This document shows positions 1 through 37,149 of a stretch of DNA of 37,149 bases, one piece after another. Under the pieces are notes generated by a model. That model searched no databases. It was not told the DNA's origin and saw nothing but the letters and a program-made list of their open reading frames with translations. The position numbers were made by a program, and so were the translations under genes. Location: assembly GCF_000342045.1 (NCBI RefSeq), contig NZ_AONQ01000044.1, positions 1 to 37,149 on the forward strand. The letters are read 5' to 3'. The first letter of the stretch is position 1, and each line of letters begins with the position of its first letter. This DNA comes from Paramagnetospirillum caucaseum. GTDB taxonomy: Bacteria > Pseudomonadota > Alphaproteobacteria > Rhodospirillales > Magnetospirillaceae.

Positions 1-2
1 TG

Positions 3-710
3 GCCCGGCTGGGGCAGCGTGATCTCGGCGTCCGCCTGCACGCCAGTTCCCTGCTGGCCTGCCGCAACGCCGGGGCGGCGGCCGTGCTGGGGGAATTGGG
101 GGCCTGCCGCGTGGTGCTGCCGCGCGACGTCACCCTGGACGAGATCGCCGCCATCGCCGCCGCCCGGCCCGAACTGGAATTCGAGGCCTTCGTCCTCAAC
201 GACGGCTGCGTCTTCGAGGAAGGCAATTGCCACACCATCCACCTGCCCGGACGCCTGGGCGGCCCCATCTGCCTCGACCGCTACGCCGTGGATTACCGCC
301 GGGTCGACGGCCGCCGGCTGTCCGACGCCGAGGCCGAGGCGCTGGCCGCCAACGACGCCCGCCACGATGAATGGCTGTGGTACCGCTTCGGCTGCGGCTT
401 CTCGGTCACCGCCAACGGCCTGCCGTTCGGCCCCTGCGGCCTGTGCGCGGTTTCCGCCCTGGCCGGGGCGGGACTGGCGGCGGTCAAGATCGCCGGCCGC
501 GAGGGGCCGCTGGACCGCAAGCTGAAGAGCGTCGAGATGGTCCGCGCCACCCTCGACCGGCTGGACCGGGGGGAGGACGGCGCGCAGGTGGCGGCCTTCG
601 CCCAAGGATTGCGGGCGCGGCAGGATCTCTGCGCCACGGGCTATATGTGCTATTACCGGGAGGTCATCGAATGCTATCGCCCCGATGCCCCCCTGGCGCA
701 AGCCGGGTGA
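3..710 (+). CDS. U32-family peptidase-like protein (5' end outside window)
   Basis: The reading frame is open from the first bases of the window, so the start lies upstream. The visible 235 residues match the C-terminal part of U32-family proteins, with the recognisable stretches HASSLLACRN, NDGCVFEEGNCHTIHLP and GPIC, then a Cys-rich end (FGPCGLCAVSA, CATGYMCYY). Family knowledge: U32 proteins are annotated as peptidases, but several well-studied members act in tRNA or rRNA hydroxylation or in ubiquinone synthesis and bind a 4Fe-4S cluster through cysteines. The many cysteines here fit a metal or cluster site, which is inference. The substrate cannot be told. The next gene follows closely, so co-transcription is possible. 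Confidence 0.8.
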   Translation, partial: ARLGQRDLGVRLHASSLLACRNAGAAAVLGELGACRVVLPRDVTLDEIAAIAAARPELEFEAFVLNDGCVFEEGNCHTIHLPGRLGGPICLDRYAVDYRRVDGRRLSDAEAEALAANDARHDEWLWYRFGCGFSVTANGLPFGPCGLCAVSALAGAGLAAVKIAGREGPLDRKLKSVEMVRATLDRLDRGEDGAQVAAFAQGLRARQDLCATGYMCYYREVIECYRPDAPLAQAG

Positions 711-753
711 GCAAGGGGCCGGCCGGAAGGCCCGTACAGGGAGTGACAGCGGT

Positions 754-3306
754 TTGGCAGTGCTCAATTCGATGATCCGCCAGGCGGTTTCCACCAGATC
801 GGACCCCTTCGAGGCCGTCCGCGAGCTTCACGACGCCCTGGCGCAGCCGCGCGCCGAGTTCACCGCCATCTTCTGCTCCAAGCGCTACGACCAGCCCCTG
901 CTGGAGCAGGCGTTCCGGGAGTTCTTCGGCGGCGCGGCGCTGGTGGGCTGCACCACCGCCGGCGAGATTTCCACCTCGGGCTACACCGACGGCGGCATGA
1001 CCGGACTCAGCATCGCCGAGGAGGCCTGCGTCGCCGTCTCCGACATCATCCTCGACATCTCCCACTTCAAGCCCGCCCAGATCAGGGTGGTGGTCGAGGA
1101 TTTGCAGAACCAGCTGCGCCAGCGCGGCATCGAGCCGGCCTCGCACAATACCTTCGCCCTGATGCTGATCGACGGCATGTGCTGCGCCGAGGAACAGGTG
1201 ATCAGCACGCTGAACACCGCCCTGGGCGGCCTGCCGCTGTTCGGCGGCTCGGCCGGCGACGACATGCGGATCGCCGCCACCCAGGTCCTGTACCGGGGCC
1301 GCTTCTATTCCAACGCCGCCACCCTGACCCTGGTCCATACCGTCCTGCCGTTCCGGGTGTTCTCGTCCCAGCATTTCGTCGGCAACGGCGAACAGGCCAT
1401 CGTCACCGGCGCCGATCCCGACCGCCGGATCATCACCGAGCTGAACGGCGACAGCGCCGGGCTGGAATACGCCCGCATGGTGGGATGCGACATCGAGGAA
1501 TTGCGGGCCAAGAAGATGCTGCTGCCGCCCCTGGTGGTACGTATCGGCGGTTCGTGGTACGCCCGCAGTCCCAGCAACATCATGGACGACAACTGCCTGA
1601 AGATGGCCTGCGCCATCGACGAAGGCGTACCGCTGAGCATCGGCCGCAACACCGGCATGATCCCCAACCTCAAACGGTCCTTCGAGGCGGTCCAGGCCGC
1701 CATCGGGCCGCCGGTGGCGGTGCTGGGCATCGATTGCGTCATGCGCCGGGTCGAGGCGACGTCGCTGGACCTGGGGCCGGACATCGCCAGGCTGTTCGAC
1801 GAGAACCGGGTGATCGGCTTTTCCGCCTATGGCGAGCAGATCAACGGCATGCACCTCAACAATACCTTCACCGGCATCGCCTTCGGCCAGTCGGTGGGAA
1901 TCGAACGGCCCGAGGCCGGCCCCATCCAACCGGCCTCCGCCGATACCCAGACCGAATGCGAGCGCCTCGAGCACGAGAACGCCAAGCTGCGCAAGACCAT
2001 CCAGGTCCTGCTGCGCCGCATCGAGCGCAGCATGACCATCCCCAGCGACACCTTCTCGCTGTTCCAGAACAATGTGCTGCTGGAGAAAACCGTCCAGCTG
2101 CGGACCGAGGACATCGTCGAGCTGAACCGCAAGCTCAGCCAGGAGCTGATCGCGCGGCGCGAGGTCGAGGTCGCCCTGACCGCGGCCAAGGCCGAGGCCG
2201 AGCGGGCCAATCTCAGCAAGACCAACTTCCTCGCCTCGGTCAGCCACGACCTGCAGCAGCCGCTGAACGCCGCCCGGCTGCTGCTGGGGGCGCTGATGGA
2301 CGAGGACCTGTCGTCGTCGGGCATGTCCCTCCTGGGCCGCATCGAAGGGGCGCTGGAAGCCGCCGAGGAGATGCTGGCCGACTTCCTGGACGTGTCCAAG
2401 CTGGAGGCCGGGGGCTTCGCCACCCACCTGTCCCATTTCGCCATCGGCCCCCAGCTGGCCCAGCTGGAAGCCGAATACGCGCCGCAGGCCCGCCGCAAGG
2501 GCCTGTCGCTGCGCATCGTCCAGAGCGGGGCGGTGCTGCACACCGACAAGGGATTGCTGCAGCGCATCCTGCGCAACTTCCTCGCCAACGCCATCCGCTA
2601 CACCCGCTCCGGCCGCGTCCTGGTGGGGTGCCGGCGAGTGGGCGGCGAGATCATGGTCGAGGTCCACGACACCGGCATCGGCATTCCCGAGGACCGGCTG
2701 CAGGACATCTTCGAACCCTACCGCAGCCTGGCCATCGGCGGCCCCAACGACACCCATGGATCGGGCCTCGGCCTGACCATCGCCAGGAACTTCGCCGATA
2801 TCCTGGGCCTGAAGCTGGTGGTGCGCTCGACGGAAGGCCGCGGCTCGAGCTTCGCCGTGCGCATCCCCACCGGCCATCTGCCGCGGGCGGCGGGCGGCGC
2901 CTCGCTTCCCCAGGGGGCGGCGGCCACCCTGGTCGGGCAGCGGGTGCTGGTGCTCGACGACGACGCCTCGTCCCGCGACGCGCTGGCCACCATTCTCGGC
3001 GGATGGGGCTGCGAGACCCTGGCCGCCGCCACCGTGGACGAGGCCCTCTCCCTGTCCAGGAAGCGCCCCGACCTGCTGATCATCGACTACCATCTGGACG
3101 AGGGTCTGACCGCGCTCGACGTTCTCGACACGCTCAGGAAGCATGCCGGGCAGGAAAAGCCGGTCCTGGTCATTTCGGCCGACCCGTCGAAAGACATCCC
3201 CGAGCAGCTTCAGCGGCGCGGCCTGGAATTCCTGCCCAAGCCGATCAATCCGGCCCGCCTGCGCTCCCTGGTCACCTATGTCCTGTATTGCCAGGCCGGA
3301 CACTGA
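754..3306 (+). CDS. FIST-domain hybrid sensor histidine kinase / response regulator
   Basis: A sensory kinase of about 850 residues, apparently cytosolic since no membrane span is visible. The order is FIST_N and FIST_C ligand-binding domains (about residues 10-370), a charged coiled coil (about 390-480), HisKA with the phospho-acceptor in SVSHDLQQPLNA (His near 498), an HATPase with N, G1 and G2 boxes (NFLANAIRY, DTGIGIPED, GSGLGLTIA), and a C-terminal receiver with phospho-acceptor Asp near 778 (IIDYHL). FIST domains are thought to sense small molecules, perhaps amino acids. The frame is open from ATG 685, but that start would overlap the U32 gene by 26 nt. AGGGAG at 738-743 points to TTG 754; GTG 760 or ATG 772 are alternatives. 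No DNA-binding output domain is present, so the phosphoryl group probably passes to a partner elsewhere. Confidence 0.9.
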   Translation: MAVLNSMIRQAVSTRSDPFEAVRELHDALAQPRAEFTAIFCSKRYDQPLLEQAFREFFGGAALVGCTTAGEISTSGYTDGGMTGLSIAEEACVAVSDIILDISHFKPAQIRVVVEDLQNQLRQRGIEPASHNTFALMLIDGMCCAEEQVISTLNTALGGLPLFGGSAGDDMRIAATQVLYRGRFYSNAATLTLVHTVLPFRVFSSQHFVGNGEQAIVTGADPDRRIITELNGDSAGLEYARMVGCDIEELRAKKMLLPPLVVRIGGSWYARSPSNIMDDNCLKMACAIDEGVPLSIGRNTGMIPNLKRSFEAVQAAIGPPVAVLGIDCVMRRVEATSLDLGPDIARLFDENRVIGFSAYGEQINGMHLNNTFTGIAFGQSVGIERPEAGPIQPASADTQTECERLEHENAKLRKTIQVLLRRIERSMTIPSDTFSLFQNNVLLEKTVQLRTEDIVELNRKLSQELIARREVEVALTAAKAEAERANLSKTNFLASVSHDLQQPLNAARLLLGALMDEDLSSSGMSLLGRIEGALEAAEEMLADFLDVSKLEAGGFATHLSHFAIGPQLAQLEAEYAPQARRKGLSLRIVQSGAVLHTDKGLLQRILRNFLANAIRYTRSGRVLVGCRRVGGEIMVEVHDTGIGIPEDRLQDIFEPYRSLAIGGPNDTHGSGLGLTIARNFADILGLKLVVRSTEGRGSSFAVRIPTGHLPRAAGGASLPQGAAATLVGQRVLVLDDDASSRDALATILGGWGCETLAAATVDEALSLSRKRPDLLIIDYHLDEGLTALDVLDTLRKHAGQEKPVLVISADPSKDIPEQLQRRGLEFLPKPINPARLRSLVTYVLYCQAGH

Positions 3307-3311
3307 ACCGA

Positions 3312-3335
3312 CCGGGGAGCCGCAAGCGTCCCCGG
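3312..3335. terminator. Hairpin between convergent genes
   Basis: CCGGGGA (3312-3318) pairs perfectly with TCCCCGG (3329-3335) across a 10-nt loop. It sits in the 30 bp between the convergent kinase and rubrerythrin stops. There is no T-tract, so a role as a shared intrinsic terminator is only plausible. Confidence 0.5.
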
Positions 3336-3336
3336 A

Positions 3337-3837
3337 TCAGGCGACCTCGGAGAACTTCCCGGCCTTGGCGTGACAGACCGGGCACTGGTCCGGCACCTCG
3401 CCGATCACCGTGTGCCCGCAGATGGCGCAGACATGGATGGCGCCCTCGGGCAGGTCATGGCCGGCCTCGACGGCGGCCAGGGCGTCGGTGAACAGGCCGT
3501 GGTGGATCTTCTCCACCTCTAGGGCATGGCGCATGGACAGGAGCGCCAGCCTGGCCCCTTCCGCCTCGGCGGTGGCGACGAAGGCCGGATACATCTCCTC
3601 GAATTCATGCTTCTCGCCGGAAATGGCGGCCCGGAGATTCTCGGCCGTCGCCTTGACGCCGCCCATGGCGCGGAGATGGGCGTGGGCGTGGATGGTTTCG
3701 GCGGCGGCGACGGCCCGGAACAGCTTGGCGATTTCCGGCAGGCCGTCCTTGGCGGCTGCCTCGGCGAAGGCCAGATACTTGCGGTTGGCCTGGCTTTCGC
3801 CGGCGAACGCCTCGGCGAGATTGTCGTTGGTCTTCAT
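3337..3837 (-). CDS. rbr: Rubrerythrin
   Basis: This non-haem iron protein reduces hydrogen peroxide in the cytosol of anaerobes and microaerophiles. The 166 residues give the full classical architecture: an N-terminal four-helix diiron domain with helix Glu/His ligands (EAFAGESQANRKY, AAAETIHAHAH, HEFEEMYP, ALEVEKIHHG) and a C-terminal rubredoxin domain with two CxxC knuckles (CAICGHT and CPVCHAK) binding one iron. The ATG is preceded by a G-rich ribosome site (AGGGGG). It is a single gene, convergent with the kinase and divergent from the pxp operon. It fits an oxygen-limited lifestyle. Confidence 0.95.
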   Translation of the reverse strand: MKTNDNLAEAFAGESQANRKYLAFAEAAAKDGLPEIAKLFRAVAAAETIHAHAHLRAMGGVKATAENLRAAISGEKHEFEEMYPAFVATAEAEGARLALLSMRHALEVEKIHHGLFTDALAAVEAGHDLPEGAIHVCAICGHTVIGEVPDQCPVCHAKAGKFSEVA

Positions 3838-3969
3838 GTCTACCCCCTAAGCCTGTCCCGGTTCAGCCGGGATTGAGGGGCGCATCCTACCCGAGACCCA
3901 TCCCGGCGGAAAAGACGTCTTCCAGAATCCCTTTGCAAAATCGCCGGCGGACCTTTTGAATCCAGCCTC

Positions 3970-4728
3970 ATGGAGCGGAATAGCCGGGGCATGGACACAC
4001 TGCGCATCGCCGATGTCGGCGACACCGCCTTCAGCGTCGAGTTCGGCGACACCATCGATCCGGCCACCAGCGCCAAGGTTACCGGCCTGCGGCACGCCAT
4101 CCAGCGCGCCCGCCGCGACGGCGGCCTGCCGGGACTGGTGGAGACCGTCCCCACCTTCCGCTCGCTACTGATCCAGTACGACCCGCTGGTCACCGGCCGC
4201 GCCGCGCTGGAAGCCGACATCCGCGCCATCGCCCGGGATTGCGGCGGCGCGCCCCGGGCCGCCGGCCGCTCCTGGCTGATTCCGGTCTGCTACGACGAGG
4301 ATCTGGGCGAGGATCTGGCCGCCCTGGGCAAGGCGGGCGGCCTGTCCCGCGACGAGGCGGTCGGCCTGCACACCGGCGCCGAATTCATGGTCTATATGCT
4401 GGGCTTCATGCCCGGCTTCGCCTATATGGGCGGGGTGCCCGCGCCGTTGCGCCGCCCGCGCCGCCCCTCGCCCCGCCTCAAGGTGCCGGCGGGATCGGTG
4501 GCAGTGGCGGAGTCCCTGTGCGCCGTCTATCCCTGGGAGAGCCCCGGCGGCTGGCATCTGATCGGCCAGACCCCGGTGAGCTTCTTCGACCTGAGCCGCG
4601 AGCCCCCCATCCTGCTGGAAGCCGGCGACCGGGTGCGCTTCCGCGCCATCGGCCGCGCGGAATTCGACGCCGCGCGGCGCGATCCCGGCCTGATGACGCC
4701 CCACACCCTGCTGGCGGGAGAGGGCTGA
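3970..4728 (+). CDS. pxpB: 5-oxoprolinase subunit PxpB (KipI-like)
   Basis: First gene of a three-gene operon for ATP-dependent cleavage of 5-oxoproline (pyroglutamate) to glutamate. PxpB and PxpC form the subunit pair that phosphorylates the substrate, working with PxpA. Family hallmarks are the N-terminus IADVGDTAFSVEFGD and the conserved HTGAEFMVYMLGFMPGFAYMGG region followed by RPSPRLKVPAGSVAVAE. The length of 252 residues is slightly long because the frame opens at ATG 3970. A second ATG at 3991 (MDTLRIADV) gives the usual family start, and neither has a strong ribosome site. Its stop is directly abutted by the ATG of pxpC. Confidence 0.93.
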   Translation: MERNSRGMDTLRIADVGDTAFSVEFGDTIDPATSAKVTGLRHAIQRARRDGGLPGLVETVPTFRSLLIQYDPLVTGRAALEADIRAIARDCGGAPRAAGRSWLIPVCYDEDLGEDLAALGKAGGLSRDEAVGLHTGAEFMVYMLGFMPGFAYMGGVPAPLRRPRRPSPRLKVPAGSVAVAESLCAVYPWESPGGWHLIGQTPVSFFDLSREPPILLEAGDRVRFRAIGRAEFDAARRDPGLMTPHTLLAGEG

Positions 4729-5772
4729 ATGTCCCAGGGACTGGAAATCATCCATCCCGGCCTTTACACCAGCCTCCAGGACCTGGGGCGCTTCGGCTTC
4801 CAGGACCTGGGCGTGCCCACCGCCGGAGCGCTGGATTTCGTCGGCCTGCGCCTCGCCAATGCCCTGGTGGGCAACCGGCCGGGCGAGGCCTGCCTGGAAA
4901 TCAGCTACATGGGGCCGGTGATCCGCGTCGCGGCGGATACGGTGCGGATCGCCGTGGCCGGCGACGTCCGGCTGGCCATCGCCGACAGCGGCGGCGCGCC
5001 AAGGGCGGCGGCATCCAACCGCTCGCACCGGCTGAAGCGCGGCGACACGCTGACCGTCGGCGCGGTGGCCGGCGCGTCCACCGCCTATCTCGCCGTCGAG
5101 GGCGGCTTCGCCCTCGAACCGGTGATGGGCAGCCTGTCGTGCTATGCCCGCGCCGGGCTGGGGCCGCTGGGCGGCAAGCCGCCGGTGGCGGGGACCGTCC
5201 TGCCGCTCCGCCTCGTCCGATGCCGCGACAGTGACGACCTTGCCCTGCGCGCGCCCATGGCGTACGGCGACGGGCCGATCCGGGTGGTGCCGGGGCCGCA
5301 GAAGGAGGCCTTCACCGACGCGGCCTTCGCCACCCTGCTGGAATCGGAATACCGGGTCACCAGCCAGGCCGACCGCATGGGGCTGCGCCTGGACGGCCCG
5401 CCCCTGCGCCACCGCGCCTCCGCCGACATCCCCTCGGACGGGCTGGTCAGCGGCTGCATCCAGGTTCCGGGCGACAGCGCCCCGATCATCCTGCTGGCCG
5501 ACCATCAGACGGTGGGCGGCTATGCCAAGATCGCCACGGTGATCTCCGCCGACCTGCCCCGGCTGGGCCGCGCCGTGCCGGGAACGGCGCTGCGCTTCGC
5601 CGCCGTGCCGGTCGCCGAGGGGGAAGCGGCGCGGCGCGGCCTGGAACGGGCCATCGAACGGACAATCGCCGAGATGACCGCTATTCCGCCCACCGGCATC
5701 GATCTCCAGGCCCTCTATGGCGCCGAGCTGATTTCGGGCATGGTGGACGCGGTCAGCGGGTTGGGGAGGTAA
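4729..5772 (+). CDS. pxpC: 5-oxoprolinase subunit PxpC (KipA-like, carboxyltransferase fold)
   Basis: Partner of PxpB in the 5-oxoprolinase complex. It belongs to the biotin-dependent carboxyltransferase / allophanate hydrolase subunit 2 family. Typical family stretches are HPGLYTSLQDLGRFGFQ near the N-terminus, GVPTAGALD, and toward the C-terminus the region with SDGLVSGCIQVPG and ILLADHQTVGGY. The length of 347 residues is normal. The start ATG directly follows the pxpB stop with no gap, implying translational coupling, and pxpA begins 7 nt after its stop. Confidence 0.93.
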   Translation: MSQGLEIIHPGLYTSLQDLGRFGFQDLGVPTAGALDFVGLRLANALVGNRPGEACLEISYMGPVIRVAADTVRIAVAGDVRLAIADSGGAPRAAASNRSHRLKRGDTLTVGAVAGASTAYLAVEGGFALEPVMGSLSCYARAGLGPLGGKPPVAGTVLPLRLVRCRDSDDLALRAPMAYGDGPIRVVPGPQKEAFTDAAFATLLESEYRVTSQADRMGLRLDGPPLRHRASADIPSDGLVSGCIQVPGDSAPIILLADHQTVGGYAKIATVISADLPRLGRAVPGTALRFAAVPVAEGEAARRGLERAIERTIAEMTAIPPTGIDLQALYGAELISGMVDAVSGLGR

Positions 5773-5779
5773 GGCGGCC

Positions 5780-6550
5780 ATGGCGCTTCGCGTCGATCTG
5801 AATTCCGACCTGGGCGAGGCGTTCGGCGTCTGGCCCATGGGCGACGACCCGGCCATGCTGGACCTCGTCTCCTCGGCCAACATCGCCTGCGGCTTCCATG
5901 CCGGCGATCCCATGGTGATGACCCGCACCGTCCGCGCCGCCCAGGCCGCCGGCGTGGGAATCGGCGCCCATCCCGGCTATGCCGACCTCCAGGGCTTCGG
6001 CCGGCGTCCCATGGCCCTGTCGGGCGCCGAGATCGAGGCCCTTCTCGCCTACCAGATCGGCGCCCTGAAGGGTATCGCGGCGGCCTGCGGGACGGTGGTC
6101 CGCCACGTCAAGCCCCACGGGGCGCTGAGCAATCTGGCGGCGGTGGACGCCGAGGCCGCCCTGGCGGTGGCGCGCGGCGTCCAGGCCACCGATGCCGGTC
6201 TGATCCTGCTGGCCCCCGCCGGCTCGGCCATGGTGGCCGCCGGGCGCCGGCTGGGGCTGGCGGTGGCCGAGGAAGTGTTCGCCGACCGCAATTACGACGA
6301 CGACGGCAATCTGGTGCCCCGCTCGCGGCCGGACGCCATAATCCACGATTCCGGCGAGGCCGCCGCCAACGTGCTGCGCATGGTGACCCAGGGGCTGCTG
6401 CGCTCGGCCGGCGGCAAGGAAATCCCCTGCCGCGTCCAGTCGGTCTGCGTCCATGGCGACGACCCCCAGGCCGTCACCATGGCACGCCACCTGCGCGACC
6501 GCCTCGAAGCCGCCGGCGTCGCCATCGCGCCGCTGGCCGGGGTGGTCTAA
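5780..6550 (+). CDS. pxpA: 5-oxoprolinase subunit PxpA (LamB/YcsF family)
   Basis: Third subunit of the 5-oxoprolinase system. It is a LamB/YcsF-family protein of 256 residues, the normal family length. The signature N-terminus VDLNSDLGEAFG is followed by SANIACGFHAGDP and the conserved IGAHPGYADLQGFGRR and VKPHGALSN segments. It lies 7 nt after pxpC in the same operon. Its TAA stop overlaps the TAG stop of the convergent P-type ATPase gene within the four bases 6547-6550, so the two operons end on top of each other with no room for a separate terminator. Confidence 0.95.
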   Translation: MALRVDLNSDLGEAFGVWPMGDDPAMLDLVSSANIACGFHAGDPMVMTRTVRAAQAAGVGIGAHPGYADLQGFGRRPMALSGAEIEALLAYQIGALKGIAAACGTVVRHVKPHGALSNLAAVDAEAALAVARGVQATDAGLILLAPAGSAMVAAGRRLGLAVAEEVFADRNYDDDGNLVPRSRPDAIIHDSGEAAANVLRMVTQGLLRSAGGKEIPCRVQSVCVHGDDPQAVTMARHLRDRLEAAGVAIAPLAGVV

Positions 6551-8622
6551 CGCCGTCTCAGCGCGTTGAGCAGGATGCCGATGGTGGTGCCGTTGTGCAG
6601 CACCGAGGTGGCGATGGGCGACAGCAGGCCCAGGGCCGCCGCCCCCAGGATGGCGGTGTTGAGGCCGACCGTCGCCCGGTAGTTGGTCCTGATCAGCGCC
6701 ATCACCGCGTTGGCGGCCTGCTTGGCGTCGGCCACCCGGTCGATCTCGTCCTCCAGCAGGGCGATGTCGGCGGTCAGCCGCGCGATGTCGGCCCCCTTCT
6801 GCATGGCGATGCCCACATGGGCGCCGGCCAGGGCGGGGGCGTCATTGATGCCGTCGCCGATGAAGGCGATGCGGGCGCCGTCGTCGCTCAGTTCCGCGAT
6901 GATGCGGGCCTTGTCCTCGGGCATCAGTTCGGCGTGGAAACCGTCGAGCCCCAGTTGGGACGCCAGTTCCTCGGCCCGGTCGCGATGATCGCCGGTCAGC
7001 ATCAGGACCCGCCGGGCGCCCAGCTCGCGCAGCCGCCGGATGGTCCCGGCGCTGGTGTCGCGCACGGAATCCTTGAGGGCGAGCAGGCCGAGCAGATGGC
7101 CGCCGAACCCGATGAACAGCAGGGTCTTGCCCTCGCGGTACAGGCGCTCGATCTCGTCCTGGTGGATGCGGGTGTCGATGCCCTCGTCCTCCTGGACGAA
7201 ATGGCGCGACCCCACCACGATCCGCTTGCCGTCGATGACGCTGGCGACGCCGTGGGCGACGATGAACTCCACCTCCTGGTGGTCGAAATGGCGGTTGTGA
7301 GTGGCGCGGGCCGCCGCCACCACCGCCATGGCCAGGGGGTGGAAGTAGTGCTCCTCCACCGAGGCGGCCAGGCAGATCAGGTCCTCGGCGGAATAATGGG
7401 AATCGAAGGTGACGGCGTCGGTCACCTCCAGCATGCCGGTGGTCAGCGTGCCGGTCTTGTCGAAGATGAAGGTGTCGGCCTGGGCGAGGCGTTCCAGGGC
7501 GGTGGCGCCCTTGACCAGGATGCCGGCCTGTCCGGCGCCGTACATGGCCGATTTGAAGGCCACCGGCGTGGCCAGCTTCAGGGCGCAGGAATAATCGGCC
7601 TGCAACACCGAGGCGGCGCGGCGCCAGTCGCCGGACATCAGGAACGACGCCCCGGCCAGCTTGAGCACGGTGGGGACCAGCCGGTCGGCCATGCGCGAGG
7701 CGTCCAGCTGGGCCTCGCTCTTGGTGACCAGGGATTGTTCGACATAATCGGCGATGCGGGCGGCGGCGGTGCGGCTGCCCACCTGCTCGGCGTAGACCGA
7801 CAGGCGGCCTTCCTCCACCAGGGTGCCGGACAGCACGGAAGCGCCCCGCGTCTTGACCACCGAGGCGCTTTCGCCGGTCATGGCCGCCTCGTTGACGGTG
7901 GCCTCGCCACCCAGCACCGTGCCGTCCACCGGCACGACCGAGCCGGTGGCGACGACCACCGTGTCGCCCACCGCCACGTCGGTGGCGGGCACCTGCACCT
8001 CGACCCCGTCGCGCAGCACCCAGACATGGTCGCTGGACGGCCGCAGCAGATGCTTCAGCAGTTCGTCCGAGCGCCGGGCGATGGACTCCTCCATGTATTC
8101 CCCGAGCGCCAGCATGAAGGTGGTGGTGTTGGCGGCGGTGTAATCGGAGCGGACCAGCGAGATGGCCACCGCCATGCCTTCCAGCACGTGCGAGGTCACG
8201 CCGCTTTCCCGGTATTCGGCGACGGCGTGCTTGAGCAGCGGCACCGCCCCGGCCAGGGACGGCCCCAGGCGCAGCGGCGGCGGCAGCAGGCCGCTGCCCG
8301 CCAGGGTGGCCAGACGGGCGGCGACGGCGGCCTTTCCCCCACCCTTGGCGGAACGCCGGGCGGAAACGGGTCGGGAGGGCGGCGCCAGTCCGGCCAGCCC
8401 GGCCAGGATGGCTTCGGCATCGGTCAGGGCCGGATCGCAGGTCAGCACCAGCGAGCGCGCCCGGTGGTTGACCCGCGCGGTCAGCACGCCGGGAAGATCG
8501 GCGGCGCAGCGCTCCAGTTCGGCCGGATCGGCCGGCGTTCCGTCCCGGAAGCCATAGCGCAGGCGCACCCGCCCCGGCAGGCGGTGGGCGATCTCCACCG
8601 CCGCCAGCCAGCTTTCGCCCAT
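6547..8622 (-). CDS. fezB: P1B-type (P1B-6-like) ATPase, candidate ferrosome protein FezB
   Basis: Metal-translocating P-type ATPase of 691 residues. The N-terminus is an HMA_2-like region carrying AHRLPGRVRLRY (residues 12-23). The catalytic core is intact: TGES at 249-252, phosphorylation site DKTGT at 388-392, an HP locus near 428, and GDGIND at 589-594. The membrane ion-site motif reads YSCALKLATP (344-353), so the usual CPC is replaced by SCA. That motif and the N-terminal PGR-x-R motif fit, as I recall the literature, the P1B-6 group that includes FezB of ferrosome operons, where it is needed to build membrane-bounded iron stores. The gene is last in a six-gene operon and its ATG overlaps the previous stop (TGATG). 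The fez assignment rests on motif and synteny. A plain heavy-metal exporter is the alternative. Confidence 0.72.
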   Translation of the reverse strand: MGESWLAAVEIAHRLPGRVRLRYGFRDGTPADPAELERCAADLPGVLTARVNHRARSLVLTCDPALTDAEAILAGLAGLAPPSRPVSARRSAKGGGKAAVAARLATLAGSGLLPPPLRLGPSLAGAVPLLKHAVAEYRESGVTSHVLEGMAVAISLVRSDYTAANTTTFMLALGEYMEESIARRSDELLKHLLRPSSDHVWVLRDGVEVQVPATDVAVGDTVVVATGSVVPVDGTVLGGEATVNEAAMTGESASVVKTRGASVLSGTLVEEGRLSVYAEQVGSRTAAARIADYVEQSLVTKSEAQLDASRMADRLVPTVLKLAGASFLMSGDWRRAASVLQADYSCALKLATPVAFKSAMYGAGQAGILVKGATALERLAQADTFIFDKTGTLTTGMLEVTDAVTFDSHYSAEDLICLAASVEEHYFHPLAMAVVAAARATHNRHFDHQEVEFIVAHGVASVIDGKRIVVGSRHFVQEDEGIDTRIHQDEIERLYREGKTLLFIGFGGHLLGLLALKDSVRDTSAGTIRRLRELGARRVLMLTGDHRDRAEELASQLGLDGFHAELMPEDKARIIAELSDDGARIAFIGDGINDAPALAGAHVGIAMQKGADIARLTADIALLEDEIDRVADAKQAANAVMALIRTNYRATVGLNTAILGAAALGLLSPIATSVLHNGTTIGILLNALRRR

Positions 8623-8939
8623 CAGCTTTGCCCGGCCGCCAGTTCCGCCTGGATGTCGGCCGCCTGCTCCTTGATCTCCGCCAGCCCGCCGGCCAGCTCG
8701 GAATAGAGCTTGAGGCCGGAACGGATCAGCCTGGCCCGCAAGGCTTCGTCGGCCAGCACGTAGGTGGCGGCGGCGCCGATCAGGGCGCCGACCAGGAACT
8801 GCTCCGACGTCTTGCCGGGCAGCAGGTTGGCGAGGCCGCCGAACAGCCCCTGGCCCTGGCCGTTGCCCTGGGCCGGCGCGCCGTTCCAGTCGCCGTTGCG
8901 CTTGCCGTTCTTCGCCTTCTTACGCTTCTTCTTGGCCAA
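8622..8939 (-). CDS. Small Lys-rich membrane protein of the fez-like operon
   Basis: A 105-residue protein with no sure family. It has a very basic N-terminus (MAKKKRKKAKNGKR), a Gly/Gln-rich linker, one hydrophobic segment around residues 47-65 (EQFLVGALIGAAATYVLAD) and an amphipathic helical tail, somewhat like YtxH-type proteins. The start codon is TTG, supported by a strong AGGAG seven bases upstream. It overlaps the end of the preceding gene by 20 nt, and its stop overlaps the ATPase ATG. A structural or membrane-shaping role in an iron organelle is inference from the operon only. Confidence 0.75.
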   Translation of the reverse strand: MAKKKRKKAKNGKRNGDWNGAPAQGNGQGQGLFGGLANLLPGKTSEQFLVGALIGAAATYVLADEALRARLIRSGLKLYSELAGGLAEIKEQAADIQAELAAGQS

Positions 8940-9243
8940 GGGAGTTCTCCTGGATCAAAGGGGATTGAAGAGCCGTTTCCGCCGCCATCACCACGGCGGC
9001 GCCGGCCAGCACGGCGGCCGCGCCGGTGCGGTAGTCGCGGCGCGCCGCCGCCTCGGCGGCCTTGGTGCCGGCGGCCAGGGCCGCGCCGCCCTGCAGGCCG
9101 TGGCGGAGCACCTTGCGCCACGGAAGGGCGGCGGCGGCGTCACGGTTCTGCAAGGCCGACAGCAGCGCCGTGGCCACGAAGCCGCGCAGGAACACTTCGG
9201 CGACCGAGGCGCCGGCCTTGCCGTTGCGCCGCTTGCGCTTCAC
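8920..9243 (-). CDS. Small hydrophobic Ala-rich protein of the fez-like operon
   Basis: The 107-residue protein starts at GTG 9243, whose bases form a GTGA overlap with the stop of the upstream gene, a typical translational-coupling junction. A much longer open frame runs upstream to 9909, but it lies antisense-like within two other genes of the same operon and is fortuitous. The protein has a basic N-terminus (VKRKRRNGK) and two hydrophobic stretches (about residues 15-33 and 75-95) separated by an Ala/Arg-rich helix. No recognised domain. By context it is a membrane component of the cluster. Confidence 0.7.
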   Translation of the reverse strand: MKRKRRNGKAGASVAEVFLRGFVATALLSALQNRDAAAALPWRKVLRHGLQGGAALAAGTKAAEAAARRDYRTGAAAVLAGAAVVMAAETALQSPLIQENSLGQEEA

Positions 9244-9584
9244 GATGCGGTTCCGCCCTCGGCCGGGGCGGGAGCGGCGGCCTTGGCCTTCCTGGCCGGA
9301 GCCTTGCGGGGGGCGCGCGGCTTGGCCGCCTTGGCCGGCGGGGCCGCTTCGCCGGGGACGGCGGACACCAGCTTGGCCCGCAGGCTGGCCGAGGACTTCT
9401 CGATGGCGGTAAGCCCGGAAACCGTGGCGTCGCGCAGGCCGCCCTGGGCCTGGCAAAGACCCTGGCGGGCCTTGTCGCCGATGCCGTCGAGGCGGGCGGC
9501 GGCCGAGGGGGCGGCCTTGTTGATCAGGCGGACCCCGACGATGCCGGCGAGCAGCCCCGAGGCGAAGGTGAGCAGAGGATGCAT
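9240..9584 (-). CDS. Single-span membrane protein with H1-like Lys/Ala/Pro tail
   Basis: The 114-residue protein has an N-terminal membrane segment (LLTFASGLLAGIVGVRLI), an amphipathic middle (about 30-75) and a C-terminal tail from about residue 82 dominated by Ala, Lys, Pro and Arg, resembling histone-H1-like tails. ATG 9584 is preceded by AAAGG at suitable spacing. The N-in or N-out orientation cannot be told. It is the third gene of the six-gene cluster, 42 nt after the HMA-domain gene, and ends in a GTGA overlap with the next. No function is known to me. Organelle membrane protein is inference. Confidence 0.75.
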   Translation of the reverse strand: MHPLLTFASGLLAGIVGVRLINKAAPSAAARLDGIGDKARQGLCQAQGGLRDATVSGLTAIEKSSASLRAKLVSAVPGEAAPPAKAAKPRAPRKAPARKAKAAAPAPAEGGTAS

Positions 9585-9626
9585 GGCTTTGCCTTTCGAA
9601 TGAAAGAATCGGGTCGAGTGGAAGAA

Positions 9627-9929
9627 TCAGGTCCCGGCCAGGGCCTGCAGCAAGCGTTCCGCATGGGGGGAGCGGGTGCCGTCGACGATATCCTGCCAGG
9701 CGGAGGGGGCAATCTGGGCGGGGTCGTATTCCACCACGCAGGAGCGGGCCAGGGGATTGACGTTGATGGAACGGATTCCCGCCGCCCGCGACGCGGCATC
9801 GATGAAATTGCGCACCTCGGCGGCCGCGCCCTCGGCCTGACCGTCGAGCTTGAGACGGACACGGCCGGGAATGTGATGGGCGATCCGCGTCTGGCGGGCG
9901 AAACGCCAAAGGTTTTCGGTGGTGCTCAA
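9627..9929 (-). CDS. Small HMA_2-like protein (PGRVRLKL motif)
   Basis: A 100-residue soluble protein resembling a stand-alone heavy-metal-associated-like fold. RIAHHIPGRVRLKL near residue 16 matches the N-terminus of the P-type ATPase (IAHRLPGRVRLRY), and a second half (SINVNPLARSCVVEYDP) has the beta pattern of HMA domains, but no CxxC is present. The open frame extends to 10019, yet the likely start is TTG 9929 with GGGGGAG five bases upstream. The motif shared with the ATPase suggests joint membrane or metal handling, which is inference. Confidence 0.75.
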   Translation of the reverse strand: MSTTENLWRFARQTRIAHHIPGRVRLKLDGQAEGAAAEVRNFIDAASRAAGIRSINVNPLARSCVVEYDPAQIAPSAWQDIVDGTRSPHAERLLQALAGT

Positions 9930-9963
9930 GGAGACTCCCCCAATGCGCGCCAAAGGCGACGGT

Positions 9964-10419
9964 CTACTGTAGTATCTTCTTGCGATGATTGGCCAGATGG
10001 ACCAGCAGGAAGGCCACATGCGCGGCGCCGAACGCCGCGTGCAGCTTCTTGCCCACCGCCAGGGCCAGCAGGGTTCCGGTCAGGCTGGCCAGCATGCCGA
10101 TCTTGGCCGGGCGGTTGAGGCTCCACAGGGAAAGGCCGTCCCCCGAGGGAGCGGCGACATCGGCGGCGGCCTCCTCGGCCTCGGCCTCCGCCTCGGCGAA
10201 CAGGGCGCGAATCCGGGCCTCGATCTCCGAGGGAGCGATTCCGGCGGGATCATAGCGCAGAACGACGCTGCCGGCGGCCGGCTTGCCCTCGGCGGCCAGC
10301 ACGCCGTCCCAGCCGGCCAGCGCCGCCGCGACCTCCGCGTTGCGCCCGGCCGCCCGCAAATCCGGGTGCCGGATTCTCAGCCGCCCGGAGACATGCGATG
10401 CGATGCAGGTCCCGCTCAT
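9964..10419 (-). CDS. HMA_2-like protein with C-terminal membrane segments, first gene of the fez-like operon
   Basis: A 151-residue protein. The N-terminal domain carries CIASHVSGRLRIRHPD (residues 5-20), a variant of the PGR-x-R motif of the ATPase, and the HMA-like second half SVVLRYDP. A long Glu/Ala helix follows (about 75-90), then a hydrophobic C-terminus (about 105-140, two short spans) ending in basic residues. ATG 10419 has AGGGAG nine bases upstream. It is promoter-proximal in the cluster and lies 98 bp downstream of the Irr-like gene. Fez operons are described as carrying such HMA-plus-membrane proteins. I do not assign a specific fez letter. Confidence 0.75.
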   Translation of the reverse strand: MSGTCIASHVSGRLRIRHPDLRAAGRNAEVAAALAGWDGVLAAEGKPAAGSVVLRYDPAGIAPSEIEARIRALFAEAEAEAEEAAADVAAPSGDGLSLWSLNRPAKIGMLASLTGTLLALAVGKKLHAAFGAAHVAFLLVHLANHRKKILQ

Positions 10420-10472
10420 GCCCGTGTTCTCCCTGTCAGACCCAAGGAATATCCCCGCAGGGGCGGCGTATC

Positions 10473-10485
10473 AAGAATTTTTCTT
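10473..10485. promoter_or_regulatory. Irr-box-like inverted repeat
   Basis: AAGAA-TTT-TTCTT is a perfect 5+3+5 inverted repeat centred about 60 bp upstream of the first gene of the six-gene cluster, in an AT-rich island (10470-10500). Its GAA-N3-TTC core agrees with the published iron-control-element consensus for Irr (TTTAGAA-N3-TTCTAAA), though the outer bases match only partly. With an Irr-type gene next door, iron control of the cluster is a reasonable inference. Confidence 0.45.
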
Positions 10486-10517
10486 TAAAATCAACAATAT
10501 CGCTCTACATCTAAGAC

Positions 10518-10937
10518 TTACTCGCGACATATCGCCGGCCGGATGCGGACCAGGATGTCCACCCCTTCCACCTCATAGCCGGGCGGTGGAGTCGGCAGGT
10601 GGTCGAGGACCGGCTGGCGGCCGGGGATATCGCTCAGCCGCCCGGTGGACAGGTCGAGGAAGTGGTGGTGGCCGGCCGGGCTGGTGCAGAACCAGGTCCG
10701 CTCACCCAGGTCGACACGGCGGACCAGCCCCACCTTGGCGAACTGGTTGAGGATGTTGTAGGTGGTGGCCAGGGACAGCCGCAGCCCCGCCTCCGCCGCC
10801 AGACGGTGCGCCTCGTCGGCCGACACGTTGTCGGAGCTCAGGGTCTGCAGCAGCTCCACCATGCCCCGCCGCTGGCGGGTCGGCCGCAGCCCGGCGTCGC
10901 GGAGAACGGTTTCGGAGGATACGCCGGAGGAAGCCAT
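10518..10937 (-). CDS. irr: Irr/Fur-family iron response regulator
   Basis: A Fur-superfamily transcription factor of 139 residues. The N-terminal winged helix starts with LRDAGLRPTRQR and includes the recognition-helix region LSLATTYNILNQFAKVGLVRRV. The dimerisation half has the HHH cluster (GHHHFLDL) typical of Irr rather than Fur. Irr proteins respond to haem and iron status and act as repressor or activator through ICE boxes. The frame opens at a TTG (10952), but ATG 10937 is the more likely start. It lies directly upstream of, and in the same direction as, the six-gene cluster. Another Fur-family specificity such as PerR is less likely. Confidence 0.82.
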   Translation of the reverse strand: MASSGVSSETVLRDAGLRPTRQRRGMVELLQTLSSDNVSADEAHRLAAEAGLRLSLATTYNILNQFAKVGLVRRVDLGERTWFCTSPAGHHHFLDLSTGRLSDIPGRQPVLDHLPTPPPGYEVEGVDILVRIRPAICRE

Positions 10938-11012
10938 GACCAACCGATGCAATTGCGAGTTACTCGCGGCAAGTACCGCAATCGCTCCGATCCGGCAAGC
11001 GGCTTTTCCCGA

Positions 11013-11990
11013 TCAGGCCTCGTCCTGCCACCGGCGGGCGATGATGCCGGCGGCGATCAGCTGGATCAGGTGATAGAGGATGGTCGGCGCGATGATCAGG
11101 CCCAGGACGGGCGAGGCGCCGAACATGATCTTGGCCATGGGCACACCGGTGGCCAGGGATTTCTTGGTGCCGCAGAACACCCCGGCGATGGCATCCTCGC
11201 GGGAAAAGCCCAGCAGGCGGCAGGCCAGCCGCAGGCTTACGAAGACAAAGGCGAACAGGGCCGCCGCCCCGCCGGCTGCCTGGAGCACGAAACCGCTTCC
11301 CTGCCCGGCCCACACCCCCTCGGCCACCGAATCCGAGAAGGAGTTGAAGACGATCAGCAAGATGGTGACGCGATCCAGGGCCTTCAGCCATTTGATGTTG
11401 CGCTCGATCCAGGGCCGCGCCCAGGGCCGCAGCGCCTGGCCCAGCACGATGGGCAGCAGCACCAGCAGCATGATCTTGACCAGCACCCGGCCCAGGTCCA
11501 GCGAGGCGCCGCCGGCGGACAGGTACCAGTTGACCCACAGCGGCGTCAGCACCACCCCGATCAGGCTGGACAGGGTGGCGTTGAAGATGGCGCCGGCCAC
11601 GTTGCCGCGCGCGATGGAGGTCATGGCCACCGAGGACGAGATGGCCGAGGGCAGCGCCGCCAGGAAGAAGAACCCCAGCATCAGGTCCGGCCCGACCCGC
11701 CCGCCCAGCGCCAGGGCGCAAGCCCACACCAGGACGGGAAACAGCAGGAAGGTCGAGGTCTGGACCAGCAGATGCAGACGCCAGTTGACCAGACCGGCCT
11801 TCATGCGCTCGGGCGGCAAGGTCAGACCGTAGAGCAGGAAGACCAGCGCCACGCCGTAGGTGGTGACGGCGTCCATGTGGAGATGGCCGCCGCTCCGGCC
11901 GAAATCGGGCAGCACCCAGGCCAGACCGACCATGGACATCAGGCCGAGCAGGAAGCCGTCGATACCGATACGGCCGAGAAGCTTGAACAC
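11013..11990 (-). CDS. Bile acid:sodium symporter-like (SBF-like) transporter
   Basis: An inner-membrane protein of about 325 residues with eight to ten hydrophobic helices. It belongs to the SBF-like/BASS superfamily in the bacterial branch sometimes called YfeH-like. Visible hallmarks are the N-terminus FKLLGRIGIDGFLLGLM, the LLYGLTLPPERM segment, FLAALPSAISSSVAMT and the second-repeat FCGTKKSLATGVPMAK, matching the crossover-helix motifs of the fold. The substrate is unknown. The open frame reaches ATG 12068. GTG 11990 is preferred because CGAGG lies six bases upstream and homologues begin there; ATG 12017 is an alternative. It shares a direction with the Irr gene but has its own spacing of about 75 bp. 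Confidence 0.82.
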   Translation of the reverse strand: MFKLLGRIGIDGFLLGLMSMVGLAWVLPDFGRSGGHLHMDAVTTYGVALVFLLYGLTLPPERMKAGLVNWRLHLLVQTSTFLLFPVLVWACALALGGRVGPDLMLGFFFLAALPSAISSSVAMTSIARGNVAGAIFNATLSSLIGVVLTPLWVNWYLSAGGASLDLGRVLVKIMLLVLLPIVLGQALRPWARPWIERNIKWLKALDRVTILLIVFNSFSDSVAEGVWAGQGSGFVLQAAGGAAALFAFVFVSLRLACRLLGFSREDAIAGVFCGTKKSLATGVPMAKIMFGASPVLGLIIAPTILYHLIQLIAAGIIARRWQDEA

Positions 11991-12118
11991 GCGGAACCTC
12001 GAACAGGGCGGAACCATGGCCGGGACACTACCCCAACCGCCGCCCCCGCTGGCAAGACGATCCTGCATGCCGCCCCGCCGCCATCGACTTTTGCCGCGCG
12101 CTCTGGCATGAGAAAGCG

Positions 12119-12586
12119 GTGCGACGCCTGCTCTGGATCATCCCGGCCGTCCTGGCCCTGCTCCCCCTCCCCGCCCGGGCCGAGACCCTGGAGGGGAAGC
12201 GTATCTTCATCGAATTCACCTACGACCCCAGCACGCCGGAACTGGCCGCCGCCCGCAAATGGGGCAAGGCCCACTTCGCCAAGGCCCAGGCGGCGGGCCG
12301 CCCGGTGCGGCTCAGTGTCGGGCGCTCGCGCGGGACCACCCTGATCAGCCTGGAATCGGTGGCCATCTGCGACCGGGTCAAGGCCTGTCCGCTGCTGGTG
12401 TTCCGCGACCTGACGGCGCGGCCCATCCTGGAAACCACCTCGTTCCAGAACGTGCTGATCGAATACCGCGACAGAGAGATCTTCCTGGTGATCCGCCTGT
12501 GGGAGGAAACCACCGAATGCCGGATCACCACCTCCGGACGGTCACGCTGCAAGAAAACGCCGAGGGATAAAACCAAGCCCCGATAA
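12119..12586 (+). CDS. Secreted hypothetical protein
   Basis: A 155-residue protein starting at GTG with a clear Sec signal peptide (RRLLWIIPAVLALLPLPARA, cleavage after ARA near residue 21). The mature part has two Cys near the middle (AICDRVKAC), a later Cys pair in the tail (ECRITTSGRSRC), and a strongly basic C-terminus. The even number of cysteines suggests disulphides in the periplasm. No family recognised. It is divergent from the SBF-like transporter. It is the last chromosomal gene before the tRNA attachment site, and its stop codon lies inside a strong hairpin. Confidence 0.7.
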   Translation: MRRLLWIIPAVLALLPLPARAETLEGKRIFIEFTYDPSTPELAAARKWGKAHFAKAQAAGRPVRLSVGRSRGTTLISLESVAICDRVKACPLLVFRDLTARPILETTSFQNVLIEYRDREIFLVIRLWEETTECRITTSGRSRCKKTPRDKTKPR

Positions 12587-12597
12587 CGGGGCTTGGT
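12572..12597. terminator. Strong hairpin at the end of the secreted-protein gene
   Basis: ACCAAGCCCCG and CGGGGCTTGGT pair perfectly over 11 bp with a 4-nt loop (ATAA) that contains part of the stop codon. A T-tract (TTTTAT) follows on the minus strand only, so it is best suited to stop leftward transcription and may also block rightward transcripts. Confidence 0.7.
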
Positions 12598-12807
12598 CAA
12601 CCGGCTGCCAGACAGGACGGCATGAACCAGAAGGGGAAAAGTGAGGTGGCGCGACGTCGCACCATCCTGTTTTTTCATCTGAACATTCCGGCAACAGCAG
12701 CCATCGCCATGACGCATGTATGCGGCATGGAATTTTCGGAACCAGCGGAAAATGGCGGAATTCCGCCAAACCGCAAAGATTGCAAAACCCCAGGCAAAAC
12801 AAAAGAG

Positions 12808-12841
12808 AACGGCCCGTAAGTCTTTGAACTTACGGGCCGTT
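12808..12841. terminator. Intrinsic terminator downstream of the tRNA 3' end
   Basis: AACGGCCCGTAAGT (12808-12821) and its exact complement (12828-12841) form a 14-bp stem with a 6-nt loop. T-rich tracts follow on both strands, stronger leftward. It lies just past the CCA end of the minus-strand tRNA fragment, as expected for the native tRNA terminator. Confidence 0.85.
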
Positions 12842-12855
12842 TCTCTGTATCTCGA

Positions 12856-12903
12856 TGGTAGCGGGAGAGGGACTTGAACCCCCGACCCCAGGATTATGAT
12901 TCC
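12856..12903 (-). other. Attachment site: 3' half of a CAT-anticodon tRNA
   Basis: Read on the minus strand, this is the 3' part of a tRNA: anticodon loop with CAT, variable loop, T-arm (GGGGG, TTCAAGT, CCCTC), acceptor strand TCCCGCT, discriminator A and encoded CCA. The CAT anticodon means elongator tRNA-Met or the precursor of a lysidine-modified tRNA-Ile. The 5' half is missing: beyond the anticodon stem the sequence becomes unrelated AT-rich DNA, with the integrase gene 170 bp on. This is the classic duplicated tRNA end left by a tyrosine recombinase. The intact tRNA should lie at the far end of the element. Confidence 0.8.
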
Positions 12904-12967
12904 TTATTTTTCGCGAAATATGACGCAACATATCTCAACCACAAAGCCTCTGTAAACCGCATAAACG

Positions 12968-12995
12968 TTGACTTTTACCGTCTTATCCGTAGCAT
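12968..12995 (+). promoter_or_regulatory. Candidate sigma-70 promoter for the integrase
   Basis: TTGACT (12968-12973) and TAGCAT (12990-12995) are separated by 16 bp in AT-rich DNA, about 80 bp before the integrase ATG. Matches to consensus are 5/6 and 4/6. Inferred only. Confidence 0.4.
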
Positions 12996-13030
12996 GGGTG
13001 AACATAGGAAAACGGGGCAAAGCCGGAACT

Positions 13031-13054
13031 TTTGTGCCCCCGTTTGTGCCCCCG
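13031..13054 (+). repeat. Tandem 12-bp direct repeat before the integrase
   Basis: Two back-to-back perfect copies of TTTGTGCCCCCG (13031-13042 and 13043-13054) end 18 bp before the integrase ATG, between the candidate promoter and the ribosome site. They could be recombinase arm-type sites or a regulator-binding site. Confidence 0.6.
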
Positions 13055-13072
13055 TTTTATCGGAGAGATGCC

Positions 13073-14356
13073 ATGCCCCGTGAAGCTGCCCGCAAGGTGA
13101 TTACCGATGCCATGGTGCAGAAGGTGAAGCCAGCCCCTAAAGGCAAGCGTAACGAGTATTGGGATGCCATCGTGCCGGGCTTCGGCCTTCGCGTCACCGA
13201 TGCCGGGGGCAAGTCGTTTTTCCTCCGCACCCGCATTGGCACCGGAACCGGACAACTCCGCTTGTCGTGGCCGTACCCGGCAACCTCTCTCGAAGCAGCC
13301 CGCGCCTTGGCGAAAGCCGCGCTCCAGGATGCGGAAAAGGGCGTCGATCCGAAGGTGAAGGAAACAGCCGAGAAGCAGGCCAAGGCGGAGAAAGCCGCCA
13401 ACACCTTCAAGGCCGTGGCCGAACGCTTCATGCGCCAGCACGTCGAACCCCGCCTCGCCGCCTCGACTAAGATGGACTACAAATGGGCCTTGTTCGGCCA
13501 GGACACGGCGGCTTGGGCGAACAAGGCCGTTGACGCCATCACCCGCTCCGACGTGCGCAGGGCACTCGACGCCACGATAGAGCGCGGCAGCCCCGCCGGG
13601 GCGAACAAGCTGCTTGCCTATCTCTCCAAGTTCTTCAACTGGTGTGCCGAGCGAGATTTGCTCGAAGTGCCCCCCACCATCCGCATCAAGCCCCCCTCGC
13701 CCAAGAGCGTCGGGGAGCGCACCTTGAACCAAGCCGAGGTGGTCGAGGTATGGGCTGCCTTCGAGGTGGAAGGCGGATTGTTCGGCGACCTGTTCAAGCT
13801 ACTTCTGCTGACCGGCCAGCGCCGCACCGAGACGGCAGGTATGCGGCTGTCGGAATTGTCCGACCTGGACGGCGAAAAGCCGGTTTGGGAAATCCCCAGC
13901 ACCCGGACAAAAAACGGACGCCCGCATACGGTGCCGCTGTCGCCACAGGTCGTCACCATCATCAAGGGCCGCCCCGAGGTGGGCGACCTGGGGCTATTGC
14001 TCACCACTACCGGAACCACCCCCACCACCGGCTTCAGCAACGCCAAGGAACGGGTGGACGCCTGGATCGCCAAGCGGCGCGAGGAGGCGGGCGAACAGCC
14101 CATGCCGCACTGGACGCTTCACGACCTCCGGAGAACCATGGTGACAATGATGAATGAGCACGTCGGCATCGCCCCCCATGTGGTGGAAGCCTGCGTCAAT
14201 CACGTCTCGGGAATGGCGAAGGCGGGCGTTGCCGGGGTGTACAACAAAGCCCTGTATATGGATGATCGCCGCCGGGCGCTCGAAGCCTGGGCAAACTACC
14301 TGGACGGCCTTATCAGCCCCAAGGACACGACCAACGTGGTGAAGCTGCGGAGCTAG
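13073..14356 (+). CDS. int: Tyrosine recombinase / site-specific integrase (DUF4102 type)
   Basis: A 427-residue integrase of the island/phage type. The N-terminal DUF4102 arm-binding domain (ITDAMVQKVKPAPKGKRNEYWD, then PGFGLRVTDAGGKSF) is followed by a core-binding SAM-like domain (about 120-215) and the catalytic domain. The active-site residues are in place: Arg250 (TGQRRTE), His350 and Arg353 (HDLRRT), His377 (NHV) and nucleophile Tyr390 (GVYNKAL). The start ATG is chosen because GGAGAG lies six bases upstream; a longer frame from TTG 12968 runs through the promoter and repeats. It sits beside the truncated tRNA and is expected to have integrated this element. It appears intact. Confidence 0.95.
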   Translation: MPREAARKVITDAMVQKVKPAPKGKRNEYWDAIVPGFGLRVTDAGGKSFFLRTRIGTGTGQLRLSWPYPATSLEAARALAKAALQDAEKGVDPKVKETAEKQAKAEKAANTFKAVAERFMRQHVEPRLAASTKMDYKWALFGQDTAAWANKAVDAITRSDVRRALDATIERGSPAGANKLLAYLSKFFNWCAERDLLEVPPTIRIKPPSPKSVGERTLNQAEVVEVWAAFEVEGGLFGDLFKLLLLTGQRRTETAGMRLSELSDLDGEKPVWEIPSTRTKNGRPHTVPLSPQVVTIIKGRPEVGDLGLLLTTTGTTPTTGFSNAKERVDAWIAKRREEAGEQPMPHWTLHDLRRTMVTMMNEHVGIAPHVVEACVNHVSGMAKAGVAGVYNKALYMDDRRRALEAWANYLDGLISPKDTTNVVKLRS

Positions 14357-14365
14357 ATGCCCCCC

Positions 14366-14677
14366 CTATCGTTCACGGCAAAGCTCCAATTCGAGCTCGC
14401 CCCCATTCCGATGGAGACGAATTGAGAATCTCTCGCCATCTTTGATTCCGGCGGCACGGATAACCGCCTCAGCGGTTTCCGTGGTAACGCCCGTAAAGAT
14501 TTTTCGATCTTCCGTCTCGATAAGGGAAATGCCCGGTGGAAACCTGTCATCCTCATCGAGATATTCGACCTGAATACGCACCCGCTCGCCAGAACGAAAA
14601 CCTGCCGCCGCCAGGGCTTCGGGCAGGTCGTCAACGGTCGTCTCTATGGTGGCTCGTGGTGGACGGATCATGCTCAT
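14366..14677 (-). CDS. Hypothetical protein beside the toxin-antitoxin pair
   Basis: A 103-residue acidic/basic mixed protein without a recognised family. It has two similar halves of beta/alpha character: a segment FRSGERVRIQVEYL and a segment IKDGERFSIRLHR share the pattern GERxxI, suggesting an internal duplication of a small barrel-like or AbrB-like unit. It is convergent with the integrase (10 bp apart) and lies 81 bp downstream of the ParE-type toxin on the same strand. A regulatory or accessory role to that pair is possible but unproven. Confidence 0.6.
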   Translation of the reverse strand: MSMIRPPRATIETTVDDLPEALAAAGFRSGERVRIQVEYLDEDDRFPPGISLIETEDRKIFTGVTTETAEAVIRAAGIKDGERFSIRLHRNGGELELELCRER

Positions 14678-14758
14678 GGTGGCTCAGGGGTTACGGTTTA
14701 CCGGTCAAGTATATCCGCCGCCGCCGAATTTCCAAATTTTCAGAAACACCGAGAGCCG

Positions 14759-15058
14759 TCACCCCTCGGAGCCGAAAACTTCCGGCAAATCGCGGGCACC
14801 GTGAAGAACGCGGAGAACGGTGATTCCCGAATCAGCGGGGCGATAGAAAACGAGGTAACTTCCCAGCGAAAAAACACGAGTTCCCTCACCGAACTCGTCG
14901 CGCTGACTGCCGATAAATGGAGTTTCGGCAAAAGCCTTGCATTTATCCTTGATGGAACGCAGCAAGCGCCGTGCCGCTTGGACATTTTCCTTTGCGATAT
15001 ACTCGCCTATGGCGTCCATATCTCGCAAAGACTTATGGGTATAGCGGACATACGGCAT
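14759..15058 (-). CDS. parE: ParE/RelE-family toxin
   Basis: A 99-residue toxin of the type II RelE/ParE superfamily. Typical features are the N-terminal helix pair (YTHKSLRDMDAIGEYIAKEN), the motif around residues 50-75 with GTRVFSLGSYLVFYRP, and the closing beta strand ITVLRVLHGARDLPEVF. The LHGARD end is characteristic of ParE-type members, which usually poison DNA gyrase, while RelE members cleave mRNA. It follows the antitoxin gene by 11 nt in the expected antitoxin-first order. Such pairs stabilise mobile elements after loss. Confidence 0.87.
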   Translation of the reverse strand: MPYVRYTHKSLRDMDAIGEYIAKENVQAARRLLRSIKDKCKAFAETPFIGSQRDEFGEGTRVFSLGSYLVFYRPADSGITVLRVLHGARDLPEVFGSEG

Positions 15059-15069
15059 GAGCTGCGGGC

Positions 15070-15318
15070 TTATATCTTTCCGAATTTGGCTTCGAGGATC
15101 GCGAACGCTTCGTCCTCCTCGTAGACATTGCCCGCCTCAAGATCGGCAATGCCTTCCCGCACCTTGGCGCGGATTTCCAGAAATTCGGCGGCGTCCTCCG
15201 TCGAGAGCTTGCGGACGTGAACGGCATAGACCGCCCCGACCTCGCAGCCTTCGAGCGCGGCTGAAAGCTCCGATGGCAGCTTTTCACCCTGGATTGCCAA
15301 CGTCGCAGCATTCCGCAT
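15070..15318 (-). CDS. Antitoxin partner of the ParE-type toxin
   Basis: An 82-residue acidic protein directly upstream of the toxin. The N-terminal part (MRNAATLAIQGEKLPSELS) would bind DNA as in ParD-like ribbon-helix-helix antitoxins. The acidic C-terminal helices (REGIADLEAGNVYEEDEAFAIL) resemble toxin-wrapping tails. ATG 15318 is preferred because AAGGAGG lies eight bases upstream; the frame can also open at GTG 15324. Family assignment rests mainly on position, size and the acidic tail. Confidence 0.75.
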   Translation of the reverse strand: MRNAATLAIQGEKLPSELSAALEGCEVGAVYAVHVRKLSTEDAAEFLEIRAKVREGIADLEAGNVYEEDEAFAILEAKFGKI

Positions 15319-15420
15319 GGTCACGGCCTCCTTGATCCCGTGGACACATCCTACACCAACTCATCACCGCCATGCCACGTTCCCCGAAAAACGGAAAACG
15401 GGTGGCATGAGGAGGGGGCG

Positions 15421-16734
15421 CTATACCTCCCCGCCCTTGACCTTCCCAACCAGCAAAGCCAACCCGAGCACGAAAAACGGGATCGTCACCGCCATGCCCG
15501 CCCGCTGGCTTCCCGCAAGATCGGTGGCGATGCTGAAAGCCGCAGGCCCAAGGAAGGCGGTGATCTTGCCGGAGACGGCGTAAAGCCCGAACATCCGGGC
15601 GCGGTTCTCCGGGGTGGTCATCCCCGCCATCAGCGAACGGCTGGCGGCTTGCACCGGGCCGAGGAACACCCCGACCATCACGCTCGCCAGCCAAAAAACC
15701 GTTTTGGAATCGGTGGCGATGATCGCGACAATGAAAACGATCATCCCGGAAAGGCCGATGACCACGGCCCGCTTCGCCCCCATCCGGTCATCGACCCAGC
15801 CGAAGGCCAATGACCCCACCCCGGCGGCGACGTTGACGGCGATGCCGTAGACCAGCAATTCCGACACGTCCATCCCGAACGTCCCGGCGGCGAAGATGCC
15901 GCTGAACGACAAAACCGTATTCAAGCCATCGCAATAGAGCATCTGGGCCAGCAGATACCATGCAAGCCGAGGCTCACGCGGCAGAGCGCGGAGAGAGTTG
16001 ACGAGATTACCTGTGCCATGCCGAATCGCCGTCCGCCACGGGTGGTTGCCGCCACGTCCTCCAAGCCTATCTTCCGACACCAACAGGAAAAGCGGCAGGG
16101 CGAACACCAGCCACCACAGCGCGGCGAAGGGCAGGCAAATCCGGATGGCTTCTTGCGCCTGCGGATCGAGACCGAACGGCGCGGAATCCGCCTCCAGGAC
16201 AAAGAGCACCAGGACGACACCCAGGCAGACGATGCCGCCAAGGGCACCCGCCCCATTGCCCCAACCGGAAACCCGCCCGAAATACCCCGCCGGAGCCACT
16301 TCCGGCAGCATGGAGTTATAGAACACCGCCGCCGTCTCGAAGGCGACCACGGCGACAGCCCCGCCGACCAGGGCCAGGGGAACCGCCGACACGTTCGGCG
16401 CGACGAACCACAGCGTTGCCGTTGCCACCATCGCCAGCCCGGCAGAAACCATCAGCCAACGCTTGCGCCCGCCTTTGAGGTCACTGATCGACCCCAGCAG
16501 GGCACTGGACACCGCGATCACGAAGCCCGCCGCCGCCATGGCGCGTCCCCATAGGACGGTGCCGGTCACGGCATCGGTTGCGACCGATTCGGTGAAATAG
16601 GGCGCGAAAATGAAGATGGTGACGATCACCGGAAAGGTCGAAGCCGCCCAATCATACAGGCACCAAGCCGCGATGGCGGACCATCGGCTCTTATCGCCGC
16701 CTTGGTGGTGGTCATTTTGAATCTGTTTCGGCAT
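15421..16734 (-). CDS. MFS transporter of the UMF1/Atg22-like group
   Basis: A 437-residue inner-membrane permease with about 12 predicted spans. The N-terminus has the Atg22/UMF1 signature AAWCLYDWAASTFPVIV, followed by the loop motif GSISDLKGGRKRWL between spans 2 and 3 and the second-half copy GWVDDRMGAKRAVV. The substrate is not known for this group in bacteria. It is transcribed leftward, divergent from the LuxR-type regulator, with a 115-bp shared region that holds an inverted-repeat motif, so regulation by that LuxR protein is possible. Confidence 0.85.
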   Translation of the reverse strand: MPKQIQNDHHQGGDKSRWSAIAAWCLYDWAASTFPVIVTIFIFAPYFTESVATDAVTGTVLWGRAMAAAGFVIAVSSALLGSISDLKGGRKRWLMVSAGLAMVATATLWFVAPNVSAVPLALVGGAVAVVAFETAAVFYNSMLPEVAPAGYFGRVSGWGNGAGALGGIVCLGVVLVLFVLEADSAPFGLDPQAQEAIRICLPFAALWWLVFALPLFLLVSEDRLGGRGGNHPWRTAIRHGTGNLVNSLRALPREPRLAWYLLAQMLYCDGLNTVLSFSGIFAAGTFGMDVSELLVYGIAVNVAAGVGSLAFGWVDDRMGAKRAVVIGLSGMIVFIVAIIATDSKTVFWLASVMVGVFLGPVQAASRSLMAGMTTPENRARMFGLYAVSGKITAFLGPAAFSIATDLAGSQRAGMAVTIPFFVLGLALLVGKVKGGEV

Positions 16735-16765
16735 TTCGATATATCCGGCCTTCGCCCATGCCCCC

Positions 16766-16788
16766 TATGGGTGGTTTACCCCATTGCC
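16766..16788. promoter_or_regulatory. Inverted-repeat motif upstream of the LuxR-type gene
   Basis: TATGGG, then after a short spacer ACCCCAT-TGCC. A similar arrangement (TATGGGG, AAAA, CCCC, then ATTGCC) lies at 17646-17669 upstream of the second, short LuxR-type gene. The repeated appearance before both regulators suggests a common operator. Confidence 0.4.
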
Positions 16789-16849
16789 TACACCACCAAC
16801 CCTATGGTAGCCAAGTCTGCTGACGTAAATGGTTAAAGCGGAGGCGTTC

Positions 16850-17611
16850 GTGAGCCCATTGATCCGCAGGGAAAACCAGAAAGTCTTGGATGCCATCACT
16901 CAATTCCGTCAGGCCAAAAGCCAGGAGGAATTGTGGCAGAGCGCCAATCAACAGCTTGCCGATTTCGGTATCGGCGGAATTTTGTATGGCAGTGAGTTGA
17001 TCCACGAAGGCAGAAATCGCCTACGCGACCGGAAAACAACCACCATGCTGTCCAGCCTTGCACCTGCCTATATCGAGTTAAAAATGGACACCATGGTCAT
17101 CGATGATGACTATTACTACAAAATGGCCAAGGCAGGAACCAACCCTATATTCTGGAGCGATCTGCCACAGCCAAACGCCAACAGCCCCGAGGAGTTGCGG
17201 CAATTTGAGATTGATTGCGATTATGGGGTTTTGACGGGAATCACCCTCCCTTCTCGATTTGGCGGCGGGCTGGGCATCAGTGCCGTGTCGTGCCACGCCC
17301 CCAACATGTCGTGGGGGGAGTTCGACCGGCTTTGGGCCGAAAAGGGCGGCACCATCCAAGGCATCGCTTGCGCCTTCGATACCAGCCTCCGCGAAAGCCA
17401 CATGAGGGAGATTTACCACCTGTCTGAACGCGAACGCGAATGCCTGCTCTGGCTTGCCGCCGGGCTCAGACAACAGCAGATTGCATTTAAGCTGAACACA
17501 AGCGTCAAAACAGTTGAAAAACAAATCGAATCAGCGCGACGCAAATTAAAAGCATCCACCGTGCCACAGGCGATCACGACAGCGGTGGTTTTCAACCTCC
17601 TAACTCCCTGA
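16850..17611 (+). CDS. LuxR-family regulator with autoinducer-binding-like domain
   Basis: A 253-residue regulator. The first 165 or so residues have the length and pattern of an autoinducer-binding domain (for example DDDYYYKMAK, FWSDLP, GGGLGISAVSCHAP), and the C-terminus is a LuxR helix-turn-helix (LSERERECLLWLAAGLRQQQ, then TSVKTVEKQIESARRKL). GTG 16850 is chosen over ATG 16829 because GGAGG sits five bases upstream. No LuxI-type synthase is present in the window, so it would be a LuxR solo. Whether it binds an acyl-homoserine lactone cannot be told. Confidence 0.82.
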   Translation: MSPLIRRENQKVLDAITQFRQAKSQEELWQSANQQLADFGIGGILYGSELIHEGRNRLRDRKTTTMLSSLAPAYIELKMDTMVIDDDYYYKMAKAGTNPIFWSDLPQPNANSPEELRQFEIDCDYGVLTGITLPSRFGGGLGISAVSCHAPNMSWGEFDRLWAEKGGTIQGIACAFDTSLRESHMREIYHLSERERECLLWLAAGLRQQQIAFKLNTSVKTVEKQIESARRKLKASTVPQAITTAVVFNLLTP

Positions 17612-17645
17612 ATAATTTTTCGTTTTACCTCCATCCCACCTTGGG

Positions 17646-17669
17646 TATGGGGAAAACCCCCCAATTGCC
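17646..17669. promoter_or_regulatory. GGGG-AAAA-CCCC motif upstream of the short LuxR-type gene
   Basis: TATGGGG-AAAA-CCCC followed by ATTGCC, similar in layout to the motif at 16766-16788. It lies about 60 bp before the start of the short LuxR-type gene. Confidence 0.4.
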
Positions 17670-17729
17670 CCCATTACAAGACTGAACCTAATATCCGCAC
17701 CGAAAATGCGAGTTATTCAGGATCAGTCT

Positions 17730-17945
17730 ATGAACGATGGTCAAGCCGACATTCCGTCCCTGACACCCAGGGAAAAGCAATGCCTGACCCATCTCGCATT
17801 GGGTCTGCGCGTGCAGGAATTGGCCGACAGGATCGGCATTTCCACCAAGACGGCTGAAAAGCAAATCGCCTCCGCCCGCAAGAAGCTGGGCGCGGCCACG
17901 CGCGACCAAGCCGTCGCCATCGCCATCAACCTGAAGCTGATTTAG
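17730..17945 (+). CDS. Stand-alone LuxR-type helix-turn-helix protein
   Basis: A 71-residue protein that is almost only a LuxR/FixJ-type DNA-binding domain: LTPREKQCLTHLALGLRVQE, ISTKTAEKQIASARKKLG, then DQAVAIAINLKLI. It has no sensor domain. ATG 17730 (AGGA eight bases upstream) is preferred over ATG 17706. Its helix pattern matches the C-terminus of the larger LuxR protein 100 bp upstream, so it may be a truncated paralogue. It could compete for the same sites or form mixed dimers, which is inference. Confidence 0.75.
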   Translation: MNDGQADIPSLTPREKQCLTHLALGLRVQELADRIGISTKTAEKQIASARKKLGAATRDQAVAIAINLKLI

Positions 17946-17995
17946 CCGTGCGGCCCAATGCCGAGCGAAAGGGAGGGACCATGAAGCGCCGTGCA

Positions 17996-18229
17996 TCACG
18001 GAGAACGCAGCCGAACGCCCTCTCCCTTCGTCTGATCGGCGGACTGGAACTCAATGCCAGCCCCTTCCAGGGCTGCCTTGATCGCGGAAATGGTGCTGAG
18101 GCGCGGATCGACCTGCTCGGCCTCCAGGCGACGAAGGGCATTCACCGAGATAATAGCGCGGTCGGCAAGGTCTTGCTGGGACCAGCCGAGCAACGCCCTG
18201 GCGGCCCGGATTTGGCGAGCGGAAATCAT
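17996..18229 (-). CDS. XRE-family helix-turn-helix regulator
   Basis: A 77-residue Cro/CI-type protein: ISARQIRAARALLGWSQQDL is helices 1-2, ADRAIISVNALRRLEAEQVD is helices 3-4 with the recognition helix, and TISAIKAALEGAGIEF the closing helices. The frame opens at 18256, but ATG 18229 gives the standard family start. It is divergent from the autotransporter gene, and two palindromic boxes lie in the shared 150-bp region, so it likely controls itself and the autotransporter. Confidence 0.85.
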   Translation of the reverse strand: MISARQIRAARALLGWSQQDLADRAIISVNALRRLEAEQVDPRLSTISAIKAALEGAGIEFQSADQTKGEGVRLRSP

Positions 18230-18294
18230 GCCGGTATGAGTGCATCGCACCGCCACCCACCGAAACAGACATGGTGTTTTTCATTCCAAAAAGA

Positions 18295-18348
18295 GTGTAT
18301 ATCACCATTTACCGTCCATAATTACGCCGTATCGGGGTGTCTATCACC
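18295..18348. promoter_or_regulatory. Two palindromic boxes between XRE regulator and autotransporter
   Basis: GTGTATATCACC (18295-18306) and GTGTCTATCACC (18337-18348) differ at one base and are 42 bp apart, four helical turns. Each is a partial palindrome (GTG-N5-CAC). They are good candidates for XRE operators. Confidence 0.55.
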
Positions 18349-18382
18349 TCTTTGCCGTGATGCGAAAGAATAGGGGGACTTC

Positions 18383-21300
18383 ATGACGCGGTCGTTGAGT
18401 CGTGCGTTGCTGGCGAGTGTTTCAGGGGTGGCGTTGCTGGCTCATGGCGGAATGGCGTGGGCAGCCGACGACACCATTCCGAAGGTGCTTTCCAATGACT
18501 GGGGAGTTCAGACACAGGCGCTGAGCAATCCCCTCAACATCGGGGCTGGCAACCGTCTACTGGCACCCAGTGGTTCCATCGCGGTGACCGTGGCTCCGAG
18601 CGCCTCCTGGGATACGTCCGGAACAGCCAACATCATCTTGTACAACAACGCCACCATTCAGGGCGGCAGTGACGGGCGCAAGGCCATCGACATCGGCGCC
18701 TGTGGCAACCTGTCCTGCGGCTCCCAGGCTGTGAACACTGTCATCACGGTGAATTCCGGAGCGACCATCGCAGGCGGAAACGGGCACCACGGCACCGAGA
18801 CTGGTTCGGGTCAGGGTATCCTGATCGAGGATTCGGTTAGCGGAAGCATCACCGTCAGCAACGGCGGAAGCATCACCGGCGGCTCCGGCGGTACCTCTTA
18901 TAGCGGCGGTCACGGTATCGACCACTTCGGCACCGGCATGCTGTTTCTCAGCGGCTCCGGCATCGTCGCGGGCGGGGCGGGCGGCAACGGCACGGCTTCC
19001 GGTGGGGCCGGGGCTGGCGGCAACGCCACCGACGGTGCCGACGGTATCGGTCTGTCCGCCACCGGTTCCAGGCTGAACATGAGCGCCGGGCGGGCTGTCG
19101 GTGGTAATTCCGGGGTGGGGGGCTCCAGCACCGGTGGGACCGGTGGATACGGCGCCTACAGCGGCAACGGCATCACCATCGGCGATTATGGCTCCGCCTC
19201 GGTCGGTACGGGCAATTCCGCCACCCTGTCCGGTTCGGCCCAGGCCATCGGCGGCAATGGCGGCGGTGGCGGCAGCGGCGTAACCGGTTCCAGCGGCAAT
19301 CCCGCCAATCTGGGCAGCAATGGCGGCGGCTGGGGTATCGGCATGCTGGCCAACGGCTCTTCGCTGACCACCAGCGGTTCGGCTGCCGTGACGGGCGGCA
19401 ATGGCGGGACCGGCGGCGACAGCACCGGAGCGGGCAATGCCGGAGCAACCGGTGGCGTCGGCGGCTCCGGCATCGGGATCGGTTCGACGACGCCAGCCCC
19501 CAACAACGTGACTGTAACCATCGGTTCGGGCACCACCGTCACCGGTGGCAACGGCGGGGCGGGCGGGACTGGCGGAGCCGGTGCCAATGGTGGTGACGGT
19601 GGGAACGGTAGCTACGCCATATATGTGCGAAATGCCGGAACTGGGACTCAGATCAGCAACAGCGGCACCATCACCGGCGGTACGGGCGGCTCTGGCGGGA
19701 CCGGTGGTACGGGCGGTTCCAGTGGGGCCTCCGGTGCCAATGGTGGCGGCATCTATGTCAACGCAGGGACGGTCAGTAGCCTTATCAATGACGGAACCAT
19801 CATTAGTGCCGGTGGCAACAATGCCGGAGGCGGCATTTCCATAGGCAGCAGCGGGAATATCACCTCCATCACCAACAGCGGCACCATTTCCGGTGGCTCT
19901 GCATGCGCTACTGGTGACTCCGGGTGCAACAAGTCACTGGATTTCTCGACGGCACAATCAGCCGTCACGGTGAACAACAGCGGCACCCTTCAGGGGGATA
20001 TTCGGGCATCGACGCACGGCGACACCTTCAATTTCACCGGCGGCAACCTCAATGGCAGTCTCTGGGTGCAAGGATCGGGGACGGCCCCATCCATCAATGT
20101 CACGTCCGGCACCACGACCGTTGCCGGAAGCCCCTTGACGATCGGCCAGGACAATCCGATCCGCTCGCTGACCATATCGAACGGCACCACTCTCGCGTTT
20201 TCTCGTGACGCGACCATCAACCTGGGCGCATTCAGCTTCTCCGGTGGCGCCACCATCGACAATGGGACGTCAAAAGTGACTCTCAATCACTATGACGGCA
20301 TGAATGTTCCAGAGTCGCAGAGTGGTTCTCTTTATTTCAAGACGACCATCAACGCCAACACCGGCAAGCACGGCTATTGGGTCTTTACTCAGGCCAGTGG
20401 TACGCCGGACACCACCATGTTCTCTACCGGAGCCCCCATTATCGTCCCCACTGTTGTCGGTACTGCCGCCCTTGGTTCGAAGTATATCGTTATCCAGGAC
20501 ACCGATGGTCGCACCATCGTCAACATGCCCACGGTGGTCAATTCCGGCGGCTATACTTGGCGGGTCAGTTCCGTCACCGGCGCGGGGCAGGCCGACACCG
20601 ATGGCGTCTCCTACGGCACCGGCACCACCAACATCATCCTCACCAACGGCGGCGCCAACGCCGCCGGGACCGCCACTGGCGTCAACGGAAGGGGCCTCTC
20701 CGCCCTGGCCAGCTATACCGGCAACAATTCCACCATGACGGCATTGTCCAACGCCATCAACAATCTGACCTCCGCCGCCGATATCGAAAAAGCGGGGGCT
20801 CAGCTACGCCCGCCCGCCAACGGAGCCACCACCCAGGCGGCTTTGGGTGCGGTCGGCCAAGCGGTCAACACCATCTCCATCCGCACCGACAGCGTACGGG
20901 CCGCCTCGACCGACACCGGAGGCGGCACTGGCGTGTCTTCGGGTGAAATGTTGCGTGGTCTGGGCGTGTGGACCCAAGGCTTCGGCTCCGTCGCCACCCA
21001 GGACAAGCGCCTGGGGATCGATGGCTACACCTCCGATACCTACGGCCTTGCCTTCGGCGCCGACGCCAAGGTGGCGGAACCCGTCCGGGTCGGCCTATCC
21101 TTCGCCTATGCCCGTACCAACGTAGACGATGCCGGAAGCCGCGAGGGATCGGGGCAGAAGATCAATTCCTATATCGGCAGCCTCTACGGCACCTATACCG
21201 CCTCGCGCTGGTACATGGACGGAGCCTTGACCTACGGCCATCACACCTACGACGGCACCCGTATCATCAACATCACCGGGGCCACTCAGCAGACCGCCAA

Positions 21301-21796
21301 GTCCTCCTATTCCGGCCAGCAATACGGAGCCAAGGCGGAGATTGGCGTACCATTCGCAGTGGGGGCGGGACTCACCCTGACCCCGTTGGCCGGATTCGCC
21401 TATAACCACTTGCGCCAGGACGGCTATACCGAGACGGATGCCGCCGCCGCCCTGACCGTGGGATCATCCAACACGGATTCCATCAAGTCCAACTTTGGCG
21501 CCAAGGTTTCCGGTACGATGGCGCAGTGGGGCGATTGGAACGTCAAACCCAACGGGCGCGCCATCTGGAGCCACGAGTTCAACACCAAGGCCCATGATCA
21601 GTCCTCGGCCTATGTGGATGGCGGTTCGTCCTTCACCACGGCAGGCACGGACGCGGCCAGCGAATCCTTCGCCATTGGGGTCGGCGTGGACTTGGCCTCG
21701 GTGCGCAACACGACCCTCTCAGCCAAGTACGATGCCGGGCTTTCCGACCGCTATGTGAGCCATACCGGCTCGCTCCAAGCCCGTATGGAGTTCTGA
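18383..21796 (+). CDS. Autotransporter (type Va) with Gly-rich passenger
   Basis: An outer-membrane protein of 1137 residues that exports its own passenger. The signal peptide covers residues 1-27 (ALLASVSGVALLAHGGMAWA). The passenger, about residues 28-830, contains a long Gly/Ser/Asn/Thr-rich beta-helix-like stretch (about 95-480) with recurring GGxGG and SGTITGG-type turns. The C-terminal beta-barrel (about 850-1137) begins at GLGVWTQGFGSVAT, includes GYTSDTYGLAFGADAK and ends in MEF with the terminal aromatic needed for BAM recognition. AGGGGG lies five bases before the ATG. A role in adhesion or biofilm is usual for such passengers but not shown here. The gene looks intact. Confidence 0.9.
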   Translation: MTRSLSRALLASVSGVALLAHGGMAWAADDTIPKVLSNDWGVQTQALSNPLNIGAGNRLLAPSGSIAVTVAPSASWDTSGTANIILYNNATIQGGSDGRKAIDIGACGNLSCGSQAVNTVITVNSGATIAGGNGHHGTETGSGQGILIEDSVSGSITVSNGGSITGGSGGTSYSGGHGIDHFGTGMLFLSGSGIVAGGAGGNGTASGGAGAGGNATDGADGIGLSATGSRLNMSAGRAVGGNSGVGGSSTGGTGGYGAYSGNGITIGDYGSASVGTGNSATLSGSAQAIGGNGGGGGSGVTGSSGNPANLGSNGGGWGIGMLANGSSLTTSGSAAVTGGNGGTGGDSTGAGNAGATGGVGGSGIGIGSTTPAPNNVTVTIGSGTTVTGGNGGAGGTGGAGANGGDGGNGSYAIYVRNAGTGTQISNSGTITGGTGGSGGTGGTGGSSGASGANGGGIYVNAGTVSSLINDGTIISAGGNNAGGGISIGSSGNITSITNSGTISGGSACATGDSGCNKSLDFSTAQSAVTVNNSGTLQGDIRASTHGDTFNFTGGNLNGSLWVQGSGTAPSINVTSGTTTVAGSPLTIGQDNPIRSLTISNGTTLAFSRDATINLGAFSFSGGATIDNGTSKVTLNHYDGMNVPESQSGSLYFKTTINANTGKHGYWVFTQASGTPDTTMFSTGAPIIVPTVVGTAALGSKYIVIQDTDGRTIVNMPTVVNSGGYTWRVSSVTGAGQADTDGVSYGTGTTNIILTNGGANAAGTATGVNGRGLSALASYTGNNSTMTALSNAINNLTSAADIEKAGAQLRPPANGATTQAALGAVGQAVNTISIRTDSVRAASTDTGGGTGVSSGEMLRGLGVWTQGFGSVATQDKRLGIDGYTSDTYGLAFGADAKVAEPVRVGLSFAYARTNVDDAGSREGSGQKINSYIGSLYGTYTASRWYMDGALTYGHHTYDGTRIINITGATQQTAKSSYSGQQYGAKAEIGVPFAVGAGLTLTPLAGFAYNHLRQDGYTETDAAAALTVGSSNTDSIKSNFGAKVSGTMAQWGDWNVKPNGRAIWSHEFNTKAHDQSSAYVDGGSSFTTAGTDAASESFAIGVGVDLASVRNTTLSAKYDAGLSDRYVSHTGSLQARMEF

Positions 21797-21819
21797 GAAT
21801 CACAAGGCAGACGTCATGG

Positions 21820-22626
21820 TTGCTGGCATTGGTGCTTCCGCTCTTGGCAGGATGCGCCACCCTGGACCGTGATGCCAATGCCGATGGTATCGCCGGGCCG
21901 GTGGGCCTCAAGCGGATGATCGTCAAAACCGATCCGTTCGTGCTCACCACCTTTGCCCGCATCCGCGATCCGGGCCAGCCCGTCACCGTCTATATCGAGG
22001 GGGATGGCTTGGCCTGGTTGTCCCGCTCCGAGGTGTCGCTTGATCCGACACCACGCGAGGCCATGGGACTTGCCCTTGCGGCGGCGGACCCTTCCCCCAA
22101 CGTCGTTTACCTCGCCCGCCCCTGCCAGTTCACGGCACGCGCCAAGAACCCCACTTGTGGCATCCCCTATTGGACGGGCAAGCGCTTCGCTCCCGAGGTC
22201 ATCGCCGCCATGGGGCAAGCCGTCGATCAGGTGGCAGCCCAAGTGCCGGGGCAGAAAATCAACCTCGTGGGCTATTCCGGCGGCGGGGCCGTTGCCGTTC
22301 TCGTCGCGGCAGGGCGTAAGGACGTGGCGTCGATTCGTACCGTCGCGGGCAATCTCGACCATGCCGAGGTCAACCGCCTCGCCAAGGTGTCGCCTCTGTC
22401 CGGATCGCTCAACACCATCGACGTTGCCCCCCAGGTGGCGAAAATCCCGCAAATCCATTTCAGCGGCGCGGTCGATACCACCGTACCGCCGGTCATCGCC
22501 GAACGCTTCCGCCAAGCCGCCGGATCATCCTGTGTTGTGGTGCGGACAGTGCCGGGGGCCAGCCACGAAACCGGGTGGCGGGAACGCTGGCGGGAGCTTC
22601 TGCGGGAGGTTCCTGGGTGTGTTTAA
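21820..22626 (+). CDS. Lipoprotein with alpha/beta-hydrolase fold
   Basis: About 270 residues with a lipobox (LLAGCA), so it should be lipid-anchored after cleavage before Cys. The hydrolase nucleophile elbow is GYSGGG (NLVGYSGGGAVAVL), a candidate acid is in FSGAVDTTVPP, and the catalytic His is in PGASHETGW. The start is unclear: TTG 21820 removes the basic n-region, whereas in-frame codons upstream to 21793 (CTG) would read RITRQTSWLLALVLP, an ideal lipoprotein leader. That CTG overlaps the autotransporter stop. The gene follows the autotransporter without a gap, and a link to surface protein processing is possible. Confidence 0.8.
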   Translation: MLALVLPLLAGCATLDRDANADGIAGPVGLKRMIVKTDPFVLTTFARIRDPGQPVTVYIEGDGLAWLSRSEVSLDPTPREAMGLALAAADPSPNVVYLARPCQFTARAKNPTCGIPYWTGKRFAPEVIAAMGQAVDQVAAQVPGQKINLVGYSGGGAVAVLVAAGRKDVASIRTVAGNLDHAEVNRLAKVSPLSGSLNTIDVAPQVAKIPQIHFSGAVDTTVPPVIAERFRQAAGSSCVVVRTVPGASHETGWRERWRELLREVPGCV

Positions 22627-22657
22627 GTCTTAGGAACAAAAGAGAAAAGACCACAGC

Positions 22658-22753
22658 AAAAGCCCCACGCAAACTTCAAGGCGAAAATCGCCTTGGTAGA
22701 AATAGCAGGTTGATACCCGCATTTTTTTCATGCCATAAGAGCGGGGGCTTTTT
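22658..22753 (+). terminator. Structured leader or attenuator-like terminator
   Basis: AAAAGCCCC (22658-22666) pairs with GGGGCTTTT (22744-22752), enclosing a perfect hairpin CAAGGCG-AAAAT-CGCCTTG (22677-22695) and ending in a T-run. An alternative pair, CCCGC (22716-22720) with GCGGG (22741-22745), would compete with the outer helix. It may simply end the hydrolase transcript or act as a switch before the secretion locus. Confidence 0.4.
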
Positions 22754-22786
22754 ACAATCTTGGGTGTTTGGTCGAGGGGGAATTCC

Positions 22787-23104
22787 GTGCTGGTGATGAC
22801 CCGAGGAATTGCCGGAAAGGTTCGCCTTCTGGTCGCGGCTGTTTCTGTTGTCTCGCTCGGGGCGATACCGGACGCCCTGGCGCAAAATCGCCTCCCAGCC
22901 TCGGACGATCCGGGACGGATCGAGCGTCGCTTCCCATCCCCTGCCGACATGCTGCGCGGCGAAACGCCCACGGATATGTCCACCCCTCCCGGCTCCGGCA
23001 ACCATCCTGCGCCCAACGTCCGCAAGGACAATACGCCCCAGATCATTCAGGACGGAAACGACATCATCCTTCTCCCCTCCGGGAAGGAGGATAAGAAGAA
23101 ATGA
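22787..23104 (+). CDS. Small periplasmic protein preceding TpsB
   Basis: A 105-residue exported protein with a signal peptide (VRLLVAAVSVVSLGAIPDALA, cleaved near residue 34). The mature part begins QNRLPASDDPGRIERRFPSP. The motif DPGRIERRF closely matches DPGRTEKRF at the N-terminus of the mature TpsB encoded next. The rest is Pro/Asn-rich and ends in a Lys/Glu tail. GTG 22787 has GAGGGGG six bases upstream; ATG 22796 is the alternative. Its stop overlaps the tpsB ATG (ATGA), implying coupled translation. It looks like a detached copy of the TpsB N-terminal segment. No function is known. Confidence 0.75.
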   Translation: MLVMTRGIAGKVRLLVAAVSVVSLGAIPDALAQNRLPASDDPGRIERRFPSPADMLRGETPTDMSTPPGSGNHPAPNVRKDNTPQIIQDGNDIILLPSGKEDKKK

Positions 23105-24806
23105 ACCGCCCTCGCTCTCTCCTGACCGCAGGCGTCTGCCTTGCCGCCTTGACTGCGACCGCCAACGCCTGGGCGCAAGTCAACATCGCCATCGTTCCCG
23201 GCGGTGCCGACCCTGGCCGGACCGAAAAGCGCTTCGAGCAACCGCGTAAGCCGCAATCGGTCATCGAGCCCCAGGCCCCCGAGATCGACGAGCAAATGCC
23301 GCCCGACCAGTCGGATAAAATCCGCCTGACCTTGAACGGGGTGAGCATCGAAGGGGCGACGGTCTTTCCCGTCGAAGACCTCTCCGCCTTCCATGCCGAC
23401 AAGCTGGGCAAGGAAGTCTCGTTAACCGAGGTTTACAAGGTGGCGGACGAGATCACCGCCAAGTACCGCAACGCCGGTTTCATCCTGTCCAAGGCCATCG
23501 TGCCGCCGCAGCGCATTTCCGGCGGACAGATCACCATTCGCGTGGTGGAGGGCTTCGTTAACGAGGTGTTGATTGAGGGAGAGGCCAACGGACGTGCCGA
23601 CCTGTTCCATGAATGGGGCGAGCGGATCAAGGAATCCAAGCCCCTCGATAACAAGGTGTTGGAACGTTACTCCCTGCTTGCCAACGACCTGCCGGGCATA
23701 AAGGCCAAGGCGGTCTTGCGCCCGTCCAAGACCACGCCGGGCGCATCCGACGTGGTGTTCGTCATCGAGCATAAATATCTCGAGCTGTCTGCCTCCTTCG
23801 ACAACCGGGGCACCAAGACCAGCGGCCCGCGTGAATACACCCTGGGGGCTGGCCTCAACTCGATCCTGGGCCTGTATGAAAAAACCTCGGTCAGTTGGAT
23901 CAACACCACCGAGCAAAGCGAGTTGCGCTATCTGGCGATCCAGCATGACGAGGTTCTGAATTCCGAGGGAACCAAGCTCACCCTGTCGGGCAACCGCAGC
24001 CGGGGAGAGCCGGGCGAGTCTCTGCGCGACTTGGAGCAGCGTTCCCGCAACGTCACCCTCAGCGCCGCCCTCTCTCATCCCCTGATCCGCACCAGGACGG
24101 AAAACTTCTCCCTGTCCACCGGGTTTACGTCGCGGGATTCACGCTCCGAGCAGTTGGGGCAGGTATCGTCCAGTGACCATACCAGGGCGTTCAAGATCGG
24201 CGGCTCCTACGACTTCTCGGATTCCTGGGATGGCGTCAACCTGTTCGCCCTTGACCTGTACCGGGGTATCGACGGCCTGGGGGCCACCCGCTACGAATAC
24301 GGCTTGAAGTCGCGGGCGCGGGGCCGCGCCGATTTCACCAAGCTGACCCTGGATGCGTCGCGCACCCAGCAACTGCCGAATCAGTTTGCCCTGATTATCG
24401 GCATGACCGGGCAATGGTCGGCCAATGCCCTGCTGTCGTCCGAGGAATTCGGCTATGGCGGCTCGCAATATGGTCGCGCCTACGACTCGTCCGAGATCAC
24501 CGGCGACAAGGCATCACCGGAAAGCTGGAGCTCCAGTACACCAACCAGGTCGAGGATATCGGGCTGAAATACTATCAGCCGTTCATCTTCTACGATGCCG
24601 GTCTCACCCACGACCGCGATCCTGTCAACACCAATGCCGTGCGTACCGGCACATCGGCGGGCATCGGCATCCGCTTCGGCCTGACCGACTATTTCAGCGG
24701 CAGCCTGGAAATCGACAAGCCCTTGACCCGCCCGGTATCCGCCAACCTCCCCGGCGGCAAGGGCAAGGAACCCCGTCTGTTCTTCAGCATCTCGGCAAGG
24801 TACTGA
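23101..24806 (+). pseudogene. TpsB (FhaC/ShlB-type) outer-membrane transporter with 1-nt frameshift
   Basis: The two-partner secretion pore exports the TpsA protein downstream. The first frame (23101-24567) gives a signal peptide (LLTAGVCLAALTATANAWA), a plug-linker segment (DPGRTEKRFEQP), two POTRA domains (about 70-230) and most of the 16-strand barrel. It loses the frame near 24508-24513, where GACAAGGCATC lacks one G relative to the expected GACAAGGGCATC. The second frame (to 24806) supplies the rest: TGKLELQYTN, IGLKYYQPFIFYDAGL and the terminal aromatic ISARY. Restored, the protein would be about 568 residues, normal for the family. Real mutation or sequencing error cannot be decided here. 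Confidence 0.8.
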
Positions 24807-24808
24807 CC

Positions 24809-27800
24809 ATGATCCGCCGCCCCTCCATGCGCCGCTGGCTCATTTCCACCACCGCCCTGGCCGGAGTGCTGACCGTTTGCACCCCTGTCGTCCATGCCAA
24901 CCCGCAGGGCGGCACGGTGGCGCAAGGCTCCGCCGTCATCAGCCAGCCAGACGCCAAGACGGTGCAGGTCAACCAATCCAGCGACCGCGCCGTGATCGAC
25001 TGGAAAAGCTTCAGCATCGCGGCGGGCGAAACCACCCGCTTCGTTCAGCCCTCGTCCTCGTCCATGACCCTGAACCGGGTGACCGGCGATCAAGTGTCGC
25101 AGATTCTCGGCAACCTTCAGGCCAATGGCCGCGTCGTCCTGGTCAATCCCAACGGCATCGTCTTCGGGGCGGGCTCCAAGATCGACGTTGCCGCCCTGGT
25201 CGCCTCCACCGCCAATATCAAGAACGAGAACTTCATGGCGGGGAACATGAAGTTTGATATCCCCGGCAAGGCCAATGCCCAGATCGTCAACGAAGGCACC
25301 ATCACCGCCGCCGATGGTGGCTTGGTCGCCATCGTGTCCCCCTATCTCCGCAATTCCGGCATCATCTCCGCCCGTCTCGGCAAGGTGGCGCTTGCCGCCG
25401 CCAATGGCGTGACCCTCGACCTGTACGGCGACAACCTCATCCTGTTCCAGGCGAGCGACAAGATCGCCAGCCTGATCGTCGGAGCCGATGGCCAGATCGT
25501 CGCCAGCCTGATCGAGAACAGCGGCAAGATTTACGCCGATGGCGGGCGGGTACTCATGAGCACCAATGCCGCCAAGGGCGTGGTGGATAACGCCATTAAC
25601 ACCACCGGCCTGATCAGCGCCCGCGCCGTCGAGCAACAGGGCGGCGAGATTGTCTTGAAGGGCGAGGATGCCGGAATCGTCCAGGTGTCCGGATCACTGG
25701 ATGCTTCGGGCAAGGAGGCGGGACAGAAGGGCGGCACCGTCAACGTGCTGGGTGAAAAGGTCGGCCTTCTCGGCAATGCTTCCGTTGACGTATCCGGCGA
25801 TGCCGGGGGCGGCACCGCCCTGATCGGCGGCGACTATCAGGGCAAGGGCAGCGTCCGCAATGCCCAGGTCGCCTATATGGGCCAGGACGCCACCATCAAC
25901 GCCAGCGCCCTGAGTACCGGCAACGGCGGCAAGGCCATCCTGTGGGCGGACGGCACCACCCGCAGCTATGGCCGCATCTTCGCGCAAGGCGGCACCAATG
26001 GCGGTGACGGCGGCTTTGTCGAGACTTCGGGCAAGGGCTTCCTGGATCAGACCGGAACGGTCAACACCCTGGCTCCCAAGGGCAAGACCGGCACTTGGTT
26101 GCTCGATCCCATGGATATTTTTGTTGCCAACAATGGCGGTCAGACCTTGGACGGTACCAACTCTTCGCTCTTCGCTGACAATTCCGGCGGAACCAGCACT
26201 ATCGATCCCTCAGTCATCAACTCTGCCACCAGCAACGTGACCCTTCAGGCGTCGCGTGATGCCTATGTCGTCAATGCCATCAATATGACCAACGCGGGCA
26301 AGGCTTTGACCATCGAGGCGGGGCGCGACCTGCGGGTGAACGCCAACATCAACACCAACAATGGGGATATCTACCTTCTCGCAGGTTACGACGCCGCGAG
26401 CGGACAGGGGGGAGTGAAGCAAGGCGTCCTTAATATCAATGGAGCAACTGTTTATAGCGGATCAGGGCAAATCGTCGTTTCGGGCAAAGACCCAGGCGGT
26501 ATTGTTGATCCTACGAGCAATGGATTTGGCGGAATCGTCTATCAGAACGGCGGAAAGTTTCAGAACTCCAGTGGATATGTCGATGTATGGACCGCTGACA
26601 CGCCCGACCTTTCCAACAATACCGTTCCAGCAGGGTGGTCGCTGACCAAGGGATCAGTGAACAACGGCTATGGCATCGTTGGGGGAGTGTTGAGCGCGTG
26701 GCCCACTGACAATGCCGGCGACCTCGGAAAGACGGGAGCTCCGCCGTCATCGGTAAGGGAAATTCGGGCAAGTTGGGATGGAAATATGGCCTTCACGACA
26801 TGGGGCCAGAGCACCGGCTTTATGTTCATGATTGGCGGCATCCAGTATTGGGTCTCAGCTGGCTACTCTGCAAATCGCTGGAGCGGCCCCCTTGTAGGTC
26901 AAAGTGGAAGCGCAATCATGATCGCGACCATTCCGGATTCCGGTACAAGCTGGACTCATCTTAACTCAACCAATCTTGGAACTATCTATGGCACTTATCA
27001 CCAGGAGGCGTTCGTATCGAACGGCAGTGTGCGCTATCGTGGGTATGACAACGCGAATCCCGGCGCCTATCTCTGGGATTTCACCGTCAATGACGCGGCC
27101 ATCGTTCCCACCAGCATCAGCGCTTTCAAGTTCCGTTCTTATACCACGACAGATACAACCACCAATCTCTCCAATCCTCGCGTCACCTACCGCAGCGCCG
27201 TAACCGCCTCATCCGGCGGCAGTGGCTCGAATGGCGGGGTGAGCAGCGGTACATCCAGCAGCACCTCAACCACTTCCGTGCCTAACAACGTGCTAAATGG
27301 TCCGGACCTGAGCCGAAATGGAGGGATCAATCCGCGCGGGCGCAACAGCGAAGGCGAGGGAGGAAAGGGAAGCGGCACGCAGCCGATCGTCCTAACCCCA
27401 CAAAAAATTGCAGAATTCAATCGAATGCTTGACGCCGCAGGAAATAGACCGGCTGGCGTCATTGATACGCTTAAAACCATTTTTTATGGAGACCCTGGAG
27501 AGATTACTGAAGCTCTTAGAGATAAATTATTCTCAGCGACAACGAATGCCGCATCATCTGCAAAAGTTGAACTTTCTGATGCTATAATAGCAGCTGAAGA
27601 TGCTTATAGAGCCGACCGAACGCTCCGCTTTACAGGGCTAACCATGAAAGAATACGTTGCCGGGGCAACGGCGGCAGAACGGGCCCGTGTTAATCATTTA
27701 AGCGGCTTAGCGCGAGAATTTGGCGAGGCCGCGCAAATTGGTAAAGTGGTAAAAATTGGTGGGGGCCTGCTAACACTTGTTGATATCGCCACAAAGGAAC

Positions 27801-28348
27801 AAGAGGCGTTTAACGCTTTAAAGAGCGGGAACTATCTTGATCTTGCAGACAATGCAGGTCAAACAGCTTTGAACGCAGCATCCCTTATCGCAGTTGCGAA
27901 TCCTGCTGTTGCAGCGGGAGCGCTAGTTAATGCCCTTTTGCAGGCTGCAATTTATGCTCCGTCAAGAGCGTTTATGGAGGGGGCATCGAATTCAATCCAA
28001 GCGATTGGCGACATGAATGTAAAAGTTGCAAGACAGCTGGGAGAAGTTATGAAATCAGAGCTCCCACCTGAAACGAAGGCTGAATTTATCAAGAGCATAA
28101 TAACGCACGAACAGAATGCTGTCGCATCCATCGTTAGGTCAATTAATGAGGATGGGACAAAACTCGGATCGCAGATTTTTGATGCTGGCACATGGATTGT
28201 CACTTTAGGGCAGGCACCACTTCCTGGTGCGACTCTTATGCAGGCCGTAACCTCTGCACAAAATAACGTCGATCAAGTTGGCAAAAATTACATCGAAAAG
28301 TTCAATATGGAATACCCGCAATATGCGATTAAATATACAACAACATGA
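24809..28348 (+). CDS. TpsA-type filamentous haemagglutinin-like exoprotein with divergent C-terminus
   Basis: A 1179-residue secreted protein, partner of the TpsB two bases upstream. Signal peptide about 1-30 (LISTTALAGVLTVCTPVVHA). The TPS recognition domain (about 31-320) has the conserved NPNGIVFG at residue 113 onward. FHA-type repeats follow to about residue 440, ending with the usual GTWLLDPMDI. Residues about 540-830 form a beta-rich adhesin-like region, then a Ser/Gly/Thr linker. From about nucleotide 27390 the DNA turns AT-rich with different codon use, and the encoded ~320-residue tail is helical with hydrophobic stretches (ASLIAVANPAVAAGALVNAL). By analogy with CdiA, the tail may be an exchangeable toxin, but no VENN motif is seen. 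It is uncertain whether export works given the tpsB frameshift. Confidence 0.85.
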   Translation: MIRRPSMRRWLISTTALAGVLTVCTPVVHANPQGGTVAQGSAVISQPDAKTVQVNQSSDRAVIDWKSFSIAAGETTRFVQPSSSSMTLNRVTGDQVSQILGNLQANGRVVLVNPNGIVFGAGSKIDVAALVASTANIKNENFMAGNMKFDIPGKANAQIVNEGTITAADGGLVAIVSPYLRNSGIISARLGKVALAAANGVTLDLYGDNLILFQASDKIASLIVGADGQIVASLIENSGKIYADGGRVLMSTNAAKGVVDNAINTTGLISARAVEQQGGEIVLKGEDAGIVQVSGSLDASGKEAGQKGGTVNVLGEKVGLLGNASVDVSGDAGGGTALIGGDYQGKGSVRNAQVAYMGQDATINASALSTGNGGKAILWADGTTRSYGRIFAQGGTNGGDGGFVETSGKGFLDQTGTVNTLAPKGKTGTWLLDPMDIFVANNGGQTLDGTNSSLFADNSGGTSTIDPSVINSATSNVTLQASRDAYVVNAINMTNAGKALTIEAGRDLRVNANINTNNGDIYLLAGYDAASGQGGVKQGVLNINGATVYSGSGQIVVSGKDPGGIVDPTSNGFGGIVYQNGGKFQNSSGYVDVWTADTPDLSNNTVPAGWSLTKGSVNNGYGIVGGVLSAWPTDNAGDLGKTGAPPSSVREIRASWDGNMAFTTWGQSTGFMFMIGGIQYWVSAGYSANRWSGPLVGQSGSAIMIATIPDSGTSWTHLNSTNLGTIYGTYHQEAFVSNGSVRYRGYDNANPGAYLWDFTVNDAAIVPTSISAFKFRSYTTTDTTTNLSNPRVTYRSAVTASSGGSGSNGGVSSGTSSSTSTTSVPNNVLNGPDLSRNGGINPRGRNSEGEGGKGSGTQPIVLTPQKIAEFNRMLDAAGNRPAGVIDTLKTIFYGDPGEITEALRDKLFSATTNAASSAKVELSDAIIAAEDAYRADRTLRFTGLTMKEYVAGATAAERARVNHLSGLAREFGEAAQIGKVVKIGGGLLTLVDIATKEQEAFNALKSGNYLDLADNAGQTALNAASLIAVANPAVAAGALVNALLQAAIYAPSRAFMEGASNSIQAIGDMNVKVARQLGEVMKSELPPETKAEFIKSIITHEQNAVASIVRSINEDGTKLGSQIFDAGTWIVTLGQAPLPGATLMQAVTSAQNNVDQVGKNYIEKFNMEYPQYAIKYTTT

Positions 28349-28507
28349 TGCGTGCAAACATATAGAGAATTTGCCACACACTCCGCCTTGCAATTATGCT
28401 CAAACGCATATAATAACAGCATTATATTAATTACGTACATTTTAAAATGGACAACTTCATTAGTGACTACCTTACACATAACTGAAATATAAACAGGCGA
28501 GACTTCG

Positions 28508-28878
28508 TTGGAAGATCACTCTCATCATGACTCCTATGAGTTATTGCAGTAACGCTCTCACTACAGCTTCCGGAACAACTAGCTAAGTATGCTATAATAT
28601 TCATTATGGCTGTTGTGCAGTACGTTTACGCTTGCAGTATGCTTAAGCGTTTTCATGACTTTTGAAGTGCGTGAATTATCGGCACCGGGCTGTATTTATC
28701 ATATGCTTTCCTGGCGTCGTCTGTTTGGGCGTCGATCATGCTCTCGCCAGATGTGGACGCCTATCAAAGTTACGGATGGTTTTTTGCAGCGTCAAAAATC
28801 ATTTATCCGCTCGTTTTAGTACAATTCTTATATTTAACAATAAGACCTGGAAAAGCGTATCCACAAAATAATGCGTGA
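28508..28878 (+). pseudogene. Candidate degraded small membrane protein after TpsA
   Basis: Frame 28675-28878 has no ATG near its start but reads like a real two-span membrane protein (LYLSYAFLASSVWASIML, then WFFAASKIIYPLVLVQFLYL, ending PGKAYPQNNA). A second frame just upstream (from TTG 28508) reads MEDHSHHDSYELLQ, is interrupted by stops at 28550, 28580 and 28595, and then gives a hydrophobic run (LWLLCSTFTLAVCLSVFMTF) up to about 28670. Together they fit one decayed gene of about 120 codons with three stops and one frameshift. Position directly behind a possible toxin tail suggests an immunity protein. This is a tentative reading. Confidence 0.35.
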
Positions 28879-28920
28879 GCATAAGCGGCATTGCGGCATT
28901 TTTTTGTGTGATTATCTCAG

Positions 28921-29586
28921 TTAATAGCGCCAGATTTCGATATTTCTTACAGTCTGCACCACCCACATCCGCCCCGTCCGCGTTTTCACTCCCCGCTCGT
29001 TCAATTCCCTCGCCGTCTCCGATAGATTCAACCCTTCCGCTCGAAGGCTCTCGATGATCGGCCAGACGCTTTCTGCGAAGCGATCCGCTGCCGCCACGGA
29101 CGCTGCCCGCCCCTTCTTTCCCGCCTCCTGGATATTCGGGTTGCCCAAGACCACTCCGCGTGCCTTCGCCGCCTTGAGGGCGGCTTTCGTCCGCTCCGAT
29201 GCCATATCCCTCTCATGCTCCGCCACGGCAGCCAGGATGTGGATGGTAAAGCGGGTGGCGTCGGGCATATCGCAGGCGCGGAACTCCACCCGGCTTTCCA
29301 TCAGATTCGATATGATGGCGACGGATCGCGCCAGCCGGTCGAGCTTGGCGATCAAGAGCGGCAGCTTCTTCCGGCGGCAGAGTTCGAGGGCTTTACCGAG
29401 TTCGGGGCGATCCGCCCGCTTCCCGCTCTCCACCTCCATAAAAGAGGCGAAAAGCTCGCCACCCGTCCGAGTGAGATATTCGGCAACGGCGGCTTGCTGG
29501 GCTTGCAGCCCCAGGCCGGAGCGTCATTGCTTGTCGGTCGATACCCGGTAATAGGCAACCCAAAGCGGTCTATTGCCGTTTTCCAT
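28921..29586 (-). pseudogene. Small serine recombinase interrupted by TGA
   Basis: A resolvase/invertase of 221 codons. The first 20 residues (ending VAYYRVSTDKQ) hold the catalytic Ser16 in YYRVSTD. Codon 21 is TGA (29524-29526), where relatives commonly have Gly (KQGRSGLGL). The frame then continues without error: RSGLGLQAQQAAVAEYL, then KLDRLARSV with the conserved Arg pair, AEHERDMASERTKAAL, and a C-terminal helix-turn-helix (LNLSETARELNERGVKTRTG). Translation from the internal ATG 29439 would give 172 residues lacking the nucleophile. Either a nonsense mutation, a read-through TGA or a base error. Confidence 0.8.
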
Positions 29587-29603
29587 GCGTGATTTAAAAG
29601 TGA

Positions 29604-29617
29604 TAAACGGTCGTTTA
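29604..29617. repeat. Inverted repeat upstream of the serine recombinase
   Basis: TAAACG-GT-CGTTTA lies 18 bp upstream of the recombinase ATG. It is a candidate resolution subsite or autoregulatory operator of that enzyme. Confidence 0.4.
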
Positions 29618-29774
29618 AGACTTTGAACAGTCTATGCAAAACCCTAATTTTCCCAAATTTATTTGCCGCGCATAGGCTCCGTCGCGGACTCGCTCATCCC
29701 GACCTTGACTCCCCCACCCCACCGTGGAGAATTTACGGATTGGTTCACAAGCGTTACTGAGGGGGACGGGAGAC

Positions 29775-30329
29775 GTGAACAATAAGAAGCTGTTTCGGAT
29801 CATCGCCCTTTGCTCCTTCGTCGTCGCGGCGGCGATCTCCACGACGGTGGAGAAGTTCCAGGGTCAACGCCTCCCCACCTTCCTCTTCTTTTTCCTTGCC
29901 GGGTTGCCTGTCGGATATATCGCCTCCTGGATTTTGGGTGCCCTCAATTGGGTGGCGTTCAACGGATCGGATGGCGACGGCCTGGGGCTTGTGCCCTTCA
30001 TCGGAAAAGTCCTCTCCCTGCCCTTTCTGCCCTTCATATGGCTTTGGCGCTTCCATCGCCGGAGGCAGGAGGCGCGGCGGTATGAGCTCGGGCGGGCGGA
30101 TCGCGAACGGACGGCGGCGGAGGAACGGGAGCGGGCCTTTTGGGCGTCTCCGGAGGGACAGAGAGTCCGGGCGGCTCATTTGCTCGCGGAGACCGAAAAG
30201 GGCAAAGCCGAGACATTGGCGCAAATACGCCTTGCCGAGACGAGCGGGCTTGCTGGAATCGCCCGGAGCGTGGCTCAGGAAGAGGAAGAGCGCCAACGGC
30301 GGCAGCTCGAAGAGCTCAAGAGGATTTGA
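29775..30329 (+). CDS. Membrane protein with coiled-coil tail, mobile-element type
   Basis: A 184-residue protein with two or three hydrophobic spans near the N-terminus (IIALCSFVVAAAIS, FLFFFLAGLPVGYIASWIL, and a segment LPFLPFIWLW), then a long charged helix (about 95-184, RRRQEARRYELGRADRERTA, ending EEEERQRRQLEELKRI) that should be a cytosolic coiled coil. GTG 29775 is preferred, and a longer frame opens at GTG 29724. It is the first of three closely spaced same-direction genes and ends 10 bp before the next. No family recognised. It may anchor the next coiled-coil protein at the membrane. Confidence 0.7.
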   Translation: MNNKKLFRIIALCSFVVAAAISTTVEKFQGQRLPTFLFFFLAGLPVGYIASWILGALNWVAFNGSDGDGLGLVPFIGKVLSLPFLPFIWLWRFHRRRQEARRYELGRADRERTAAEERERAFWASPEGQRVRAAHLLAETEKGKAETLAQIRLAETSGLAGIARSVAQEEEERQRRQLEELKRI

Positions 30330-30339
30330 GGGATAGCCC

Positions 30340-31017
30340 ATGACGCGCAAAACCCTTGGCGACCTTCTCAATCCCGCCGCCTATCTGCAACGCCTCCGCG
30401 CCGAGGCGGATTTGCAGATCAAAGCGGCACGGCTCGACATGGATGCCCAGGTGGAGCGGGCAAAGCTGGAACAGGGCGACCGGCACCACGGCGACCGAAT
30501 GTCGCTCGAAGTCCGCAAGGTCGAATCCGGGGAGCTCCAGGCGGCGGGGCAACTGGCCCTCGGACATGACGAGCTCGATTTCAAGCGTCAAAGCGCAGCC
30601 CTCACCGCGCAAACCTCCCTCGAGGTGGCGCGGACGCAGAATGCCGGTGCCCTTGAGCTCTCGCGGCAGAACCACACCCAATCCCTCGATATGTTCCGGG
30701 AGCAACTGCACGGCAGCATCGTCGAGAAGACCGGCAATGCGGTCAATGAAAGCCTCTTGTCTGCCCTTCGACGGGGCGAGGATTCCAACCGCGCCTTTAC
30801 CTCCGCCATGGCCGATATCATCAAGGCCCGCAAGATCGCGGAAATCTCGACCGCGCAAACCGACCATGCCGAACGGAACCGTGCGGCGGAACGCGAGCAC
30901 GAGATCAATATGGAGGTTCTGAAAGCCCAGCTTTCCCAAGGGGCGCGGGATAACGGGCTCGACGAAGCCGACCTCATGCGCCGCTTTGCCGAATGGATGG
31001 CAGCGGAGGAAAAGTAG
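30340..31017 (+). CDS. Coiled-coil protein of the mobile element
   Basis: A 225-residue, almost fully helical, highly charged protein without signal peptide or membrane span. It begins MTRKTLGDLLNPAAYLQRLR, followed by a long heptad-like region (about 20-130) rich in Glu, Gln, Ala and Arg. A short less charged region follows (about 130-165), then another helix to the end. No family recognised. It lies 10 bp after the membrane coiled-coil protein and 24 bp before the next gene, so the three form one transcription unit and may act together. Confidence 0.7.
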   Translation: MTRKTLGDLLNPAAYLQRLRAEADLQIKAARLDMDAQVERAKLEQGDRHHGDRMSLEVRKVESGELQAAGQLALGHDELDFKRQSAALTAQTSLEVARTQNAGALELSRQNHTQSLDMFREQLHGSIVEKTGNAVNESLLSALRRGEDSNRAFTSAMADIIKARKIAEISTAQTDHAERNRAAEREHEINMEVLKAQLSQGARDNGLDEADLMRRFAEWMAAEEK

Positions 31018-31041
31018 CGATCCACGGTCGGGAGCGGGAGC

Positions 31042-32079
31042 ATGGCCGGATGGTATCGCGTCATAAAGACCGTGCGGGGGCGCAAATACGCCTACCTCCA
31101 GCGGTCTTTCCGGGACGGTGGGCACGTCCGGACGGAAAGCCGCTATCTGGGGCCGGTTTCCGGTCTCCAGGAAGGAGGCGCGACTATTCCCGTCCCCGTG
31201 GAGCCGGAACCGTCCCCATCGCCCCCCATATCCCTGCCGCCCGATTCCGGGCCGACAGAAAGCCCGAAGGGCGATGCCTCCGCCCGCCCGTCGCTGGCCA
31301 GCATTGCCAAGTATCGGCTTCGTTTGCGTTTTGTTCCTTCAGTTGTCAACCTGGATGACAGCCGCCTCCAGCGGGAATATGCGCGGGTGATCGGATGGGC
31401 TCAGGGGCTCGGAGCCTCGCCCGAGAGCTTTCCCCGCATCGCAATCCGTTTCGGCTCCAAGTCGGGCATTCGGCGGGCATGGCTTGGTAATGCCCTGGTT
31501 GCCACGGCTCCGAGGGGATCGGGACGCAAGGCGATCCGAACGGTGGCGGCAAATGCCCTTGGGCACGCCTTCTTGGACGCGATCCGCGCGGCAAATCCCC
31601 TCGCCCATGCCGTTCTGTCCGAACGCCTCCAGGGGAGCTATCGCGCCTCTTCCTGGCTTGTATTCCGGGCTTTGGCTTTACAAAGCCAAAAGCCTCTTGT
31701 CGCGTTATCACTACAAATCTTTTTGTTTGGAAACATCTCGCAAGTGCTTGGTTTTTCCGCACAATCCTACGGGCTGGCAGACACACCACGGCGGACAGGA
31801 TGGGAGGACGAGGCGGCGGCGATCATCGGGGAAATCGCCGCAAGCGGATACCGCCACACCCTCCACTCCCGTGTCCAGGCGACGGCGGAGGCGTATGAGC
31901 GGGAACACAAGGCGCGGCGCAATCTCGAGAAGTGCAAAGGGGTATTTGCGACTATCACGGGAAGACGACGAGCCCTGAAAAAGAAGCTCGCGAGGGCGAC
32001 ATTCGCCCGCCTCGCGACCGAGGAGGCAGGGCGCAAGCTCCGACTCCTCGTCCACTACATCCCCGAGCTCGAGGGGTGA
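31042..32079 (+). CDS. Uncharacterised mobile-element protein
   Basis: A 345-residue protein. The N-terminus WYRVIKTVRGRKYAYLQRSF, followed by RTESRYLG, is a short basic beta-hairpin motif also seen at the start of some mobile-element proteins. A Pro/Ser-rich linker (about 50-90) follows. Residues about 95-345 form an alpha/beta domain containing IAIRFGSKSGIRRAWLGNAL, AANALGHAFLDAIRAANP and a basic C-terminal helix bundle (KARRNLEKCKGVF, GRRRALKKKLARATFARLA). The ribosome site GGGAGCGGGAGC precedes the ATG. The basic character fits nucleic-acid binding. No catalytic motif of a relaxase is evident to me. Confidence 0.68.
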   Translation: MAGWYRVIKTVRGRKYAYLQRSFRDGGHVRTESRYLGPVSGLQEGGATIPVPVEPEPSPSPPISLPPDSGPTESPKGDASARPSLASIAKYRLRLRFVPSVVNLDDSRLQREYARVIGWAQGLGASPESFPRIAIRFGSKSGIRRAWLGNALVATAPRGSGRKAIRTVAANALGHAFLDAIRAANPLAHAVLSERLQGSYRASSWLVFRALALQSQKPLVALSLQIFLFGNISQVLGFSAQSYGLADTPRRTGWEDEAAAIIGEIAASGYRHTLHSRVQATAEAYEREHKARRNLEKCKGVFATITGRRRALKKKLARATFARLATEEAGRKLRLLVHYIPELEG

Positions 32080-32174
32080 TCCTGGGGGGCGGCTTTCGAA
32101 AATTTTTCCGCTCCATTTTTCTGCCTCCCTCGCCTTCCAACCTCTCCAACCTCTGCCGATTCTCGAGATAAAAC

Positions 32175-32190
32175 GGGGTGGGTGGGTGGG
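32175..32190 (+). other. G-quadruplex motif with single-base loops
   Basis: GGGG-T-GGG-T-GGG-T-GGG on the plus strand, in the 324-bp gap before the ATPase gene. Four G-runs with 1-nt loops are the pattern of the most stable parallel quadruplexes. Elsewhere this gap holds a promoter candidate and a short inverted repeat (AAGAC...GTCTT near 32289-32308). Confidence 0.6.
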
Positions 32191-32323
32191 ATCAATGCTC
32201 GGGTTCGAACCGCGCCAGCGGATCGACGGATGCGGGCGGCTCCGCGACCTGAAATGAGGAAAACGGAATGAAGGGAGTTGAATTGACAAAGACGTTATAA
32301 GTGTCTTGTTTTACTGTTATTTT

Positions 32324-32351
32324 TTGACTTTGCGGCACATTTCGATACACT
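32324..32351 (+). promoter_or_regulatory. Candidate sigma-70 promoter for the ATPase gene
   Basis: TTGACT (32324-32329) and TACACT (32346-32351), 16 bp apart, in AT-rich DNA about 50 bp before the ATPase ATG. Another TTGACA at 32283-32288 has no good -10 partner. Confidence 0.45.
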
Positions 32352-32403
32352 GCCCGGCGTACTCGCTCTATGGCTATGCCGACAGGAGAACGGAAGCCCG
32401 CCA

Positions 32404-34233
32404 ATGAACCACACGGATCAGGAGCTTTCCTCCCTCTTTCGTCGGAGATTTCCCGAGCTCGAAAGCGCCGACGCGGTTCGCCTCGGGCGCCTCCTTCCAG
32501 GCTCCGCCCCGGAGCTCGCGTTAGACCTGGCTAACGAGATCGCCCGCCTCCGGGGGCTTGCGACCTATGGCGAATTCCTCCGGATGCACGAGGCATCGCC
32601 CATCGCCGGAAAACCCCACAGGTCTTCCGCCGCCGAGATCGAAGACCGGCTTTGGCGCAATCCGCCGCCGGTCAAGAACGCGAAAGAGCTGCGCTTCTTT
32701 CGCTTCGCCCTCGAGCGGATCGCCCATAAAGAATATTCCGAATCCCTTTCCGCCCATGAACAAGAGCAACGCGCCAAAGACGCTTTTCGCAAGGATTTCC
32801 CGCCGGATATGGTGGGCTATCTTGCGTTTCTTGGAGCGCAAGATCCTTCGATTTCTCGGTTTTTTTTTGAGCGCTACCGGGTGCTCCCAATTTCCGAGGA
32901 AGACCGCAAGCGACACACCTACATCGTAGGCGGATCGGGCTCGGGCAAGAGCGAGCTCATCAAGTGGTTTCTTCACCACTACGTTACGCGTCACCCGAAA
33001 ACCGCCGTGGTGCTGATCGAGCCGCACGGCCCGATTTCCAAGCAGGTCGCCCGATGGCGAGAGCTCGCGGACGGAAAGCGGCTCGTCTACATCCAGCCCG
33101 GCATGAGCACCGAGGTAACGCCCGTATTCAATCCCTTCGATATTTCCGACGAGGAGCGGCGCAATCCCAAGACGCTCGCGATCCTGGTGGACGATACCAT
33201 TGACGTGGTGACGGAGCTTCTCGACAAGGATTTCTCACTCTACATGGAAACGCTCATGCGGGCGTGCCTCACCATCCTGTTTCACCGCCCCGGATCGACC
33301 TTCGCGGATATCCTGCGTTTCGTAGACCTGGACAACAATGCGGATTTGATCGAGACCGGGCGACGGATATTCGCGGCGGATTCGCCGCTTCTCTCCTTCA
33401 TCCTCCGCGACCTGCCTGCCGATTCGCTCCGACCGACCCGGCAAGCGGTCAAAATGCGCTTCATCGCCCTCCTCTCGCGATATTCCTTTTCCTCCTTCCT
33501 GATCGGGAAAAGCACCATCAATCTCGAGGAGCTCATAAAGCGGCGGGCCTTCATCGTCTTCAATTTCTCCGCCTCGGATATCGGCAAGGCGGAAAGCCGG
33601 ATATTCGGCAAGCTCATCCTGAGCCACCTCAAGGCATTCGGCTTCAAGCAGGGGCGCGACGATGCGCCACGGCATACCATCGTCCCCGTGCATGTCTTTA
33701 TCGACGAATGCCAAGCCTTCATCACGGCGAGCCTGGGGGTGATCCTGGAGGAGCTCCGGAAATTCGGCATCCACCTCACCATCGTGCAACAGGGAATCGG
33801 TCAGGAGATGGGGCGGGAGCTCACGGAAGCGGTGCTTACCAATACCGCCGTGAAGATCACCGGGCGCAATTCCGAGGAAAACCTCCACAAGTTCGCCAAG
33901 CAGACCGGAGCCGATCCGAAGGAGCTTGAACGCCTCCAGGCAGGGAAAGGCCGGTTCTGTATCAGCGCCGGAGGGCGCAAGCCCGTCGTGATCCGGATTC
34001 CCGGACACCGGATCGACGACCGGGGATCGACGACGGAAGAGGTATGGCAGGCCACCCTTGCCGATCAAATCGCCCGCTTCTACACCCCGAGAAAGCCACT
34101 TCGAACCATCGAGACGGCCCCAGACGAAGGCGGAACCATAACCGACCAATCCGCGGGCTCGTCCCGCAAGGGATTCGCCCCCAAGGAGCTCGTTGCCGCC
34201 GATGGGAAGCTCTCGCTTCCGATAGACACCTAA
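32404..34233 (+). CDS. VirD4/HerA-like DNA-pumping ATPase
   Basis: A 609-residue P-loop ATPase of the FtsK-HerA type used as a coupling or DNA-transfer motor. Walker A GGSGSGKS is at residues 176-183 (YIVGGSGSGKSELIKWFLHH), Walker B VFIDECQAF has Asp434-Glu435, and a Gln-rich sensor follows (TIVQQGIGQEMG). The N-terminal 170 residues are helical and have no membrane span, unlike true VirD4 proteins. ATG 32404 has AGGAGA 15 nt upstream, rather far. The next gene is a replication-relaxation protein, a pairing known from other mobile elements. It likely acts on element DNA, with or without a separate secretion channel. Confidence 0.85.
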   Translation: MNHTDQELSSLFRRRFPELESADAVRLGRLLPGSAPELALDLANEIARLRGLATYGEFLRMHEASPIAGKPHRSSAAEIEDRLWRNPPPVKNAKELRFFRFALERIAHKEYSESLSAHEQEQRAKDAFRKDFPPDMVGYLAFLGAQDPSISRFFFERYRVLPISEEDRKRHTYIVGGSGSGKSELIKWFLHHYVTRHPKTAVVLIEPHGPISKQVARWRELADGKRLVYIQPGMSTEVTPVFNPFDISDEERRNPKTLAILVDDTIDVVTELLDKDFSLYMETLMRACLTILFHRPGSTFADILRFVDLDNNADLIETGRRIFAADSPLLSFILRDLPADSLRPTRQAVKMRFIALLSRYSFSSFLIGKSTINLEELIKRRAFIVFNFSASDIGKAESRIFGKLILSHLKAFGFKQGRDDAPRHTIVPVHVFIDECQAFITASLGVILEELRKFGIHLTIVQQGIGQEMGRELTEAVLTNTAVKITGRNSEENLHKFAKQTGADPKELERLQAGKGRFCISAGGRKPVVIRIPGHRIDDRGSTTEEVWQATLADQIARFYTPRKPLRTIETAPDEGGTITDQSAGSSRKGFAPKELVAADGKLSLPIDT

Positions 34234-34243
34234 CCCCAATGCC

Positions 34244-35155
34244 ATGACCACAGAAAACACACCGAAACGCCGACCACGGCAGCGCGATTTGCTCGCGCCG
34301 CTCGACGCGCTCACCCCCGGCCAACAGCGGGTGATTGCCTGCCTCGCCCGCTATCGGTACATGACCGTGCGGCAATTCGTAGACGCGGGCGCGGGCAAGC
34401 ACGAGAGCACGGTGCGCGATCACCTCCTCTATCGCCTTGCAAGGCGGGTACGGGGAAACCTCCTCCAGTACCGGGAATATTTCGCCGTGTCGGCTCACCG
34501 CCGGCGGCCCTTCGTCTACGCCTTGACCCAACACGGGGCAACGGTGGCCGCCGAGCTCCTCGACGTTGAGGCGGAATCGATCCGCTATCCGGTCGGAGGC
34601 ATTGCCCACGTTCACGATTACGAGCACCGGGAAGCCTATATCGACGTGTGCATCGCCCTCGACCGATGGGCGGAGGCGGGTGAAGCTCGGGAGACACTTT
34701 TCCTCTCTCACTATTTCGACAAGACAGGAGCCAACCGGAAGGGCATTCCGTCGCACTCCGTCAACCGGTTCGCGCTTCCGGGCGACCTGGGCAACGTCGA
34801 ACCGGACGGAATATTTTTCGTCGATACCGGCACGAAGCGGCGGGCGCTGGCCCTCGAGCTCAACAACACGACTGACACCAAACGGGCAGTGGAAAAGCTC
34901 TTGAAACTCACCCATGCCGTCCAATCCGGATGCATTTCCGAGCACCTGGGGCACGACAAGGCGAATTTCGTGCTGTCGGTGGCCATGACGCCGGAGGCGT
35001 CCGCCCTGATCCGTTCGAGAATCGCCACGGCCAAGGGATTTGCCACCTTCTCCCCCGCCTTCCTGTTCAACGATCTTGCCACGATCAAGGAAAGCGGGTT
35101 TGCCTCCGGATGGAAATACGCGGACGGATCATCGGCGGAAGGGGTATTTGAATAA
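34244..35155 (+). CDS. Replication-relaxation family protein
   Basis: A 303-residue protein of the Replic_Relax (MobC-like) family. The N-terminus is a winged helix (LTPGQQRVIACLARYRYMTV, RQFVDAGAGKHESTV, then VYALTQHGATVAAELL). The second half has the nuclease-like fold HDYEHREAYIDVCIALD, VEPDGIFFVDTGTKRRALAL and ELNNTTDTKRAVEKLLKL. The pattern H..E...D followed by PDG and a Glu-Leu-x-Asn segment resembles a restriction-endonuclease-like core. Family members are linked to plasmid replication or transfer. It starts 10 bp after the ATPase stop, so the two are co-expressed. It ends at the repeat array. Confidence 0.8.
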   Translation: MTTENTPKRRPRQRDLLAPLDALTPGQQRVIACLARYRYMTVRQFVDAGAGKHESTVRDHLLYRLARRVRGNLLQYREYFAVSAHRRRPFVYALTQHGATVAAELLDVEAESIRYPVGGIAHVHDYEHREAYIDVCIALDRWAEAGEARETLFLSHYFDKTGANRKGIPSHSVNRFALPGDLGNVEPDGIFFVDTGTKRRALALELNNTTDTKRAVEKLLKLTHAVQSGCISEHLGHDKANFVLSVAMTPEASALIRSRIATAKGFATFSPAFLFNDLATIKESGFASGWKYADGSSAEGVFE

Positions 35156-35168
35156 CTCTGACATGTCA

Positions 35169-35475
35169 TCCGACAAAATGCCGACATGTCGGATAGTGTC
35201 GGCGCTCAATGATGGCTTGAAATAGAGATATAGCAAAAATGTTTGAGTAAATGTCATAGTTTATTTTGCATAATGTTGGCGTGTGTCGGACGGCATGTTG
35301 TTTCATTTTTTGCTTTGCACTGCCTTGCTCCGACAGAACTACGACATTTTCGACATCATGCCGCACCCTGTCGGACTTGATTTTTTGGCTTAAATAAATA
35401 CACTTATTGAAAATGTCGGCGCAGTGTCGGACGACATTTTCACAATATTTCCTTACAATGTCGCACCATGTCGGA
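35169..35475. repeat. TGTCGGA repeat array, origin-like or operator-like
   Basis: At least ten copies of TGTCGGA or close variants lie in 307 bp of AT-rich DNA. Plus-orientation copies start at 35187, 35197, 35284, 35369, 35414, 35425, 35459 and 35469; minus copies are at 35169-35175 and 35329-35335. Several are pairs 10-11 bp apart and the pairs repeat about 45 bp apart, so they share one face of the helix. One copy extends to TGTCG-GA-CGACA (35425-35436), and CCGACATGTCGG (35181-35192) is a perfect palindrome. The last copy overlaps the start of the HTH/coiled-coil gene. Origin iterons, partition site or operator are possible. Confidence 0.75.
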
Positions 35476-35896
35476 CGATAAATGATACGCCGTTACCCTT
35501 CAGGACGCGGCAGAAAGTTTTGGCTATAACAAGCGCACGATTGAAAGAAAGCTCGGGAGCGGGCAAATTTCCGAGTCTCAAACCTTCATCCGCGACTCAA
35601 AGCGCTACATCTATGTTTCCGAGCTCATACGGGTATTCGGCGAACCGAGGAGACGGAGCGAATCTGAGACCGCCGAGAGGTCGCAAGACCGAAAGGCGGT
35701 GGAAGATTCCGACGCCTCCGAGATCGCCAACCTCTTGCGGGAACGAGTAGAGGCAGCGGAACGCCGCGAACGGGAGGCCGTCGAGCGAGCGAATGCGGAG
35801 CGAGCCCGAGCGGATCGGTACGAAATCGAGCTCGCGGAGCTCCGGCAAGCGAATGCCGATCTTGTGACCCGGCTCCTCCCGCCTCCCCCGTCATGA
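35468..35896 (+). pseudogene. HTH/coiled-coil DNA-binding protein interrupted by TGA at codon 6
   Basis: From ATG 35468 the frame reads MSDDK, then TGA (35483-35485), then continues openly for 136 codons. YAVTLQDAAESFGYNKRTIE is a MerR/excisionase-like helix-turn-helix, with RKLGSGQ and a wing-like RYIYVSELIRVFGE. A strong coiled coil follows (LLRERVEAAERREREAVERA, then ELRQANADLVTRLL). There is no other canonical start before GTG 35699, so without read-through the DNA-binding part cannot be made. HTH plus coiled coil resembles KfrA-type plasmid proteins that bind repeats. The gene begins inside the TGTCGGA array. Confidence 0.65.
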
Positions 35897-36007
35897 AACG
35901 AACCCGGCTTTATCCGGAGGTTGTTCGGTCTTCGATAACAAGTCGGATGATTCGCGCCCACCACACGGCGCAAAAAGAAATACCAGAGCGAACCATACAG
36001 ACGGCAC

Positions 36008-36046
36008 AAAAAGGCAAGGTAGTACAAGTCTCCACCTTGCCTTTTT
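36008..36046. terminator. Bidirectional intrinsic terminator
   Basis: AAAAAGGCAAGGT and its exact complement ACCTTGCCTTTTT form a 13-bp stem with a 13-nt loop, with A/T-tracts at both ends. It separates the HTH/coiled-coil gene from the following small gene and shows that the longer open frame from 35893 is not a real start. Confidence 0.85.
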
Positions 36047-36096
36047 GCTTTCCCCGTCTGTCTTTTACGTTCGCGTATTTCTTAACTTTGCACCAT

Positions 36097-36468
36097 ATGC
36101 CAAGCGCACTCACTACCGCCCATTATACCTATGTCGCACAACACCTGAATCAAACCATGCTGGTTTATGAGCTCTTGAAGTCGGGTTTCCTGAGCTACGA
36201 CGACATCCGCTCCGCCTACGATCCCGAGACCGAAGAATACACCGAAATCTATCAGTGGCTCGCATTCCCACGCTTCTACGGCGACGACCTGGATAGGCTC
36301 GCGGAGGTCGGAATCCCGGTGCTCGAGAGCGATTACGGGGATTGGGTCGGGATCACCTCATTCGGCAGCCATTACGACCTCTACGTCTATCCGTCGCTTA
36401 TCAATGCGATTTTCGATATGGACATCTCCTATGACGACATCCAGGAACTGGGGCGGGTAATGCCATAG
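36097..36468 (+). CDS. Acidic hypothetical protein of the mobile element
   Basis: A 123-residue acidic protein starting at ATG 36097 (MPSALTTAHYTYVAQHLNQT). It is rich in Tyr and Asp: LSYDDIRSAYDPETEEYTEI, FYGDDLDRLAEVG, DYGDWVGITS, IFDMDISYDDIQELG. No signal, membrane span or known motif. The strongly acidic surface recalls small DNA-mimic or anti-restriction proteins carried by plasmids, but that is a guess from composition. It lies behind a strong terminator, so it has its own promoter. Confidence 0.6.
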   Translation: MPSALTTAHYTYVAQHLNQTMLVYELLKSGFLSYDDIRSAYDPETEEYTEIYQWLAFPRFYGDDLDRLAEVGIPVLESDYGDWVGITSFGSHYDLYVYPSLINAIFDMDISYDDIQELGRVMP

Positions 36469-36548
36469 CCCCCACCTTCGCCCCTCTCGGAAAGAACGAC
36501 GGGGGGCGAAGATCACGCGGGAAAGAGGGTAATAAGACCAATTTCCAA

Positions 36549-36587
36549 GCTTGCCGCCGCCGAACGGCAAGCCGGGATTATTCCGGC
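36549..36587. repeat. Two adjacent inverted repeats
   Basis: GCTTGCCG (36549-36556) with CGGCAAGC (36565-36572), then GCCGG (36571-36575) with CCGGC (36583-36587). They may end the preceding gene's transcript or form single-strand structures near the origin. The rest of 36469-36745 shows no gene I can support. Confidence 0.5.
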
Positions 36588-36746
36588 GATTGTTCGGAGG
36601 ATAGAGGGGCGAAATTTGCCCCTTTTCCGCCCCATACAGAAGCGTTTGACCTCCGAGCCAGGGCGAACACCGTGAAAACGACTAACGCCCCTGTAATCGG
36701 CTTATTTCCAGTTCCCCCGAAGGGGCCAAAAAACCAAAATCCAAAA

Positions 36747-36811
36747 ACAACAACACCTGACGCGCCTCGCGCGCGTTGTTGTAAATATTATACAATCTTT
36801 ATAATAGTTTA
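36747..36811. other. Hairpin followed by AT-rich segment near the origin
   Basis: ACAACAAC (36747-36754) pairs with GTTGTTGT (36775-36782) around an inner CGCGC/GCGCG stem. It is followed by about 29 bp of mostly A and T (36783-36811) that could be the DNA-unwinding element of the iteron origin. Confidence 0.45.
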
Positions 36812-36855
36812 CGTCGTGGGATTTCCGCTAACCCAAACCAACTTCGTTGCCGAAA

Positions 36856-36956
36856 TGGGACATATTCCCCGCCAAGTGGGACATATTCCCCGTGGAACTG
36901 GGACGTTTTCCCCGTGATATGGGACATATTCCCCGTAAAGTAGGACGAATTCCCCA
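36856..36956 (+). repeat. Five origin iterons
   Basis: TGGGACATATTCCCCG is perfect at 36856-36871, 36877-36892 and 36920-36935, and changed at two bases at 36899-36914 (TGGGACGTTTTCCCCG). A weaker fifth copy is at 36941-36956 (TAGGACGAATTCCCCA). Starts are 21-22 bp apart, two helical turns, all in one orientation. This is the standard form of iterons bound by Rep_3-type initiators. Confidence 0.88.
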
Positions 36957-36995
36957 CCAGCCAAGAAACCGCACAACAATACGGAAAGCGCTGAA

Positions 36996-37024
36996 ATGGG
37001 ACAAAAATTTGACTCGTGTCCCAT
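36996..37024. promoter_or_regulatory. Operator-like inverted half-iterons before rep
   Basis: ATGGGACA (36996-37003) and TGTCCCAT (37017-37024) are inverted copies of the iteron start. In iteron plasmids such inverted half-sites bind initiator dimers that repress rep. TTATCCATA (37024-37032) differs at one base from a DnaA box. Confidence 0.65.
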
Positions 37025-37062
37025 TATCCATAAAATCACGACATTACTTATAAATCCCCGCC

Positions 37063-37149
37063 ATGCCGGATATCATCGTCACCAAGCCGAAAGAAAAGGC
37101 ATTGGTGAAGCGCCACAATCATTTGATCGAAGCCCGCTACCGTTTAACT
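37063..37149 (+). CDS. Replication initiator, Rep_3-like (3' end outside window)
   Basis: Only the first 29 residues are visible: MPDIIVTKPKEKALVKRHNH then LIEARYRLT. The segment (K/R)xNxLIEAxYxLT is the typical opening of Rep_3-family initiators, which bind iterons to start replication. The upstream iterons and inverted operator support the call. The gene runs off the window end, so length and integrity are unknown. Confidence 0.8.
   Translation, partial: MPDIIVTKPKEKALVKRHNHLIEARYRLT

Follow-up and report, generated by a model that had tools for sequence, protein, structure and literature searches.

A predicted six-gene ferrosome (fez) operon behind an irr-linked element in Paramagnetospirillum caucaseum

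The ferrosomes of Rhodopseudomonas palustris CGA009 arise from six fez genes, as described in an excerpt of PMC12016538. A review table lists Fe(II) as the substrate of P1B-6 ATPases (PMC7558416, extract), and a section of PMC10979944 characterizes FezC as a haem-b cytochrome related to DUF4405. In the literature searched, Desulfovibrio magneticus is the only species described as making both ferrosomes and magnetosomes (PMC12748827, in an excerpt). It is an open question how cells apportion iron between magnetite and other stores; magnetite is cited as only about 25–30% of the cell iron of AMB-1 in part of a review (PMC9160268). No statement that Magnetospirillum carries fez appeared in the extracts of the literature searched, and Grant 2022 may list such species.

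The window, the whole stretch of 37,149 nucleotides of P. caucaseum DNA analysed here, contains six tightly packed minus-strand genes running from 10419 to 6547, with a P1B ATPase as the last. The features of this region are as follows.

9964..10419, minus strand: fez gene 1, 151 aa; an HMA-like domain containing SGRLR, plus a two-helix DUF4405-like part; FezC-like cytochrome candidate
9627..9929, minus strand: fez gene 2, 100 aa, TTG start; HMA_2-like, with HHIPGRVRLK
9240..9584, minus strand: fez gene 3, 114 aa; hydrophobic segment at the N-terminus, tail rich in Lys/Ala/Pro
8920..9243, minus strand: fez gene 4, 107 aa, GTG start; glycine/alanine-rich, a hydrophobic segment near each end
8622..8939, minus strand: fez gene 5, 105 aa, TTG start; single hydrophobic segment, C-terminal part conserved
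6547..8622, minus strand: gene 6, P1B-6-like ATPase of fezB type, 691 aa; PGR in an HMA-like domain at the N-terminus, metal-site helix with SCA
10470..10520, minus strand: conserved intergenic element behind irr; before fez here, before bfr-bfr in two fez-negative relatives
10518..10937 (to 10952 with a TTG start), minus strand: divergent Irr-like Fur-family regulator
11013..12068, minus strand: SBF-like transporter, adjoining irr in the window and in the relatives G009 and G016
3970..6550, plus strand: pxpB-, pxpC- and pxpA-type genes (5-oxoprolinase), next to fezB and convergent with it

All six fez reading frames are intact. Re-derived coordinates agree with the packing given in the original prediction: from gene 1 to gene 6, gaps of 34 and 42 nt are followed by overlaps of 4 nt (GTGA), 20 nt and 1 nt (TGATG). 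Among the neighbours, pxpA was tested with family models, and the names of pxpB and pxpC come from their sequence and gene order. No sigma-70 type promoter was found in 6300–11300, and no Rfam family reached its gathering score within 4000–13000. The window contains no tRNA genes, so a tRNA-linked island is without support.

Judged from its genes and their order, the locus is very likely a full Rhodopseudomonas-type fez operon of six genes that is probably expressed for iron storage. It is colinear with the operon of Rhodopseudomonas sp. BR0M22 (L086), with identities of 40, 50, 49, 36, 46 and 73% for genes 1 to 6. The scan of named genomes returned at least 595 stretches, at least 527 of them confirmed. 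Among the best 80 of these at least 527 loci, all six families are present in 53 and follow the exact order in 41, some of the latter being close relatives of each other. Six homologues in the same order in 41 of the best 80 loci argue that the arrangement is not due to chance. The FezB clade, the small-protein homologues and the gene order thus support the initial reading of a six-gene fez-like operon.

All five small proteins, when checked for fez relatives, have homologues at the same operon positions. The families of genes 3, 4 and 5 occur in 81, 83 and 88, respectively, of 93 scanned loci, some of which are duplicate copies of one locus. The (P/S)GR-x-R motif, which we take to be a mark of Fez proteins, is present in three proteins, as had been proposed: SGRLR in gene 1, PGRVR in gene 2 and PGRVR in gene 6. 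CxxC is absent from all three HMA-like parts (gene 1, gene 2 and the FezB N-terminus). The description of the other products as small membrane proteins was loose; hydrophobic segments are present in genes 3, 4 and 5, but gene 2 has no strongly hydrophobic segment, so not every small protein is membrane-like. Gene 2 matches HMA_2 with E 1.3e-6 and 28.8 bits, under the Pfam cut-off of 30.

The terminal P1B ATPase carries the predicted SCA motif (ADYSCALKLATP), which replaces CPC in the alignment and which we take to be the mark of P1B-6. It falls into one clade with Rhodopseudomonas FezB (28 rows, SH-aLRT 97), apart from the seven other P-type ATPases of its own genome (SH-aLRT 100), in a quick tree search with long outgroup branches whose rows are stop-to-stop frames that may include residues before the true start. 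The tree proposed as a check therefore points to the fez clade and indicates no other P1B group. Altogether 97 ATPase rows were collected; L046 (ATPase matches in two frames) and L142 (462 residues) were left out of the tree, and L060–L063, which have no frame with DY[SAC]CA, were not used. Among 89 loci examined, no intact core FezB frame was found in L096, L127, L140 and L142 within the stretch examined, and no FezB relative was found on viral contigs. Four phylum relatives (G454, G511, G525 and G571) have FezB-like N-termini, yet no SCA was found in their ATPases, so such an N-terminus alone is no proof of the SCA type. FezB is present in 5 of 16 Rhodopseudomonas genomes; in three of these it lies on contig 1, at 2.55, 2.50 and 1.56 Mb.

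Gene 1 is a candidate FezC-like cytochrome, with an HMA-like fold joined to a DUF4405-like two-helix part. Its structure model has an HMA-like fold (mean pLDDT 85.6), also found by Foldseek and profile search; the best structural match of the model in Foldseek has E 7.4e-3, with none at 1e-3. Across the 58 members of the family, His127 and His141 are invariant, as are G12, R13 and R15, and matches are found to HMA_2 in 56 and to DUF4405 in 21 (E 0.01). One of four members scanned singly against DUF4405 exceeds the Pfam cut-off (28.2 versus 26.7); the window's own gene 1 did not reach E 0.01 against this model.

In the proposed mechanism, cytoplasmic Fe(II) would be pumped by FezB into vesicles of cell-membrane origin, which the products of genes 3–5 may shape or coat. 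The HMA-like PGR parts of gene 1, gene 2 and the FezB N-terminus could form a scaffold or gate on the cytoplasmic face, rather than binding metal through CxxC. As a FezC-like haem protein, the gene 1 product may set the redox state of iron at the membrane.

An Irr regulator had been placed next to the operon. An Irr-like gene does lie upstream, but its product scores under both NCBIfam Irr cut-offs (119.6 versus 150 and 114.6 versus 170), as do its counterparts at this position in G009 and G016; an Irr paralogue on contig C35 of the same genome is over both. The window protein contains an HxH haem motif (GHHHFLDL), the role of which in Irr is covered in a section of PMC7762939. In the fez-negative G009 and G016, irr likewise adjoins the SBF transporter gene, so its place is independent of fez. 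The order there is irr-element-bfr-bfr, compared with irr-element-fez in the window, and all four bfr proteins are over the TIGR00754 cut-off; the idea of irr as a dedicated fez regulator was dropped on this arrangement. The position of fez behind irr, and behind an element that precedes a bfr pair in two relatives, makes it probable that the operon is expressed for iron storage in response to iron or haem.

Upstream in the window is an exact AGAANNNTTCT repeat, which occurs in 3 of the 78 fez upstream regions, against an expected 0.3; when up to 4 mismatches are allowed, the longer ICE consensus is found in 7 of the 78 (1.1 expected). The exact repeat is not conserved in G009 and G016, so no strict Irr box is claimed and the proposed role of Irr is based on position. 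A search for Fur-box-like sites allowing up to 6 mismatches gave 6 of 78 versus 2.1 expected, too weak a signal for use. FNR-like sites with at most 1 mismatch occur in 12 of 78 fez upstreams, against 0.4 expected from 523 control upstreams, which suggests that part of the fez relatives may be under low-oxygen control as well; the FNR match in front of the window's own operon, with 2 mismatches, is not a good one.

The same genome encodes MamC, MamD and MamG, all over their NCBIfam cut-offs, on contig C71 (G000:C71), and magnetosome genes were identified there as these three only. The suggestion that ferrosomes may exist besides other iron compartments is borne out by these genes, at the gene level only. 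A bacterioferritin pair lies elsewhere, at C20 (1.30 of 4.86 Mb searched for bfr), so fez would not be the sole iron store. The distribution of fez is patchy, with 19 of 55 family genomes carrying it. In two genera, fezB and mamC occur together in only 3 of 30 genomes (Fisher p 0.003), and over the 55 genomes of the whole family the corresponding p is 0.08, kinship being ignored in both. In one of the three genomes with both genes, putatively that of M. gryphiswaldense MSR-1, fezB is frameshifted.

Could the operon serve heavy-metal export, with the ATPase expelling Zn, Cd, Cu or surplus Fe(II) through the cell membrane and no organelle formed? The ATPase scores over the cut-offs of TIGR01525 (general) and TIGR01512 ('cadmium family'), and other groups of P1B transporters act as exporters. 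Such a function is nevertheless highly improbable, since SCA stands in place of CPC, CxxC is missing from all three HMA-like parts, the ATPase is usually accompanied by the five small families (all six in 53 of the best 80 of at least 527 loci) and the R. palustris organelles come from six such genes (PMC12016538, excerpt). It is also unlikely that fez is present but unused, a recent arrival whose place next to irr is accidental and which is silent or decaying, its host already having magnetosomes and bacterioferritin as iron stores: the six intact frames, tight spacing and conserved element in front argue against decay, although the patchy distribution, the near mutual exclusion with mamC, the frameshifted fezB of the putative MSR-1 genome and the bfr pair kept at C20 would all fit it.

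A tenable but somewhat doubtful explanation is that the Irr-like neighbour is unrelated to fez, the operon having merely landed between two conserved blocks. It draws on the irr-SBF adjacency in G009 and G016 and on the scarcity of Irr-like frames in the examined fez flanks, where they occur in 4 of the best 80 of at least 527 named loci, three of them some kb away. However, fez begins directly behind the element that precedes bfr in G009 and G016, Rhodoblastus sphagnicola has a same-strand Irr-like frame some 0.8 kb upstream of gene 1, and bfr is repressed by Irr in rhizobia (PMC7762939, section). We prefer an iron-storage fez operon that is probably iron- or haem-responsive.

A wider reading is offered tentatively. 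One irr-linked slot in Magnetospirillum lineages may hold either a bfr pair or fez, as alternative storage modules behind the same promoter element; ferrosomes and magnetosomes would be largely exclusive (both in 3 of 30 genomes), the window organism would be a rare cell equipped for both, and MSR-1 may have lost ferrosomes through a broken fezB. The common slot of bfr and fez would provide independent genomic evidence for an iron-storage role of fez. The frameshift, if real, predicts that the standard model MSR-1 is without ferrosomes. An alphaproteobacterium with both gene sets, near tractable strains, could provide direct tests of organelle competition.

The window operon adds a member to the known fez class, in an informative setting. 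In the Magnetospirillum relatives G009 and G016, a bfr pair fills this slot after the shared irr-linked element, but its genes are unrelated to fez and make a protein cage, whereas fez is associated with a membrane organelle. The fez system of Clostridioides difficile, compared by description only, is repressed by Fur. That of D. magneticus, likewise compared by description only, reportedly has three genes (fezABC); in gene 1 of the window, the DUF4405-like part and an HMA-like domain are joined in one protein. With D. magneticus fezABC and D. indicum FezC, the window shares a FezB transporter and, as a candidate, a DUF4405-like FezC (PMC10979944, section); D. magneticus has both organelles (PMC12748827, excerpt), for which the window organism carries predicted genes. 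The likeness to R. palustris fez (RPA2333–2338) comprises six genes, a FezB-type ATPase as the last and five small families in order, as judged from BR0M22, whose operon is equated with RPA2333–2338 from genus and gene number. Unlike R. palustris, the host of the window also has magnetosome genes, and its operon follows an irr-linked element after which two relatives have bacterioferritin genes.

The operon comprises six packed genes on the minus strand, running from 10419 to 6547, the first separated by gaps of 34 and 42 nt and the later ones overlapping by 4, 20 and 1 nt; an Irr-like gene of the Fur family lies 98 nt upstream. The product of gene 6, FezB, is a heavy-metal P-type ATPase of 691 residues (TIGR01525, 475 bits against a cut-off of 346) that, in an alignment with 3j09, carries SCA at the CPC position of copper pumps. 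HMA_2 is a weak match for genes 1 and 2 (E 1.9e-4 and 1.3e-6, below the Pfam cut-off in both cases). For genes 3 to 5, the Pfam and NCBIfam models gave nothing at E 0.1 save for one sub-threshold DUF998 match in gene 4. CxxC is absent from all three HMA-like parts (genes 1 and 2 and the FezB N-terminus), which feature (P/S)GR-x-R instead.

Judged from sequence, this is a fez operon. The original prediction of a fez-like cluster is borne out by colinearity across all six genes with Rhodopseudomonas sp. BR0M22 (identities of 40, 50, 49, 36, 46 and 73% for genes 1 to 6) and by the recurrence of the gene order elsewhere. Searching named genomes with the SCA region yielded at least 527 confirmed loci, the best 80 of which were used. 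Among these best 80, all six families occur in 53, and the exact order from gene 1 to FezB, sorted by gene end, in 41; gene 1 lies on the opposite strand in 16. In a further 11 of the 80, genes 2 to 5 and FezB are present and gene 1 is absent; the other 12 have fewer families, some stretches stopping at contig ends. Iterated profiles of genes 1 to 5 were run over a 93-locus set (the window, 12 further stretches and the best 80 of 527 named loci, several loci being present twice); they recovered genes 5, 4 and 3 in 88, 83 and 81 loci, respectively. Two genomes, Sinirhodobacter populi SK2B-1 (L097, L104) and Ectothiorhodospira magna B7-7 (L136, L140), have two FezB loci each.

The distribution of FezB is patchy and specific. 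With the own genome counted each time, 10 of 60 relatives match its N-terminus at E < 1e-50, and a further one, G053, does so at 4.7e-19. The counts are 19 of 55 genomes at family level, 3 of 385 at class level and 8 of 398 at phylum level. FezB is present in 5 of 16 Rhodopseudomonas genomes. In a tree of 95 rows, the window's FezB groups with those of Magnetospirillum sp. SS-4, G011 (a relative's genome) and Phaeospirillum GS7 (SH-aLRT 99), nested within a clade of 28 rows (SH-aLRT 97). Rhodopseudomonas and Rhodoblastus belong to this clade, and all its members are alphaproteobacterial save a metagenome bin with the label Stygiobacter. The own genome's seven other P-type ATPases lie outside it (SH-aLRT 100).

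More distant sets, in the genomes G060, G655 and G741, have SCA ATPases and diverged small proteins. The G060 locus (L057, G060:C47:19000-33000) holds at 4868-8665 a shorter fez-like cluster that has HMA-like proteins on both sides and includes FezB, a gene-5-like protein and a 193-aa protein that is rich in glycine and has a tail rich in Lys and Pro. In G655 (L163) and G741 (L164), a Pro/Gln/His-rich protein of 239-264 aa occupies the gene-3 position and an HMA-like gene lies on the opposite strand. Four loci (L165-L168, in G571, G525, G454 and G511) yielded no SCA or ACA motif in a pattern search of their P-type ATPases and have HMA-like and gene-5-like neighbours; they are possibly a fez variant with a different metal-site motif.

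Gene 1 has eight residues invariant across 58 family members (G12, R13, R15, N102, K106, H127, G131 and H141). At E 0.01, HMA_2 is matched by 56 of the 58 and DUF4405 by 21, and one of four members scanned singly passed the DUF4405 Pfam cut-off (28.2 against 26.7). The predicted structure places an HMA-like domain before a helical hairpin (mean pLDDT 85.6, pTM 0.55). Its top structural matches, none below E 1e-3, include many metal-binding domains from copper pumps and chaperones, and searching solved structures with a profile gave a consistent result (best E 1e-7). FezC is reported to be a DUF4405-like haem-b cytochrome (PMC10979944); taking this together with the DUF4405 and HMA-like matches, we read gene 1 as a candidate FezC-like cytochrome, predicted to bind haem, fused to a metal-domain fold.

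The fez operon has pxpBCA (5-oxoprolinase-type genes, 3970-6550) on one side, and irr (10518-10937) and an SBF-like transporter gene (11013-12068) on the other. MFS and glutathione reductase (gor) genes are near SBF in all 12 genomes with a long enough stretch, and the gor identity was confirmed in G009. In two relatives, G009 and G016, irr (identity to the window's copy 87 and 81%) and a pair of bacterioferritin (bfr) genes lie between SBF and MFS, and all four bfr proteins exceed the TIGR00754 cut-off. The sequence that follows the irr stop codon (10470-10520 in the window), including TTGAT..TAAA.GAAAAA..CTTG, is conserved among the window, G016 and G009. This element precedes the bfr pair in both relatives but fez in the window; thus the irr-linked bacterioferritin slot is taken by fez here. 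Either fez may have replaced bfr in the window's lineage, or bfr may have entered the other. In a further relative, G002, the irr homologue between MFS and SBF is more distant (48%), and bfr gave no match at this place. The own genome has a second bfr pair (C20:11852-12816; identities of 64 and 72% to those of G016, both confirmed as bfr), at which the conserved element is absent. The pxpBCA and SBF blocks are 0.7 to 1.4 Mb apart in G009, G016 and G010. Since SS-4 has SBF, MFS, gor and pxp-type genes within about 6.5 kb and its fez elsewhere, the proximity of pxp to SBF may predate fez. No tRNA was found in the window, whose other features include the following.

12968-14356, plus strand: tyrosine integrase near the fez region, with an arm-binding domain
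16829-17611, plus strand: LuxR-type regulator with an autoinducer-binding domain
18383-28348, plus strand: autotransporter of 1137 aa, together with a two-partner secretion pair
23101-24567, plus strand: POTRA/ShlB-type member of two-partner secretion
24425-28348, plus strand: TPS exoprotein of two-partner secretion

The own genome also contains mamC, mamD and mamG, found with a MamC query and then with curated models; an IS110-family transposase gene (G000:C71:616-1644) adjoins this region. Among the 17 genomes of the window's genus, fezB occurs in 7, mamC in 11 and both in 2 (Fisher p 0.035, kinship ignored). Adding a second genus (30 genomes) gives 3 with both, 12 with mam only, 12 with fez only and 3 with neither (p 0.003, kinship ignored), and the family (55 genomes) gives 4, 17, 15 and 19, respectively (p 0.08, kinship ignored). 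FezB was absent from G009 and G010 in the scans of relatives and family genomes. G824, one genome with both fezB and mamC, has a six-gene fez operon (L169, G824:C1:4061000-4073000) whose FezB, at 3936-5985, matches in two frames joined at residue 608/609, which may be a true break or a misassembly. By eye, there is a transposase-like frame immediately downstream.

An FNR-like site with one mismatch or none lies upstream of 12 of 78 fez operons, several of the operons coming from related strains; the expectation, based on 523 control upstreams at the same loci, is 0.4. Upstream of the window's operon there is only a two-mismatch FNR-like site. Among the named loci (the best 80 of 527), 4 of 80 have Irr-like frames in the stretches flanking fez. 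One, in Rhodoblastus sphagnicola, precedes gene 1 by about 0.8 kb; the other three, two of them from one genome, are in Rhodobacter relatives and lie past FezB at a distance of some 2 to 6 kb. Two Irr/Fur-like frames stand side by side at L097 of S. populi. In our best reading, the window's operon would be expressed in response to iron, probably without oxygen, and its products would build Fe(II)-loaded vesicles with FezB as their putative pump. In rhizobia, bfr is reported to be repressed by Irr under iron limitation (PMC7762939), and in R. palustris CGA009, ferrosomes are reported to be made from six fez genes (PMC12016538).
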